64,000 bases of DNA from Thermoanaerobacter ethanolicus JW 200 (GCF_003722315.1 NZ_CP033580.1:619001-683000), one strand, 5' to 3'. Positions 1 through 64,000 are shown, numbered from the stretch's first letter. Notes: generated by a model not told the origin, from the letters alone. Made by a program: numbers and translations.

Positions 1-1
1 T

Positions 2-343
2 ATATTTTCTTTGGTTTCTTCAATACTTATTGCATCTGGAATGGCCGGAAGAAATTTTGCATTTTTAATTTCAGTAGCAGGATTTTTTTATTCAATAATT
101 TTCCCAACGACAATTGCTATAGTCATGAAAGAATTTAAACAACATGTAACTATTATAATCGCCATTATTTTGACAATAAGTTCAACAATAAATATGTTGG
201 CAAATTTTTTAATTGGAAGATTAAACGACATTTTTGGAGTTTTTATTGGATTTTCAGCTATATTGATATTTATGATTTTAGTCGTATTTATGTCTTTAAT
301 TTTAGCGAAAACAGAAACAACTGATGATTTAGAGAAAGTCTGA
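2..343 (+). CDS. MFS transporter, C-terminal fragment (5' end outside window)
   Basis: The reading frame is open from the window edge to a TGA at 341-343, so the N-terminal part lies upstream. The visible ~113 residues hold about three hydrophobic segments. A GRLNDIFG stretch resembles the short charged loop (G-R-x-x-D) of major facilitator superfamily carriers, and the protein ends in a hydrophilic tail. This fits transmembrane helices 10-12 of an MFS permease in the inner membrane. The substrate cannot be judged from this piece. The TTG at position 11 is an internal codon rather than a start. No terminator is obvious between it and the next gene. Confidence 0.6.
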   Translation: MFSLVSSILIASGMAGRNFAFLISVAGFFYSIIFPTTIAIVMKEFKQHVTIIIAIILTISSTINMLANFLIGRLNDIFGVFIGFSAILIFMILVVFMSLILAKTETTDDLEKV

Positions 344-461
344 TTTACAAACTAGCTTAACTTTCCTCTAAAAATTTTTACTTTTCTGTGGTATACTTTT
401 TATAAATACAGTATGGAGGTGTGCGATAGTTTACTAATTCGCCTTAAAGGGGAGACCATCC

Positions 462-3209
462 TTGACAAACAAAGAGAGGGTTTTTAATTTAATAAAGGAT
501 TTGTCAAAAGATATAAATATTAAAGAAAAGAAGGGATTGACTGCTCAAGAAATTGCAAAAAAGTTGAATTTGAGAAGGAATGTAGCAAGCCATTTATTAA
601 ATGAACTTTATAAAGAAGGCAAAATAATAAAAATAAACACAAGGCCTGTCTATTTTTTAGACAAAGAAGTTTATGAAAAGAAGGCAAAAGAATTCAAAGA
701 AACGGCTAAAACCTTTGATTCAACTGTAAAGATTTCAAACGATGACCCTTTTACAAAGCTTATAGGATATAACGGCAGTCTTAAAACACAAGTGAAATTA
801 TGCAAATCTGCTGCTTCTTATCCTCCCAATGGACTACCTATTTTGCTTATTGGAAATACAGGAGTAGGTAAAAGCTTCATTGCTCAACTTATTTACGAAT
901 ATGCAAAATCGATCAATGCCATAGATGAAAATGCTCCATATGTGATATTTAATTGCGCTGAGTATGCTAACAATCCTGAACTACTTTCCGCAAACCTTTT
1001 TGGCTATGTAAGAGGAGCATTTACAGGTGCTGATAAAGACAAACCCGGCCTTTTAGAAGAAGCGGATGGAGGATATTTGTTTTTGGATGAAGTTCACAGA
1101 TTGTCGCCAGAAGGGCAGGAAAAACTGTTTCTATTTTTGGACAAGGGAATATTTAGAAGACTTGGTGAGACGGGCAACTGGAGAACGGCGAAAGTGAGGT
1201 TTATTTTTGCTACAACAGAAGACCCTGAGCAAACTCTGACAAAGACTTTTTTAAGAAGAATCCCATTAGTTGTAAATATTCCTTCCCTTTATGACAGACC
1301 TTTACATGAAAGGTTACAACTTATCTATAACTTTTACAAAAATGAGGCCAAAAATCTGGGAATGGATATTTTAATAAGCAAGCAAGTATTGAATGTTCTC
1401 CTTAAGACCAAAATATCCGGCAACATTGGCCAGCTTATGAATGTCATAAAATACAGCTGTGCTCAAGCCTATAACCATGTCATAAGAGAGAAGACTAATA
1501 TATTGCGAATCCATCTATATGACTTGCCGAGAGAAATGCAGGCTGATTTAGATATAATAAAAAGTAATTTTCACTTTAACGGCATGTTAATTTCTCACAG
1601 CAGAAAAGATGAAGATTTAACATGGGATAAAGAAGACGATAAAGAGGTTTATGATATAGTAAACAAGCTATTTGAACTATTTGAGAGATATAGCTGCAAA
1701 GAAATAAGTGAGGATACTTTTAAAAAAGACGCTTTAATTTATTTGAATGAATTTACAGATAAAATAATTTTTAAAAATGACAATACTTATATAGATTCGA
1801 TAGTTTTCAATGCTATCAAAAGTGTAGTGGAAAATGTGTTAAATATAATACAAAATATGTACGGAATTAAATATTATGGTAATTCGGTTTTAGTATTGAC
1901 GCATTTTATTAATTATTTATTAAGCGATGTAACTTACGAGAAGTATTCTGAGAATATAAAAGTGGTATTAGGAGTTTTGAAAAATGTTTTTCCCAAAGAG
2001 TTTATAATAGCTAATAAAATGGTAGAACTTATTGAAGTAAATCTCGATGTAAAATTTAACCAAATAGTTATAATTTATTTTACACTTTATATTAAAAGCT
2101 TAAATAAAAGTGACAATACAAATCTCATAAATTCTATAATAATAGCCCATGGTTATTCAACTGCCAGTAGCATAGCTAGTGTCGCCAATAGGCTTTTAGG
2201 ACAGTTTGTTTTTGAAGCTTTTGATATGCCAATTGAGATGTCAACACAAGAAATTATGCTAAAAGTTCAAGATTATTTAAAGAATATAGATACCTCCAAA
2301 GGAATCATTATATTGGTTGATATGGGTTCTTTAGAGGAAATATACAAGTCTTTGACTGACATTGTCGAAGGAGACATAGCAATTATTAATAATATTACTA
2401 CTCAATTGGCTTTAGACGTTGGGAATAGAATATTGCAAAATCAGCCACTAGAGCAAATTGTAACAGAGGCAATACAGAAAAACAGCAGCAGTTATAGATT
2501 TATTAAATCTCAAAAAAATAGAGAAAATGCTATTCTAACAACTTGTGTAACAGGAATCGGCACAGCAGTGAAAATAAAAGACCTTTTAAAAGAATGTTTT
2601 ACAAATGAAAATATTGAGATTATTCCATATGATTACAGTAGGTTAAAAGGGAATGGAATAAAAGATGAGATATTCAAAAATTACAACGTTAAGTTGATTA
2701 TTGGGACAGCAGACCCTGGAATAAAAGAGATACCCTATTTGTCTTTGGAAGATTTGATCGCTGGCAAAGGGGATGTGTTGTTAAGTAAAATATTAAAAGG
2801 TATTGTCGACGATGAAACTATACAGCAAATCAATCAAACGATAGTCCGGCTTTTCTCCTTGCAAAATGTATTACAGCACTTGACTATATTAAACCCTGAT
2901 AAAATAATTGCCCAGGTTGAAAAAGCCATATCGGATCTAGAAAGGTTTATCGGAGTTAGATTTTCTAATGATTTAAAAATAAGTTTGTATATACACGTCA
3001 GTGTAATGATTGAAAGATTAGTTATGAAAGAACCCATAACATCTTACAGTAATTTGGAGGAATTTGAACAGTGTCATAGACAGTTCATAGATTTTGTTAA
3101 AGCTTCTTTTAGTGTCATAGAAGAAACTTATAAAGTGGATATACCGACGACGGAAATAGGGTTTATATATGACTTGATAGTTACAAAAATAAAAGATTTA
3201 CCAGTATAA
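462..3209 (+). CDS. LevR-type sigma-54-dependent PTS regulator (AAA+, EIIA, EIIB and PRD domains)
   Basis: This 915-residue protein has the LevR layout: an N-terminal helix-turn-helix (about 1-65) and an AAA+ sigma-54 activator domain with Walker A GNTGVGKS (131-138), the sigma-54 contact loop GAFTGA (185-190) and Walker B YLFLDE (205-210). These are followed by a PTS-regulation domain (about 395-500, His481), a mannose-EIIA-like domain (about 555-680, His563 in IIAHGYST), an EIIB-like segment (Cys695) and a second PRD (about 815-910, His845). Such proteins read PTS phosphorylation and activate the adjacent mannose-family PTS operon. The TTG start at 462 is preceded by AAAGGGGAG. The gene has its own terminator, and a -24/-12 promoter follows directly. 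The target is therefore very likely the aga-type operon. Confidence 0.93.
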   Translation: MTNKERVFNLIKDLSKDINIKEKKGLTAQEIAKKLNLRRNVASHLLNELYKEGKIIKINTRPVYFLDKEVYEKKAKEFKETAKTFDSTVKISNDDPFTKLIGYNGSLKTQVKLCKSAASYPPNGLPILLIGNTGVGKSFIAQLIYEYAKSINAIDENAPYVIFNCAEYANNPELLSANLFGYVRGAFTGADKDKPGLLEEADGGYLFLDEVHRLSPEGQEKLFLFLDKGIFRRLGETGNWRTAKVRFIFATTEDPEQTLTKTFLRRIPLVVNIPSLYDRPLHERLQLIYNFYKNEAKNLGMDILISKQVLNVLLKTKISGNIGQLMNVIKYSCAQAYNHVIREKTNILRIHLYDLPREMQADLDIIKSNFHFNGMLISHSRKDEDLTWDKEDDKEVYDIVNKLFELFERYSCKEISEDTFKKDALIYLNEFTDKIIFKNDNTYIDSIVFNAIKSVVENVLNIIQNMYGIKYYGNSVLVLTHFINYLLSDVTYEKYSENIKVVLGVLKNVFPKEFIIANKMVELIEVNLDVKFNQIVIIYFTLYIKSLNKSDNTNLINSIIIAHGYSTASSIASVANRLLGQFVFEAFDMPIEMSTQEIMLKVQDYLKNIDTSKGIIILVDMGSLEEIYKSLTDIVEGDIAIINNITTQLALDVGNRILQNQPLEQIVTEAIQKNSSSYRFIKSQKNRENAILTTCVTGIGTAVKIKDLLKECFTNENIEIIPYDYSRLKGNGIKDEIFKNYNVKLIIGTADPGIKEIPYLSLEDLIAGKGDVLLSKILKGIVDDETIQQINQTIVRLFSLQNVLQHLTILNPDKIIAQVEKAISDLERFIGVRFSNDLKISLYIHVSVMIERLVMKEPITSYSNLEEFEQCHRQFIDFVKASFSVIEETYKVDIPTTEIGFIYDLIVTKIKDLPV

Positions 3210-3260
3210 AATAACCTTGCAATAACTTTTAAAATAAACAAAATTATATTTGATTTCTAG

Positions 3261-3287
3261 GCATTCCTTCGATAGGAATGCTTTTTT
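3261..3287 (+). terminator. Rho-independent terminator of the LevR-type gene
   Basis: GCATTCCT (3261-3268), loop TCGAT and AGGAATGC (3274-3281) form a perfect 8-bp stem followed by six T. It separates the regulator from the sigma-54 promoter 34 bases downstream, so the two units are transcribed independently. Confidence 0.9.
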
Positions 3288-3320
3288 GTATATCAATGCT
3301 GTTAAAATTAATTACACTCT

Positions 3321-3340
3321 TTGGCATGCTTTTTGCTAAA
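3321..3340 (+). promoter_or_regulatory. Sigma-54 (-24/-12) promoter of the amino-sugar PTS operon
   Basis: The sequence TTGGCATGCTTTTTGCTAAA matches the sigma-54 consensus TGGCAC-N5-TTGCW. GG is at 3323-3324 and GC at 3335-3336, separated by exactly 10 bases. The predicted start site is near 3348, upstream of the AGGAGGGG ribosome site at 3371. It lies directly behind a gene encoding a GAFTGA-bearing activator, which is the expected partner. Confidence 0.9.
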
Positions 3341-3383
3341 GAAATATAGTGAAAACAAATTCAAACTGAAAGGAGGGGAGTTA

Positions 3384-3857
3384 TTGTCAGTTCCTAATAT
3401 TTTATTAACACGTATAGATAATCGTTTAGTTCATGGGCAAGTAGGAGTTACTTGGGTAAAATCTTTAGGAGCAAATTTGATCGTTGTTGTAGATGATGAA
3501 GTAGCTAATGATCCTTTACAGCAGCAGCTGATGAAGATGACAGCAGAAATGGCAGGTGTAGGGATTCGCTTTTTTACCATAGAACACACTATAAATATAA
3601 TTCATAAAGCTTCTCCATCTCAGAAAATTTTTATAGTGTGCAAAACTCCGCAAGTTGTTAGAAAATTAGTAGATGGGGGAGTACCTATAAAAGAAGTGAA
3701 TGTTGGTAACATGCATTTTTCACCAGGTAAAAAACAGCTAAGTAAAAAAGTATATGTAGATGACAATGATTTAGAAGATTTGCACTATATTAGTTCGAAA
3801 GGGGTGGAAGTGTATATACAAGATACTCCTGACGATAAAAAAGAATATTTACAATGA
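3384..3857 (+). CDS. agaV: PTS system EIIB component, mannose family, AgaV-like (GalNAc/galactosamine)
   Basis: This cytoplasmic phosphocarrier passes phosphate from EIIA to the incoming amino sugar. The frame is open from a TTG at 3321, but that codon lies inside the -24/-12 promoter. I therefore choose TTG 3384, which follows AGGAGGGG (3371-3378) and gives MSVPNILLTRIDNRLVHGQ, 157 residues, the normal EIIB-Man length. The phosphorylated His is His17 in the RLVHGQVGV motif. The whole protein resembles E. coli AgaV as I remember it (for example NVGNMHF and the GGVP segment). It is the first gene of a tight EIIB-EIIC-EIID-EIIA operon. Substrate assignment is by similarity and by the tagatose-6-P pathway genes downstream. 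Confidence 0.88.
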   Translation: MSVPNILLTRIDNRLVHGQVGVTWVKSLGANLIVVVDDEVANDPLQQQLMKMTAEMAGVGIRFFTIEHTINIIHKASPSQKIFIVCKTPQVVRKLVDGGVPIKEVNVGNMHFSPGKKQLSKKVYVDDNDLEDLHYISSKGVEVYIQDTPDDKKEYLQ

Positions 3858-3871
3858 GGAGGTTTGATTGA

Positions 3872-4666
3872 ATGCATAGCATTACATTGACGCAAGCTTT
3901 GCTTTTAACTTTAATGGCGATAATAGTAGGTGTGGATTTTTGGCTTGAAGCATTTTTCCTTTTTAGACCGATAATTGTTGGAACTTTAACAGGATTGATA
4001 CTTGGTGACGTACACACAGGCTTAATTGCTGGTGGGTTAACCGAATTGGCATTTGCAGGATTAACACCCGCTGGAGGAACGCAACCACCCAATCCAATTT
4101 TAGCAGGATTAATGACAACAGTTATTGCTTTTACAACAGGTGCAGATCCTAAGACAGCAATAGGATTAGCATTACCTTTTAGTTTTCTAATGCAGTATAT
4201 TATTTTATTCTATTACTCTAGCTTTTCGTTTTTCATGGCAAAAGCTGATAAGTATGCAGAAGAAGCAAACGTAAAAGGACTTGCCAAAATAAATATTTTA
4301 ACTACTTCTATTGTTGCTCTAAGCTATGGAATAATCGTCTTTTTAAGTGTATATGTTGCACAGGATTTGATGAAAACAGTTGTGCAATCAATGCCAGCTT
4401 GGTTGGCTCATGGATTCCAAATAGCAGGCGGAATATTACCAGCGGTAGGATTTGGTATGTTGCTTAGAGTTATGATGAAAGCAGAATACACGCCATATTT
4501 TATAATAGGGTTTTTTGTAGCTTCTTTCCTACCTTTTTCAAATTTATTACCTGTTGCGGTAATAGGCGCAGCTTTAGCACTTTACGAGTATTTCCGTACA
4601 AAAGATCAGCCTGTTTTAAATAATGTAGTAGCAACGAAGGGAGATGATTATAGTGACGGAATCTAA
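3872..4666 (+). CDS. agaW: PTS system EIIC component, mannose family, AgaW-like
   Basis: This 264-residue integral membrane protein is one half of the sugar-translocating unit of a mannose-type PTS. It carries the family segment GLTELAFAGLTPAGGTQPPN near residues 50-70 and multiple hydrophobic helices. It ends in DDYSDGI, very like the DYSNGI end of E. coli AgaW that I recall. ATG 3872 follows GAGGAGG. Its end overlaps the start of the EIID gene by about 14 bases, suggesting translational coupling. The alternative, a mannose or sorbose EIIC, is less likely given the AgaV/W/E/F-like series. Confidence 0.9.
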   Translation: MHSITLTQALLLTLMAIIVGVDFWLEAFFLFRPIIVGTLTGLILGDVHTGLIAGGLTELAFAGLTPAGGTQPPNPILAGLMTTVIAFTTGADPKTAIGLALPFSFLMQYIILFYYSSFSFFMAKADKYAEEANVKGLAKINILTTSIVALSYGIIVFLSVYVAQDLMKTVVQSMPAWLAHGFQIAGGILPAVGFGMLLRVMMKAEYTPYFIIGFFVASFLPFSNLLPVAVIGAALALYEYFRTKDQPVLNNVVATKGDDYSDGI

Positions 4667-5456
4667 TAAAAAAGTGTTGACAAAAAAAGATATAACAAAA
4701 CTAGCAATTTTTTCTTCACTTTTACAAGCCAGTTTTAACTATGAAAGAATGCAGGCAGGAGGGTTTACTTTAGCACAATTACCATTTTTAAGAAAGATAT
4801 ATAAAGATGATAAAAAAGGCCTTTCAGAGGCTATGAAGGACAACTTAGAATTTATAAACACTCATCCTAATTTAGTAGGATTTTTAATGGGACTGTTGCT
4901 TTCTTTGGAAGAAAATCATGAGGATAGAGGAGTAATTAGAGGATTAAAAGTAGCCTTGTTTGGTCCTTTAGCGGGTATTGGCGATGCTATTTTTTGGTTT
5001 ACTTTACTTCCGATAATGGTAGGTATTAGTGCTTCTTTTGCTATGCAAGGAAGCTTAATTGGACCAATTTTGTTTTTTGCAGTGTATCTAAGCATCTGGT
5101 TATTACGTATTCCTTTAACTCATCTTGGCTATACTTTAGGTGTAAACGCTATAGACCTCATTAAAGAGCAATCAAAAATATTTTCTAAAGCAGCTTCTAT
5201 ACTTGGTGTTACTGTTATTGGAGGATTAATAGCCACATATGTGCATATTGAAGTATTAACTAAGATTCCAATAAATAAAGACCATGTTATCTCATTGCAG
5301 ACAGAATTTTTTGACAAAATTTTCCCTAATATTTTACCTTTAGGGTATACTTTATTGATGTTTTACCTATTAAAGAAGAAAAAAGTAAGCCCAGTTATAT
5401 TGATATTAATAACATTCTTTATGGCGATATTCTTCTCGTATTTAGGGGTTTTGTAA
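4653..5456 (+). CDS. agaE: PTS system EIID component, mannose family, AgaE-like
   Basis: This EIID protein pairs with EIIC in the membrane. Typical features are QASFNYERMQAGG near the N-terminus, THPNLVGFLMGLLLSLEE, and GPLAGIGDAIFW before the first long hydrophobic region. An upstream in-frame ATG (4644) directly abuts AAGGGAG (4637-4643), so GTG 4653, nine bases beyond it, is the better start (267 residues). It sits between EIIC (overlapping) and EIIA (one base gap). High resemblance to E. coli AgaE supports N-acetylgalactosamine or galactosamine as substrate. Confidence 0.9.
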   Translation: MTESNKKVLTKKDITKLAIFSSLLQASFNYERMQAGGFTLAQLPFLRKIYKDDKKGLSEAMKDNLEFINTHPNLVGFLMGLLLSLEENHEDRGVIRGLKVALFGPLAGIGDAIFWFTLLPIMVGISASFAMQGSLIGPILFFAVYLSIWLLRIPLTHLGYTLGVNAIDLIKEQSKIFSKAASILGVTVIGGLIATYVHIEVLTKIPINKDHVISLQTEFFDKIFPNILPLGYTLLMFYLLKKKKVSPVILILITFFMAIFFSYLGVL

Positions 5457-5457
5457 T

Positions 5458-5907
5458 ATGCATGATACTGTGATCATTATTACAGGACATGGGAATTATG
5501 CAACTGGGCTAAAAAGTTCAATTCAGCTTATAGCTGGGATTATTGATGGTGTGTATGCAATAGATTTTAAGGAAAATGATTCGGATATAAGTTTGAAATA
5601 TAAGATCAAGGAAATATTGGACAAATATCCTAATTCACCAGTTTTAATCATATGTGATATTGTTGGAGGAACACCTTTTAAAGTAGCTGCTGAATTTGCT
5701 GTTTCGGGTGATAAAAAAATAGAATTGGTAGCAGGGTGTAATTTAAGCGCTTTATTAGAAATAGTTTTGCAAAAGGATAAATTGTCAATTACTGAGTTGG
5801 CTAAGCTTGCTGTTAAAACTACTAAAAATAGTGTATTAAATTTTACACAGTATAATGAGCATTATAAAAATGATGAAGGAACAGAAAAAATGAGGGAGGG
5901 TATTTAA
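5458..5907 (+). CDS. agaF: PTS system EIIA component, mannose family, AgaF-like
   Basis: This is the 149-residue cytoplasmic EIIA that accepts phosphate from HPr and hands it to EIIB. The phosphorylated residue is His11 in the IITGHGNYATG motif. The DIVGGTPFKVAAE segment (about 73-85) is the conserved EIIA-Man loop. It starts one base after the EIID stop and ends in EGI like E. coli AgaF. The regulator at 462 carries an EIIA-like domain of the same family, as expected if phosphorylation state controls it. Confidence 0.9.
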   Translation: MHDTVIIITGHGNYATGLKSSIQLIAGIIDGVYAIDFKENDSDISLKYKIKEILDKYPNSPVLIICDIVGGTPFKVAAEFAVSGDKKIELVAGCNLSALLEIVLQKDKLSITELAKLAVKTTKNSVLNFTQYNEHYKNDEGTEKMREGI

Positions 5908-5918
5908 GAGAGATTATA

Positions 5919-5966
5919 ATTCTGCACTGGGGTGCTTTAAATGCCTGGTGCAGAATAGTTTTTAAA
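5919..5966 (+). terminator. Stem-loop between the PTS genes and the catabolic genes
   Basis: ATTCTGCAC (5919-5927) pairs with GTGCAGAAT (5948-5956), followed by AGTTTTTAAAA. The T run is short, so it may act as a partial terminator or RNA processing site that makes PTS transcripts more abundant than the catabolic ones, rather than a full stop. Confidence 0.55.
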
Positions 5967-6036
5967 ACAGTTAATAGTTCAATATTTAAAATATATTTAG
6001 TGGTTTTATACTGAGTTTGAATAGGTGGTGAACAAA

Positions 6037-6891
6037 ATGCCATTAGTCAATACAAAAAAGATTCTGGAAGATGCTAAAAAAAACAAATATGCTGTAGGAG
6101 CTTTCAACGTACACAACCTTGAAACTTTAAAAGCGGTTGTAAAAGCTGCAGCTGAGATGGAATCACCTTTAATTTTACAGACAACACCGGGTACAATAAA
6201 ACATGCGGGAGAAGACTATATAGCTGCAATGGCAAAAGTCGCATCAGAAAAATATGACATACCAATAGCACTACATTTAGACCACGGAAATTCCTTTGAC
6301 CTCGTTGTAAAATGCATAAGAGCAGGTTACACTTCAGTAATGATTGACGGCTCAATGCTTTCCTATGAACAAAATGTCGAACTGACAAAAAAAGTTGTAG
6401 AAGTAGCTCATGCAGCAGGGGTGACTGTAGAAGCAGAACTTGGGAGTATAGTAGGCGTTGAAGACGATATGTACGTAAAAGAAGATAAAAGTGCATTTAC
6501 AGATCCTGAAATGGCAGCGGATTTTGTAGAGAAGACAGGAGTTGACTCATTAGCTATAGCAATTGGCACGGCCCATGGGATGTACAAAGGAGAAGTAAAA
6601 CTTGACTTTGAAAGGCTAAAAGAAATAGCGAGCTTAGTAGACATTCCATTGGTACTTCATGGTGCATCAGGAGTTCCTGATGAGTTGGTAAAAAAAGCTA
6701 TAGCACTGGGTATATGCAAATTAAACATTGCTACAGAATTAAAAATTCCTTTTGCAAATGCAATAAAAGAAGTATTTAAAAATAACCCAGATGAGAGCGA
6801 TCCAAGAAAATTCCTTGCACCTGGAGAAAGAGCAATAGAAGAAGTCGTAAAAGAAAAAATAAAACTTTTTGGCTGTGGTGAAAGAGCATGA
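6037..6891 (+). CDS. kbaY: Class II tagatose-1,6-bisphosphate aldolase (KbaY/GatY type)
   Basis: This zinc aldolase would cleave tagatose-1,6-bisphosphate to glyceraldehyde-3-P and DHAP. The class II motifs are visible: HLDHGNS (proton donor and metal region), EAELGSIVGVEDD, AIGTAHG, LHGASG and NIATEL. Start choice: AGGTGG (6023-6028) sits eight bases before ATG 6037, giving MPLVNTKKIL and 284 residues. The GTG codons at 6025 and 6028 lie within the ribosome site. Its neighbours are a tagatose-6-P kinase overlapping by 4 bases and the aga-type PTS. Fructose-bisphosphate aldolase activity cannot be excluded from sequence, but the context favours tagatose. Confidence 0.85.
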   Translation: MPLVNTKKILEDAKKNKYAVGAFNVHNLETLKAVVKAAAEMESPLILQTTPGTIKHAGEDYIAAMAKVASEKYDIPIALHLDHGNSFDLVVKCIRAGYTSVMIDGSMLSYEQNVELTKKVVEVAHAAGVTVEAELGSIVGVEDDMYVKEDKSAFTDPEMAADFVEKTGVDSLAIAIGTAHGMYKGEVKLDFERLKEIASLVDIPLVLHGASGVPDELVKKAIALGICKLNIATELKIPFANAIKEVFKNNPDESDPRKFLAPGERAIEEVVKEKIKLFGCGERA

Positions 6892-7817
6892 TATTGACAG
6901 TCACTTTAAATCCCTCAGTTGACAGAAGTTACAGAGTAGACAATTTTCAAGTGGGCAAAATTTTCAGAGCCCAGGAAGAAAACAGCGTGGCAGGTGGCAA
7001 GGGAATCAATGTAACAAAGGTTATAAAAACCTTAGGGGAAGATGTAACAGCAACAGGATTTTTAGGCGGTAAATCGGGAGAATTCATAGAAGAAGAGCTT
7101 AACAAAATAGGTGTCAAATGTAGCTTTATCAAAATAGAGGGAGAGACTCGTACATGTATAGCAATTTTAGACCCTGTATCAAAAACTCAGACGGAAATCT
7201 TGGAAAAGGGACCTTATGTGTCTCAAGACTATATAGAAAAGTTTTTGGACAGTTTTAATGAACTATCAAAGAGCTGTCATATCATAACAGCCTCTGGAAG
7301 TGCACCTTCTGGTGTTCCTGAAGATATCTATGTAGAACTAATAAATATCTCAAAGCAAAACGGTGCCAAACTAATTTTAGATACAAGCGGTGAATACCTC
7401 TCAAAAGCTGTTAGGGCAAAACCATTCATGATCAAACCTAACAGAGAAGAAGTAGAAAAACTGCTTAATAAAGAACTGAAAAATACTGAAGAAATCAAAA
7501 AAGCGGCTTTAGAGCTCAAACAGTTTGGAATAACTATTGTGTCAATATCTTTAGGCAGTGAAGGTTCTATCGTTGCATGTGAGGAGGGAGTATTTAGACT
7601 TATACCACCTCAAATAAAAGTAGCAAGTCCTGTGGGCTCAGGGGACTCATATGTTGCAGGTATGGCAGTAGGCATAAAAAGAGGATTTGATATTGTTGAT
7701 GCTGCGATATTAGCAACTGCATGTGGAACGGCAAATGCCATGTATTACAAGACAGGATATGTTACATTAGAGGATGTTGAGCATTTAAAAAATAATGTAA
7801 AGGTCGAAAAACTTTAA
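6888..7817 (+). CDS. PfkB-family tagatose-6-phosphate kinase (or 1-phosphofructokinase-like)
   Basis: This 309-residue cytoplasmic sugar kinase starts MILTVTLNPSVDRSY, typical of the LacC/FruK branch of PfkB. It has the N-terminal GGKGINV signature (about residues 38-44) and the C-terminal SPVGSGDSYVAGMAVG motif (about 247-262) with the catalytic Asp. It overlaps the aldolase stop by ATGA, so translation is coupled. Between an aldolase of the tagatose type and AgaS, the likely reaction is tagatose-6-P + ATP to tagatose-1,6-bisphosphate. FruK-type specificity remains possible. Confidence 0.82.
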   Translation: MILTVTLNPSVDRSYRVDNFQVGKIFRAQEENSVAGGKGINVTKVIKTLGEDVTATGFLGGKSGEFIEEELNKIGVKCSFIKIEGETRTCIAILDPVSKTQTEILEKGPYVSQDYIEKFLDSFNELSKSCHIITASGSAPSGVPEDIYVELINISKQNGAKLILDTSGEYLSKAVRAKPFMIKPNREEVEKLLNKELKNTEEIKKAALELKQFGITIVSISLGSEGSIVACEEGVFRLIPPQIKVASPVGSGDSYVAGMAVGIKRGFDIVDAAILATACGTANAMYYKTGYVTLEDVEHLKNNVKVEKL

Positions 7818-7839
7818 AAAAACAAGGAGGTATAAAAAT

Positions 7840-9003
7840 ATGATATTAGGTTACAGTGAAGAACAATTAAAAGAAAAGAAAGGCTATGCTACAGCGAAAG
7901 AAATAAATCAGCAGCCGCGATTATGGAGAGAACTTTTTAATATTCTTTTACATCAAAAAAGAGAAATCACTGAGTTTTTAAATCCAATATTCCAAATAAA
8001 AGATTTAAAAATTATACTAACTGGTGCAGGAACATCTGCTTTTGTAGGCTATAGCAGTGAAGGCTATTTGAGGAGAATGCTTGGCTTAGACGTTGAAGCA
8101 ATTGATACTACAGATATTGTTGCATCACCAGAGAACTTTTTCTTTAAAGACAAACCTACTCTTTTAATTTCCCATGGAAGGTCTGGTGACAGTCCAGAAA
8201 GTTTAGCTACAATAGAGTTAGCAGAAAAAATTATAAAAGATGTTTATTTTTTAAACATCACCTGCAATAAAGATGGCAAAATGGCAAAAAGCACAATTGA
8301 CAAGAAAAATTGTTTAAACATATTTATGCCTGAAGAAGCAAATGATGAAGGTTTTGCAATGACAAGTAGTTTCACATGTATGCTTTTAACAGATTTAATG
8401 CTGCCACACATAGAACAAATTGAGAGCAAAAAAGACCTCTTTGAAAAATTAGCAAAAGAAGCAGAGAGAATAATAGAAGAAGAGACGAGGATAATAGAAG
8501 AAATATCAAAAAATGACTATGACAGATTGATATACTTGGGCAGTGGCAACTTAAAAGGATGTGCTGCAGAAGCTGCATTAAAATCTTTAGAATTATCACG
8601 AGGAGAAGTCAATACTAATTTTAACACCCCTTTAGGATTTAGACATGGCCCTAAATCTGTGATAAATGATAAAACACTTTTAGGATTTTTTGTATCAAAC
8701 AATCCTTATACACAAAAATACGATTTAGACCTCATAAAAGAGATAGCAAACGAAGCAGGACAAAGAAAATTAATGGCTTTTCTGCCGGAAGATTTACAAA
8801 TAGATGGAATAGATTATATATTCAAATTGAGACAAGATTTTACCAATGTAGAAGAAGCTTTTTTAACGCCTTTGTACATTATTTATGCACAAATGCTAGC
8901 TTTTTATAAATCTTTGAATTTAGGAATAACACCTGACAATCCAAACCCTGAAGGAAGAGTAAATAGAGTTGTTAAAGGTGTAATAATTTATGAATATGTT
9001 TAA
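7840..9003 (+). CDS. agaS: AgaS-type SIS sugar isomerase/deaminase (galactosamine-6-P to tagatose-6-P)
   Basis: This 387-residue two-SIS-domain protein converts galactosamine-6-phosphate to tagatose-6-phosphate and ammonia in known aga systems. Visible features are TGAGTSAFVG (sugar-phosphate loop of SIS1), LISHGRSGDSPES, the second SIS domain around YLGSGNLKGCAAEAALKSLE, and the GFRHGPKS motif. ATG 7840 follows AAGGAGG with correct spacing. It is the last gene of the operon. With it the set PTS-deaminase-kinase-aldolase is complete except for a GalNAc-6-P deacetylase, which is absent from the operon. Confidence 0.88.
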   Translation: MILGYSEEQLKEKKGYATAKEINQQPRLWRELFNILLHQKREITEFLNPIFQIKDLKIILTGAGTSAFVGYSSEGYLRRMLGLDVEAIDTTDIVASPENFFFKDKPTLLISHGRSGDSPESLATIELAEKIIKDVYFLNITCNKDGKMAKSTIDKKNCLNIFMPEEANDEGFAMTSSFTCMLLTDLMLPHIEQIESKKDLFEKLAKEAERIIEEETRIIEEISKNDYDRLIYLGSGNLKGCAAEAALKSLELSRGEVNTNFNTPLGFRHGPKSVINDKTLLGFFVSNNPYTQKYDLDLIKEIANEAGQRKLMAFLPEDLQIDGIDYIFKLRQDFTNVEEAFLTPLYIIYAQMLAFYKSLNLGITPDNPNPEGRVNRVVKGVIIYEYV

Positions 9004-9020
9004 TATAAAATTTTATTAAA

Positions 9021-9336
9021 GCCATGGAGTAACTTCTCCATGGCTCAGACTGTAGACAAACTTTCGTAAAGGAGATATTTTGCATAAGGAGCGACTTGTT
9101 ACAAAGCGGTAACAAAACTTAGCAAGACCGAGGGTGGAGGCAGGGCCGAAGCCATGGATGGCGAAGGCGGGCACCTTAAGGCATGGATGCCGATTGTGCC
9201 CGGTACCCTGCCGGAACCTGAAGGTCGAGCTTTAGTTTTGTCGCTTTGGAACATCGGAGCGACGATGCAAAATATCTCCTTTGAATATTTTTTAACTTTG
9301 TCAACAAACTGAGCCATGGAGTAACTTCTCCATGGC
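9021..9336 (+). repeat. Duplicated 24-bp terminator hairpin flanking an insertion
   Basis: The 24-mer GCCATGGAG-TAACTT-CTCCATGGC occurs twice in the same orientation, at 9021-9044 and 9313-9336, with identical loops. The bases TTAAA before copy 1 and TTTA after copy 2 would extend the stem if the copies were merged. The simplest reading is one terminator of the agaS operon whose hairpin was duplicated when the intervening 268 bp inserted. Confidence 0.8.
9045..9312. mobile_element. MITE-like palindromic element (268 bp, non-coding)
   Basis: The element begins TCAGACTGTAGACAAACTTT and ends with the inverted counterpart (15 of 20 positions match). A perfect 18-bp inverted repeat lies further in (9068-9085 and 9265-9282, AAAGGAGATATTTTGCAT). 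The core is much more GC-rich than its surroundings and holds nested inverted repeats: GCAGGG/CCCTGC, GGGCAC/GTGCCC, and two CATGGATG hairpin motifs. There is no transposase; the minus-strand frame across it looks like chance. The whole could fold into one long imperfect hairpin. It may be a MITE mobilised by a full-length IS elsewhere. A structured RNA is the alternative. Confidence 0.65.
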
Positions 9337-9378
9337 TTTATAACTGAAAGGAATACTCTCTCAAGGAAAGTAGAATGA

Positions 9379-9407
9379 TTGACTCGATGACAGTAATTTG
9401 TTATAAT
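9379..9407 (+). promoter_or_regulatory. Sigma-A promoter of the ktrBA operon
   Basis: TTGACT (9379-9384), 17-bp spacer, TATAAT (9402-9407). The predicted start near 9414 gives a leader of about 90 nt that includes the 9457-9477 hairpin. Confidence 0.8.
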
Positions 9408-9456
9408 TTAAACGTTAAATCTTTTTGCTTTAAACATTTTATCAGTAAAAACCGAT

Positions 9457-9477
9457 AAAGGCCTTAAAAGGCCTTTT
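9457..9477 (+). promoter_or_regulatory. Leader hairpin upstream of ktrB
   Basis: AAAGGCC (9457-9463) pairs with GGCCTTT (9470-9476) across a TTAAAA loop, followed by TCTCC rather than a U run. It lies in the ktr leader, 7 bases before the ribosome site. It could modulate translation or be a weak attenuator. It is far too small for the known c-di-AMP riboswitch class. Confidence 0.4.
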
Positions 9478-9502
9478 CTCCATAGGAAGGTGATTTTTTA
9501 TA

Positions 9503-10834
9503 ATAAAAATAAAACTGACACCTACTCAAGTACTTGCTTTAGGATTTGCGGCTATTATATTAATTGGGACTTTATTACTGATGCTACCTGTGGCAACTAA
9601 AAGTGGAGAAGGGGCAGATTTTTTAACTGCGCTTTTTACGGCTACCTCAGCTACATGTGTTACTGGCCTTGTGGTTGTTGACACAAAAACATATTGGTCT
9701 ACTTTTGGGCAAATAGTGATAATGTTGCTGATACAAGTTGGTGGTCTAGGTATTATGACCATGTCAACGCTTTTCGCATTGATCCTTGGTAGGAGAATTA
9801 CCTTTAAAGAGAGATTGGTGATGCAAGAAGCTTTCAATACAAATAGTCTTGGAGGCATTGTGAAATTTGCCAAGTATATACTAATGGTTTCTTTTTTATT
9901 TGAAAGCATTGGCGCAATTATATTGACTTTGAGATTTTTACCGCAGATGGGATTAAAAAAAGCAGTGTATTACGGCTTGTTCCATTCTATTTCTGCATTT
10001 AATAATGCTGGCTTTGATCTTATGGGTAATTTTAGGAGTCTAACGGGTTATGTTTCTGACTGGGTGGTAAACCTGGTCATAATGGGTTTGATAATATTTG
10101 GCGGGTTAGGATTTTACGTTTTGCTTGATATATACGAACATAGACATTTTAACAAATTTACACTGCATTCAAAAATTGTTATAACTATTACATTGTTTTT
10201 AATTGCTATCGGCACACTGCTTATATTTTTATTTGAATACAATAATCCAAAAACATTAAAACCACTGGATTTTCCTACAAAGATACTTGCAGCATTATTT
10301 CAAGCTGTGACACCCAGAACAGCTGGTTTTAATACGTTATCGCTTTCTGACATGACTATAGCGTCTGAATTTTTGACAATAATACTTATGTTTATTGGAG
10401 CTTCTCCAGCTGGAACAGGTGGAGGTATCAAGACAACTACTTTTGCGGTTATACTATATACTGTGTTATCAGTTATAAAAGGTGAAGAAGAGACAGTACT
10501 TTATAAGCGCACTATTAGCAGAAACATAGTCTATAAAGCTGTAGCTATATCTTTTATAAGCGTTTTTATTATTTTCTCCGTGACTATGGTTTTATCTATT
10601 ACTGAAACATCCGACTTTTTGACTATATTGTACGAGACAATCTCAGCTTTTGGAACTGTAGGACTATCACTCGGGCTTACCCCTGAATTGACTACAGTTG
10701 GCAGAATTATTATAATATTTACAACGTATACTGGCAGAGTTGGTCCTTTAACATTGGCGTTGGCATTGGCAAAAAGGCAGAGAAGGCCTAAACCTATAAT
10801 AAAATATGCTGAAGAAAAAATTATGGTAGGCTAA
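9503..10834 (+). CDS. ktrB: KtrB/TrkH-type potassium transporter subunit (probable AUA start)
   Basis: This membrane potassium channel-like translocation subunit works with KtrA. Four pore-loop repeats with their key glycines are visible: ATCVTGL, SAFNNAGFD, TPRTAGFN and SAFGTVGLSLG. The usual family N-terminus, K-I-K-L-T-P-T-Q, is encoded from 9506 onward, preceded by ATA at 9503 where the initiator should be. A good site, AAGGTGA (9487-9493), lies nine bases before it, and an in-frame TGA at 9491 closes the frame upstream. The first ATG (9581) would remove most of the first transmembrane helix. I therefore annotate a 443-residue protein with a probable AUA start. CTG 9515 is a weaker alternative. 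Confidence 0.85.
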   Translation: MKIKLTPTQVLALGFAAIILIGTLLLMLPVATKSGEGADFLTALFTATSATCVTGLVVVDTKTYWSTFGQIVIMLLIQVGGLGIMTMSTLFALILGRRITFKERLVMQEAFNTNSLGGIVKFAKYILMVSFLFESIGAIILTLRFLPQMGLKKAVYYGLFHSISAFNNAGFDLMGNFRSLTGYVSDWVVNLVIMGLIIFGGLGFYVLLDIYEHRHFNKFTLHSKIVITITLFLIAIGTLLIFLFEYNNPKTLKPLDFPTKILAALFQAVTPRTAGFNTLSLSDMTIASEFLTIILMFIGASPAGTGGGIKTTTFAVILYTVLSVIKGEEETVLYKRTISRNIVYKAVAISFISVFIIFSVTMVLSITETSDFLTILYETISAFGTVGLSLGLTPELTTVGRIIIIFTTYTGRVGPLTLALALAKRQRRPKPIIKYAEEKIMVG

Positions 10835-10849
10835 AACAGAGGTGAGAAT

Positions 10850-11503
10850 GTGAAACAGTTTATTGTTATCGGATTAGGAAGCTTTGGCATAAGTTTGGCT
10901 AAGACTTTATATGAAATGGGCAATGACGTACTGGTTATAGATGAAGATGAAGAATTGGTGCAATCTATGAATGGCTTGGTAACACATGCAGTGCGTGCTG
11001 ATGCTACTGATGAAAATGTACTTAAGTCTCTAGGTGTGAAAAATTTTGATGTGGCCATAGTCGCTATAGGAAAGAATATGGAATCAAGTATTATGGTAAC
11101 AATGCTTGTGAAAGAATTGGGGGTAAAATACGTAATAGCAAAAGCTCACAATGAATTACACGCGAGGGTTCTTTACAAGGTTGGAGCAGACAGGGTTGTT
11201 ATGCCCGAAAAAGATATGGGTATAAGGGTCGCCAGAAATGTTTTTTCAAGCAATTTATTAGATCTTATTGAGTTTTCTAAGGAATACAGCATAGCAGAAA
11301 TTCTTCCAATTGAAGAGTGGTTTCATAAAACATTAAGGGATATAAACATGAGAGAAAAATATGGATTAAATGTCATAGCGGCAAAAAAGTTGAATGATGA
11401 GATTATACTATCACCAGGACCGGACTATGTGGTTGATGAAGGTGATGTATTGGCTGTTTGCGGCAAAAATACAGACATTAAGAAATTCGAGATAAAAATG
11501 TAG
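10850..11503 (+). CDS. ktrA: KtrA/TrkA-type potassium channel regulatory subunit
   Basis: This 217-residue cytoplasmic RCK protein gates the KtrB pore. It has an N-terminal Rossmann fold (GLGSFGISLAKTL, residues 8-20, then an acidic residue cluster after strand 2 for nucleotide binding). A C-terminal TrkA-C domain (about 140-217) ends in GDVLAVCGK, a typical ligand-binding segment that in relatives can bind c-di-AMP. The GTG start at 10850 follows AGAGGTGAG. It lies 15 bases after ktrB with a terminator right behind, so the two genes form a simple operon. Confidence 0.9.
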   Translation: MKQFIVIGLGSFGISLAKTLYEMGNDVLVIDEDEELVQSMNGLVTHAVRADATDENVLKSLGVKNFDVAIVAIGKNMESSIMVTMLVKELGVKYVIAKAHNELHARVLYKVGADRVVMPEKDMGIRVARNVFSSNLLDLIEFSKEYSIAEILPIEEWFHKTLRDINMREKYGLNVIAAKKLNDEIILSPGPDYVVDEGDVLAVCGKNTDIKKFEIKM

Positions 11504-11523
11504 ATTCTAAGAAAGTGAGATGA

Positions 11524-11569
11524 ATAAAGCCATTGGAGATTTATATAACACTCCATGGCTTTATTTTTT
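11524..11569 (+). terminator. Terminator of the ktrBA operon
   Basis: ATAAAGCCATTGGAG (11524-11538) pairs with CTCC-ATGGCTTTAT (11551-11564, one bulge), followed by TTTTT. The stem core resembles the split terminator at 9021/9313, which may be a favoured terminator sequence in this genome. Confidence 0.85.
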
Positions 11570-11621
11570 ACAATAGCTCAATAAATTACCAATTATTTTT
11601 TTAAAATTTTTTGGTCAAAAA

Positions 11622-11659
11622 AGAAGGATTTTTTGAATCAGTGTAGAATATATATAATA
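11622..11659 (+). promoter_or_regulatory. Promoter of the xyl operon, similar to the murR promoter
   Basis: TTTTGA (11631-11636), 16 bp, TATAAT (11653-11658), inside a GAATATATATAATA block. The same block, with AGAAGGA exactly 24 bases upstream, recurs before the RpiR-type gene at 29939-29976. It lies immediately upstream of the XylR-like operator. Confidence 0.65.
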
Positions 11660-11661
11660 TA

Positions 11662-11682
11662 AGTTTGTTGAGCCAATAAACT
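11662..11682 (+). promoter_or_regulatory. XylR-type operator
   Basis: AGTTTGTTG (11662-11670) and CAATAAACT (11674-11682) are inverted half sites around AGC, with one mismatch. The pattern resembles the AGTTTGTT..AACAAACT operators of ROK-family XylR as I remember them. It covers the predicted start site just after the -10 box, so bound repressor would block transcription. A ROK repressor gene lies in the same region at 21737. Confidence 0.75.
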
Positions 11683-11700
11683 ATAGGAGTGGTTATATAA

Positions 11701-12729
11701 ATGAAAAGAAAATTAAAAAACAGTGTTGGAATATGGGCATTTGGCCCTGCTGCTACAAGATTCGTTCCTGCAGGATACCACACGGAGCTTTCAAATGAGA
11801 CAATGGAAGCAAGGACAGAAAGAGTTCTCAAGGGATTAGGGGATTTTATTGACGGATATGAATACCATTACCCCAATGAAATAAATGAAGATAATGTAAG
11901 CAGTATAAGAGAAATATTAGCTAGTGAAGGAAAGGACATATATTGTATAGCGCTTGGTCATCATACAAATCCTAAATATTCCTTAGGTTCTTTAGTAAAT
12001 CCTTTTCCTGAAATACGCAAGGAAGCTATAAGCATTGCTAAAGATGGTATAGACTTAGCATCTTCAGTTGGTGCCAATTTTATAATTTGGCCAGGAGGTG
12101 AGGGATATAATTATCCTTTTCAGACAGATTATGAAAAAATGTGGAATGATTTTATAGACGCAATTGCTACTCTTACAGAACATGCAAATAAAAAAGGAGT
12201 TACTATATTTCTTGAGCATAAAAACAGTGAACCTGCCATGAAAGTAGCTATGAGAAGCATAGGCATGACACTATACGTTATCAATAAAGTTAAAGAAAGG
12301 GGAGTAGATACGAGTAATTTAAAAGTCAACATGGATTGGCAACATCTTATCATGAATGGCGAAAATTTAGCCGAATATGCAAGGCTATTAGCAATGGAAA
12401 ATAAATTAGGTCATCAGCATGCAAACAGCGGTTGGGGCACTTTTGATGATGATAGTATGGTTGGAGCCCTGCGTTTCATAGAAACACTGGAATTAGCAAA
12501 AGAATTACAACTTATTGGTTATGGCAAAAATGGCGAAAGGATAGGCTTTGACCTTTTACCCTATACAGAAGATGCAATAGAAGCTGTTAAAGAGAGTGTG
12601 ATTCATTGGGAATTTATATATGATTTAGCTTCCAAAATAGATACTGAACACCTATATGAAGCTAAAAAAAGTAAAGATGCTGTGAAAGCTTATAAAGAAG
12701 TATATAAAGCACTTGGAGCAAAGTTTTAA
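11701..12729 (+). CDS. Xylose-isomerase-like TIM-barrel sugar isomerase/epimerase
   Basis: This 342-residue cytoplasmic protein has the AP-endonuclease-2/xylose-isomerase-like barrel pattern: strand-end motifs [19 protein letters not shown] (metal-ligand Glu), NMDWQH (Asp), HQHANSGWG (His) and GFDLLPY (Asp). These probably form a divalent metal site. It is not a standard XylA but precedes xylA by 32 bases, downstream of the XylR operator, so it is co-induced with xylose genes. It may isomerise another pentose or ketose reaching the same pathway. The exact substrate cannot be named. ATG 11701 follows TAGGAGTGG. Confidence 0.7.
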
Positions 12730-12761
12730 ATAATTATATTTTCAAAAAGGAGGAAAATGAC

Positions 12762-14078
12762 ATGGAATACTTCAAAAATGTACCACAAATAAAATACGAA
12801 GGACCAAAGTCAAACAACCCATATGCATTTAAATTTTACAATCCTGATGAAATAATAGATGGAAAACCTTTAAAAGAACACTTGCGTTTTTCAGTAGCGT
12901 ACTGGCATACATTTACAGCCAATGGGACAGATCCATTTGGAGCACCTACAATGCAAAGACCATGGAATCATCTAAGTGATCCTATGGATATTGCTAAGGC
13001 GAGGGTAGAGGCAGCTTTTGAATTTTTTGAAAAGCTTGACGTACCGTTTTTCTGTTTTCATGACAGAGATATAGCTCCAGAAGGGGAGAATTTAAGAGAG
13101 ACGAACAAAAATTTAGATACAATAGTTGCAATGATTAAAGATTATTTAAAGACGAGCAAAACAAAAGTATTATGGGGGACAGCAAATCTTTTTTCAAATC
13201 CGAGATTTGTACATGGAGCAGCAACTTCCTGTAATGCAGATGTATTTGCATATGCAGCAGCCCAAGTAAAAAAAGCACTTGAAATAACAAAAGAACTTGG
13301 AGGACAGAACTATGTATTTTGGGGCGGAAGAGAAGGATATGAAACACTACTCAATACAGATATGGAATTGGAACTTGATAATCTCGCAAGATTTTTGCAC
13401 ATGGCAGTAGAATATGCAAAAGAGATAGGATTTGAAGGGCAGCTTTTAATTGAGCCAAAACCAAAGGAACCGACAAAACACCAATATGATTTTGACGCAG
13501 CGAACGTATATGCATTTTTGAAGAAATATGACCTTGATAAATACTTCAAATTAAACATAGAAGCAAACCATGCCACACTTGCAGGACATGACTTTCAACA
13601 TGAATTAAGATATGCAAGAATTAACAATATGTTAGGCTCTATAGATGCAAATATGGGAGATATGCTTTTAGGATGGGATACAGACCAATTTCCGACAGAC
13701 ATACGAATGACAACCCTTGCAATGTATGAAGTCATTAAGATGGGTGGTTTTGACAAAGGTGGGCTTAATTTTGATGCGAAAGTAAGACGTGCTTCATTTG
13801 AACCAGAAGACCTATTTTTAGGGCATATTGCAGGAATGGATGCTTTTGCAAAAGGATTTAAAGTAGCGTATAAGCTTGTTAAAGATGGTGTATTTGATAG
13901 ATTTATAGAAGAAAGATACAAAAGTTATCGAGAAGGCATAGGAGCAGAGATAGTAAGTGGAAAAGCGAACTTTAAAACTCTTGAAGAATATGCATTAAAC
14001 AATCCAAAGATTGAGAACAAATCAGGCAAGCAAGAGTTGTTAGAGTCAATATTAAATCAGTATTTATTTAGTGAATGA
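12762..14078 (+). CDS. xylA: Xylose isomerase
   Basis: This 438-residue enzyme converts D-xylose to D-xylulose (glucose/fructose as side activity). It is the long class II form with an N-terminal extension typical of Firmicutes: [10 protein letters not shown], then [12 protein letters not shown] carrying the catalytic His and Asp. Metal-site segments include [30 protein letters not shown], and GSIDANMGD before the GWDTDQFP loop. ATG 12762 follows AAAGGAGG. xylB follows 14 bases later. Very similar sequences are known from thermophilic clostridia as heat-stable isomerases. Confidence 0.98.
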
Positions 14079-14092
14079 CGGAGGGCTAAAAT

Positions 14093-15595
14093 ATGTATTT
14101 TCTTGGGATAGATTTGGGTACATCAGCTGTAAAGATAATTTTAATAGAGGAAAAGGGAAATGTAATAGGAAGCACATCAAAAGAATATCCAGTATATTAC
14201 CCTCAGCCAGGCTGGTCAGAACAAAATCCTGAAGACTGGTGGAATGCCACAAAAGATGGCATACGTGAGTTAATAATTAAAACTGGTGTAAAAAATGATG
14301 ATATAAAAGGCATAGGTTTAAGTGGCCAAATGCATGGGCTTGTACTTTTAGATGAGAACAACAATGTACTAATGCCTGCTATACTTTGGAATGACCAAAG
14401 GACGCAAGAGGAGTGTGGTTATATTACCCAAACATTAGGCAAAGAAAGATTGACAAAATATACAGGGAACAAAGCATTAACAGGATTTACAGCGCCAAAG
14501 ATATTATGGGTAAAAAAACATCGCACTGATATATATAAAAAGATTCATCATATACTTTTACCTAAAGATTACATCAGATTCAAACTTACAGGGGAATATG
14601 CCACAGATGTGTCAGATGCATCAGGTACATTGTTGTTTGATGTAGAAAACAGGAAATGGTCAAAAGAGATGTTAGATATATTGGACATACCCTATAATTG
14701 GATGCCAAAATGTTATGAATCTACGGAGGTAACTGGATATGTCACAAAAGAGGCAGCGGATTTGACAGGATTAAAAGAAGGGACAATAGTTGTAGGCGGA
14801 GGAGGAGATCAAGCAAGTGGAGCAGTAGGGACTGGTACAGTAAAGAGTGGCATAGTATCAGTTGCACTTGGCACTTCAGGAGTTGTATTTGCAAGTCAAG
14901 ACAAATATGTAGTAGATGAAGAAAACAGATTACACTCTTTCTGTCATGCTAATGGCAAATGGCATGTAATGGGAGTAATGCTCTCAGCAGCCGCTTGTTT
15001 AAAATGGTGGATAGATAACATAATCAACTTTAATGGTTCTTCTATAACATATGAAAAGCTTTTAGAAGAAGCAGAAAAAGTAACACCAGGAAGCGGTGGG
15101 TTAATATTTCTCCCTTATCTCATGGGGGAAAGGACTCCTCATAGTGACCCTTACGCGAGAGGATGCTTTATAGGGCTTAATATGACTCACAATAGAGGAC
15201 ATATGACAAGAGCAATACTTGAAGGGGTAGCATTTGGACTTAGAGACTCGCTTGAGATAATAAAAGAACTTGAGATACCAGTAAATGAAGTTAGAGTAAG
15301 CGGCGGCGGTGCAAAGAGCAAATTGTGGAGGCAAATACTTGCAGACATTTTTGGTGTCAGAGTAGACATGGTAAATGCGACTGAAGGGCCAGCTTTTGGC
15401 GCAGCAATAATGGCAGCAGTGGGATATGGAATATTTAAAGATGTTGAGGAGGCATGTAGTACACTCATCAAAGTGACTGATAGTGTTTACCCAATAGGAG
15501 AAATTGTAAGTAAATATAATGAAATATATCAGATTTATAGAGGTTTGTATAAGGCCCTTAAAGATAGGTTTGGGGAAATAGCCAGTATAAATTAA
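14093..15595 (+). CDS. xylB: Xylulokinase
   Basis: This 500-residue FGGY-family kinase phosphorylates D-xylulose to xylulose-5-P for the pentose phosphate pathway. The N-terminal phosphate loop DLGTSAVK, the substrate loop LSGQMHG (about 76-82), the catalytic Asp in GGGGDQASGAVG (about 232-243) and the C-terminal ATP site VSGGGAKSKLWRQI are present. ATG 14093 follows GGAGGG. It is directly downstream of xylA, in the same XylR-controlled unit. Confidence 0.96.
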   Translation: MYFLGIDLGTSAVKIILIEEKGNVIGSTSKEYPVYYPQPGWSEQNPEDWWNATKDGIRELIIKTGVKNDDIKGIGLSGQMHGLVLLDENNNVLMPAILWNDQRTQEECGYITQTLGKERLTKYTGNKALTGFTAPKILWVKKHRTDIYKKIHHILLPKDYIRFKLTGEYATDVSDASGTLLFDVENRKWSKEMLDILDIPYNWMPKCYESTEVTGYVTKEAADLTGLKEGTIVVGGGGDQASGAVGTGTVKSGIVSVALGTSGVVFASQDKYVVDEENRLHSFCHANGKWHVMGVMLSAAACLKWWIDNIINFNGSSITYEKLLEEAEKVTPGSGGLIFLPYLMGERTPHSDPYARGCFIGLNMTHNRGHMTRAILEGVAFGLRDSLEIIKELEIPVNEVRVSGGGAKSKLWRQILADIFGVRVDMVNATEGPAFGAAIMAAVGYGIFKDVEEACSTLIKVTDSVYPIGEIVSKYNEIYQIYRGLYKALKDRFGEIASIN

Positions 15596-15678
15596 TTTCG
15601 AAAAATATACTTGTAAAAGTAAAAACACAATATTAAAGGGGAATGTTAAAGGGGGTGAGATAAAATCACAAAATTGTT

Positions 15679-15709
15679 AAATTAAAAATTTAATTTTACT
15701 AGTAAAATT
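15679..15709 (+). promoter_or_regulatory. Two overlapping AT-rich palindromes before the binding-protein gene
   Basis: AAATTAAAAATTTAATTT (15679-15696) is a perfect palindrome. AATTTTACTAGTAAAATT (15692-15709) is a second, 18-bp perfect palindrome overlapping it. They lie between xylB and the lipoprotein gene, 31-60 bases before its start. The 17-mer AAATTAAAAATTTAATT recurs before rbsB at 28898-28914. It may be an operator or an RNA processing element. Confidence 0.5.
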
Positions 15710-15739
15710 TTCACAGCACAAATTAGGAGGGTGAAAAGA

Positions 15740-17173
15740 ATGAGGAGAATTATTGCTTTGATTACAATTGTGATTATGGTGGTTGGGTTGTTATCAGGAT
15801 GCGGACAAAATAGTCAAACAGGGCAATCTGAGTCAACTCAGCCAAAAGAAAAAGTATTAAAGATTTGGTCTTTTACAAATGAAGCAAAGGTTTTCGCAAC
15901 AGCTTTTAAAGAGAAACATCCAGATGTAAAAATAGAGTATACTATGATTCCAATGACAGAAGGAGAATATCAATTAAAACTTAAATCAGCATTACAGTCA
16001 GGAGATGTTCCGGATGTTGTTGCTTTAGAAGCAAGTTTTGTTAGAAGTTTTGTGGAAAGTAATTATTTAGCTGACATATCTGATTTACTTCCTGCAGCAA
16101 AAGAATTAGAGACTTATCAATTTACTATAGATATGGGAACAGATCAAAATGGTGTGATAAAAGCTTATTCTTATCAGGCTACTCCTGGCGTTATGTATTA
16201 TCGTAGAAGTCTTGCAAAACTATATTTTGGAACTGATGATCCGGCAAAAATCCAAGAGTTAATGTCCGACATTGACAAATTTGCAGAAGCAGCAAAAATA
16301 ATAAAGGAAAAATCTAATGGCAATACCTATATGGTAGCTTCTACAGCTGATTTTGGAAATTTGTTTTTTGCAAATAGGTCACAACCGTGGATAGTGAACA
16401 ATAAATTGGTTATAGATCCACAAATTGATAAATTATTTGATATTGCAAAATTATTTAGGCAAAACGGATATGAAGCACAAACACAACAATGGTCAGAAAG
16501 CTGGTTTGCTGGCATGAACGATTCGTTAGTGGATGCAAAAGGTAATCCAAAACAAGTTTTTGCATATTTCCTGCCAACATGGGGATTGTCGTACGTATTG
16601 CAACCTAATGCTGTAGCAAAACAAAACAAAGAAGGTAAAACGGTAGGTCATGATACATCAGGCGATTGGGCTCTTATTCCAGGTCCATTACCATATCAAT
16701 GGGGTGGTACATGGTTCGGAGTGCCAAAAGATAGTAAGAATATAGAATTAGCAAAAGAATTTATAAAATTTGCTACTTTAAATGAGGAAACATTAAAAAA
16801 TTGGGCACTAGGTGTTTATACGAATGAATATCTAAAAAAGATAGATCCCAGTGTTGGGAACGATTTAAAACAACCAGCTGGAGACTTTGTATCGAGCAAA
16901 AAAGTAGTAGAAGAACTAATACCACAGATGAAAGATACTCCTGCAAGTAAATTTGTTGGAGGACAAAATCCTTATGAAGTATTTGCAGAAGCAGCAAAAC
17001 GCATTGATCTTGCTAATACTCTCAAAAATATTCAGGGCACGGATGATGTGATTCAACGTGCATTATGGGATCCATTGGATGCTTACGCTTCTGGTAAAGT
17101 AAGTAAAGAGGAAGCGGTAAAGCAATTTAAAGACAATGTTAAAAATGCTCTTCCCAATGTTCAAGTTAATTAA
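15740..17173 (+). CDS. Sugar ABC transporter substrate-binding lipoprotein (family 1)
   Basis: The 477-residue precursor has a short positively charged N-terminus, a hydrophobic core and lipobox LSGC (Cys21), so it is a membrane-anchored extracellular receptor. LKIWSFTNEAKVF is the usual first strand of cluster 1 (oligosaccharide) binding proteins. A GTG at 15731 is in frame but abuts the AGGAGG site (15725-15730), so ATG 15740 is chosen. The permeases follow after a stable hairpin. The neighbouring GH3 enzyme and xylA/B suggest xylo- or cello-oligosaccharides as ligand (inference). There is no ATPase gene in this cluster. Confidence 0.9.
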   Translation: MRRIIALITIVIMVVGLLSGCGQNSQTGQSESTQPKEKVLKIWSFTNEAKVFATAFKEKHPDVKIEYTMIPMTEGEYQLKLKSALQSGDVPDVVALEASFVRSFVESNYLADISDLLPAAKELETYQFTIDMGTDQNGVIKAYSYQATPGVMYYRRSLAKLYFGTDDPAKIQELMSDIDKFAEAAKIIKEKSNGNTYMVASTADFGNLFFANRSQPWIVNNKLVIDPQIDKLFDIAKLFRQNGYEAQTQQWSESWFAGMNDSLVDAKGNPKQVFAYFLPTWGLSYVLQPNAVAKQNKEGKTVGHDTSGDWALIPGPLPYQWGGTWFGVPKDSKNIELAKEFIKFATLNEETLKNWALGVYTNEYLKKIDPSVGNDLKQPAGDFVSSKKVVEELIPQMKDTPASKFVGGQNPYEVFAEAAKRIDLANTLKNIQGTDDVIQRALWDPLDAYASGKVSKEEAVKQFKDNVKNALPNVQVN

Positions 17174-17181
17174 TATATTAG

Positions 17182-17220
17182 CTAGAGAAAATGCTAACGT
17201 TTTGTTGGCATTTTCTCTAG
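17182..17220 (+). terminator. Strong stem-loop between binding protein and permease genes
   Basis: CTAGAGAAAATGC (17182-17194) pairs perfectly with GCATTTTCTCTAG (17208-17220). There is no U run, so it is more likely a 3'-end stabiliser or partial attenuator that raises binding-protein levels over the permeases than a true terminator. Confidence 0.6.
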
Positions 17221-17258
17221 GCTTCTTAGTAATTTTATAAAAGTGAGGGAATACAAAT

Positions 17259-18170
17259 ATGGAAGCTTTTAATTTAAAATCGAAAAGCAAGATTAATAAG
17301 AACTATTATGGTTATATCTTTACTTTGCCATTTATAGTTATATTTTTAGTTTTTAATCTATATCCACTTATTTATACATTTTACTTAAGTTTAACAGATA
17401 TGACTCTGATGAATTCGTCTTATCATTTTGTTGGATTTGCGAATTTCAAACAATTATTTTCTGATAACTATTTTTTAAAATCAGTAATAAATACGTGGAA
17501 AATTTGGCTTATTAATTTTATTCCCCAATTAACTATTGCTATGCTTTTAGCTATTTGGTTTGTCAATAACAGATTGAAAATTAAATTTATTGGGTTATGG
17601 AGAACGATTTATTATTTACCAAATATACTTATGCCAGTTGCAGTAGCTGCACTTTTTTATAATTTTTTCTCCCTATATGGTCCTGTAAATCAGATAGCAG
17701 TTCGTACAGGAATTTTAAAAGAAGCTTTTGACTTTTTTAGGAGTACTACTTGGACACAACTTATTGTGGCGTTTATTCAATGGTGGATGTGGTATGGAGT
17801 AACAATAATCTTTTTAATGGCAGGGCTATCTTCAATTTCACCTTCATATTATGAATCAGCTTTAGTGGATGGTGCTAATTCATGGCAAATGTTTACTAAA
17901 ATTACTCTTCCTCTTTTAAAACCGGTTCTAATATATGTACTTGTGACTTCGTTATCAGGCGGAATGCAGATGTTTGATATACCCTATTTATTAACTGATG
18001 GGACAGGATCTCCTGACGGAGCTATAAGAACAATGAGCGTTTTAATGTATATGAAATTTTCAAGTGGCGATGGTTATATTGGTGCTGCTGCTTCTGTTGG
18101 TGTTATGATTTTTCTTATAACTGCTATTGCAGCATTTATTATAATAAACCTGCTAAAAGAGAGGGAATAA
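17259..18170 (+). CDS. Sugar ABC transporter permease (MalF/UgpA type)
   Basis: This 303-residue integral membrane protein has about six hydrophobic segments and the EAA loop ESALVDGANSWQMF..ITLP near residues 202-221, the contact site for the ATPase. It forms a heterodimer with the next gene product for uptake of sugars delivered by the 15740 lipoprotein. The arrangement of two permeases followed by a GH3 glucosidase resembles the cglF-cglG-xglS group I recall from T. brockii. Confidence 0.9.
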   Translation: MEAFNLKSKSKINKNYYGYIFTLPFIVIFLVFNLYPLIYTFYLSLTDMTLMNSSYHFVGFANFKQLFSDNYFLKSVINTWKIWLINFIPQLTIAMLLAIWFVNNRLKIKFIGLWRTIYYLPNILMPVAVAALFYNFFSLYGPVNQIAVRTGILKEAFDFFRSTTWTQLIVAFIQWWMWYGVTIIFLMAGLSSISPSYYESALVDGANSWQMFTKITLPLLKPVLIYVLVTSLSGGMQMFDIPYLLTDGTGSPDGAIRTMSVLMYMKFSSGDGYIGAAASVGVMIFLITAIAAFIIINLLKERE

Positions 18171-18202
18171 AGACAAAAATTAGGCTAAGAAAGGATGGGA
18201 TT

Positions 18203-19045
18203 ATGAATTATAAACTTCGTATAAAATTTATGAAGATAGGAGTATATATCTTTTTAATTATACTTTTCTTACTTGCTATTTTACCTATATGGCTTTTGCT
18301 TGTTAATGCTACACGTTCCACACCTGAAATACAGCAAGGAGTTAGTTTGTTGCCAAGCAGTAATCTGTGGGTAAATTGGAATCATCTTACAGGGATGGGA
18401 GTAAACATATGGCGAGGCTTTTTAAACAGCCTTATTATATCTGTTCCAGTTACTTTTTTAACTGTTTATTTTTCAATGATGACGGCTTATGCAATTCATG
18501 TATATGATTTTAAATGGAAAAAAATGCTATATAATACTGTGGTACTTTTGACAATTGTTCCAACTCAATTAGTACCAATAATAGGATTTTATAAATATAT
18601 GGCATCTCTAAAATTATTAAATAGTTATATTCCGCTAATTGTTCCAGCTATTGCTTCGCCTCCAATGGTATTTTTTGCACTACAATATTTGGAATCTACG
18701 ATAGTAAAGGATTTAATAGAAGCTGCCCGTATCGAAGGAAGTGGAGAACTTGGAATTTTTCATAAAATTATTTTACCTATAGCAAAACCTGGTGCATTTA
18801 CAATGGGAATTTTATCTTTTGTTGCTTCTTGGAATAACTTTTTTACTCCATTTATGTTAATTTCAAAAATAGAAAAATATACGCTTCCAATGATTGTTAA
18901 ATTATTACGTGGGGATATGTATAGAACAGAATATGGAGCAATATACCTTGGTCTTGCAATCACGATGATTCCTATTATAATAGTTTATGCTATATTTTCA
19001 AAATATATTGTAAGCGGAATTGCAATGGGTGCTATAAAAGAGTAA
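18203..19045 (+). CDS. Sugar ABC transporter permease (MalG/UgpE type)
   Basis: This 280-residue inner-membrane permease has the EAA motif IEAARIEGSGELGIFHKI (about residues 173-190) and the family C-terminus SGIAMGAIKE. It is the second half of the importer whose other parts are at 15740 and 17259. It lies 32 bases downstream of the first permease and 29 bases before the GH3 gene, so it belongs to the same operon. The ATP-hydrolysing subunit must come from elsewhere, possibly the MsmK-like protein at 35137. Confidence 0.9.
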   Translation: MNYKLRIKFMKIGVYIFLIILFLLAILPIWLLLVNATRSTPEIQQGVSLLPSSNLWVNWNHLTGMGVNIWRGFLNSLIISVPVTFLTVYFSMMTAYAIHVYDFKWKKMLYNTVVLLTIVPTQLVPIIGFYKYMASLKLLNSYIPLIVPAIASPPMVFFALQYLESTIVKDLIEAARIEGSGELGIFHKIILPIAKPGAFTMGILSFVASWNNFFTPFMLISKIEKYTLPMIVKLLRGDMYRTEYGAIYLGLAITMIPIIIVYAIFSKYIVSGIAMGAIKE

Positions 19046-19074
19046 AAAAATAAAAGCAAAAGGGGGATTTTTAA

Positions 19075-21575
<2,501 letters not shown>

Positions 21576-21736
21576 AGCATTTTTCATAGTAATGTTGAAA
21601 TGTTCTCTCTTTATATCTAACTTAGCTGTATAATTAAAAGGTAACTACAAAATAAAAAATTATTTCAATTTTCTTTTAAGATTTAATATGTTATAATTCA
21701 CACTAGAAACAACAATATAAATAGAAGGGTGAACAA

Positions 21737-22939
21737 ATGATAACAGCGGATCAATTATTAGTTAAGCAAATAAATAAATCAATAGTGCTCAATACCATAA
21801 GAAAAAAGGGGAATGTTTCAAGAGCGGATATTGCACACATTACAGGTTTAAACAAGTCAACTGTATCTTTCCTTGTTGATGAACTTATAAACGAAGGGTT
21901 TGTGAAAGAAGAGGGGCCAGGAGAATCAAAAGGTGGCAGGAAGCCAATCATATTAAGCATAAATGAGAGAGCTGGATGCATAATAGGCATTGATTTAGAT
22001 GTAAATTATATACTAATTGTCTTGACCGATTTGATGGCAAATGTTATTTGGGAAAAGAAAATAGATATAAAAATTGGCGAGAACCAGCAAACGATTATTG
22101 AACGTTTGATAGAATTGATTGATGAAGCAATCTCAAATGCTCCTGAAACAATAAGAGGAATTTTAGGAATTGGGATTGGTGTTCCTGGCATTGTGGATTA
22201 CAAGAAAGGCAGTATATTATTAGCGCCAAATTTAAAATGGGAAAATGTACCTCTTAAACAAATTATAGAAGATAAATTCAAAATTAAGGTACACATAGAT
22301 AATGAAGCAAATGTAGGAGCTATAGGAGAAAAGTGGTTTGGAGCAGGGATTAAATATAACAATCTTGTTTATGTGAGTGCTGGAATTGGTATTGGTACAG
22401 GAATAATAATTAATGGAGAGTTATACAGAGGCACAGTAGGTCTTGCTGGAGAAATGGGACATATGACAATTGATATTCATGACCATCAGTGTAGGTGTGG
22501 CAATACAGGATGTTGGGAAAATTATGCTTCAGAAAAAGCATTGCTTGAATACATAAATACACAATTGCTGATGGGAAAGTCTGATGAGTATATAAACAAA
22601 AATAACTTTTATACACTGAGTGCTATTGATATTATCGATTATGCGCGAAAAGGGAGCAAAATAGCGGTAGAAGCTTTAAAAGAAATAGGAAGAAAATTAG
22701 GAGTAGGTGTAGTCAATATTATAAATACTTTTAATCCTGAACTTATAATTATTGGAAATACTTTGTCTTTAGCTGATGACTTAATTTTAAATGAAGTTTT
22801 AAAAGAAGTAGAGGAAAAAAGTCTTGTTTATAGATATTATAAAGTAAAAATAAAAACTTCCAAACTTCAATTCCATGCGGGGGCAATTGGAGCAGTATCT
22901 CTTGTTATTTCAGAGCTGTTTGCGTATCCTGGACTTTAA
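21737..22939 (+). CDS. xylR: ROK-family xylose repressor XylR
   Basis: This 400-residue regulator has an N-terminal winged helix (NVSRADIAHITGLNKSTVSF, about 26-45) followed by a ROK sugar-kinase-like domain. IGIDLD, GIGIGVPGIV, DNEANVGAIGEKWFG, the EMGHMTID segment and the zinc-binding CRCGNTGCWENY motif (about 251-262) are present. Members of this type repress xylose operons and are released by xylose. The likely target is the inverted repeat at 11662-11682. A TGTTATAAT extended -10 (21690-21698) lies upstream. ATG 21737 follows AAGGGTG. Confidence 0.9.
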   Translation: MITADQLLVKQINKSIVLNTIRKKGNVSRADIAHITGLNKSTVSFLVDELINEGFVKEEGPGESKGGRKPIILSINERAGCIIGIDLDVNYILIVLTDLMANVIWEKKIDIKIGENQQTIIERLIELIDEAISNAPETIRGILGIGIGVPGIVDYKKGSILLAPNLKWENVPLKQIIEDKFKIKVHIDNEANVGAIGEKWFGAGIKYNNLVYVSAGIGIGTGIIINGELYRGTVGLAGEMGHMTIDIHDHQCRCGNTGCWENYASEKALLEYINTQLLMGKSDEYINKNNFYTLSAIDIIDYARKGSKIAVEALKEIGRKLGVGVVNIINTFNPELIIIGNTLSLADDLILNEVLKEVEEKSLVYRYYKVKIKTSKLQFHAGAIGAVSLVISELFAYPGL

Positions 22940-22956
22940 TTATATGGGGTGTTGAC

Positions 22957-23874
22957 ATGGAAAAATTAAAAGCAATTATTATAGGACCAGGGAATATTTT
23001 TAATAAAGCCTATTTGCCTTTCATATTTAATTTAGATGAACTAAATATATTAGGTATTGTTGGAAGAAACAAAGAAAAGCTCCAAAAATATAAAGAAAGA
23101 TATGGTTGTGATGTTTACACAGAAATAGACGTTGCGATAAAACAAAAGCCAGATTGTGCTTTTGTACATGCAACCACAGATAGCCATTATGAAATAGTAA
23201 AAGAACTACTAAAAAGCGGTATTCACGTATATGTTGATAAGCCTATAACTGAAGAGATAGATAAGACAAAAGAACTTATAGATTTGGCTATGGACAAATC
23301 TCTTATTTTGAAGGTAGGTTTTAACAGAAGATATGCGCCTATGTATCAAAAAGCCTTAGCTTTGTTTGATGGCTTAAAACCTGAATTGTGCATTATGGTG
23401 AAAAACAGGAATAATGACATCAAAAATAGTGTTAAGTTTACACTTTATGACGATTTCATTCATGTAATAGACACTTTATGCTATATAGTTAAAGATGTTG
23501 ATGATATAGATGTAAATATTTCAAAAGAAAGAGATTCATTAAAATCCATAGAAGTAGTATTAAAATCTAATAGTTTTACAGCGATAGGAGTCATGCATAG
23601 AAATGGTGGAAAAGATTATGAAAGGTTAGAGATACACGGGCATGGCAAAAGTGCAGTTGTGGAAGACATGGAAAGTATAAGAATAATGGAAAATGGCAAA
23701 ATATATGTGCATAATTTTGAAAGCTGGGATACTATATCTTATAGAAGAGGTTTTGAGACTGCTGTAAAAAGCTTTTTAAAGGACGTATTAGAAGGGAATT
23801 ATGCAAATGACGAATTAAAATGTACTTTAAAATCTCACGAGATTATAGAGGAAATATTAAAAAAGGCAGTATAA
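22957..23874 (+). CDS. Gfo/Idh/MocA-family NAD(P)-dependent oxidoreductase
   Basis: This 305-residue cytoplasmic dehydrogenase has an N-terminal Rossmann fold (IIGPGNIFNKAYLP, unusual in having few glycines) and VHATTDSHYEIV. The DKPITEE motif (Lys-Pro, about residues 94-100) is the conserved catalytic lysine region. The C-terminal half is a beta-sheet domain. The family oxidises sugars or cyclitols; the substrate here is unknown. It starts 17 bases after xylR and ends at a terminator, so it is co-transcribed with the repressor. Confidence 0.8.
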   Translation: MEKLKAIIIGPGNIFNKAYLPFIFNLDELNILGIVGRNKEKLQKYKERYGCDVYTEIDVAIKQKPDCAFVHATTDSHYEIVKELLKSGIHVYVDKPITEEIDKTKELIDLAMDKSLILKVGFNRRYAPMYQKALALFDGLKPELCIMVKNRNNDIKNSVKFTLYDDFIHVIDTLCYIVKDVDDIDVNISKERDSLKSIEVVLKSNSFTAIGVMHRNGGKDYERLEIHGHGKSAVVEDMESIRIMENGKIYVHNFESWDTISYRRGFETAVKSFLKDVLEGNYANDELKCTLKSHEIIEEILKKAV

Positions 23875-23901
23875 AATCAGGGCACAAAAAGCCCTGATTT
23901 T
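23873..23901 (+). terminator. Terminator after the xylR unit
   Basis: AAAATCAGGGC (23873-23883) pairs perfectly with GCCCTGATTTT (23891-23901). It starts one base before the stop codon ends and isolates the ribose operon. Confidence 0.88.
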
Positions 23902-23950
23902 ATAATAATTAAATCACGTGAAAAGTTATAAAAAATTTTTATTTTTATTA

Positions 23951-24005
23951 TTGACAAAATGTCATTTTTATTTTATTATATAGTTAAGCGTTTTACTAAA
24001 ACGTT
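23951..24005 (+). promoter_or_regulatory. rbs operon promoter with LacI-type operator
   Basis: TTGACA (23951-23956), 17 bp, TATTAT (23974-23979). Right at the predicted start site lies AGCGTTTTACTAAAACGTT (23987-24005), a near-perfect LacI-family palindrome (half site AACGTTTTA, one mismatch). RbsR is the first gene, so this indicates autorepression of the whole rbs operon. Confidence 0.85.
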
Positions 24006-24033
24006 AAACTAAAATTTAATAGGTGATGAATTT

Positions 24034-25044
24034 ATGGCTGTAACAATAAAAGATATTGCAAAACTAGCGAATGTATCAATTACAACAGTATCGAGAGTTA
24101 TAAACAATAAAAGTGAAGGAGTTAGTGAAGAAACTAGAAATAGGATTCTTCAATTAGTAAAAGAATTGGGTTATCAACCTAATGCAATAGCACGAGGATT
24201 AGTTACTAAAAAAACTAAGACTATCGGTCTTATAATTCCCGATATTTCCAACCCATTCTTTCCTGATATTGCCCGTGGTGTAGAGGATAGTGCTCACATT
24301 TACGGTTACAACGTCTTCTTGTGCAATACAGATGACAATTTGGAGAAAGAAAGCGAGTATATAAATGCACTAAAAGAAAAATATGTCGATGGTATAATAT
24401 TTACCAGCAGTTCTATTCCTAAACATGAACACATTATGGAACTTGTCAAGAGTGGTATTCCTATTGTCATAATGGATAGACGTGTTGATTCTGAAGACAT
24501 TTACGGAGTTTTTCTTGATAACTATGAAGGTGGTTACATTGCGACAAAACATCTCATAGATTTAGGGCATAAAAAAATTGGTTGTATAACAGGACCACTT
24601 TATACAAAAAGTGCCAAAGAAAGACTAGAAGGATACAAAAAAGCATTAATAGAAAATGGTATGGATGTGGATGAAAGGTTGATATTTGAAGGAGATTATA
24701 AGATAAACAGTGGAATAATTGGAACTGAAAAGTTGTTAGGTAATAATGAAAATGTTACAGCTATTTTTGCATGCAATGATTTAATGGCATATGGAGCGTA
24801 CAAAACAATACGTTCATATGGGTACAAGATACCAGATGATATTTCAATAGTAGGGTTTGATGATATACAGCTTTCTCAAATACTAGAACCACAATTAACT
24901 ACTATAAAGCAACCTGCATATGATATGGGACTGACTGCTGCTCGAATGCTAATAAAACTTGTAGAAGGGAAAAAGTTAAAGAAAAAAATTATTAATTTTA
25001 GACCCCAGTTGATAATACGCCAAAGCACAAAAAATATTGGCTAA
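24034..25044 (+). CDS. rbsR: LacI-family ribose operon repressor
   Basis: This 336-residue protein has an N-terminal LacI helix-turn-helix (TIKDIAKLANVSITTVSRVI, residues 4-23), a hinge helix (NAIARGLVTKKT) and a periplasmic-binding-protein-like sensor domain (IGLIIPDISNPFF, then IPDDISIVGFDDI). It opens an operon with ribokinase, pyranase and a ribose ABC transporter, so D-ribose is the expected inducer. ATG 24034 follows AGGTGATG. Confidence 0.93.
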   Translation: MAVTIKDIAKLANVSITTVSRVINNKSEGVSEETRNRILQLVKELGYQPNAIARGLVTKKTKTIGLIIPDISNPFFPDIARGVEDSAHIYGYNVFLCNTDDNLEKESEYINALKEKYVDGIIFTSSSIPKHEHIMELVKSGIPIVIMDRRVDSEDIYGVFLDNYEGGYIATKHLIDLGHKKIGCITGPLYTKSAKERLEGYKKALIENGMDVDERLIFEGDYKINSGIIGTEKLLGNNENVTAIFACNDLMAYGAYKTIRSYGYKIPDDISIVGFDDIQLSQILEPQLTTIKQPAYDMGLTAARMLIKLVEGKKLKKKIINFRPQLIIRQSTKNIG

Positions 25045-25057
25045 AGGTGGTAAAAAG

Positions 25058-25987
25058 ATGGAGAAGATAGTTGTTGTTGGAAGTATTAATATGGACGTTG
25101 TGATACGAGTTCCGCATATTCCTGTAGTTGGTGAGACAGTTATTGCTTATGATTTGAAAAATTACGGCGGTGGTAAAGGCGCAAATCAAGCGGTATCAAT
25201 TGCAAGGTTGGGTGGAACGGTCTTTATGATCGGTAGAGTGGGAAATGATGAATATGGTAAGAAATTATATGAGGGCTTAAAAATTGATAGCATAGATGTT
25301 AAAGGGATAGAATTTGATTACGAAATACCGACGGGTACAGCTTATATTAATGTGAGTGAAAGAGGAGAAAACAACATAGTTGTTTATCAGGGAGCAAATA
25401 AAAGGCTTAATATAGAGCAAATAGAAAAACACGAAGATATTTTTGATGAAGCGAAAATGTGTGTAATTCAGTTAGAAATACCAGTTGAGACAGTAGAATT
25501 TGTAGTGGATTTATGCTACCGGAAAGGTATAAAAGTCATATTAAATCCTGCACCAGCATGTGAATTGCCTGATACGCTCTTAGAAAAAGTTTACATTTTA
25601 ACTCCAAATGAAACAGAACTGGCTTTTTTATCCAAAAGTAAAATAGAAACAATTGCAGATATAAAAAAGGCCTCAAAATATTTGCTGGACAAAGGAGTTC
25701 AAAACGTTATAACAACTATTGGAGAAAAAGGAAGCTTTTTTATCAATAAGGATACAGAAAAACTATTTGATGCGATCAAAGTTACTGCTGTTGATACAAC
25801 AGCAGCAGGTGATTCATTTACAGGAGCATTAGCAGTGGCATTAAGTGAAGGGAAGAACATTGAAAGTGCAATAGAATTTGCTACATACGTAGCAGCATTA
25901 ACGGTTACTAAAGAAGGCGCTCAGTCATCCTTGCCTTATAGAGATGAGGTAGAAAAATTTATTAAAGAAAGGGGTTATAACAAATGA
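25058..25987 (+). CDS. rbsK: Ribokinase
   Basis: This 309-residue PfkB-family kinase makes ribose-5-phosphate. The N-terminal GSINMDVV (7-14), the [10 protein letters not shown] substrate motif (about 39-48) and the C-terminal [17 protein letters not shown] signature with catalytic Asp are visible. An in-frame TTG at 25037 exists, but AAAGGTGG (25043-25050) points to ATG 25058. It begins 13 bases after rbsR and overlaps rbsD by ATGA. Confidence 0.95.
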
Positions 25988-26376
25988 AAAAGACATATTT
26001 GCTGAATAGTGAAATTTCAGAAGTTGTTGCAAGATTAGGGCATACAGATTTGTTGGTGATTGCTGATAGTGGATTACCTATACCAGATGGTGTTAAAAGA
26101 ATTGATATTGCTTTAACAAAAGGGATACCGAGTTTTAAAGATACATTAAATACGGTACTTACTGAGTTGGGAGTAGAAAAAGCATATATTGCGAAAGAAA
26201 TGATAGATAAAAATAACGATTTATACCTATACCTTCTCGAGCTATTTGGAGAAAAGCTAATACTTATTAGCCATGAAGATTTAAAGGCAATGTCAAAAAA
26301 CGCTAGAGCTATTATTAGGACTGGTGAATATAAGCCATATGCAAATATTATTTTAGAGTCAGGTGTGGAATTTTAA
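25984..26376 (+). CDS. rbsD: D-ribose pyranase
   Basis: This 130-residue cytoplasmic enzyme interconverts beta-pyranose and furanose ribose, the latter being the ribokinase substrate. The catalytic His20 (ARLGHTD) and Asp28 (IADSGLP) are present, and the C-terminus carries [13 protein letters not shown]. It overlaps rbsK by four bases and precedes rbsA by 22. Confidence 0.96.
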
Positions 26377-26398
26377 CAATTCAAAGGGGGAATAATTT

Positions 26399-27889
26399 TT
26401 GGAACCCGTTTTAGAGATGAGGAATATAACGAAAAAGTTTGGCAATGTTAAAGTTCTGGATAATGTAAGCTTAACCCTTTATAAAGGTCATGTTTTAGCT
26501 TTATTAGGTGAAAATGGGGCAGGAAAGTCAACTCTGATGAAAATTCTCTGCGGCATTTATGAGAAAGATGAAGGAAGTATTTATATAAAAGGGGAAGAAG
26601 TAAATATAAGAAATGTCAAAGATGCTGAAAAATATGGCATTGCTATGATTCATCAGGAGCTCAATCTTATACCATCACTTAGTGTTGCTGAAAATATTTT
26701 TTTAGGCAGGGAATATCTAAAATCATTTAACGCTATAGATTGGAAAAAAATAAAGCAAGAAGCTGCTAAAAAGCTTAGTGAATTGGGTATGAATATAAAC
26801 GTTAATAGACTGGTAAAGCACTTGAGTGTTGGAGAACAACAAATGGTTGAAATAGCTAGAAGTTTATTGATGGATGCTGAGATATTAGTAATGGATGAAC
26901 CAACTGCTGCTTTAACAGAGGCAGAGACAAAAAAATTATTTGAAGTCATAAGATCGCTTAAATCAGAAGGACGAACTATTATTTATATATCTCACAGAAT
27001 GAATGAAATTTTTGAAATTTGTGATGACTATATTGTTTTAAGAGATGGACGCTTTATTTCTCAAGGCAAAATTAACGAAGTTACACGTGATGAGTTAGTT
27101 ACAATGATGGTTGGAAGAGAACTAAAAGAACAATATCCTCGTGAATCTGTTCCGCTGGGAGAGGAAATATTGCGAGTAGAAAATCTTAGTGTGAAGGGTT
27201 TATTTGAAAATATTAATTTCACAGTCAGAAAAGGTGAAGTAGTAGGGTTTGCTGGTTTGATAGGTGCAGGAAGAACTGAAGTGGCCAAAACAATATTTGG
27301 TTTTTATAAGAAAACCTCAGGTAAAATTTATCTTGAAAATGAGGAGCTAAAGATAAATAATCCAAAAGATGCTATTGATAATGGAATAATATATTTATCT
27401 GAAGATAGAAAAAATGACGGTTTGATATTAAAGCATACTTTAAAAGAAAATATGACGCTTTCGGCATTAAAAAGTATTTCTGATTATATGGGCACTATTT
27501 ACCATTCTAAAGAAAAATATTTAGTAAACCAAATGATTGAAAAATTAAACATTAAGACCTCTTCAATAAATCAAAAAATATCTAAACTGAGTGGAGGGAA
27601 CCAACAAAAAATTGCTATTGCCAAATGTTTATTGACAAATCCTAAATTAATTATTCTTGATGAACCAACTCGAGGCATTGATGTTGGAGCAAAAAATGAA
27701 ATATATAAATTGATTAATAATTTAAAAAAGCAAGGTATTGGTATAATTTTAATATCTTCAGAATTGCCAGAGGTTTTGAATATTAGCGATAGAATTATTG
27801 TAATGCATGAAGGAAGGATAACAGGCGAAATACTTCATGAAGAAGCGACAGAAGAAAAGGTAATGTTAAAAGCTGTAGGAGGGGAATGA
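26399..27889 (+). CDS. rbsA: Ribose ABC transporter ATP-binding protein
   Basis: This 496-residue tandem ATPase energises ribose import. The first domain has Walker A GENGAGKST (about 39-47) and signature LSVGEQQMVEIA. The second has the degenerate loop GLIGAGRTE and LSGGNQQKIAIAK, the usual asymmetry of the RbsA/MglA family. The start is TTG 26399, eight bases after AAAGGGGG. It is followed one base later by rbsC. Confidence 0.95.
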   Translation: MEPVLEMRNITKKFGNVKVLDNVSLTLYKGHVLALLGENGAGKSTLMKILCGIYEKDEGSIYIKGEEVNIRNVKDAEKYGIAMIHQELNLIPSLSVAENIFLGREYLKSFNAIDWKKIKQEAAKKLSELGMNINVNRLVKHLSVGEQQMVEIARSLLMDAEILVMDEPTAALTEAETKKLFEVIRSLKSEGRTIIYISHRMNEIFEICDDYIVLRDGRFISQGKINEVTRDELVTMMVGRELKEQYPRESVPLGEEILRVENLSVKGLFENINFTVRKGEVVGFAGLIGAGRTEVAKTIFGFYKKTSGKIYLENEELKINNPKDAIDNGIIYLSEDRKNDGLILKHTLKENMTLSALKSISDYMGTIYHSKEKYLVNQMIEKLNIKTSSINQKISKLSGGNQQKIAIAKCLLTNPKLIILDEPTRGIDVGAKNEIYKLINNLKKQGIGIILISSELPEVLNISDRIIVMHEGRITGEILHEEATEEKVMLKAVGGE

Positions 27890-27890
27890 G

Positions 27891-28847
27891 TTGAATTTAC
27901 CGGAAGAAAAAGTAACAAAAATAAATATTAGTGAATTTTTACTCAAAGCAAAATCTTTGATAGGCTTAGTAGGGTTAATCGTTGTATTTTCAATATTATC
28001 ACCAAGATTTTTAGATTATTATAATCTTACAAATGTTTTAAGACAGACTTCCCTAAATGCAATAATGGCTGTGGGTATGACGTTTGTAATATTAACAGGT
28101 GGAATAGACTTATCTGTAGGTTCTATATTAGCCTTTTCAAGTGCAATTACAGCTGGCATGTTAAAAGACGGTTCTCCATTAATTATAGCGGTATTAGCAG
28201 GTTTAATAATAGGTACCGGTTTAGGATTTTTTAATGGTTTTGTCATAATTAGATGGAATATACCACCCTTTATTGCGACATTTGCCATGATGACAATAGC
28301 AAGAGGTCTAACACTTGTATATACCAATGGACAACCAATAACGGGTTTAGGTGGGGCTTTTGGTTATATTGGCAACGGTTATATTGGGCCAATACCTGTA
28401 CCAATAATTCTTACGGTTCTTATCTTTGTGGTAGGTTATTACATTTTAAAGAATAATAGACTTGGAAGATATGTCTATGCTACAGGGGGCAATATACAGG
28501 CTGCTAAATTGGCTGGTATTAATACTAACAATATAATTCTATTTGTGTATTCTTTAAGTGGCTTTTTAGCAGCAATAAGTGGTTTAATAATTACTTCAAG
28601 GTTAAATTCTGCAGCTCCAACAGCAGGGCAGGGTGCTGAACTTGATGCCATAGCTGCGGTTGTACTTGGAGGTACAAGTTTATCAGGTGGCGAAGGGGGA
28701 GTAATAGGTACTCTGATAGGTGCTTTGATAATAGGCATTTTAAATAATGGCTTAAATTTACTTAACGTTTCGCCTTTTTATCAGCTTATAGCTAAAGGTG
28801 CAGTAATATTACTTGCTATAGCATTAGACAAGAAAGAAAGTAAATAA
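27891..28847 (+). CDS. rbsC: Ribose ABC transporter permease
   Basis: This 318-residue inner-membrane protein has about eight to ten hydrophobic segments. The family segments TGGIDLSVGS (about 65-75), YATGGNIQAAKLAGI (the ATPase contact) and VLGGTSLSGGEGG are present. The TTG start at 27891 follows AGGAGGGG. It belongs with RbsA and RbsB. An 86-base AT-rich gap separates it from rbsB. Confidence 0.95.
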   Translation: MNLPEEKVTKINISEFLLKAKSLIGLVGLIVVFSILSPRFLDYYNLTNVLRQTSLNAIMAVGMTFVILTGGIDLSVGSILAFSSAITAGMLKDGSPLIIAVLAGLIIGTGLGFFNGFVIIRWNIPPFIATFAMMTIARGLTLVYTNGQPITGLGGAFGYIGNGYIGPIPVPIILTVLIFVVGYYILKNNRLGRYVYATGGNIQAAKLAGINTNNIILFVYSLSGFLAAISGLIITSRLNSAAPTAGQGAELDAIAAVVLGGTSLSGGEGGVIGTLIGALIIGILNNGLNLLNVSPFYQLIAKGAVILLAIALDKKESK

Positions 28848-28897
28848 AGGGGGTGTTTTAGAAAGACTTTAATTAATTTAAAAACAAAAAATTTTAA

Positions 28898-28914
28898 AAA
28901 TTAAAAATTTAATT
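28898..28914 (+). repeat. Second copy of the AAATTAAAAATTTAATT palindrome
   Basis: This 17-mer, identical to 15679-15695, sits 20 bases before rbsB. Both copies precede genes for sugar-binding lipoproteins. A flanking TTTAATTAATTT (28868-28879) can partly pair with AAATTTAATTAA here, giving a weak hairpin that may mark RNA processing between rbsC and rbsB. Confidence 0.5.
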
Positions 28915-28933
28915 AAGAGGGGAGAGTTTAATT

Positions 28934-29857
28934 ATGAGAAAATCAAAAATTTTGTTCCTTTTATTAACATTTATTTTAACTGTTGTGTTAATTGCTGGAT
29001 GCAGTACAGGTAATACCAACAATACTTCAAATGCTAAAGGAGAAAAGACAATAGGTTTAGTTATATCGACGCTTAATAACCCGTTTTTTGTAACATTAAA
29101 AAATGGTGCAGAAGCCAAAGCAAAAGAATTAGGTTATAAATTGATAGTAGAAGATTCACAAAATGACTCTTCAAAAGAACTTTCTAATGTAGAAGATTTA
29201 ATTCAACAAAAAGTAGACGTTTTGCTTATAAATCCTGTAGATAGCGATGCTGTAGTTAATGCGATAAAAGAAGCAAATAGCAAAAATATACCGGTTATTA
29301 CTTTGGACAGGTCTGCAAATGGTGGAGATGTTATTTGTCACATAGCTTCAGATAACGTAAAAGGTGGAGAAATGGCAGCAGAGTTTATTGCAAAGGCACT
29401 TCATGGTAAAGGAAATGTGGTGGAACTTGAAGGTATACCAGGTACTTCTGCTGCCAGAGATAGAGGCAAAGGATTTGACGAAGCTATTGCTAAGTATCCA
29501 GATATAAAAATTGTAGCAAAACAAGCTGCTGATTTTGATCGTTCAAAAGGTTTATCAGTAATGGAAAATATCCTTCAAGCCCAACCTAAAATTGATGCAG
29601 TATTTGCCCAAAATGATGAAATGGCATTAGGTGCAATAAAAGCAATAGAGAGTGCAAATAGGCAAGGAATTTTAGTAGTTGGATTCGATGGGACAGATGA
29701 TGCGTTGAAAGCTATAAAAAATGGCAAAATGGCTGCAACGATTGCTCAGCAACCAGCTTTAATAGGTTCTCTTGGAGTAGAAATGGCTGACAAATATCTA
29801 AAAGGTGAAAAGGTAGAAAAATTTATACCAGCTGAGCTTAAACTTATAACGAAGTGA
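28934..29857 (+). CDS. rbsB: Ribose ABC transporter substrate-binding lipoprotein
   Basis: The 307-residue precursor has a signal peptide and lipobox IAGC (Cys23), then a Ser/Thr/Asn linker. The mature part is a type I periplasmic-binding fold: [30 protein letters not shown], and [15 protein letters not shown] near the C-terminal lobe. It captures ribose outside the membrane. Placing the receptor last, after a separate intergenic element, suggests independent tuning of its level. ATG 28934 follows AGGGGAGAG. Confidence 0.95.
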
Positions 29858-29869
29858 TGATATGGAATA

Positions 29870-29894
29870 GGCGGAAATTATATCCGCCTTTTTT
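29870..29894 (+). terminator. Terminator of the rbs operon
   Basis: GGCGGA (29870-29875) and TCCGCC (29883-29888) with a 7-base loop are followed by TTTTTT. Confidence 0.92.
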
Positions 29895-29938
29895 ATAAAA
29901 ATTTCGAGAAGTAAAATTACATATTTTTTTAAAATTTA

Positions 29939-29976
29939 AGAAGGAATTTTACAACTTACGTCGAATATATATAATA
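29939..29976 (+). promoter_or_regulatory. Promoter of the murR-murQ-ABC locus
   Basis: TTTACA (29948-29953), 16 bp, TATAAT (29970-29975) within GAATATATATAATA. The AGAAGGA block 24 bases upstream of that string matches the xyl promoter exactly in spacing. A GTAAAATT/AATTTTAC inverted pair (29911-29918 and 29945-29952) overlaps the -35 region and may be a regulator site. Confidence 0.65.
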
Positions 29977-30012
29977 ACAAAGAAAAATTTATAGAGGTAA
30001 AGGACGGTTTTT

Positions 30013-30861
30013 ATGACGGATATTTTGGCAGTAATAAAAGAATTGCAAATAACTTTTAAACCATCAGAAGCTAAAATCGCAAAATATATACTAGATAATG
30101 CTGATGTTGTTACAGAATTATCTATTAATGAGCTTGCAAAGGCTTGTGATACGAGTGAAGCCAGTATTGTGAGATTTTGCAGAACTATTGGGTTAAAAGG
30201 ATTTCAGGAATTAAAAATTAAAATTGCTGTATCTTTATCAAAACAAACTAAAAAACTTGATGGCGGTATTACTGATGATGACGATGTATCAGATGTTATT
30301 CAAAAAATTGCAAATTTTAATAAGCAAGCAATAGATAACACAATTTCTTTACTTGACGTAAAGAGCATAATAAAAGCTGTTGACGCTTTATCAAATGCGA
30401 ACAAAATCGATTTTTATGGAGTTGCTGCTTCAGGAACTGTGGCATATGATGCGATGTTGAAATTTTCAAGGATAAATATACCTTGTACTGCCTATCAGGA
30501 TACCCATCTTCAATTGACGTCAGCAGCAAATTTAAAGAAAGGAGATGTTGCCTTTGGGATATCATATTCAGGTTGTACAAGAGAAATTGTAGAGGCTTTA
30601 GAAGTAGCTAAAGAAGCGGGTGCTACTACGATAAGTTTAACTAAATTTGGACAATTCCCGCTGGTAAAAGTAGCTGATATAAATCTTTTTGTATCATCAG
30701 AAGAGCCTTTGTTTAGATCTGGTGCAACAGCTTCCAGAATAGCACAATTAAATGTTATTGATATACTTTTTATTCTTGTAGCAAAAAGAAAATACAACGA
30801 TGTTGTTAAGTTTCTTGAAAATACAACAGAAGCGTTATCAATACGAAAAATATATAAATAA
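30013..30861 (+). CDS. murR: RpiR-family regulator (MurR-like)
   Basis: This 282-residue regulator has an N-terminal HTH_6 domain (LSINELAKACDTSEASIVRFCRTIG region, about 40-65) and a C-terminal SIS sugar-phosphate domain (YGVAASGTVAYD, GISYSGCTREIVEAL). As first gene of the locus, directly before murQ, it matches MurR of Bacillus and E. coli, whose effector is MurNAc-6-phosphate. It most likely controls the promoter at 29948. The effector and the sign of regulation are inferred. Confidence 0.85.
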   Translation: MTDILAVIKELQITFKPSEAKIAKYILDNADVVTELSINELAKACDTSEASIVRFCRTIGLKGFQELKIKIAVSLSKQTKKLDGGITDDDDVSDVIQKIANFNKQAIDNTISLLDVKSIIKAVDALSNANKIDFYGVAASGTVAYDAMLKFSRINIPCTAYQDTHLQLTSAANLKKGDVAFGISYSGCTREIVEALEVAKEAGATTISLTKFGQFPLVKVADINLFVSSEEPLFRSGATASRIAQLNVIDILFILVAKRKYNDVVKFLENTTEALSIRKIYK

Positions 30862-30895
30862 ACGAAAAAACAGTTTATAGAAAGGATTTGGTACT

Positions 30896-31804
30896 ATGAT
30901 ATTAGATGAATTAATCACTGAAGGTAGAAACCCTGAAACAATGGATATAGACAGACTGGACACAATTGAAATGCTAAAAAAAATCAACAATGAAGATAAG
31001 AAAGTTGCTGTAGCCGTTGAAAAGGTTATACCTTCTATAGCTAAAGCTGTTGATAGCATTGCAGAGAAAATGAAAAAAGGGGGGAGATTGATATACATAG
31101 GGGCAGGTACCAGTGGGAGAATAGGTATTCTTGATGCATCTGAGTGTCCTCCTACATTTGGTACTGATCCGAGGCTTGTGCTTGGGATAATTGCGGGAGG
31201 AGATAAAGCAATAAGGAATGCAATGGAAAACGTAGAAGACGATGTGGAAGCTGGGAGACAGGATCTAATCAATGTAAATTTAACAGTTAATGATAGTGTT
31301 GTAGGTATTTCGGCAAGTGGACGAACACCATATGTAATAGGTGCATTGGAATATGCAAAACAAGTAGGAGCTCTTACAATTGGTTTGTTTTGTAACCCCA
31401 ATGAAAACCTTTCAAATATAATAGATATACTGATTACACCGGTGGTAGGACCAGAAGTTATAATGGGGTCAACGCGGATGAAGGCAGGAACTGCACAAAA
31501 ATTGGTATTAAATATGATATCAACAAGTGTAATGATAAAGATGGGAAAAGTATATAGTAATCTGATGGTTGATTTGCAAGCTAATAATGAAAAATTAATG
31601 GGAAGAGCAAAACGTATTGTAAAATTAGCAACAGGTGCCGAGGAAAGGATAATTGAAAGCATACTTAATGAAACTAATTACAATGTGAAACTAACAATTT
31701 TAATGATTGTAACAAATTTAGACAAAGATAGAGCCAAACAACTTCTTGATGTGGCCGGCGGCTATATTGCAGAAGCGATAAAATTAAAGGAGGATAGAAA
31801 TTAG
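30896..31804 (+). CDS. murQ: N-acetylmuramic acid 6-phosphate etherase
   Basis: This 302-residue SIS-domain lyase cleaves the D-lactyl ether of MurNAc-6-P to give GlcNAc-6-P and lactate. [21 protein letters not shown] (about 66-86) contains the phosphate loop and the catalytic Glu; [19 protein letters not shown] is the second family motif. It lies 34 bases after murR. Its product feeds NagA at 52859. Lactate released here could feed the 49537 oxidase module (speculative). Confidence 0.97.
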
Positions 31805-31812
31805 ATATGTGA

Positions 31813-31832
31813 TTAACCGGGAATCCGGTTAA
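31813..31832 (+). repeat. Small perfect hairpin before the binding-protein gene
   Basis: TTAACCGG (31813-31820), loop GAAT, CCGGTTAA (31825-31832), followed by AAAATAAAA and not by T. It sits between murQ and the lipoprotein gene, so it is an RNA stability or processing candidate, or an operator. Confidence 0.5.
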
Positions 31833-31858
31833 AAAATAAAAAAATAGGGGGTAAAAAA

Positions 31859-33256
31859 ATGAAAGCCAAAAAATTAATTAGTATTCTTTTGACAATAATT
31901 TTTATTACTTCAATGTTGTCAGGATGTTCAAAGACTACTAATCAACCAAATGGAGAAGCTTCTTCAGCAAAAAAAGATATTGTAAAGGTATGGACATTTC
32001 CTGTTGAAAAAGATTATGAACAAAACTTTGCAAAAATAAAAGAGGACTTTGAAAGCAAAAATCCAAATATAGAAATTCAAGTAGAAGTGTTGTCATGGGC
32101 AGAAGGAGTTAAAAAATTTGATACAGCTATAAATGCTGGTGACCCACCGGATTTAATGTTTATTGTTCCATCAGCAAAATACGTACAAACGGGACTTGCA
32201 GTACCTATTGAAGATTATATTGATAAAGAAACATTGAGTGATTATTATCCTGTTGCGCTCGAATATATGAAAGTAGGTGGTAAATTATATGGCTTGCCGT
32301 TATATATGAAGATACATACTATAGCAGGGAATAAAAAGTTAATGGAAGAGGCAGGTATAGATTGGAAAAAAATCCAAGAAAATGGGTGGACATGGGACGA
32401 GTTTAAGGAACTTACTAAAAAAGGTACCAAAATAAATGCGGAAGGTAAACAGCAATATGGCTTTGTTTTTCATGGAGCGGGAGTTGATATTACAGAATTG
32501 CTTAATCACATGTTAATGAATAATGGCCTTCCATACATGGTTGATGAAAAGGGGAAATTTACGTATACAGATCCTAAGTTTTTAGAAACATTGAAATTTA
32601 TAAGGTCATTGATAGATGAAGGAATAATGCCTAAAGAATCAAATCAGATAACACCACAAAAAAGAATGGAACTTTTTTATACAGAACAAGCAATGATTAT
32701 TGGAAAAGCAATGCCATATTATGAGGTTGTTATTGGTGATAATAACAAAAAAGTTCAAGAAAAAACAGCTCCGCCGGATCAGAAAGTTGTTGATTTTGTC
32801 TTACTCCCTGAGCCGCATGCTGCGGGGCAAAAAGCGATTACACCAGGTGGTGTTGATGGATATTCGATGTTCAAGCAAAAGAATTATAATGGTCCTGTAA
32901 GTCAGGAAGAGCATTTGAGAAACGTGGCGAAAGTCCTTGTAGCATTGACTTCAGGATACGCAGGTATTTCAGCAAAAATTTTGTGCTTACCTCAGGTTAC
33001 AAAATCCGGCGATCAAATATGGAAAGATAAATATACTATGAAACCAGAGAATAAAGAAGAAGTAGATAGATTATTCAAAAATGTATTGCCTCCAGTCCAA
33101 GTAGATCCCGCTCTATCTCAAAAAGCACAAAAACTTTACGATGAAGTTATTAAGGCTGAATATCCTGCTTTACTTGGTGGAGACATTACACCTGAAAAAA
33201 TGTATGAAGATGTGAAAAAGGCAGCACAAGAAATATTTGGAGATAATGTATATTAA
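31859..33256 (+). CDS. ABC transporter substrate-binding lipoprotein in the muropeptide locus
   Basis: The 465-residue cluster 1 binding protein has signal peptide and lipobox LSGC (Cys23), then a Ser/Asn/Lys linker and VKVWTFPVEKDYEQNF. By context (murQ upstream; NamZ, NagZ, AmiE-like, MurK, AnmK downstream) the ligand should be MurNAc or GlcNAc-MurNAc muropeptides rather than a plant sugar. That is inference, since fold alone does not define the ligand. A hairpin follows before the permeases. Confidence 0.85.
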   Translation: MKAKKLISILLTIIFITSMLSGCSKTTNQPNGEASSAKKDIVKVWTFPVEKDYEQNFAKIKEDFESKNPNIEIQVEVLSWAEGVKKFDTAINAGDPPDLMFIVPSAKYVQTGLAVPIEDYIDKETLSDYYPVALEYMKVGGKLYGLPLYMKIHTIAGNKKLMEEAGIDWKKIQENGWTWDEFKELTKKGTKINAEGKQQYGFVFHGAGVDITELLNHMLMNNGLPYMVDEKGKFTYTDPKFLETLKFIRSLIDEGIMPKESNQITPQKRMELFYTEQAMIIGKAMPYYEVVIGDNNKKVQEKTAPPDQKVVDFVLLPEPHAAGQKAITPGGVDGYSMFKQKNYNGPVSQEEHLRNVAKVLVALTSGYAGISAKILCLPQVTKSGDQIWKDKYTMKPENKEEVDRLFKNVLPPVQVDPALSQKAQKLYDEVIKAEYPALLGGDITPEKMYEDVKKAAQEIFGDNVY

Positions 33257-33284
33257 GCTTAAGGGCGTATGCCCTTAGGCTTAA
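33253..33284 (+). terminator. Stem-loop between binding protein and permeases
   Basis: TTAAGCTTAAGGGC (33253-33266), loop GTAT, GCCCTTAGGCTTAA (33271-33284), one mismatch in 14. It has no U run, so a role in transcript stabilisation or partial termination is likelier than a full stop. It parallels the hairpin at 17182. Confidence 0.6.
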
Positions 33285-33303
33285 TAAATAAAGGAGAGAT
33301 ACT

Positions 33304-34218
33304 ATGCAGGAAATGATGATATATAACCGAAAATCTGAAAAGATAAAACAGTTTTTACGAGACTATGGATGGAGTTATATTTTTATTGCACTTCCAGTAA
33401 TAATATTTTTGTCTTTTACTTTGTATCCTTTAATAAAAGCTTTTATGATGAGTTTTCAGGAATATCAAGTCATGGGGTCTCGATGGGTTGGCATCGAAAA
33501 TTATTCCTACATATTTAGGCGAAAGTTATTTTGGAAAGCGCTTTATACTACTCTAGTATATACTCTAGGAACAGTTCCTGTTAATATATTGATATCATTA
33601 GGTTTAGCACTTTTGATATTTCAGCTTGATAAAAAGTCACAAACTTTTTTCAAAACTACCTTTTATCTACCTGCTGTAGCGTCTGGAGTTACGTTATCTT
33701 TAGTTTGGTTTATAATGTATGACCCTACGCCAGACGGATTGCTGAATAAATTTTTGAGTTTATTTGGTTTTCCAAATATAAATTGGCTTGGCAGAATGGA
33801 TACAGCTTTATTTTCTCTTATGCTTATGACATATATAGGCGGACATGGAAGCGGAATAATTTTATATTTAGCATCACTTGGGGGTATTCCAAAGACAATT
33901 TACGAAGCCGCTGAAATAGATGCAGCTGGGACATGGTCTAAATTTAGAAATATTACATGGCCTTTATTAAAACCCATAACACTATATATGTTGATTACTG
34001 GTATAATAGGTTCATCACAGGCGTTTATGACGGCATATCTTATGACAAGTGGTGGACCGAATCATGCAACTACTACGATTGCTTATCTTATATGGCAAGA
34101 CGCTTTTGAATATTTTGATTTTGGTGTTGCTGCAGCAGAGTCTTTTGTGCTGGCCCTTATTATAGTAGGATTATCTGTATTACAATTTAAGTATTTAGGT
34201 TCTGATGTAGAGTATTAA
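33304..34218 (+). CDS. ABC transporter permease (MalF/UgpA type), muropeptide locus
   Basis: This 304-residue inner-membrane protein has about six hydrophobic helices and the EAA loop YEAAEIDAAGTWSKF..ITWP (about 198-217). It forms the translocation pore with the next gene product. ATG 33304 follows AAAGGAGAG. Its position between the 31859 receptor and the 35137 ATPase makes this a complete importer, unlike the xyl-region system. Confidence 0.9.
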   Translation: MQEMMIYNRKSEKIKQFLRDYGWSYIFIALPVIIFLSFTLYPLIKAFMMSFQEYQVMGSRWVGIENYSYIFRRKLFWKALYTTLVYTLGTVPVNILISLGLALLIFQLDKKSQTFFKTTFYLPAVASGVTLSLVWFIMYDPTPDGLLNKFLSLFGFPNINWLGRMDTALFSLMLMTYIGGHGSGIILYLASLGGIPKTIYEAAEIDAAGTWSKFRNITWPLLKPITLYMLITGIIGSSQAFMTAYLMTSGGPNHATTTIAYLIWQDAFEYFDFGVAAAESFVLALIIVGLSVLQFKYLGSDVEY

Positions 34219-34230
34219 GGAGGATTTTAT

Positions 34231-35121
34231 ATGAATACAACTATTGAGGCAGTCCGAGAAGAAGAAATACCAGTTTACAGAGAAAAAAAAGGAGTTACAT
34301 TTTATGTTAAAAGGATATTAATATATTCATTACTATTTTTGTGGTCTATATTCACAATATTTCCATTATATTGGATGTTAACCACTTCTTTCACAGATCC
34401 AAATTTATCTGCTACTATGCATTTTAATTTGATTCCTCGGGAGTTTACTTTTGCTTCTTATAGATTTTTCTTTACATTTAACAAATATGTATTAAGATGG
34501 TTAATCAATTCATTATTTATTGCGACAGTTATAACTTTATCAAATGTATTATTTGCTTCTATGGCAGGATACGCTTTTGCTAAACTTAAATTTCCAGGAG
34601 GAAATACAATATTTTGGATATTAATTAGTACAATAATGATACCTGGACAAGTAACTTTGATCCCCCTATATGTTTTAGTGATTAATGTATTTAATTTAGC
34701 TGATACTTATTTTGCAATAATATTGCCGCAATTAGTATCTGTTTACAACATATTTTTAATGAAACAATATATGACATCTATTCCATCGACTTTGATAGAT
34801 GCAGCAAGAATAGATGCATGTAGTGAATTTGGAATATTCTGGAAGGTAATATTTCCACTTGCCAAACCTGGGATAGCTGTGATGGCAATATTTACGTTCG
34901 TAAGTCAATGGAATGATTTCTTTTGGCCTTTTTTAGTAACAAAAACAAGTGCGATGCGAACAATTCAAGTGGGTTTAGCATCGTTTAAATTTGCTGACAG
35001 TACATTATATGGTCCAATGATGGCAGGTGCAGTAATTGCTTCGATTCCTATGTTTATACTATTCTTTTCTTTGCAGAAATATTTTTTACAGGGTATTACT
35101 ATAGGTGCAATAAAAGGATAA
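34231..35121 (+). CDS. ABC transporter permease (MalG/UgpE type), muropeptide locus
   Basis: This 296-residue membrane permease has an extended hydrophilic N-terminus (about 30 residues before the first helix), the EAA motif IDAARIDACSEFGIFWKV, and the C-terminus QGITIGAIKG. It follows the first permease by 12 bases and precedes the ATPase gene by 15. Together with 31859, 33304 and 35137 it constitutes the importer proposed to replace the MurP PTS. Confidence 0.9.
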   Translation: MNTTIEAVREEEIPVYREKKGVTFYVKRILIYSLLFLWSIFTIFPLYWMLTTSFTDPNLSATMHFNLIPREFTFASYRFFFTFNKYVLRWLINSLFIATVITLSNVLFASMAGYAFAKLKFPGGNTIFWILISTIMIPGQVTLIPLYVLVINVFNLADTYFAIILPQLVSVYNIFLMKQYMTSIPSTLIDAARIDACSEFGIFWKVIFPLAKPGIAVMAIFTFVSQWNDFFWPFLVTKTSAMRTIQVGLASFKFADSTLYGPMMAGAVIASIPMFILFFSLQKYFLQGITIGAIKG

Positions 35122-35136
35122 GGAGGACAATCATAA

Positions 35137-36252
35137 ATGGCAAAAATAGTTTTCGAACATGTTACCAAGGAATTTATCGATGAAAAAAGGGGGAGAGTAA
35201 TAGCGGTAAATGATGCAAATTTTACGATAGAAGATAAAGAATTTGTAGTGTTGGTTGGACCTTCTGGATGTGGTAAAACAACAACTTTAAGAATGATTGC
35301 TGGTCTTGAAAGACAAACAAAAGGCAATATATATATTGGCGAGAAGTTAGTTAATTATCTCCCACCTAAAGATAGAGATATTGCTATGGTATTTCAAGAT
35401 TATGCATTATATCCACATATGACCGTTTATGAAAATCTTTCCTTCGGCTTAAGAAATCTTAAGGTTCCTAGAACAGAAATCGAACAAAAAGTGAAAAGAG
35501 CAGCGGAGATACTTGGGATAAGTGAATTATTAGATCGAAAGCCGAGGGAATTATCAGGAGGACAGAGACAGAGAGTCGCTGTGGGTAGAGCAATTGTTAG
35601 AAATCCTAAAGTTTTTCTATTTGATGAGCCTTTATCAAATCTTGATGCAAAGTTGAGAGTTCAGATGAGAGTAGAACTTGCAGAACTTCATAAAAAGCTA
35701 GAAACTACGATAGTATATGTTACCCATGATCAAGTAGAAGCAATGACATTGGGACAAAGAATTATTGTGATGAATCACGGAGTAATCCAACAAATTGCTA
35801 CTCCTGACGAACTTTATAATAGACCTGTTAATATGTTTGTAGCAGGTTTTATCGGTGCTCCTTCTATGAACTTTATAAATTGTAAAGTTGAAGGGGATAA
35901 AGTAGTGTTAAACGATGGTAATTCTAATACGGTGTTTGATATACCTCAAAAATTTAAAAAAGTTATAGCAAATATAAATGGTAAAGAAATGGTGATGGGG
36001 ATAAGACCTGAAGACATTTGTGATTCTAATTTTTCCCAAAATATTGAAAATAAACTTTATATTGACGCATATGTGAAAGTTGTTGAAAAATTAGGCTCTG
36101 AGAACCTCCTGTATTTTGATAAATATGGCACGACTATTACAGCAAGAGTTAATCCCCAAAGTAGGATTGCTGCAGGCGATCATGCAAAAGTAGCATTTAA
36201 TATAGACAAAATATATTTATTTGAGAAAGAAACTGGGATGGCGATATATTAG
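35137..36252 (+). CDS. ABC transporter ATPase, MsmK/UgpC type
   Basis: This 371-residue ATPase has Walker A GPSGCGKTT (about 39-47), Q-loop FQDYALYP, signature LSGGQRQRVAVGRA (about 137-150), Walker B VFLFDEPLSNLDA and H-loop VTHDQ. A C-terminal OB/TOBE regulatory region (about 240-371) is typical of carbohydrate importers. MsmX-type ATPases can serve several importers. The xyl-region system at 15740-19045 has no ATPase of its own and could share this one (inference). Confidence 0.93.
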   Translation: MAKIVFEHVTKEFIDEKRGRVIAVNDANFTIEDKEFVVLVGPSGCGKTTTLRMIAGLERQTKGNIYIGEKLVNYLPPKDRDIAMVFQDYALYPHMTVYENLSFGLRNLKVPRTEIEQKVKRAAEILGISELLDRKPRELSGGQRQRVAVGRAIVRNPKVFLFDEPLSNLDAKLRVQMRVELAELHKKLETTIVYVTHDQVEAMTLGQRIIVMNHGVIQQIATPDELYNRPVNMFVAGFIGAPSMNFINCKVEGDKVVLNDGNSNTVFDIPQKFKKVIANINGKEMVMGIRPEDICDSNFSQNIENKLYIDAYVKVVEKLGSENLLYFDKYGTTITARVNPQSRIAAGDHAKVAFNIDKIYLFEKETGMAIY

Positions 36253-36268
36253 GGGGAATTAGAAATCT

Positions 36269-36940
36269 ATGAATAGTTTGAGCAAAGTACTTATTAAAAG
36301 TGGTCATGATATTTACGAAAACATAGTTTATGTAGTAATAATAAGTATTATTTGGTTTATCTTTATATTTCCTGGTATTTTCGTGTTAACTCCATATGCC
36401 GGAGTTATATACTTTATTTTTACATCAATACCTGCATTTACTGCAATCCTTTATTTAACAAGACAAAGAATAGACAGAAAATCTTTTAGCTATAAATTAT
36501 TTTTCACAGGATTGAAAAAATTTTACATAAGAACTTTTATATACAGTATGCTTTTTTCCATTTTTGTGATGATTCCAGTGTCCTCGTGGTGGTACTATTT
36601 TCAGACCAAGACAATGTTTACATTTATTATTGCTGTTATACAAACTTATTTGTTTATATTTATCATTTTATCTCAGGTTTATTTTTTACCACTCCTTGTT
36701 AGTGAGAATAAAAATCTTATTAGCGCAATAAATATGTCTATTAAGTTATTTCTTGACAATGGAATGTATACGTTTGGATCTTTAATTCAAATTATTTCGG
36801 TTAGCATATTACTTTTGGTAACAATAGTTGGCGTACCATTATTATGGGCTGGAATGGTATCAATTTTTTTAATAAATCTTTATGATAATCTTTTGCTTAA
36901 ATATATGAATCAAGAGGAAATAAATAATTTAAATTCCTAA
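36269..36940 (+). CDS. YesL-like (DUF624) membrane protein
   Basis: This 223-residue protein has about five to six hydrophobic segments and short charged loops. It is followed by a C-terminal cytoplasmic tail (NLLLKYMNQEEI). The pattern fits the DUF624/YesL family, often found beside oligosaccharide ABC importers in Firmicutes, where its role is unknown. It starts 17 bases after the ATPase gene, so it is part of the same operon and may assist the importer. Confidence 0.65.
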   Translation: MNSLSKVLIKSGHDIYENIVYVVIISIIWFIFIFPGIFVLTPYAGVIYFIFTSIPAFTAILYLTRQRIDRKSFSYKLFFTGLKKFYIRTFIYSMLFSIFVMIPVSSWWYYFQTKTMFTFIIAVIQTYLFIFIILSQVYFLPLLVSENKNLISAINMSIKLFLDNGMYTFGSLIQIISVSILLLVTIVGVPLLWAGMVSIFLINLYDNLLLKYMNQEEINNLNS

Positions 36941-37002
36941 TGATTATACATTTGTTCATCATCTAACAGAAGGTTTTAAAATTTATGGAGGGAATGAAAC
37001 TT

Positions 37003-38073
37003 ATGATTTTTGATAGCAATCGGTTAGAAGAAGCATTTAAAATGATAGATAAAGGCATAGAAAATGGAGTTTTTCCTTGTGCTGCTGTAGCTGTTGGTGA
37101 CAAGAATGGCTTTTTGAAGATTGAAATTAGTGGCAATAAAAGGGTTGTCCCGTATAAAGATAAGTTAAATAGAACTTCTTTGTTTGACCTTGCATCTCTT
37201 ACAAAAGTTGTGGCTACAACTACGTTACTAATGCTTATGATAGAAAAAGGTCTTATCTCTGTATATGATAAAGTGTGTGAATATATACCTTCTTTTAATG
37301 AAAAAGGGAAAGATAAAATAACTATTTTTCAACTTCTTACACATACTTCGAGGTTACCGGTTTATATACCTTTTTATGAAAAATGCAGGGATTACAATGA
37401 TGCCATTGATTATATATGCAAGGAAGTAGAACTGAGAGAAACGCAAGAGGTAGAGTATAGTGACCTTAATTTTATCTTGTTAGGAAAAATACTTGAAACG
37501 GTTGGAGGGGGTAAACTCGACAAACTTTGCAAAAAAGAAATTTTTGATCCCCTTGATATGAAGAACACTTTGTTTAATCCCCAAAAAGAGGATGTTGTTC
37601 CAACGGAAAGAGACGAAAATACAGGAGAGATAATATGCGGTGTATGCCATGATGAAAATGCTAGGTTTTTCGGAGGCATTTCCGGTCATGCAGGGCTGTT
37701 TTCTACTATAGATGACCTTGTAAAATTTGCTAATATGCTTGTCAATTATGGAAAGGTAAAAGATGAGATATTTTTGTCTTATACTCTGTTTAAACGTATG
37801 ATAACAAATTACACAGAAAATTTGGGAGAAAGCAGAGGGTGGGGTTGGGCAATAAAAGATAACACTTCGGCAGGAGGGGACTTGTTTACGGAAAGAGCCT
37901 TTGGGCATACAGGATTTACAGGTACCTCTCTTTGGGTTGACCCTGAATATGGAATTTATGTAATATTATTAACTAACAGAGTGCATCCAACTAGAGAAAA
38001 TGTTAAGATAATTAGATTTCGCCGATTATTTCATAATGCCGTAATGGCGTCTTTGGATTGGAGGAATTATTAG
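37003..38073 (+). CDS. amiE: Beta-lactamase-fold serine hydrolase, AmiE-like N-acetylmuramyl-L-Ala amidase
   Basis: This 356-residue serine hydrolase of the class C beta-lactamase/PBP fold has SLTK (Ser65-x-x-Lys68) as the nucleophile motif, YSDLNF as the Tyr-x-Asn element, and HTGFTG near the C-terminus as the third motif. In B. subtilis the orthologous position (ybbE/amiE, next to nagZ and namZ) encodes an amidase that removes peptides from MurNAc. ATG 37003 lies ten bases after GGAGGG (36987-36992), while ATGs 36985 and 36994 fit badly. There is no signal peptide, so it is cytoplasmic here, unlike Bacillus AmiE. Confidence 0.78.
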   Translation: MIFDSNRLEEAFKMIDKGIENGVFPCAAVAVGDKNGFLKIEISGNKRVVPYKDKLNRTSLFDLASLTKVVATTTLLMLMIEKGLISVYDKVCEYIPSFNEKGKDKITIFQLLTHTSRLPVYIPFYEKCRDYNDAIDYICKEVELRETQEVEYSDLNFILLGKILETVGGGKLDKLCKKEIFDPLDMKNTLFNPQKEDVVPTERDENTGEIICGVCHDENARFFGGISGHAGLFSTIDDLVKFANMLVNYGKVKDEIFLSYTLFKRMITNYTENLGESRGWGWAIKDNTSAGGDLFTERAFGHTGFTGTSLWVDPEYGIYVILLTNRVHPTRENVKIIRFRRLFHNAVMASLDWRNY

Positions 38074-39215
38074 TGGTTAAATGTGGTATTGATGTGATAG
38101 AAAAATATGCAAAATTATTTGAAAATAAAAGGATTGGACTTATTACAGCTCCATCTGGAGTAACTAAAGATTTAAAATCGACTATTGATGTGTTTTATAA
38201 AAATTTTAATCTCACTGCTTTATATTCTCCTGAACATGGAATAAGAGGTGAATTTCAAGCAGGAGAAGAAGTGAAAGAATACATAGATGAAAGAACAGGT
38301 ATAAAAGTTTACAGTTTATATGGGAAAAATAAAAAACCAACCCCAGAGATGTTTGAGAACATAGACATAATGGTTATAGATGTTCAGGATGTTGGTTCGA
38401 GATATTATACTTACTTGTACACTATGGCTTATGCTATGGAGGCTTGCAAAGAAAACGGGAAAGAATTTGTGGTATTAGATAGACCTAATCCTGTTGGTGG
38501 TGTAAAAGTAGAGGGAAATATATTAGATACTAATTTTCGATCTTTTGTGGGATGGTATCCTATCACTCAACGTTATGGACTTACAATAGGTGAATTGGCA
38601 CAACTTTTTAACACAGAATTTGGCATCAATTGTGAGCTGCATGTAATAAAGCTTGAAGGTTGGCAAAGGGATATGTATTATGACGAAACAGGGCTTTTAT
38701 GGCTTAATCCTTCACCAAATATTTCCTCACTTGATGCTGCAGTTTTATATAGCGGCACTTGCCTTTTTGAAGGTACAAACATTTCAGAAGGGAGAGGAAC
38801 TACAAGGCCTTTTGAAATTATTGGAGCACCTTGGCTTGATCCTTATGAGCTTTCAAATGCAATGAATGAAAAAGGGCTTAAGGGAGTTATATTTAGACCA
38901 GTTTACTTTATTCCTTCTTTTTCAAAACATAAAAATGAGATATGTAAAGGTGTTCAAATTCACATAAAAGATAAAAAATCTGTTGATGCTGTAGAGGTTG
39001 GTATTAGACTTTTATATGAAATAATCAAAATTAGTGGTGAAAATTTTGAATGGTTGCCTCCTTTCGGAAATAGCAAAAACTATTTTATAGATTATCTTGC
39101 CGGAACAGATGAACTAAGGCTTATGAAATATGAAGAAGATGAACTTATTGAAAAATGGAGAAAGGATAGCAAAAAGTTTGAAACGATAAAGCAGAAATAC
39201 CATCTTTATCAATGA
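38073..39215 (+). CDS. namZ: NamZ-type exo-beta-N-acetylmuramidase (DUF1343, GH171)
   Basis: This protein of about 380 residues is recognisable as DUF1343: GLITAPSGVTKD, YSPEHGIRGEFQAGE, DVQDVGSRYYTY, LDRPNPVGG, and LFEGTNISEGRGTTRPFE. B. subtilis NamZ releases terminal MurNAc from peptidoglycan fragments. The start is GTG 38073, eight bases after GGAGG, overlapping the previous stop. An upstream TTG (38058) sits before that site. It has no signal peptide, so it acts in the cytoplasm on imported fragments. It overlaps neighbours on both sides, indicating coupling with AmiE-like and NagZ proteins. Confidence 0.9.
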   Translation: MVKCGIDVIEKYAKLFENKRIGLITAPSGVTKDLKSTIDVFYKNFNLTALYSPEHGIRGEFQAGEEVKEYIDERTGIKVYSLYGKNKKPTPEMFENIDIMVIDVQDVGSRYYTYLYTMAYAMEACKENGKEFVVLDRPNPVGGVKVEGNILDTNFRSFVGWYPITQRYGLTIGELAQLFNTEFGINCELHVIKLEGWQRDMYYDETGLLWLNPSPNISSLDAAVLYSGTCLFEGTNISEGRGTTRPFEIIGAPWLDPYELSNAMNEKGLKGVIFRPVYFIPSFSKHKNEICKGVQIHIKDKKSVDAVEVGIRLLYEIIKISGENFEWLPPFGNSKNYFIDYLAGTDELRLMKYEEDELIEKWRKDSKKFETIKQKYHLYQ

Positions 39216-39232
39216 AGAAAGGATTGAAAGTT

Positions 39233-40810
39233 ATGAGAATTGATGAGATGACTTTAGAAGAAAAGATAGGTCAGATGCTAATGGTTGGTTTCCCTTCTCC
39301 TACTTATGATGACCATATTAAAGAATTAGTTAGGGAATATAAAATTGGCAATATTATACTATTTTCTCGAAATGTCAAGGATGGAAAGCAACTTAAAAAT
39401 TTGTGCAATGATATTCAGAAAGATGTAATCAAAAACACACGCATTCCTGCTCTTATTTCAATTGACCAAGAAGGCGGAATGGTAACAAGAATTTATAAAG
39501 ATGCCACTTATTTACCAGGCAATATGGCTATAGCAGCAACAGACAATCCTGAAAATGCGTATAAAATAGGAGAATTAGCAGGGAAAGAGCTCAGGGCATT
39601 GGGTATAAACATTAATTTTGCACCAGTACTTGATGTTAATAATAATCCTTCTAATCCTGTAATAGGGGTTAGGTCTTATGGAGAAAATCTCGAAAAAGTA
39701 GCTGAGTTTGGAGTTAACTATATAAAAGGATTGCAAAAAGAAGGAGTTATAGCTACAGCAAAGCATTTTCCGGGTCATGGGGATACCTCTGTGGATTCTC
39801 ATCTGGATTTACCTTTAGTGGAGCATGAGAAAGAAAGGCTTTATAAAGTAGAGTTATATCCATTTAAAAAAGCAGTAGAAAATGGCGTAGATGCAATAAT
39901 GACAGCCCACATTCTTTTTACGGCTTTTGAAGATAATAAATTACCTGCTACTTTATCATATAATATTCTCACCAATATTTTAAGGAAGGAGTTTAGATTT
40001 AAGGGGATAATCATAACAGACTGCATGGAAATGAATGCAATTGCGAAATATTTTGGTACCGCTAAAGCAGCTTCAATAGCAGTGAAGGCTGGAGCTGATA
40101 TAGTTTTAGTTTCACACACAAAGAAATTGCAGATAGAAGCTTTTAATGAAATAAAAGAAGCAGTTTTGCGTGGAGAAATACCAATTGAAAGAATAAATGA
40201 GTCTGTTGAAAGAATAATTAAGTTAAAGGAAAAATACAAGCTCTTCGAAAACCCATATCCAGATGAAAATAAAATTAAGACTCTAGTAGGAAACGCAGAA
40301 CATAAGGAGATTGCAAAAAGTATAAGTTTAAACAGCATTACTGTTGTTAAAGATGAAAATAAGCTTTTACCAATAAAAACCCAGAAAGTATTAGCCATTT
40401 CTCCTGAAACAGTGCCAATTTCAGGTGTTGACGATGCATTGATGGAAAAGCTCTCTTTTGCAAAAGAATTTGTAAAAAGGTTTGGAGGAGTAGAAAAGAC
40501 TATTCTCGTAAATCCTGATGAAAATCTTATAACCCTCTTAATAGAAGAAGCAAAAGACAAAGAAATTGTTGTAATAGGCACTTACAATGCTAGTTTAAAT
40601 GAGGGGCAAGTAAGACTTGTAAGGTTATTATTAGAGGTTAATAAAAATATTATCGTTGTTGCCTTAAGAAACCCTTATGATTTACTAAAGTTTAAAGAAG
40701 TTCCTACATATCTTTGCACTTATGAATACACTCCACTTGCTATAGAAAGTGTTTTGGAGATTTTAAGTGGAAATTATGTGCCACAGGGTAGGCTACCTGT
40801 TTCCCTGTGA
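39233..40810 (+). CDS. nagZ: NagZ, GH3 beta-N-acetylglucosaminidase
   Basis: This 525-residue GH3 enzyme removes GlcNAc from GlcNAc-MurNAc fragments. The NagZ-specific motif KHFPGHGDTSVDSH (177-190) supplies the Asp188-His190 acid/base dyad, and the nucleophile is Asp263 in IITDCMEM. A C-terminal domain (about 355-525) makes it longer than Gram-negative NagZ (about 340) but shorter than Bacillus NagZ. ATG 39233 lies nine bases after AAAGGA; ATG 39212 overlaps the namZ stop and lacks a site. There is no signal peptide. Confidence 0.93.
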   Translation: MRIDEMTLEEKIGQMLMVGFPSPTYDDHIKELVREYKIGNIILFSRNVKDGKQLKNLCNDIQKDVIKNTRIPALISIDQEGGMVTRIYKDATYLPGNMAIAATDNPENAYKIGELAGKELRALGININFAPVLDVNNNPSNPVIGVRSYGENLEKVAEFGVNYIKGLQKEGVIATAKHFPGHGDTSVDSHLDLPLVEHEKERLYKVELYPFKKAVENGVDAIMTAHILFTAFEDNKLPATLSYNILTNILRKEFRFKGIIITDCMEMNAIAKYFGTAKAASIAVKAGADIVLVSHTKKLQIEAFNEIKEAVLRGEIPIERINESVERIIKLKEKYKLFENPYPDENKIKTLVGNAEHKEIAKSISLNSITVVKDENKLLPIKTQKVLAISPETVPISGVDDALMEKLSFAKEFVKRFGGVEKTILVNPDENLITLLIEEAKDKEIVVIGTYNASLNEGQVRLVRLLLEVNKNIIVVALRNPYDLLKFKEVPTYLCTYEYTPLAIESVLEILSGNYVPQGRLPVSL

Positions 40811-40825
40811 GAGGATGAAAGTCAT

Positions 40826-41746
40826 ATGAAATATGTCATTGGAATTGATGGTGGCGGCACAAAAAGTGTAATTTCTATAGCAGACCTGCAAGGTAACATT
40901 ATTGTTACTGAACAGGGAGGCCCTACAAACATCAGGTCTGAAGGAGAGTCTCAAGTATACAATACTTTGAGGTATTTAATTGAAAGTACAGTAAAAAAAG
41001 CTAATTTGAAGATAGAGAAATGCGAAGCTATTTGTATTGGCACAGCAGGAGCAGGAAGAGAAGAAGAACAAAGGATCATAAAACAATATATACAAGCTAT
41101 GGGAATAAAGAGAAATATTATAATAACCAATGATGCAGAAATAGTTATAGCTGAAGTAACAAAGGGGAAAGCAGGCATAGCTGTAATTGCAGGCACAGGC
41201 TCGATTGCATATGGAATAGGTAAAAATGGAGAAAAAGTGAGGATTGGTGGCTGGGGTCATATTGTCGGGGATGAAGGAAGTGCATACTACATCGGTATTG
41301 AAGCAATCAAAGCTGCTTTGAGGTGTTACGATGGGAGAGAATCTTACACGGAATTACTGCCGATGACAATGAAAGAAATTAATATAAAAAATCCGGAAGA
41401 GTTTGTAAAGTTTGTATATAGAAAAGATATCATAAAAAGTGAAATTGCTTCATTGGCTAAAGTAGTTGATGAAGCATATAAAAAGGGAGACAAAAAGGCT
41501 AAGGAAATTCTTTTAAAGGCAGCGGAAGAACTTTTCGTTCTCGCAAAAACAGCGATAAAAGGCATAAGAGCTGAAAAAGACAGTATAACAGTTGTTGCAA
41601 GTGGCAGTGTTTTTATAAATAACGTATTTGTCTATGAAGAATTTGTTAAATTACTTACCAAGAAATATCCAAAGGCAACTATCGAAAAGTTAAAAGGTGA
41701 TGCTTCAAGAGGGGCTGTAGCAATAGCTTTAAAGTCTATTAGATAA
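40826..41746 (+). CDS. murK: MurNAc/GlcNAc kinase (BadF/BcrA ATPase family, MurK-like)
   Basis: This 306-residue ASKHA kinase has the N-terminal phosphate loop GIDGGGTKS (5-13), second phosphate segment AVIAGTGSIAYG (about 118-129) and GGWGHIVGDEGSAYYIG (about 140-156). MurK of Clostridium acetobutylicum, as I recall, phosphorylates MurNAc and GlcNAc at C6. Such a kinase is required here because ABC import, unlike a PTS, delivers unphosphorylated sugars, and MurQ needs MurNAc-6-P. It lies 15 bases after nagZ. Confidence 0.82.
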   Translation: MKYVIGIDGGGTKSVISIADLQGNIIVTEQGGPTNIRSEGESQVYNTLRYLIESTVKKANLKIEKCEAICIGTAGAGREEEQRIIKQYIQAMGIKRNIIITNDAEIVIAEVTKGKAGIAVIAGTGSIAYGIGKNGEKVRIGGWGHIVGDEGSAYYIGIEAIKAALRCYDGRESYTELLPMTMKEINIKNPEEFVKFVYRKDIIKSEIASLAKVVDEAYKKGDKKAKEILLKAAEELFVLAKTAIKGIRAEKDSITVVASGSVFINNVFVYEEFVKLLTKKYPKATIEKLKGDASRGAVAIALKSIR

Positions 41747-41775
41747 ATTATACAATATAGGGAAGGGTAAAAGAG

Positions 41776-42966
41776 ATGGATAGACTCTTTAAGATTTATC
41801 ATAAAGAAGAAAGATTAGTAATAGGTTTGATGTCAGGTACTTCTGCTGATGGAATTGATGCTGCTCTTGTAAAAATTGATGGGAAGGGAATACAGACAAA
41901 AGTTGAACTTTTGGAATTTGAGAATTTCTCCTACAGAAAAGAGGTCAGAAATAAAATATTTGAACTTTTTGACCCTCAAACGAGTACCGTAGAAAAGATT
42001 TGCCATATGAATTTTCTGTTAGGGGAGTTGTTTGCAGAGGCAGCTTTAAAAATTATTGAAAAAGCCCACTTGACACCAGAAAAAATTGATTTAATAGGTT
42101 CTCATGGTCAGACGATATATCATATTCCTAAATCAATTGAGGACTTGGGTTATCAAATAAAATCTACTTTGCAAATTGGTGAGCCAGCAGTTATTGCAGA
42201 AAGAACAGGTATTGTGACAGTGGCTGACTTTAGAGTAAGAGATGTAGCTGCAGGAGGAGATGGAGCTCCTTTAGTACCTTATACTGAGTATATATTATAT
42301 CGTCATCCGTTAAAGACAATAACATTACAGAATATTGGCGGTATCGCAAATGTTACTATATTGCCAGCGGCATGTGACCTTGAAGACATAATTGCTTTTG
42401 ATACAGGTCCAGGCAATATGGTCATTGATGAAGTAGTAAAAAGGTTGACACAGGGACAGTTAAAGTATGACGAAGAAGGTGCCTTAGCTAGTAAAGGCAA
42501 TATTAATGAAAAATTGTTAGAAGAACTTTTGAAAGATGAGTATTTTGAAAAAAAGCCTCCTAAAACTACAGGTAGAGAATACTTTGGGAAAAATTATGTG
42601 GATAAGTTGATGGAAAGAGCTTTTCAGTTAAAAGTAGATAATTATGATTTAATTGCTACAGTAACTGCTTTAACGGCGAAGTCTATAGTAAAAAGTTATA
42701 AAGACTTTATAATGCCTAAATACCAAATTGATAAAGTAATCATTGGTGGAGGAGGAAGCTATAATAAAACCCTTGTCAGAATGATAAAAGAAGGTTTACC
42801 AAATATTGAAGTGGTTACTCAAGAAGAGATAGGATTTAATAGTGATGCTAAGGAAGCAATAGCCTTTGCTATCCTTGCGAACGAAGCTATAAATGGCAAT
42901 TTTAATAATGTACCGAGAGCAACTGGTGCTAGACATCCGGTAATAATGGGAAAGATTTGTTTATAG
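41776..42966 (+). CDS. anmK: Anhydro-N-acetylmuramic acid kinase
   Basis: This 396-residue kinase hydrolyses the 1,6-anhydro ring of anhMurNAc and phosphorylates it to MurNAc-6-P, the MurQ substrate. GLMSGTSADGIDAALV (residues 18-33) is the signature phosphate loop; IGSHGQTIYH, NIGGIANVT and FDTGPGNMVID are also present. Its presence beside MurK means both hydrolysed and lytic-transglycosylase-type ends of peptidoglycan can be used. It starts 29 bases after murK with GGGAAGGG upstream. Confidence 0.96.
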   Translation: MDRLFKIYHKEERLVIGLMSGTSADGIDAALVKIDGKGIQTKVELLEFENFSYRKEVRNKIFELFDPQTSTVEKICHMNFLLGELFAEAALKIIEKAHLTPEKIDLIGSHGQTIYHIPKSIEDLGYQIKSTLQIGEPAVIAERTGIVTVADFRVRDVAAGGDGAPLVPYTEYILYRHPLKTITLQNIGGIANVTILPAACDLEDIIAFDTGPGNMVIDEVVKRLTQGQLKYDEEGALASKGNINEKLLEELLKDEYFEKKPPKTTGREYFGKNYVDKLMERAFQLKVDNYDLIATVTALTAKSIVKSYKDFIMPKYQIDKVIIGGGGSYNKTLVRMIKEGLPNIEVVTQEEIGFNSDAKEAIAFAILANEAINGNFNNVPRATGARHPVIMGKICL

Positions 42967-42979
42967 GAGAAGGTAAATT

Positions 42980-43950
42980 ATGAGCATTGTTTATATCAAT
43001 TTAACAAAGGATAAAGCTTTAGAATTAACAAATTTATGGAATAAAGAAATAGGTGGTAGTTTTCCTCTTCGAGAAGAACTATTTTACCAAAATAGTTTTG
43101 AGAACGTAAACGTGCTTTTAGAAGGTTCATGGATTGCTGTAGATGAAAAAAATCAGAATGCGGCAGGATTTGTGATATCAAAAGTATGGAAAGAAGATAT
43201 GGAATGCATAAAGTCAAAAAAAGATATAGGGCATATTCAAGTTCTGCTGGTTGCTTCTGAGTACAGAAATAAAGGGATAGGTAGTGAATTACTTAAAAGA
43301 AGTGAAAATTCTCTTAGAGAAGCAAGAGTTAAGACGATATTGTTAGGGCAGGATCCTTGGCATTATTTCCCTGGTATCCCTTCTGAATTTGAACTAACGG
43401 AAAAATGGTTTAAAAAGCGTGGTTATGTTAAATATGGCGAAGAATACGACATGTATTGTAACTTAGCAGCTACAAAACCTTTAGAATTACCTAGTTTTCC
43501 AGATGTTAAATTTAGAATGCTAGACAAAGAAGAAAAGGAGGATTTCCTTGCATTTTTAAATAGATGTTTTCCAGGGCGATGGGAATACGAAGCAATCCAT
43601 TATTTCCAGCGGGGTGGCACAGGACGTGAGTTTGTAGTTGCGGAGAAAAAGGGTCAAATAATAGGTTTTTGCAGGATCAATGATAGTAGATCTCCTCTTA
43701 TTGCACAAAATGTGTATTGGGCTCCATTATTTGGAAATGAAGAATTGGGAGGTATTGGGCCTCTGGGTATGGCAATGAAAGAGGTCATGGTTATGGCTTA
43801 GCGATTGTGCAAGCCGGAATGTACTTCTTATATAAAAGAGGGATCAAAAACCTTGTGATAGATTGGACTGGTTTGGTAGATTTCTATGGAAAGTTAGGTT
43901 GTAAAGTTTGGAAAAAATATATCAAGTATAAAAAAGAATTAAATAATTAA
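42980..43950 (+). pseudogene. Tandem-GNAT acetyltransferase, broken by one frameshift
   Basis: The first frame runs from ATG 42980 to TAG 43801 and ends unnaturally after GGIGPLGMA. In the frame one base further on, translation continues as NERGHGYGLAIVQAG, YFLYKRGIKNLVIDW and so on to TAA at 43950, which is the missing acetyl-CoA-binding half of the second GNAT domain. A single lost base, probably an A in GCAAATGAAA at 43774-43776, explains it. Repaired, it would be 323 residues with two GNAT domains (first P-loop-like RNKGIGSELL). It is the same architecture as the intact protein at 44716. Sequencing error is possible. Confidence 0.88.
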
Positions 43951-43984
43951 AAACCTAGATATGGCAAAAGAGAGGAGATTGAAA

Positions 43985-44701
43985 ATGGCTAAAAAATTGC
44001 ACATTATGGCAGTAGGAGCACATTGTGGCGATATGGAGTTAGTTGCAGGAGGAGTAATTGCAAAATATACTAAAGCAGGGCATGAAGCTAGCATTGTACA
44101 TCTTACTCCTGGAGAAAAAGGCCATCCACGTTTAAGTCCAGAAGAATATGCAAAGCAGAAGATTGAGGAAGCAAAACGAGCAGCTGAAATTTTAGGAGCA
44201 GAGCCTATTTTCTTACCTTATAGAGATGCTGAACTACCTGTAAACGACGAAGTTAAATTTCGTTTAGCAGAAGTTATACGAGAAAAGAAGCCTGATGTAA
44301 TAATTACCCACTGGAAAAATAGTATGCATCCAGACCATGCCAATACCCATTTAATTGTGGATGGAGCCATATTGATTGCTGCCTTGCCAGCTTTTGAGCT
44401 AAAAAATCCTGCCCATTCAGTTAGAGGAGTTTTTTACGGAGAAAATTGGGAAGACCCCTATGGGTATGAGCCTGATGTTTATGTGGATATTACTTCCACA
44501 TATGATATATGGGTGGAGGCAATAAAGCAGTATCAGTTTGTTACAGGAGGTATATCTTCTTTCCGTTACTTAGATTATTATACACATTTAGCTGTTGTAA
44601 GAGGTTGTTTAATGGGAGTTAAATATGCCCAAGCATTCATGATGCCAGAGGGTGCTAACAAAAGGCGTGGAGGATCTTTACCGGGATTTACTTTAGAATA
44701 G
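43985..44701 (+). CDS. PIG-L/LmbE-family protein with altered catalytic motif
   Basis: This 238-residue cytoplasmic protein is related to GlcNAc-conjugate deacetylases (MshB, BshB). The metal motif usually reads A-H-x-D-D; here it is A12-H13-C14-G15-D16, so both metal ligands remain but the general-base Asp is Gly. The second motif HPDHANTH (about 118-125) is intact, and QYQFVTGG is present near the C-terminus. It may be a distinct deacylase branch or use another base. ATG 43985 lies seven bases after AGAGGAG. It sits between two tandem-GNAT genes in the muropeptide locus, so an amino-sugar substrate is likely but unproven. Confidence 0.82.
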   Translation: MAKKLHIMAVGAHCGDMELVAGGVIAKYTKAGHEASIVHLTPGEKGHPRLSPEEYAKQKIEEAKRAAEILGAEPIFLPYRDAELPVNDEVKFRLAEVIREKKPDVIITHWKNSMHPDHANTHLIVDGAILIAALPAFELKNPAHSVRGVFYGENWEDPYGYEPDVYVDITSTYDIWVEAIKQYQFVTGGISSFRYLDYYTHLAVVRGCLMGVKYAQAFMMPEGANKRRGGSLPGFTLE

Positions 44702-44715
44702 AAGGTGTTGAAAAA

Positions 44716-45669
44716 ATGAGCTATATTGTAAGAACTTATCAGGGTGGAGATGAAAAGGGTATAGTAGCTGCTTGGCAAGAGAGTCTACCTTATGACCCTA
44801 TCAATTTAGAACTATTTCGATCTAAAGTGTTATTAGATCCCAATTTTGATCCAGAGGGAGCAATTGTGGCAGTAAATGATAATAATCAAGTAATCGGTTT
44901 TACACTTGCTTTAGTTCGACGGTTACCAATGTATAAAGATGATTTAGAATTAGAAAATGGTTGGATTACAGTGTTTTTTGTACAGCCCAATTACAGAAAA
45001 CAAGGAATTGGAAGTAAGATGTTTGAAAAGGCAAAAGAGTTTGTATATAAGAAAGGCCGCAAATATATATTTTTCTCTTCATATGCTCCAAATTACTTTT
45101 TACCTGGAATTGATGAAAAGACTTATCCGGAAGGATACAATTTTTTACTTAAACAAGGGTTTGTCAAATTATATTCTCCTGTTGCGATGGATAGGTCATT
45201 ATTAGATTTTACAATTCCAGAAGAAGTAAAACAATTGAGAGAAAGGAGGGGAAAAGAGGGATTTAGGTTTTTGCTGGCAGAAGACAGGCATTTGTTTGAG
45301 TTAATTGAACTTGCCAACACAGTTTTTAACCCAGATTGGGGACGGGCAATACGTGAAGGAATTTTACGAGGGTTACCAATGGAACAAATACTTGTAGCTG
45401 AAAAAGATAATAAAATTGTTGGATTTTGCTTATATGGTGCATATGAAGGAATTCGCGAAAGGTTTGGCCCATTTGGTGTTGACCCTTCAATGCAGGGATT
45501 GGGTTTAGGGAAAATACTTTTAAATCAATGCTTATTTGAGATGCGATGTAAAGGGCTCCATAATGTATGGTTTTTATGGACTGGAGAAGAAAGTACAGCA
45601 GGGCATTTATATAAAAAGACGGGTTTTAAAGTGACGAGGAAGTTTCATGTGATGAGGTTTAGCTTTTAA
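44716..45669 (+). CDS. Tandem-GNAT N-acetyltransferase
   Basis: This 317-residue protein has two GNAT folds. In the first half ENGWITVFFVQPNYRKQGIGSKMFEKA (about 78-104) carries the acetyl-CoA loop Q/R-x-x-G-I-G. In the second half GPFGVDPSMQGLGLGKILLNQC (about 250-272) does the same. Duplicated GNATs of this length include mycothiol synthase MshD, though no claim of the same substrate is made. It is paralogous to the frameshifted gene at 42980 and flanks the PIG-L-like gene. It probably acylates an amino group of a sugar or peptide derived from peptidoglycan. Confidence 0.8.
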   Translation: MSYIVRTYQGGDEKGIVAAWQESLPYDPINLELFRSKVLLDPNFDPEGAIVAVNDNNQVIGFTLALVRRLPMYKDDLELENGWITVFFVQPNYRKQGIGSKMFEKAKEFVYKKGRKYIFFSSYAPNYFLPGIDEKTYPEGYNFLLKQGFVKLYSPVAMDRSLLDFTIPEEVKQLRERRGKEGFRFLLAEDRHLFELIELANTVFNPDWGRAIREGILRGLPMEQILVAEKDNKIVGFCLYGAYEGIRERFGPFGVDPSMQGLGLGKILLNQCLFEMRCKGLHNVWFLWTGEESTAGHLYKKTGFKVTRKFHVMRFSF

Positions 45670-45707
45670 AAGTAGAGGAAAAGCTTCTAAAGGGGGAAAG
45701 GGGAATC

Positions 45708-48700
45708 ATGTTAGGAAGGAGTTTTGCTATATTTCTGGTTTTTATGTTTGTCTTCACTATGAGTCCTGTGGTGTCTTTAAAGGTATTTTCACAAGATTCT
45801 TCTTTGTCATTGCCAATTGTGTTTTAATAGAAATAGTACCAAACCCTGTTAGGCTTTTACCAGGAGAAGAAAAACAATTTTCAATAAAAGCTTATAATGA
45901 AAAAGGAGAAGAAATTGCTGTTCCTTTAGAACAAGTCATTTGGCGTGCTGAGAGGGATATTGGTACAATTTCCAAAATGGTGCCTCAAGTAGTTGAAGGG
46001 TTAAAATATGGCTATGTAGAAGCAGAATATAATGGAATGGTAGCAAAGGCCTTGGTTATAGTTAGTAGCAAAATTGCAGAAGTCATTGAAGACTTTGAAA
46101 ATATAGAGTTGAATGGAAAAGTTATATTGAGTACAGGGACAATTACACAGGCTGGTAGTTTGCCAGCGACCGCAACAGTTCAGTTGGCAAAACGACCGGA
46201 ACCTGTACTTTATGGGGAACATTCTGCAAAATTTATGTACGATATGAGAGGAACTACCAGGACAACGGCAACTTATCTTAGTTTAAGAGATATTTCTACT
46301 GGTAGTTTAGATAGACCTATTCCTGGTATTCCTAAAAAAATTGGTGTTTGGGTTTATGGTAATCAAAATAATCATTGGTTACGTGCAAGGTTAAGAAATA
46401 GCGACGGAAAAATGTTCCCTGTGGATTTAACGACAACGGCTAATTTTAATTGGACAGGATGGAAATATGTTACAGCAAATATTCCTTCTGATCAAAAAGG
46501 ACCTTTTAAATTCATGGATTTGTATATTGTAGAGACAAAAGATACAAACAAAGATAGCGGTTTTGTCTACTACGATCGCTTAAGTGTGTTCTATACTGAT
46601 ACTGATGTTTTTGGTGTTGATATTATTGGGCTTACTCCTATGCAAGTAGGAGAGACTAAACAAGCAAAGGTAGCTATTACACTTAAAAACAGCACATCCC
46701 CAGAAATAGTTAATAGTGGTATTACATACCTCAGTAGTAATCCAAATGTTGCTTCGATTGACAATGAAGGTAATGTTATTGCTTTGCGCCCAGGTAAAAC
46801 CACAATTGTGGCATTATATGGTAATGCAGAACCTGCTTTCTTTGAACTTTTAATTACGGAGAGTGAACCGATAGTTGATATACTTGAAATTTATGGTCCT
46901 GAAAAAATTGAAGCAGGAATGACAGGAAATTTACAAGTGTTTGCCAAATTTAATGGTTACGATAATAAAATTGAAGTTACTAAAGAAGTAAATTTTATTA
47001 ACCAAAATCCAGAAATTGCTACTGTCAGCAAAGAAGGCATTATCCAAGCATTGTCAGAGGGGGAAACTACAATTATTGCTAAATATAAAAATAAAGAAGC
47101 TTTATATTCATTAAAAGTAACAAAGCCCACTCCTGTATTGTCAAAAATTGAATTAACAGGTTTGAAATCAATGACTGTGCAATCTGAGCTCCAAGCAAAA
47201 GTAATAGGTGTTTATACAGTATTGGGGGAAGAATATGAAAGAATTGAAATTAAAGAAGGTGTTACTTTTAAGAGTAGCAGAGCAGAAGTAGCAGAAATTA
47301 ACCAACAGGGGCTTGTTAAAGCTAAATCAGTAGGGGTTACAGTAATAACAGCTAATTATTTAAATAAAACAGCTAGTTATGTGCTTGTTGTCAATAAGGA
47401 ACCCATTACACCTAAAAGAGAATTTAGGGCTGCTTGGATTGCCACAGTAGATAATATAGATTGGCCTAAGAAGGGAGTCTATGATCCGGAACAACAGAAG
47501 CAGGATTTTATTGAAATATTAGATAAGCTGAAGGATATAGGAATGAATGCAATCATAGTTCAAATAAGACCAACAGCTGATTCATTCTATCCTTCTAAAT
47601 ATTTTCCGTGGTCTCATTGGTTGACAGGAATACAGGGTAAATATCCTGGCTATGATCCTTTGGCCTTTATGATTGAAGAAGCTCATAAAAGAAATTTGGA
47701 ATTTCATGCTTGGATTAATCCTTACCGTGTAAGTATGGGTGACGATTTAAATGCTCTGGTTGACAATCATCCTGCAAAACAGCATCCCGAGTGGGTTGTA
47801 TCATATGGTGGGAAGCTATGGTTTAATCCAGGTAACCCTGAAGTAAAAGAGTATATTATAAATAGTATTATTGAGGTAGTTAAAAATTATGATATTGATG
47901 CTATTCATTTTGATGATTACTTTTATCCATATCCTGTAACAGGTGTGGATTTTCCAGATGAAGAATTGTATCAAAAATATGGTGTAGGATTTGAAAGTAA
48001 AGAGGCTTGGCGTAGAAACAATGTGGATACCTTGATATCAGAATTATCACAAAAAATAAAAGCAACAAAACCTTATATTAAATTTGGCATTAGTCCTTTT
48101 GGAATTTGGCGCAACAAATCCACTGATCCAAATGGGTCAGAGACGAATGGATTTCAAAGTTATGATTCTCTATACGCTGATACAAGGAAATGGGTTCAAA
48201 ATGAATGGATTGATTATATAGTACCCCAAATTTATTGGTATTTTAACTATTCTCCAGCAGCTTATGAAAAACTAGTAGATTGGTGGAGGCAGCAAACTGC
48301 AGGCAAAAATGTACATCTATATATTGGTCATGCTGCTTATCGAGTAGGAGCTGACGATGTTAATTGGTTGGATCCCGACCAACTCCCTAATCAAGTGTTA
48401 TACAATAGAAATTTTGAAAATGTATATGGCAGCGTCTTTTTTGCAACAAATAATCTGCTTAAAAATCCTTTAGGGGTAACGGATCATTTAAAAGAATTAT
48501 TTAAATATCCTGCGTTGGTACCACAAATGGAGTGGTTGACTACTAATTTACCTTCGCAACCAATCAAAGTAAAAATAAATACTAAAGAGGCAGGGATTGA
48601 ATTAAAATGGGAAGATGTAACACCTGAGAATACTACTTATTATGTGATCTATCGCGTAGAAGGGGAGGAAGTACCCAATATCAATGATGCAAAAAATATT

Positions 48701-49447
48701 CTGGCACTCGTTAGGAAATCTAATGGTTTTCAACAAACTTACCTGGATTTAAGTGTTTTACCAGATAAAACCTATAGTTATGCAATAACGGGAGTTAATA
48801 GAATAAACGAAGAGGGTGTACCAATTTATATTACTGTTAAAGAAGCTTCACAAGGGAAAGTAATTGTAGTAGGTAATACAACTACTTATCTTTTAGAAAA
48901 GAACAAACTAGAAGAAGAAATTAATGATAAGCACAAAAAAGAATTAAAGTTTGACTTGACCGATATATGTACAACAAACCAAAAAGAATTAGAGATACCT
49001 TTAGAAGTTTTAAGACTATTGGAAAAAGGTAATAAAAGAATAATAATAAAATCAGATGAGATAACCTTAGAGTTCAACTCAAAAACCGTTGTTGCACCAA
49101 AAAATATTTTTAAGCTTATTGAAGAGGAAGGTTCACTGACCATAGTTATAAATAACAAAGGGAAAATAGAAGTAGACAGTTTTAATTCACTTACTAATAC
49201 CTATGAGGTAATATTAAAGGCAGGAGATAAAGTAGTAAAAATTAAAGAACCATTTAAGATAAGCTTTAATTTGCCTGATAAGAATGATTTTAAAGAAGTT
49301 GGAGTTTATTTCTGGGAAGAGAAAAATGGTAGATGGGAACATATTGGGGGAAAAGCTAACCGCAAAGCAAATACGATAACTGTAGAAGTAAAACAAATGA
49401 CAATTTATACTGTTTTTGAACATGAAAAAAATTTATACGATAACTAA
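45708..49447 (+). CDS. Secreted GHL10 (DigH/YngK-like) glycoside hydrolase with Ig-like domains; apparent frameshift near 45825
   Basis: ATG 45708, after GGGGGAAAGGGG, starts a clear signal peptide (MLGRSFAIFLVFMFVFTMSP) that stops at 45827. The next frame carries on without a start as VLIEIVPNPVRLLPGEE and stays open to 49447. Adding one T to the T run at 45822-45825 restores about 1,246 codons. Domains in order: Ig-like; galactose-binding-like sandwich; three Big_2-type Ig repeats; GHL10/DUF187 barrel (REFRAAWIATVDNIDWP to about QIYWYFNYSP); fibronectin-III-like; and a C-terminal surface-like region. E. coli DigH, of this family, cleaves peptide-free peptidoglycan strands. An internal start at 45977 would give an unsecreted protein. 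Confidence 0.82.
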
Positions 49448-49536
49448 AATTTAGCTTATATGGCTTAACCATAATATTAATAATCTCTATAATTAATTTA
49501 TAGTAAAAATATAAGGATGTAAAAGGAGAAAAACCT

Positions 49537-50334
49537 ATGAGAATAATAGTTCCAATAAAACAAGTACCTGAGACGAGCAATGTAAAAATGGATCCAAAAA
49601 CAGGTACCATGATAAGAGAAGGAGTAGAAAGTATAGTAAATCCCCTCGATTTATATGCTATTGAAACAGCGATAAGGCTAAAGGAAAAATACGGAGGAAA
49701 GATAATTGTTATATCAATGGGACCTGAAAAAGCGGTGGAGGCAATAAAAGAAGCAATTGCAATGGGATGTGATGATGGGATACTTTTATCAGATAAAAAG
49801 TTTGCAGGATCCGATACATTTGCTACTTCCTATGTTTTGGCAAAAGCTATTAAACAAACAGGGGATTTTGACCTTGTAATATGTGGAGAAAGAGCTACAG
49901 ATGGAGATACAGGACAGGTGGGGCCAGGTATTGCTTCTTTTTTAGATTTACCTCTTTCCACTTTTACAAGTCAAATCCTATCAGTAGAAAATGGGAAAAT
50001 TACAGTAAAAAGGCTTGTTGAAGAAGGATATGAGGAAATTGAAATGATGCTTCCAGCAGTGTTAACAGTGGTCAAGGAAATAAGCGATCCAAGGTTGCCT
50101 ACTTTAAGAGGCAAATTAAAGGCAAAAAAGATGGAAATACCTATATGGGATGCACAAAAAATAGGTGCTGAAGGACAAAAGATAGGGCTTAAAGGTTCAC
50201 CTACAAGAGTTGTAAAAATATTTACACCTAAAGTGACAAGAGAAGGCGAAAAAGTCATTGTAAAAGATGAAAAAACCTTACACCAAGCAATTGATAAAAT
50301 TATAGATTATCTCATTGAAAAAGAACTTATTTAA
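49537..50334 (+). CDS. etfB: Electron transfer flavoprotein beta subunit
   Basis: This 265-residue cytoplasmic protein forms the EtfAB flavoprotein. The N-terminus MRIIVPIKQVPETSNVKMDP, the ERATDGDTGQVGP loop (about 111-123) and the KEISDPRLPTLRGKLKAKKM signature (about 175-194) are diagnostic. The T-D-G-D/GQVG region belongs to the flavin/AMP site. In bifurcating Etfs this subunit carries the electron-bifurcating FAD. The gene is followed 12 bases later by etfA and then a lactate/glycolate-type FAD oxidase. Confidence 0.95.
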   Translation: MRIIVPIKQVPETSNVKMDPKTGTMIREGVESIVNPLDLYAIETAIRLKEKYGGKIIVISMGPEKAVEAIKEAIAMGCDDGILLSDKKFAGSDTFATSYVLAKAIKQTGDFDLVICGERATDGDTGQVGPGIASFLDLPLSTFTSQILSVENGKITVKRLVEEGYEEIEMMLPAVLTVVKEISDPRLPTLRGKLKAKKMEIPIWDAQKIGAEGQKIGLKGSPTRVVKIFTPKVTREGEKVIVKDEKTLHQAIDKIIDYLIEKELI

Positions 50335-50346
50335 GGAGGCTTCATA

Positions 50347-51360
50347 GTGAAAGAAGTATGGACTTTAGCAGAATTTCGACATGGCAAATTAAATCCCATA
50401 TCATTTGAATTATTAAACAGAGGTAAAAGTCTTGCTCAAAAATTAAATACATCTCTTGCTTCTGTCGTGATAGGCTATAACATAAAAAAAGAGGATATTG
50501 ATGAGCTTATCGCAAGAGGGGCATATAAAGTATATGTAGTAGATGATATAAGGTTAGAAAATTTTATTGTGGAAACTTATGCAAAAGTGATTTTAAAGCT
50601 ATTAGATGAATATAATCCAGATATATTTATAGCTGCTGCTACAACAACTGGTAGAACTTTAATGCCATATATTGCGGTGAAAAAACAAACAGGCCTTACT
50701 GCTGATTGTACAGTTCTTGATATTGAAGAAGAAACAGGAAATCTCCTGCAAACAAGACCTGCTATCGGGGGAAACATACTTGCAACTATAAAAACTCCTA
50801 ACACTAGGCCACAAATGGCTACAGTAAGACCTCATTCTACAAAGCCAGCATTACCTGATAGAAATAGAGTTGGAGAAGTAATTTATAAACAATTTAGTGA
50901 TGATGTATTTAGTTCAAAGACAAAATACATAAGATTTATTAAAAATGAATCACAACAGGTAAATATACAAGATGCGAAAATAATAGTAGCAGGGGGAAGG
51001 GGCTTAGGGAAAGCAGAGAATTTCAAATTAATAGATGAATTAGCAGAACTTTTAGGGGGTGCAGTAGGGGCTTCCCGTGATGTTGTTGATAGGGGGTGGG
51101 AGACGTATCCTCATCAAATAGGTTTAAGTGGAAAAACTGTATCGCCTGCACTATATATAGCAGTTGGCATCTCTGGGGCAGTTCAACATATAGCAGGTAT
51201 GCAAACATCAGAAAACATAATAGCAATAAATAAAGATCCAGATGCGCAAATATTTAAAATTACAAATCTTGGAATAGTAGGAGACCTAAATGAGATATTA
51301 CCCCTTCTTATAGAAAGAATCAAAGAGTATAAGAAGAAGGAGGCAAATTTGAATGTATAA
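50347..51360 (+). CDS. etfA: Electron transfer flavoprotein alpha subunit
   Basis: This 337-residue partner of EtfB has an N-terminal alpha/beta domain and a C-terminal FAD domain with the classic motif SRDVVDRGW, ETYPHQIGLSGKTVSPALYI, and GISGAVQHIAGMQTS. There is no N-terminal ferredoxin-like Cys cluster, in contrast to the LctC version I recall from Acetobacterium. The GTG start at 50347 follows AAGGAGG. It overlaps the next gene by 8 bases, so all three are coupled. Confidence 0.95.
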   Translation: MKEVWTLAEFRHGKLNPISFELLNRGKSLAQKLNTSLASVVIGYNIKKEDIDELIARGAYKVYVVDDIRLENFIVETYAKVILKLLDEYNPDIFIAAATTTGRTLMPYIAVKKQTGLTADCTVLDIEEETGNLLQTRPAIGGNILATIKTPNTRPQMATVRPHSTKPALPDRNRVGEVIYKQFSDDVFSSKTKYIRFIKNESQQVNIQDAKIIVAGGRGLGKAENFKLIDELAELLGGAVGASRDVVDRGWETYPHQIGLSGKTVSPALYIAVGISGAVQHIAGMQTSENIIAINKDPDAQIFKITNLGIVGDLNEILPLLIERIKEYKKKEANLNV

Positions 51361-52762
51361 TAAGCTAACGCCGGAAATTGTGGAAGAATTAATTGGAATA
51401 GTAGGAAGTAATAATGTGATATACGGTAATCCTGATGCATTAGAACCTTATTCTCACGATGAAGTTGCAGAAAAACATTATGCCCATATGCCGGAGGCTG
51501 TTGTAAAACCTTCGTCGGCAGAAGAAATAGCACGAATAATGAAGCTAGCAAACAAGTACAAAATTCCTATTACACCTAGGGGTGCTGGCAGTGGCCTTTC
51601 TGGTGGAGCGGTACCTGTATACGGTGGGATTGTGTTATCTGTCGAAAGAATGAATAGAATTCTTGAAATAGATAAAGAAAATCTAGTGGTAGTTGTTGAA
51701 CCTGGAGTTGTGACAAATGAAATTAATAATGTCGTTAAAGAATATGGCCTTTTTTATGCGGGATATCCTATGAGTGTAGAAACCTGCTACATAGGTGGAA
51801 ATGTGGCAGAAAATGCTGGTGGTGGGAGAGCTGTAAAGTACGGAGTCACTGGAAGATATGTAATAGGCTTGGAAGTGGTAACTCCAACAGGAGATATTGT
51901 TCACCTTGGAGGTAAGGTGATGAAAGATGTTACAGGATATGACCTTATACACCTTATGGTAGGTTCTGAAGGGACACTTGGGATATTTACAAAGATATAC
52001 CTTAAACTTATGCCACTTCCTCAAGCAAAAGTAGATTTGCTGGTACTTTTTGAAGATATAGATACTGCTATTAAAATAGTCCCCAAAATCATGACTTTTG
52101 GAAGAATAATACCTACCTCAATAGAATTTATGGATGACTTATCCTTCAAGGCTGCATGTAGATATCTTAATGAAAAGATTCCCTTTGAAGAAGCGGGTGC
52201 TATGCTTTTAATAGAGCTTGACGGGAATAGTAAAGCAGAACTTGAAGAGCAGTATGAAATTATAGGAAACTTGTGTATGGAAAATGATGCAATAGAAGTG
52301 TATGTTGCTGATAATGCTACTACTTCAGAGAGGATATGGAGAATAAGGCGGAACATAGCAGAAGCATGGAAACAATTTAGTCCTCACCAAAGCCTTGAAG
52401 ATGTGGTTGTACCTATATCTGACATACCGACATTTATAAAGAGGGTAAGGGAAATATCAGAAAAATATGATATACCTATTCCCTGCTATGGACATGCAGG
52501 AGATGGCAATATACATGCAACGCCTATAAAAAAGCCTGAACTTTCTATGGAAGAATGGCATAAAAAACTAAAAGCACTTTTAACAGAGCTTTATATGATT
52601 GTAAAAGAACTTGGTGGGACAATAAGTGGTGAGCATGGTATAGGGAGCAAAAGGAAAGATTATTTGCCAATGGTGTTAGAACCACAGCATATGGAGATGA
52701 TGAGAGTAATTAAAAAAGCACTTGATCCAAATCTAATACTTAATCCGGGGAAAATTATATAG
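51353..52762 (+). CDS. FAD-linked D-lactate/glycolate-type dehydrogenase (GlcD family, LctD-like)
   Basis: This 469-residue oxidase has an N-terminal PCMH-type FAD domain (TPRGAGSGLSGGAVP, about 74-88; GGNVAENAGGGRAVKYG, about 145-161) and a C-terminal lid domain with GHAGDGNIHATP and GEHGIGSKRKDYL. With adjacent etfBA it matches the electron-bifurcating lactate dehydrogenase LctBCD described in acetogens, where lactate oxidation is coupled to NAD+ reduction with reduced ferredoxin. Another 2-hydroxy acid is possible. ATG 51353 follows AGAAGGAGG and overlaps etfA. Confidence 0.87.
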   Translation: MYNKLTPEIVEELIGIVGSNNVIYGNPDALEPYSHDEVAEKHYAHMPEAVVKPSSAEEIARIMKLANKYKIPITPRGAGSGLSGGAVPVYGGIVLSVERMNRILEIDKENLVVVVEPGVVTNEINNVVKEYGLFYAGYPMSVETCYIGGNVAENAGGGRAVKYGVTGRYVIGLEVVTPTGDIVHLGGKVMKDVTGYDLIHLMVGSEGTLGIFTKIYLKLMPLPQAKVDLLVLFEDIDTAIKIVPKIMTFGRIIPTSIEFMDDLSFKAACRYLNEKIPFEEAGAMLLIELDGNSKAELEEQYEIIGNLCMENDAIEVYVADNATTSERIWRIRRNIAEAWKQFSPHQSLEDVVVPISDIPTFIKRVREISEKYDIPIPCYGHAGDGNIHATPIKKPELSMEEWHKKLKALLTELYMIVKELGGTISGEHGIGSKRKDYLPMVLEPQHMEMMRVIKKALDPNLILNPGKII

Positions 52763-52804
52763 AGATAACATACGTGATAAATTTAAGAAAGTCATAGTTT
52801 TTGT

Positions 52805-52813
52805 GATATAATC
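52805..52813 (+). promoter_or_regulatory. Extended -10 promoter of nagA
   Basis: TGATATAAT is an extended -10 box. The upstream TTAAGA at 18 bases is a poor -35. It is in the 96-base gap between the oxidase gene and nagA. Confidence 0.55.
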
Positions 52814-52858
52814 AAATATAGAAGATTATATGAAATTACTAAAAGGAGTTGTTTTCAA

Positions 52859-54013
52859 ATGAAATGTATTCTATTAAAGCATGGTGAGATATATACTGAG
52901 AAGGAAATAATATACGATGGAGATGTATTGATATCAGAAGGTAAAATTGTAGAGATTGGTAAGGGTTTATATAATGTTGATGCAGAAGTAATTGATTTAA
53001 AAGGAAAAAAGGTGGTGCCTGGATTTATTGATATACACATACATGGTGGAGTAGGGCATGACACAATGGAAGGTACTTATGAAGCCTTAAATGCTATTTC
53101 AGTTCACCTTGCAAGGCATGGGGTTACATCTTTTTGTGCTACTACCATGACAATGGATATACCCTATATTTTAGATGCTCTTAGAAACATACATGAGACA
53201 ATGAAAAAGGGTACAGAAGGTGCGCAAGTTTTAGGTGCATATGTGGAAGGACCCTTTATAAGCAAAGAACACAAAGGGGCACAGGATGAGAGATACATCT
53301 TAGAACCAAACATAGACATAATGGACAAGTTTATTGAAGCTTCAAATGGGAATATAAAAGTAATAGCACTGGCGCCAGAGAAGGACAAGAATGGGGAGTT
53401 TGTAGAATATGTAACTAAAAAAAATATAAGAGTATCATTAGGGCATACAAATGCTACTTATGAAGAGATGAAAAATGGAGTTGACCATGGAGCGACAATA
53501 GCAGTTCATACATATAATGGCATGAAAGGGCTTCACCACAGGGAGCCAGGTGCTTTAGGAGAAGTTTTTTTGGATGACAGATTGTACAGCGAGTTGATAT
53601 GTGACTTTATACATTCACATCCTGCGGCAGTAAAAATACTTTTAAAGATAAAAGGGACAGATAGAGTAGTATTAATTTCTGATGCTATGGCAGCTTGTGG
53701 TTTAGGAGATGGAGAATACAGTCTTGGAGGGCAAAAAGTTTACGTGAAGAATGGAGAGGCAAGACTTGAGAATGGCACTTTGGCAGGAAGTACTTTGACA
53801 TTGGATAAAGCTGTAGCAAATATAACGTCTCTTGGAGTACCACTTTTTGAAGCTTGCAAGATGGTTTCTTTAAATCCTGCAAAAGCAATTGGCATAGCTG
53901 ACAGAAAAGGCAGTATAGCTATAGGAAAAGATGCTGATATAACCATTCTAAACAGTGATTTAACTGTAGATATGACAATGGTTAATGGGAAAATTGTGTA
54001 TAAAGTAGTATAA
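52859..54013 (+). CDS. nagA: N-acetylglucosamine-6-phosphate deacetylase
   Basis: This 384-residue amidohydrolase has the metal motif DIHIHGG (about 56-62), YVEGPFISKEHKGA with the metal-ligand Glu, LGHTNATYEEM, the HTYNGM..LHHREPG segment and catalytic ISDAMAACG (Asp). It makes GlcN-6-P and acetate. It stands alone with its own promoter, 3.4 kb after the muropeptide locus, so it could serve MurQ-derived GlcNAc-6-P. It is also the only candidate in the window for deacetylating GalNAc-6-P from the aga-type PTS (inference). ATG 52859 follows AAAAGGAG. Confidence 0.96.
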   Translation: MKCILLKHGEIYTEKEIIYDGDVLISEGKIVEIGKGLYNVDAEVIDLKGKKVVPGFIDIHIHGGVGHDTMEGTYEALNAISVHLARHGVTSFCATTMTMDIPYILDALRNIHETMKKGTEGAQVLGAYVEGPFISKEHKGAQDERYILEPNIDIMDKFIEASNGNIKVIALAPEKDKNGEFVEYVTKKNIRVSLGHTNATYEEMKNGVDHGATIAVHTYNGMKGLHHREPGALGEVFLDDRLYSELICDFIHSHPAAVKILLKIKGTDRVVLISDAMAACGLGDGEYSLGGQKVYVKNGEARLENGTLAGSTLTLDKAVANITSLGVPLFEACKMVSLNPAKAIGIADRKGSIAIGKDADITILNSDLTVDMTMVNGKIVYKVV

Positions 54014-54112
54014 CAAGATAAAAGAAAATAGAAAAAATTAAAAAGAACAAGAATTTATATTAAGTTTATTAATTGTTAGCTTGATGTATATTTTTGTGAG
54101 AGGGGTTTTTTA

Positions 54113-54565
54113 ATGAAATTTGACGAGTTAGATTTTGAGATAATGCGAATTCTGCAGACGGATGGTAGAAAATCATTTAGAGATATAGCAGCTTTACTAA
54201 AAAAACCAGAGAGCACTGTAAGATTAAGATATAATCAATTGGTTGCAAATAATATTTTACGTGTTGTTGCTATTCCAGATCCCAAACAAGTTGGGTTTGA
54301 GGTAATGGCTATTCTTTGTCTAAAAGTAGATTTAGTTTATTTACAAGAAGTTGCGGAAGCACTTGCAAAAGTAAAAGAAGTGAGATTTATTGCTTATACA
54401 GCTGGAAGATACGATTTAATTGTAGAAATATATATGAAATCAAATGATGATTTGATAAAGTTTATGACTGAGGATTTGGCAAAAATGAAAGGAATTAAAG
54501 AATGTGACTTATCTATAGAACTTAAACTTTTCAAGGATACATACAATTGGATGAATGAAGTTTAG
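54113..54565 (+). CDS. Lrp/AsnC-family transcriptional regulator
   Basis: This 150-residue protein has an N-terminal HTH (LDFEIMRILQTDGRKSFRDIAALLKKPESTVRLRYNQL) and a C-terminal RAM/AsnC ligand-binding domain (RFIAYTAGRYDLIVEI). The gene is plus-strand, with a terminator after it and a strong promoter-palindrome between it and the OPT peptide transporter. The palindrome is a plausible binding site for this protein, with amino acids as effectors (inference). Confidence 0.88.
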   Translation: MKFDELDFEIMRILQTDGRKSFRDIAALLKKPESTVRLRYNQLVANNILRVVAIPDPKQVGFEVMAILCLKVDLVYLQEVAEALAKVKEVRFIAYTAGRYDLIVEIYMKSNDDLIKFMTEDLAKMKGIKECDLSIELKLFKDTYNWMNEV

Positions 54566-54593
54566 AATGAGAAGAAAAATATTTTGTCTAAAA

Positions 54594-54629
54594 GCATGGC
54601 GGAAATTTATAGTGCCATGTTTTTATTTT
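54594..54629 (+). terminator. Terminator after the Lrp-type regulator
   Basis: CATGGC (54595-54600) pairs with GCCATG (54614-54619), followed by TTTTTATTTT. It is a short but plausible intrinsic terminator. Confidence 0.7.
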
Positions 54630-54715
54630 GGTCAAATGATTAAGAAAATACTTCTTATATTAACTTTCATTAATTTACTGCCAAAAATAAAACATTAAAT
54701 ATTTTTAGATGATTA

Positions 54716-54780
54716 TTGACAGTTATCTATAAATATGCTATATTAGCAATAAATAATAGATATTATTGCTAATATAGCAT
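54716..54780 (+). promoter_or_regulatory. Promoter and large palindromic operator of the OPT transporter operon
   Basis: TTGACA (54716-54721), 17 bp, TATATT (54739-54744) is a near-consensus promoter. Its -10 box lies inside a perfect 18-bp inverted repeat, 54735-54752 and 54763-54780 (half site ATGCTATATTAGCAATAA), with a 10-base centre. The loop can also pair with AATATCTATTATT at 54790-54802, just before a T run, giving a possible attenuator. A dimeric or octameric Lrp-type regulator is the natural candidate ligand. Confidence 0.75.
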
Positions 54781-54851
54781 AAAATCATCAATATCTATTA
54801 TTTTTTATCAAAAAATTTAATAAAGTAAAATAATAAAGGGGGAAAGTTGGG

Positions 54852-56729
54852 ATGAAAAATGATGTATTAAAAAAGGATAATAGTTTTAAACCGTATGTAC
54901 CAGCAGATGTTTATTTACCAGAAATTACACCTACTTCTGTAATTTTAGGGATAATACTTGTTATTATTTTTGGAGCAGCAAATGCTTATCTTGGTCTTAA
55001 GGTTGGTATGACTGTAAGTGCATCTATTCCAGCTGCTGTAGTGTCTATGTCGATATTAAAAGGAGTCTTAAGAAGAGGTACTATCTTAGAAAACAATATA
55101 GTTCAGACATTAGCTTCTGCTGGTGAAGCTGCCGCGGCAGGTGTGGTATTTAGTATACCAGCACTATATTTTCTTGATTATATTCCTTCCATGTTATTAA
55201 TCTCATTAATAACTTTATTTGGAGGAATTTTAGGCGTAATTGGAATGGTTATCTACAGAAGATACTTAATTGTAGAGCAGCATGGAATCCTACCTTATCC
55301 TGAAGGTACGGCTTGCGCAGAAATTCTTATCGCAGGTGATAAGGGCGGCGTATCTGCTAAGATGGTGTTTAAAGGTGGAATAATTGCTGCAATATACAGA
55401 TTAATACAATCGGGTCTTGGCTTTTTCCCAGATGTTATTGAAACATCAATACCAAAACTTCCTGGAGGAGTTATTGGTGCTAATATTCTTCCCTCTCTTG
55501 TAGGTGTAGGTTATTTAATAGGCTATAAAGTTTCAGCAATAATACTAGCTGGTGGTTTGCTAGCTTGGGTAGTTATTATTCCTCTTTTAACTTTTATTGG
55601 AGCTAATGTAAATACACCAATTTTCCCTTCGTTAACTCCCATTTCTCAATTGGATGCATGGGGAATGTGGACAGATTACATTCAATATATCGGAGCAGGA
55701 GCATTAACTGTTGGAGGACTAGTGGAGTTTTTCAGAGCGCTTCCTGTTGTAAAAGATGCTATTTTAAGTTCTTTTTCTAAAATAAGAACATCTACTTCAA
55801 ATAATACTTTGCGTACAGAAAGAGATATACCATTTCCTTATATTGTATCGATATTTTTAGCAATAGTTATTTTGATTACTTTAATACCTCAAATGGAAAT
55901 GAATATATTAGGTGCATTTCTTACAGCAATTTTTGGATTTCTATTTGTATCTATTTCTTCGAGAATAGTTGGGGTTGTTGGAAGTTCATCTAATCCTGTC
56001 TCCGGAATGACGATTGCAACCATATTCATTAGTGCTATTATTATGAAATCAATAGGCTATACAGGCATTAAGGGGATGGTTACAACTGTTGTTATTGGTG
56101 CTATTGTAACAGTTGCCGCTGCAATTGCTGGTGACACTTCTCAAGATTTAAAAACAGGTTTTATAGTAGGTGCCACTCCAAAGGCCCAGCAGATTATAAT
56201 GATACCTGGTATTCTTATCTTTGCTGGTATGTCAGGTTTTGTGCTAACTTTGTTAAATAACGCATATCATATTGGAAGTAGTGAATTGCCTTCCCCTGCT
56301 ACAGCTGTAATTGCAGTGTTAGTTAAAGGAGTATTTTCTGGCAACTTGCCGTGGGGACTATTAATTATTGGTGCAGCTATAGGAGTAATTGTGGAACTAA
56401 TGGGTATAGCTTCTTTACCATTTGCGATAGGATTATATTTACCAGTACATTTATCAGTTCCAATATTTGTTGGAGGTTTTGTAAGAACGCTTGTAGAAAA
56501 ATATAGGAACAATGGAATCGAAAGTGGTACATTATATGCATCAGGACTTGTTGCAGGAGATGCTTTGGTAGGTGTTTTACTTGCTTTATTAACCACGGCA
56601 GGGGTAGCCGAAAAAATTGCAATAGGAAGTGGAATTTTAAGTAATGGAATAGCATCAATAGTAGGATTGGTTCTCATAGCAATAATTGCTTATACGCTTT
56701 ATAGCAATTCTAAAGTTGAAGAGAATTGA
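54852..56729 (+). CDS. OPT-family oligopeptide transporter
   Basis: This 625-residue integral membrane protein has about 14-16 hydrophobic segments. Family segments include GAANAYLGLKVGMTVSASIPAAV (about 36-58), ENNIVQTLASAGEAAAAGVVF, PYPEGTACAEIL, and GDTSQDLKTGFIVGATP. OPT carriers take up small peptides or metal-chelate complexes by proton symport. The next gene is a DUF1028 protein, co-transcribed 21 bases downstream, and a Lrp regulator precedes it, favouring peptides or amino acid derivatives. ATG 54852 follows AAAGGGGGAAAG. Confidence 0.93.
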   Translation: MKNDVLKKDNSFKPYVPADVYLPEITPTSVILGIILVIIFGAANAYLGLKVGMTVSASIPAAVVSMSILKGVLRRGTILENNIVQTLASAGEAAAAGVVFSIPALYFLDYIPSMLLISLITLFGGILGVIGMVIYRRYLIVEQHGILPYPEGTACAEILIAGDKGGVSAKMVFKGGIIAAIYRLIQSGLGFFPDVIETSIPKLPGGVIGANILPSLVGVGYLIGYKVSAIILAGGLLAWVVIIPLLTFIGANVNTPIFPSLTPISQLDAWGMWTDYIQYIGAGALTVGGLVEFFRALPVVKDAILSSFSKIRTSTSNNTLRTERDIPFPYIVSIFLAIVILITLIPQMEMNILGAFLTAIFGFLFVSISSRIVGVVGSSSNPVSGMTIATIFISAIIMKSIGYTGIKGMVTTVVIGAIVTVAAAIAGDTSQDLKTGFIVGATPKAQQIIMIPGILIFAGMSGFVLTLLNNAYHIGSSELPSPATAVIAVLVKGVFSGNLPWGLLIIGAAIGVIVELMGIASLPFAIGLYLPVHLSVPIFVGGFVRTLVEKYRNNGIESGTLYASGLVAGDALVGVLLALLTTAGVAEKIAIGSGILSNGIASIVGLVLIAIIAYTLYSNSKVEEN

Positions 56730-56750
56730 AAATAAAGGAGGAAATTGTTT

Positions 56751-57623
56751 ATGAGAAGAATTTCAACATTTTCTATTGTCGCGCGTGATCCTCAAACTGG
56801 TGAATTAGGTGTAGCGGTTCAATCAAAATTTTTGGCGGTAGGTTCTGCAGTAGGTTGGGCAAAAGCTGGAGCAGGCGCGATAGCTACACAGGCATTGGCT
56901 AATCTTGATTTTGGAGAAATAGGCATCAAACTTCTTGAGAAGGGATATTCTGCACAACAAGTTCTTGATGCATTGCTTGCATTAGATCCAGATAGAGAAG
57001 ATAGACAGGTAGGTATAGTAGATACAAAAGGAAATGCTGCTGCTTTTACTGGCAAAAGATGCTTTGATTGGGCAGGTCATATTGTGGGAGAAAATTTCTC
57101 TTGTCAAGGTAACATATTAGTAAGTGAGGATACTGTAAAAGCCCTTGCTGAGACTTTTGTAAATACGAAAGGGACTCTTGCGCGAAGATTAGTTGCGGCT
57201 TTAGCTGCAGCTCAAAATGCAGGAGGAGATAGAAGAGGTAGACAATCGACATCTTTGCTTATTGTTAAAGAAAAAGGAAGCTATGGAGGATATAATGATA
57301 GATATATTGACCTTAGGGTTGATGATGACCCTGATCCAATCGCTAAATTATCTCATTTATTAGATTTGCATGAATTATATTTTAGTAAAACGAAGCCTGA
57401 AGAAATGGTAAAAGTAGATGAGAAATTGGCTGCTGAAATACAGGAATCTCTTAAAAAATTAGGCTATTATAAGGGAGAAATAACAGGAAAATATGATGAA
57501 TATACAAAAGAAGCGTATAAAGATTTTTGTGGATGGGAAAATTTCGAAGAAAGAATTTGTGAAGGTGATGTCGTTGATATAAATGTATTGAATTATTTAA
57601 GAAAAAAAGTAAAGGAACAGTAA
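56751..57623 (+). CDS. DUF1028 Ntn-hydrolase-like protein with C-terminal peptidoglycan-binding-like domain
   Basis: This is a 290-residue protein. The N-terminal DUF1028 domain (about 1-205) shows STFSIVARDPQTGELGVAVQSK, GWAKAGAGAIATQA, LDPDREDRQVGIVD, and GNILV. The C-terminal part (about 225-285: LAAEIQESLKKLGYYKGEITGKYDEYTKEAYKDF) looks like a PG_binding_1 repeat. DUF1028 has the alpha-beta-beta-alpha pattern of Ntn hydrolases, but its reaction is not established. There is no signal peptide. It is linked to the OPT transporter, so a role in cleaving imported peptides is plausible. ATG 56751 fits AAAGGAGG better than TTG 56745. Confidence 0.82.
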   Translation: MRRISTFSIVARDPQTGELGVAVQSKFLAVGSAVGWAKAGAGAIATQALANLDFGEIGIKLLEKGYSAQQVLDALLALDPDREDRQVGIVDTKGNAAAFTGKRCFDWAGHIVGENFSCQGNILVSEDTVKALAETFVNTKGTLARRLVAALAAAQNAGGDRRGRQSTSLLIVKEKGSYGGYNDRYIDLRVDDDPDPIAKLSHLLDLHELYFSKTKPEEMVKVDEKLAAEIQESLKKLGYYKGEITGKYDEYTKEAYKDFCGWENFEERICEGDVVDINVLNYLRKKVKEQ

Positions 57624-57643
57624 GAAATTAATTTTAGTATTAC

Positions 57644-57698
57644 AAAACTAAAAGGAATCCTTTCTTTTTTGAAATGAAGGGGGATTCCTTTTAGTTTT
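57644..57698. terminator. Bidirectional terminator between convergent genes
   Basis: AAAACTAAAAGGAATCC (57644-57660) pairs perfectly, over 17 bp, with GGATTCCTTTTAGTTTT (57682-57698). The A-rich and T-rich ends let it serve both the DUF1028 operon and the minus-strand aminotransferase. Confidence 0.9.
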
Positions 57699-57705
57699 GA
57701 TAGGA

Positions 57706-58872
57706 CTACAATATTCTTTCAGCGAAGTGTTTTATTCTTTCAAGTGCTCTTGCTATTTTATCTATAGAATATGCGTATGATACACGAATAAATCCTTCAC
57801 CGCTTGGGCCAAATGCGTCTCCTGGTACTACAGCTACTTTTTCTTCTTTTAAGAGTTTTTCACAAAATTCCTGTGAAGTCATACCCGTCTTTTTTATTGA
57901 CGGGAAAATATAGAAAGCTCCTTTTGGCTCAAAGCAGTCAAAACCTATTTCGCGAAATCCGTTTACAATAAATTTCCTTCTCTTATCATATGTTTCTCTC
58001 ATTTTTACTATGTCTTCTTCACATTGATATATACCCTTTATAGCTGCATATTGTGCTGTTATTGGAGCGCATATAGTTGTGTACTGATGGATTTTATTCA
58101 TCGCTTCAATGAATCCGTGTTCTGCTGCAATATATCCAAGTCTCCAACCTGTCATGGCAAAAGCTTTAGAAAAACCGTTTATAAGTATTGTCCTTTCTTT
58201 CATGCCCGGAAGTGAGGCTATGCTTACGTGTCTTCCTTCATAAGTCAATTCACTATATATTTCATCAGAAATTACTATTAAATCATGCTCGATTATTATG
58301 TTTACAATTTCTTCTAATTCTTCTTTTTTCATGATAGCACCTGTAGGGTTATTGGGGTAAGGAAGAATTAATACCTTTGTTTTTGGGGTTATTTTTGATT
58401 TTAGGTCATCAGGGGTTAGTATAAAATTGTTTTTTTCGTCGGTAGGTACAAACACAGGGATACCTCTTGTCAGAGTTACACAGGGGGCATATGAAACATA
58501 GCTAGGTTCAGGAACTAAGACTTCGTCACCGTCATTTAAAAGAGCTCTGAGTGCCAAGTCGATAGCTTCACTGGCACCGATAGTTACCATAATTTCTTTT
58601 TCTGGGTCATAAGCTAAATTATAATGAGTCTTTAAAAAATAGGATATGGCGATTCTAAGTTCGGGCAAGCCTAAGTTTGAGGTGTATGTTGTGCTACCTC
58701 TATCTAGTGCGTCTATGCCTTCTTTTCTTATTTCCCATGGAGTTACAAAATCTGGTTCGCCAACTCCCAGTGATATTATGTCTTTTGAATTTGTCACAAG
58801 GTCAAAAAATTTTCTAATTCCGGACGGTGGTATGCTTTTTACTGCATTAGATATATATTTGTCTGTGTTCAT
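57706..58872 (-). CDS. Class I/II aminotransferase (aspartate/aromatic type, PLP)
   Basis: This 388-residue cytoplasmic transaminase has LGVGEPDFVTPWEI, PYPNNPTGAIM, and ISDEIYSELTYEG. The Schiff-base lysine is in NGFSKAFAMTGWRLGY, and the C-terminal substrate Arg is in GFIRVSYA. It belongs to the AspC/PatA branch of fold type I. Its start codon overlaps the end of the upstream Lrp-type gene by four bases, so both are translated together. Substrates probably include Asp, Ala or aromatic amino acids; the sequence does not decide. Confidence 0.9.
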   Translation of the reverse strand: MNTDKYISNAVKSIPPSGIRKFFDLVTNSKDIISLGVGEPDFVTPWEIRKEGIDALDRGSTTYTSNLGLPELRIAISYFLKTHYNLAYDPEKEIMVTIGASEAIDLALRALLNDGDEVLVPEPSYVSYAPCVTLTRGIPVFVPTDEKNNFILTPDDLKSKITPKTKVLILPYPNNPTGAIMKKEELEEIVNIIIEHDLIVISDEIYSELTYEGRHVSIASLPGMKERTILINGFSKAFAMTGWRLGYIAAEHGFIEAMNKIHQYTTICAPITAQYAAIKGIYQCEEDIVKMRETYDKRRKFIVNGFREIGFDCFEPKGAFYIFPSIKKTGMTSQEFCEKLLKEEKVAVVPGDAFGPSGEGFIRVSYAYSIDKIARALERIKHFAERIL

Positions 58873-59357
58873 GGTGTTACCACCAGTCTTTTGTCATTTT
58901 GTCCTTCTTCGTAAAAAACGCCGTCCTTTTTATATCTTTTTAATACAAAATGGGTTGTAGTGCTTAAGACTCCTTCAATAGGTGCAAGTCTTTCAGCTAC
59001 AAATAATGCTATTTCTTTCATGGTTTTGCCTTCTACTTCCACAGAAAGGTCATAAGTTCCGGAAATTAAGGAAACTGATTTTACTTCTTCGTACTGGCAT
59101 ATTCTGTGGGCTACTCTGTTAAATCCATGTCCTTGCTGGGGTGCTACTCTCACATCTATGAGGGCAGTTATGACTTCCCGGTCAGTCTTTTCCCAATCCA
59201 CTAAAGTAGTGTATTTTAACAACACTTTTTTGTCCTCAAGATTTTTTATTGTGTTTTTGACTTCTTCTTCACTAAGCCCTGTAATTGTTGCAATTTGTTT
59301 TTCTGTAAGACGACTGTTTTCGCACAAAAGGTCAATGATTTCCATAGATTTATCCAT
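58869..59357 (-). CDS. Lrp/AsnC-family transcriptional regulator
   Basis: This 162-residue protein has an N-terminal HTH (LTEKQIATITGLSEEEVKNTI) and a RAM ligand domain (about 65-145, VKSVSLISGTYDLSVEVEG). It is the first gene of a two-gene minus-strand operon with the aminotransferase; ATG at 59357 follows AGGAGGGTGG. It is probably an amino-acid-responsive regulator of its own operon. Overall it differs from the Lrp protein at 54113, so it is not a recent duplicate. Confidence 0.88.
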   Translation of the reverse strand: MDKSMEIIDLLCENSRLTEKQIATITGLSEEEVKNTIKNLEDKKVLLKYTTLVDWEKTDREVITALIDVRVAPQQGHGFNRVAHRICQYEEVKSVSLISGTYDLSVEVEGKTMKEIALFVAERLAPIEGVLSTTTHFVLKRYKKDGVFYEEGQNDKRLVVTP

Positions 59358-59493
59358 ATTTCATCCACCCTCCTAAAAAGATATTTTATGCACATTATAA
59401 TACAAAGATAGGCGTAATTCAATAATTTAATAAATTGAAGTATAAAATTTTAAATAAAAACGTTTGAAATTGAAGTAATACAAGATTGTTGGG

Positions 59494-59552
59494 TTGACAG
59501 ATACATGTAAAGAATGTTACAATTTTTATAGGGATATTGATAATTATTTTCA
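59494..59552 (+). promoter_or_regulatory. feoAB promoter with Fur-like box
   Basis: TTGACA (59494-59499), 18 bp, TACAAT (59518-59523). Downstream lies TGATAATTATTTTCA (59538-59552), which matches the 7-1-7 Fur pattern TGATAAT-N-ATTATCA with one mismatch. It lies just before the ribosome site, so Fe-loaded Fur would block early transcription. Confidence 0.72.
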
Positions 59553-59572
59553 ATTATGGAGGCTGCATATAA

Positions 59573-59815
59573 ATGGGAGAAAATACTATTATAAATCTTA
59601 TAGAATTAAAGGAAAATCATGAAGGAGAGATTGTATTAATAAAAGCAGGAAGAGCAGCTACGCAAAGGTTAAATGAAATGGGACTTGTCCCGGGGACAAA
59701 AGTTAAGCTGGTTAGAAAAGGTCCTTTAAGGGGCCCTGTGGAATTGGAGGTCAGGAATTCTCACCTTGTGATTGGATATGGTCTTGCTTCAAAAATATAT
59801 GTAAAAATCGTCTGA
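59573..59815 (+). CDS. feoA: Ferrous iron transport protein A
   Basis: This 80-residue SH3-like cytoplasmic protein has INLIELKENHEGEIVLIKAG, the RLNEMGLVPGTKVKLVRKGPLRGPVELEV core and GYGLASKIYVKIV. These are the typical FeoA elements. It is thought to modulate FeoB. It starts behind the Fur-like box and is followed 18 bases later by feoB. Confidence 0.93.
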   Translation: MGENTIINLIELKENHEGEIVLIKAGRAATQRLNEMGLVPGTKVKLVRKGPLRGPVELEVRNSHLVIGYGLASKIYVKIV

Positions 59816-59833
59816 CAGAAAGGGCGATATGCG

Positions 59834-61804
59834 ATGAAAAACGAAATAGTCATAGCTTTGGCGGGAAATGCTAATGTAGGTAAAAGCGTCATATTTAATC
59901 AACTGACAGGTTTGACTCAGATAATTGGCAACTGGCCGGGAAAAACAGTCGAGAGGGCAGAAGGTGTACTGCGTTTTAAAGGCCGAACTATAAAAATTGT
60001 TGACCTTCCTGGTATTTATTCACTTTCTGCTTATTCTCAAGAGGAAATTGTTTCCCGTGAGTTTATAGCTTTTGAAAAACCAGATGTTGTAATAAATGTG
60101 GTGGATGCTTCTAATCTTGAGAGAAATTTGTTTTTTACAGTGCAGCTTTTAGAGCTTCACGTGCCTATGGTTATGGCTTTAAACCAAGTGGATTATGCCA
60201 TTAAGAAGGGTATAGATATAAATGTAAAAAGGCTTGAAGAACTTTTAGGAATTCCTGTTGTTAAAACTATCGCTACAAAGGGGAAAGGTCTTGAAGAATT
60301 GATAGATAAGGTTTTGGAAATTGTTGATTCACATAAAGAAACGACTGTAAAAGAATATGACATAAAACAAGAAAAAATTCTCAAATACAGAAATGAAGTG
60401 AGCGAATATGTAATGAGAATTTATAACATCCTTTTAAAATATAATGTAGAAATTATAAATTTGTTTCATCCTCTTTGGATTTCTCTAAAACTTATAGAAG
60501 AAGATAGCGATATAATAGAAAAACTAAAAGGAGAGCCTAACGGGAAAAAAGCTTATGAAGAAATTCAAAAAGAATTAGAAGGTTTAAAGGCAAAGACAGA
60601 TAGTCCTCTTGCAACTTTAGTTACAGCAGACAGATATGATATTGCTTCTTTTATCGCAAGCCAAACTGTATCAGAGATTCACCATAGAATTACTTGGACT
60701 GATTTGATTGACAATGTTGCTCTTCATAAAATATTGGGTTATATATCAATGTTTGCTATTGTCTTCATATCATTTTACGGCATATTTAAATTTGGAGAGT
60801 ATTTTTCTGGTGTGTTGGAGAACTTTTTTGATGGCTTAAAACCTCTGGTATATAATTTGCATATGCCAAATATGTACAAAGACATTTTATGGAATGGTTT
60901 TGCTGAAGGACTTATTTCTGCTATAACCATCGTACTACCTTATATACTTCCATTTTATGTATTTTTATCAATACTTGAAAACACGGGCTACCTTGCAAGA
61001 ATTGCATTTTTAATGGATGAAGTTATGCACAAAGTTGGGCTTCACGGTAAAGCTCTCATTCCAATGTTAATGGGATTTGGGTGTAATGTGCCAGCAGTAC
61101 TGGGGACAAAAATTTTAGAAACTGATAGAGAGATATTTATTGCTTCTTTTATGTCAACTTTAGTTCCTTGTTCTGCAAGGATCGTGATAATTTTAGGAAC
61201 AATAGGCGTTTTCATGGGGCCGCAATACGCGCTCTCTGTTTTTGCCTTAGATGTTTTGGTAGTTTATATAGCGGCGTATTTTGCAAATAAAATAGCGCCT
61301 GGAAAACCCTATGATTTGATAATGGAGCTTCCTGGCTACAGAATGCCCGCATTAAAACCTACATTAAAGCAAATATGGCTTAGGATAAAAGACTTTTTGT
61401 ATGTAGCACTTCCCATAATTGTTGCGGGAAGTCTTGTGCTTGAAATATTTAAATATACAGGTATATTTAAATATGTGACTTATGTAACGGATCCTATTGT
61501 AGTAAAGTGGTTAGGATTGCCATCAATAGTAGGAATAGTATTGATTTTTGGGATTTTGAGAAAAGAGCTCACACTTATAATGCTTCTCACGCTGTCTGGG
61601 ACAAGTCATATAACAGAGATTTTAAGCCCAAAGCAGATGATTGTTTTTGGGATAATTACAATGCTTTATATTCCATGTATTGCTACAATTGCGGCATTAA
61701 AAAGGACAATTGGCTGGAGAAAGACATGGTGGGTAGTTTTTGTTGACATTTTCGTTGCAATATTGGTAGGGGGAATATTAAATCAAATTCTTACTTTTAT
61801 ATAA
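59834..61804 (+). CDS. feoB: Ferrous iron transporter B
   Basis: This 656-residue polytopic membrane protein has an N-terminal G domain: G1 GNANVGKS (about 11-18), G3 DLPGIYS and G4 NQVD. A helical linker follows, then about 8-10 transmembrane segments with Gate motifs. The conserved LIPMLMGFGCNVPAVLGTK (about 410-428) carries the Cys thought to contact iron. It imports Fe2+ in anaerobes. It is slightly short for the family (usually 650-780). Confidence 0.96.
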   Translation: MKNEIVIALAGNANVGKSVIFNQLTGLTQIIGNWPGKTVERAEGVLRFKGRTIKIVDLPGIYSLSAYSQEEIVSREFIAFEKPDVVINVVDASNLERNLFFTVQLLELHVPMVMALNQVDYAIKKGIDINVKRLEELLGIPVVKTIATKGKGLEELIDKVLEIVDSHKETTVKEYDIKQEKILKYRNEVSEYVMRIYNILLKYNVEIINLFHPLWISLKLIEEDSDIIEKLKGEPNGKKAYEEIQKELEGLKAKTDSPLATLVTADRYDIASFIASQTVSEIHHRITWTDLIDNVALHKILGYISMFAIVFISFYGIFKFGEYFSGVLENFFDGLKPLVYNLHMPNMYKDILWNGFAEGLISAITIVLPYILPFYVFLSILENTGYLARIAFLMDEVMHKVGLHGKALIPMLMGFGCNVPAVLGTKILETDREIFIASFMSTLVPCSARIVIILGTIGVFMGPQYALSVFALDVLVVYIAAYFANKIAPGKPYDLIMELPGYRMPALKPTLKQIWLRIKDFLYVALPIIVAGSLVLEIFKYTGIFKYVTYVTDPIVVKWLGLPSIVGIVLIFGILRKELTLIMLLTLSGTSHITEILSPKQMIVFGIITMLYIPCIATIAALKRTIGWRKTWWVVFVDIFVAILVGGILNQILTFI

Positions 61805-61835
61805 ATATGGTATAATGTGAATAGGTGATAAAATT

Positions 61836-62183
61836 ATGCCATATATAATGCCTCAAAAAGAAAAAAGATTAAAAGTGTTGAGAGATGAGTTAGAAAAAGC
61901 TATTGATTCTATTATATCTTTAAATCCCGAAAAAGTGGTATTATTTGGTTCATTGGAAAGAGAAGATGTACATTTAAGAAGCGATATAGACCTTTTGATA
62001 ATTTGGAAGACTGACCTGCCGTTTTTGGAAAGATTGCAAGTGTTTTATGATGCTATAAAGCCAAATGTTGCAATGGATATATTGGTTTATACTCCTGAAG
62101 AAATTGAAAAATTATATAGGAAAAATAAATTTATAGCAAAAGTATTAGATGAAGGGCGTGTATTATATGAAAAGAAGCAATGA
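61836..62183 (+). CDS. MNT-domain nucleotidyltransferase (antitoxin-type)
   Basis: This 115-residue minimal nucleotidyltransferase has the GS motif at 38-39 (VVLFGSLERED) and catalytic DxD at 50-52 (RSDIDLLIIW). It overlaps the following HEPN gene by 17 bases. MNT-HEPN pairs are known toxin-antitoxin modules in which the MNT protein modifies and silences the HEPN RNase. ATG 61836 follows AGGTGAT. A role in nucleotide or drug modification is an alternative, less likely given the pairing. Confidence 0.85.
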   Translation: MPYIMPQKEKRLKVLRDELEKAIDSIISLNPEKVVLFGSLEREDVHLRSDIDLLIIWKTDLPFLERLQVFYDAIKPNVAMDILVYTPEEIEKLYRKNKFIAKVLDEGRVLYEKKQ

Positions 62184-62571
62184 AGAAGAAGCCAAGAGAT
62201 GGCTTCAACAGGCCAAAAGAGACCTTGATGATGCGATTTTTTCAAAAGAGGGCCAGCGTTACAACTTAGCTTGCTTTTTATCGCAACAAGCCGCAGAAAA
62301 AGCAATAAAAGCTTATCTATACAGTCAAGGTGCAGAATTCGTTTGGGGGCATTCTGTTGCTGAACTAATAAATGATGCCACTCAATTTGACAAAAGTTTT
62401 GTTGAAATAAAAAAAGAAGGGGGTTCATTAGATAAGTATTATATTCCGACACGTTATCCAAATGGACTCCCCGGTGGAATTCCTTCAGAGGCTTTTATAG
62501 AAGAGGATGCTATTTCAGCTATTAATAAGGCAACAAAAATAATAAAATTTGTAGAAGAAAAAATAGAGTAG
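62167..62571 (+). CDS. HEPN-domain protein (toxin-type partner of MNT)
   Basis: This 134-residue all-helical HEPN protein has EAKRWLQQAKRDLDDAIF, RYNLACFLSQQAAEKAIKAY and GHSVAELI. An in-frame ATG (62149) lies upstream, but ATG 62167 follows GAAGGG by ten bases. It is translationally coupled to the MNT gene. HEPN proteins are often RNases; I cannot clearly align the R-x4-6-H active site, so activity is uncertain. It sits between feoB and the cobalt transporter genes with no functional link. Confidence 0.82.
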   Translation: MKRSNEEEAKRWLQQAKRDLDDAIFSKEGQRYNLACFLSQQAAEKAIKAYLYSQGAEFVWGHSVAELINDATQFDKSFVEIKKEGGSLDKYYIPTRYPNGLPGGIPSEAFIEEDAISAINKATKIIKFVEEKIE

Positions 62572-62594
62572 GGGATAAAACCTACTCTTATTTT
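62566..62594. terminator. Bidirectional terminator between HEPN and cbiO genes
   Basis: GAGTAGG (62566-62572) pairs with CCTACTC (62581-62587), followed by TTATTTTT. A-rich sequence on the left allows use from both sides. It lies at the convergent ends of the HEPN and cbiO genes. Confidence 0.75.
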
Positions 62595-62596
62595 TA

Positions 62597-63325
62597 TTAA
62601 ATAAGATTAACTTTAAGCAGTAACTCCTCGTCTTTAAGAATTTTATCAGGTTTGCCTATTGTTTCTATTGTGTGATTTTCGTTTAACACTATTATCCTGT
62701 CAGAAAACTTTGCGGCCATATCAAGGTCATGTGTTGCGATTACTATTGTGATACCATTTTTATTTAATTCTTCTAATTTTTCCAAAAGCCATCTTTTTGA
62801 CCGTGGGTCAAGGCCATTTGTAGGTTCGTCAAGAAGCAGAACTTCAGGATTTATTACCATGACTGACGCTAATGCGACTTTTTTCTTTTCTCCGCCGCTT
62901 AATCTGTGGGGTGGTCTATCTTTTAACTTATAAATTCCAAAAGAATTAAGTGCTTCTTCTACAATTTTTTGAACTTCGTCTTGTTTAAAACCCAATTGAA
63001 GTGGGGCAAAGGCTACTTCATCAAAAACGGTAGTGTTAAAAAGTTGTACATCAGAATCCTGAAACACAAAGCCTACTTTTTTTCTAAATTCGTATTCATC
63101 AAAAGTTTTTTTATCCCCCAGCAATTTGCCAAATGCCCATATTTCACCTTTATCCGGATAAATTAAATTGTCCATCAATTTTAAAAGAGTGGATTTTCCA
63201 CTGCCATTTGCACCGAGAAGAATTAACTTTTCTCCTTTTTTTACTTCAAAACTTATGTCAATTAAAGCAGGAACTGCCTTGTTATAAGAGTAATAGACAT
63301 TTTTTAATTCAAATACTATGTTCAA
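62597..63325 (-). CDS. cbiO: Cobalt/ECF-type ABC transporter ATPase (CbiO)
   Basis: This 242-residue ATPase has Walker A GANGSGKST, Q-loop FQDSDVQLF (the D-x-D-x-Q pattern of CbiO/EcfA), signature LSGGEKKKVALASV, Walker B LLLDEPTNGLD and H-loop ATHDLD. The frame is open to 63355, but AGGAGGTG points to a TTG start at 63325, giving MNIVFELKNVYYSY. It overlaps nothing essential of cbiQ and is co-transcribed with it. It energises Co2+ or Ni2+ uptake; other ECF substrates are possible. Confidence 0.88.
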   Translation of the reverse strand: MNIVFELKNVYYSYNKAVPALIDISFEVKKGEKLILLGANGSGKSTLLKLMDNLIYPDKGEIWAFGKLLGDKKTFDEYEFRKKVGFVFQDSDVQLFNTTVFDEVAFAPLQLGFKQDEVQKIVEEALNSFGIYKLKDRPPHRLSGGEKKKVALASVMVINPEVLLLDEPTNGLDPRSKRWLLEKLEELNKNGITIVIATHDLDMAAKFSDRIIVLNENHTIETIGKPDKILKDEELLLKVNLI

Positions 63326-63336
63326 TTTACACCTCC

Positions 63337-64000
63337 TTATGGGTGGATATACCACAAGATGGATAAAAAAGTTATATTAAAACCTATCCATATATAATCA
63401 TAAAAAGTTATTTTAAAAGTAGTTATTGTTTTGTATTCTCCTTTGTAACCCCGCGAAACCATAGCATTGTAAACATCATCACTCAGTTGTTGAGACCTTA
63501 TCAAAACATTTGCCATAGCAGAAGCGACAAATTTTCTTCCTTCACTACTATCACTTTTCCCGACATTTCTGCTTTTTCTTGCGAGGAACATGTTTATAGC
63601 AATTTCTAAAAGCAAAAAGATATAACGTAAGGCCATTTCAAGTGTAGCAGTAAAAATGCGGGGAAGCTTAAAAGCTCTCAATGCTTTTAATATTTCTACC
63701 CATTTTGTTGATAGAGCTAATATATACACAAAAGATAAAGATATAAATGACCTCATCATAAAAACAATGGCACTTTCTAATCCTTCTTTTGTTATATAAA
63801 AATTTTTTGTGAAATATACTAAAGCCTGTCCTTCTTTTACTACATTAAAAAGTGAAGGTATCAGGACAATACCTGTAAAAAATATTGAGACTGCTGATAC
63901 CCTCACAACATATGCTTTTAAAGGTATTTTAGAAAAATAAGCCAATAAAAGTGCATAAATAAGAAATATGGTCATAAAAGGTATTGTCTTTCCAAAATTG
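63337..64000 (-). CDS. cbiQ: Cobalt/ECF-type transporter transmembrane protein (CbiQ), 5' partial
   Basis: The frame is open to the window edge, so the N-terminal part (about 50-60 residues) is missing. The visible part holds several hydrophobic segments and the CbiQ coupling motif region EMALRYIFLLLEIAINMFLARKSR followed by MVSRGYKGEY. It pairs with CbiO just downstream. A CbiM-type substrate component probably lies further upstream outside the window. Confidence 0.85.
   Translation of the reverse strand, partial: NFGKTIPFMTIFLIYALLLAYFSKIPLKAYVVRVSAVSIFFTGIVLIPSLFNVVKEGQALVYFTKNFYITKEGLESAIVFMMRSFISLSFVYILALSTKWVEILKALRAFKLPRIFTATLEMALRYIFLLLEIAINMFLARKSRNVGKSDSSEGRKFVASAMANVLIRSQQLSDDVYNAMVSRGYKGEYKTITTFKITFYDYIWIGFNITFLSILWYIHP

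Follow-up and report, generated by a model that had tools for sequence, protein, structure and literature searches.

A putative cytoplasmic AmiE-NamZ-NagZ module for recycling of peptidoglycan fragments, with a candidate ABC importer, in Thermoanaerobacter ethanolicus JW 200

We have analysed a 64,000-nucleotide stretch of DNA from Thermoanaerobacter ethanolicus JW 200 (referred to below as the window), and observed that its adjoining genes for an AmiE-like hydrolase, NamZ and NagZ specify proteins without signal peptides. There is good support for placing all three enzymes in the cytoplasm, and the explanation that best accounts for the locus, one in which we place considerable confidence, is a cytoplasmic module for recycling of peptidoglycan fragments that is fed by an ABC importer. 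The identities of the genes, the missing signal peptides and the lack of both a secreted back-up and MurP are read here from sequence.

The genes for the three enzymes were confirmed, on the + strand and in the order first read, at positions 37003..38073 (AmiE-like), 38073..39215 (NamZ) and 39233..40810 (NagZ, with an alternative start at 39212). The starts to which ribosome sites guide are ATG 37003, GTG 38073 and either ATG 39233 or ATG 39212, respectively. Signal peptides were called with a home-made heuristic whose score combines three features, a charged start, a hydrophobic core, and a site for cleavage or lipid attachment; for each protein the highest score among all possible starts was kept, and the cut-off of 8.5 was passed by 61 of 62 solute-binding proteins and by 1 of 179 cytoplasmic controls (MurR, MurQ, MurK and AnmK). 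With all possible starts considered, the AmiE-like protein scored 3.9, NamZ 4.8 and NagZ 0.9, which bears out the claim of an earlier, sequence-only reading that none of the three begins with a signal peptide; at 0.9, NagZ departs from the secreted lipoprotein/signal-peptide type of B. subtilis. The solute-binding protein of the window scored 12.7 and has a lipobox, and the scoring method therefore works in this genome. Upstream alternative starts that might add a signal peptide were also considered and rejected: in-frame stops cause the open frames to begin at 36967, 38037 and 39182, only 12, 12 and 17 codons to the 5' side of the AmiE-like, NamZ and NagZ starts, and no hydrophobic stretch is encoded there.

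The sequence-only reading also took the Bacillus counterparts to be secreted, correctly so: AmiE and NagZ act extracellularly in Bacillus (PMC5061867), and the Bacillus AmiE, NagZ and NamZ proteins that we scored (loci L185, L204 and L115) were all called secreted. At the N-terminus the Bacillus relatives are longer by 30–50 residues, which are scored as secretion signals and are missing from the window enzymes; the AmiE-like protein and NamZ start at points 35–70 residues into the Bacillus proteins. Residue 3 of the window NagZ aligns to residue 39–43 of the B. subtilis YbbD structures 3bmx/4gyj, where mature YbbD starts. Since the N-termini align inside their Bacillus counterparts and there is no room upstream, the secretion segment is truly missing rather than mis-annotated.

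With regard to the identities of these enzymes, the AmiE-like protein is a serine hydrolase of the beta-lactamase family with an SxxK-type PF00144 domain (E 1.1e-56), in which the SLTK, YSD and HTG motifs are conserved, and its gene adjoins those for NamZ and NagZ, all as expected for AmiE. Its identity to Bacillus AmiE is only 31–33%, and we regard it as a putative MurNAc-L-Ala amidase, of a fold whose relatives include esterases and carboxypeptidases. NamZ matches PF07075 (E 1.4e-89) and PF20732 (E 2.2e-53), with its NamZ_N and NamZ_C domains at 299.3 and 181.6 bits, both over the curated cut-offs, and Glu54-His55 and other invariant residues are conserved; by its domains it is a GH171 member, predicted to act as an exo-beta-N-acetylmuramidase on peptide-free MurNAc-GlcNAc. 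NagZ, a GH3 exo-beta-N-acetylglucosaminidase that scores above the cut-off of NF003740, carries PF00933 (E 2.3e-105), the C-terminal domain PF01915 and the Asp-His catalytic loop KHFPGHGDTSVDSH, as do two-domain NagZ proteins of the B. subtilis type.

The cluster, all of it on the + strand, reads MurR-like, MurQ, ABC binding lipoprotein, two permeases, ATPase, small membrane protein, AmiE-like, NamZ, NagZ, MurK and AnmK. The MurR-like regulator of the RpiR family (30013..30861) has HTH_6 and SIS domains, and its top NCBIfam models are of the MurR/RpiR family, below cut-off. MurQ, the MurNAc-6-phosphate etherase (30896..31804), matches TIGR00274 at 406.8 bits (cut-off 302), and AnmK, the anhydro-MurNAc kinase (41776..42966), matches NF007151 at 698.6 bits (cut-off 599). 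MurK, the MurNAc/GlcNAc kinase (40826..41746), aligns over its full length, residues 1–302 on 1–302, with the solved MurNAc/GlcNAc kinase 8zo3 (E 4.2e-73). The importer has a CUT1-type layout: a lipoprotein solute-binding protein of the sugar type (31859..33256; PF01547), two permease genes assigned by position (33304–34218 and 34231–35121), and an MsmX-type ATPase (35137..36252) in whose translation Walker A, the ABC signature and the C-terminal regulatory part can be read. The permeases and ATPase are co-conserved with the binding protein in three other loci (L134, L092 and L241), where a small membrane protein likewise adjoins the ATPase; in the window, this protein (36269..36940), YesL/DUF624-like in position and conserved with the importer, gave no match in a Pfam search. 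A NagA-like product (52859–54013) was identified by reading only. Other operons for sugar use adjoin the cluster.

The closed 2.9 Mb genome contains one NamZ and no second or secreted copy. Besides NagZ, it encodes one other GH3 protein, which is glucosidase-like and 784 residues long; both lack a signal peptide, and no secreted GH3 glucosaminidase was found in the genome. Nor was MurP, for which the best match in the genome was 27.6 bits over 82 residues, and the window cluster has no MupG gene. We therefore rejected both extracellular recycling of the B. subtilis type, which combines secreted enzymes with the MurP PTS, and MurP/MupG/MurQ recycling of the S. aureus type.

The pathway that we infer, including the importer ligand, the order of steps and the activities of the individual enzymes in this organism, would begin outside the cell, where extracellular autolysins and lytic transglycosylases would release sugar fragments from the wall. 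Because the enzymes are inside the cell, such fragments would need to be imported intact, and the ABC importer (31859–36252) would carry di- or muro-saccharides into the cell without phosphorylating them; GlcNAc-MurNAc(-peptide), GlcNAc-anhydroMurNAc and MurNAc-GlcNAc are the fragments that the enzymes would then process. Inside the cell, NagZ would remove GlcNAc from GlcNAc-MurNAc and GlcNAc-anhydroMurNAc ends, AmiE would then take the peptide off MurNAc, and NamZ would release MurNAc from peptide-free MurNAc-GlcNAc; according to the NamZ paper, NamZ reportedly requires peptide-free MurNAc. MurK would phosphorylate the freed GlcNAc and MurNAc, AnmK would convert anhydroMurNAc to MurNAc-6-phosphate, and MurQ would yield the end product GlcNAc-6-phosphate, which the nearby NagA-like product could deacetylate. 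The presence of MurQ, MurK and AnmK in the cluster would supply exactly the cytosolic steps that are required if uptake is non-phosphorylating. The genome also encodes two lytic transglycosylases of the SLT type, both hydrophobic at the N-terminus, which may be a source of GlcNAc-anhydroMurNAc for NagZ and AnmK. Intact wall is not attacked by B. subtilis AmiE and NagZ (PMC10653849), so that nothing would be lost by moving these two enzymes inside.

The proposed pathway overlaps with several known systems. The B. subtilis murQ-murR-murP-amiE-nagZ-namZ cluster likewise groups genes for MurQ and a MurR-type regulator with those for the three hydrolases; in B. subtilis, however, AmiE and NagZ (and NamZ, by its signal peptide) are secreted and free MurNAc enters through the MurP PTS, which phosphorylates it, whereas the window combines signal-less enzymes with an ABC importer and the separate kinases MurK and AnmK. 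The MurK pathway of Clostridium acetobutylicum, to the extent that Reith 2011 is represented in PMC4974736, where it is cited, is like that of the window in pairing a MurNAc/GlcNAc kinase with intracellular muropeptide cleavage in a Gram-positive anaerobe; the site of cleavage, cytoplasmic in C. acetobutylicum, is contrasted there for C. acetobutylicum and E. coli on the one hand and B. subtilis on the other. In the MurP-MupG-MurQ system of Staphylococcus aureus (PMC6262408), the whole disaccharide MurNAc-GlcNAc is imported and then cleaved in the cytoplasm, as we propose for the window, but uptake is phosphorylating and MupG cleaves MurNAc-6P-GlcNAc, whereas the window NamZ would cleave the unphosphorylated sugar. 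The AmpG-NagZ-AmpD-AnmK-MurQ system of Escherichia coli shares import of the intact disaccharide-peptide, a cytoplasmic NagZ, an amidase, AnmK and MurQ; it differs in that AmpG is an MFS permease rather than an ABC transporter, AmpD is an unrelated amidase, and there is no NamZ or MurK.

Related genomes supply natural variants of the cluster. The cluster is complete in one genome of the order (G411), whose binding protein is 83% identical to that of the window. In two genomes of the same genus, the signal-less enzymes are retained without the ABC cassette: G384, which is 97% identical over 36987–48340, and G406, in which NagZ contains stops. Either another importer serves in these 2 strains or, as the stops in the G406 NagZ suggest, the pathway is decaying. 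A genome of the same species (G401) is without everything from 23910 to 39224 and has only NagZ left, with GNAT and NagA. The S. aureus-type MurP-MupG-MurQ system is present in the relatives L161, L162 and L166, with a broken MurQ in the L165 copy; in L161 and L166 it forms an operon of MurR, EIIA, MurP, MupG and MurQ, a disaccharide route in which cleavage is cytoplasmic too.

Possibly, the signal-less trio is mainly catabolic and serves to use foreign cell-wall or chitin-derived sugars as food, and not to recycle the wall of the cell itself. The patchiness of the module, with 4 of the order's 24 genomes containing NamZ and only NagZ retained in the same-species genome, points in this direction, as do the adjoining sugar-use operons and the lack, in the genome, of a GH73 glucosaminidase (PF01832) that would make MurNAc-GlcNAc from the cell's own wall. 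MurQ, MurK and AnmK, however, suit both purposes, between which sequence does not separate. We give a mainly catabolic role somewhat less than an even chance; it concerns purpose and not location, and is compatible with a cytoplasmic module fed by an ABC importer.

To place this module among its relatives, we compared about 180 NamZ loci, of which 100 regions came from searches of the phylum and of the order, and 80 were taken from named genomes. NamZ proved to be bimodal, about half of the proteins having a signal peptide; the ambiguous NamZ proteins of L175, L177 and L218 have, as judged by eye, no room for one. Contrary to the Bacillus model, then, about half of the sampled NamZ proteins are probably cytoplasmic, as predicted from their N-termini. 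The secretion state of NamZ agreed with that of NagZ in 63 of 68 loci and with that of AmiE in 51 of 53. Adjacent same-strand gene pairs agreed in 95 of 99 strictly called cases, with discordant pairs in L093, L036, L081 and L096; discordance of the L108 type, where NagZ is on the opposite strand, drops out once the count is restricted to adjacent genes on one strand. On the trees, secretion state falls into clumps, with few changes (about 7 for NamZ, 4 for NagZ and 3 for AmiE), and thus reflects a small number of ancient lineages and not many separate changes. The window NamZ belongs to an all-signal-less clade of 36 rows and the window NagZ to one of 20 rows.

Secretion state could also be compared with importer type. 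Where a MurP-type PTS is the sole importer, NamZ is secreted in 18/18 loci; where the importer is of the ABC type, NamZ is signal-less in 32/43. The window-type binding protein (at least 560 bits) accompanies only signal-less NamZ, in 15 of 15 cases, two with ambiguous N-termini that were read by eye. Where the whole enzyme set is secreted, the neighbouring ABC binding proteins reach 63–125 bits against the window protein, and two relatives more distant than the window type, in L091 and L100 (348 and 321 bits), lie near a secreted NamZ. ABC transporters of another family adjoin secreted enzymes as well, and ABC genes with MurK (and AnmK) are found beside secreted enzymes in L183 and L196. The associations stay strong at one vote per genus by Fisher tests, which ignore deeper relatedness; for a sign test on independent tree pairs, secretion versus importer type, the changes are too few for significance, and we therefore report contingency counts only. 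On balance, we lean toward the view that, across Bacillota and beyond, the location of the AmiE-NamZ-NagZ trio goes with the importer: the secreted form with the MurP PTS, and the cytoplasmic form, which would be an old and widespread separate lineage, with a dedicated disaccharide/muropeptide ABC importer, MurK and AnmK. Cytoplasmic NamZ would then do without phosphorylation what MupG does with it.

An AlphaFold (AF2) model of the window binding protein, with a mean pLDDT of 90, has as its nearest solved folds mostly binders of di- and oligosaccharides, with cello-, malto-, chito- and other oligosaccharides among their ligands (Z about 31–33 over 370–400 residues), and a sulfoquinovoside binder is also among its fold matches. 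The modelled fold fits a disaccharide ligand, is too common to constitute proof and does not fix ligand size. Together with the enzyme set and the lack of secreted NamZ/NagZ or MurP, it is consistent with an importer that would accept peptidoglycan disaccharides or muropeptides. The sequence-only reading had gone further, and held that intact fragments are dismantled inside the cell so that the importer must accept such ligands; the cytoplasmic enzymes stand, and intact-fragment import in general is well supported, but for this particular importer the "must" becomes a prediction, as the 2 congeneric genomes without the ABC cassette keep the enzymes. The same genomes favor an alternative in which the fragments reach the cytoplasmic enzymes by another system, either an Opp-type oligopeptide/muropeptide or a general sugar ABC transporter, and the adjacent ABC transporter imports something else. 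Also in its favor, the sequence of L133 can be read as encoding an OppA-like binding protein, along with genes for cell-wall amino acids, just upstream of MurR, and Dpp-type ABC uptake of Gram-positive muropeptides is named in PMC13204101. Yet this alternative is at odds with the invariable company of the window-type binding protein and signal-less NamZ, and with the confinement of that protein, within the order, to the two genomes whose cluster is complete; we consider this alternative unlikely. That one or more of the enzymes is exported without a classical signal (by non-classical secretion or lysis) and acts outside as in Bacillus, a process to which sequence heuristics such as ours are blind, is very improbable, given that the signal-less state is common to all three genes, is kept throughout the NamZ and NagZ clades described above and goes with cytosolic kinases, and that MurNAc freed outside would need an importer, MurP being absent.

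Cytoplasmic NagZ with ABC uptake in Gram-positives (PMC13204101) and the principle of intact import are already in the literature, and the signal-less layout, which is also present in many related bacteria, is partly described for clostridia. NamZ is described in PMC13204101 only as extracellular, and in the literature searched we found no description of a cytoplasmic NamZ lineage, of NamZ-AmiE-NagZ as one cytoplasmic module, or of a link between importer type and the shared location of the three enzymes. If the recycling module operates as we propose, it would define a route of intact-disaccharide import for Gram-positives without AmpG, together with a named candidate importer, and would predict, in testable form, the site at which wall fragments are recovered or lost, a matter of relevance to survival in stationary phase and to the release of immune-active muropeptides.

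Other members of the order carry an operon of the composition MurR-EIIA-MurP-MupG-MurQ, with a PTS importer (MurP) and the cytoplasmic hydrolase of the S. aureus route (MupG). At loci L161 (3365-8244), L166 (7867-12786) and L165 (207-5119) this operon stands in place of a window-type cluster, and at L165 its MurQ gene is split by a break. At L163 (6565-11086), a signal-less AmiE-like gene and MurQ are adjoined by a mannose-type PTS, identified by reading, and both NamZ and NagZ are absent from the arrangement. Possibly, MurNAc-peptides are imported here by the PTS and then processed by a cytoplasmic amidase.

The small membrane protein gene of the window (36269-36940), whose product had no Pfam match, is kept beside the ATPase gene in G411, a genome with the full cluster, and in several Paenibacillus-type clusters (L092, L241). 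In two genera, the recycling cluster is joined by GNAT and PIG-L deacetylase genes (window 42980-45669; L134 11568-13290). The GHL10 glycosidase gene of the window (45700-49447) has a frameshift near its start, such that a signal-peptide-like stretch and the remainder of the protein lie in different frames, whereas its L113 counterpart (15849 onward) is read through. A GHL10 glycosidase also adjoins the signal-less NamZ of Clostridium simiarum (L167 11272-13302), which suggests a recurring partnership between the two.

In two congeneric genomes (L113 5136-13099; L133 6754-11678), the ABC cassette is absent and MurQ is followed directly by AmiE, NamZ and NagZ. Because a block 97% identical to the window starts at AmiE (36987) in one of them, recombination at this locus is suggested for that genome. 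The same-species genome G401 lacks window segment 23910-39224, and only NagZ, a GNAT and NagA remain at the same place (L157 8409-12603); the recycling module is therefore variable within the species.
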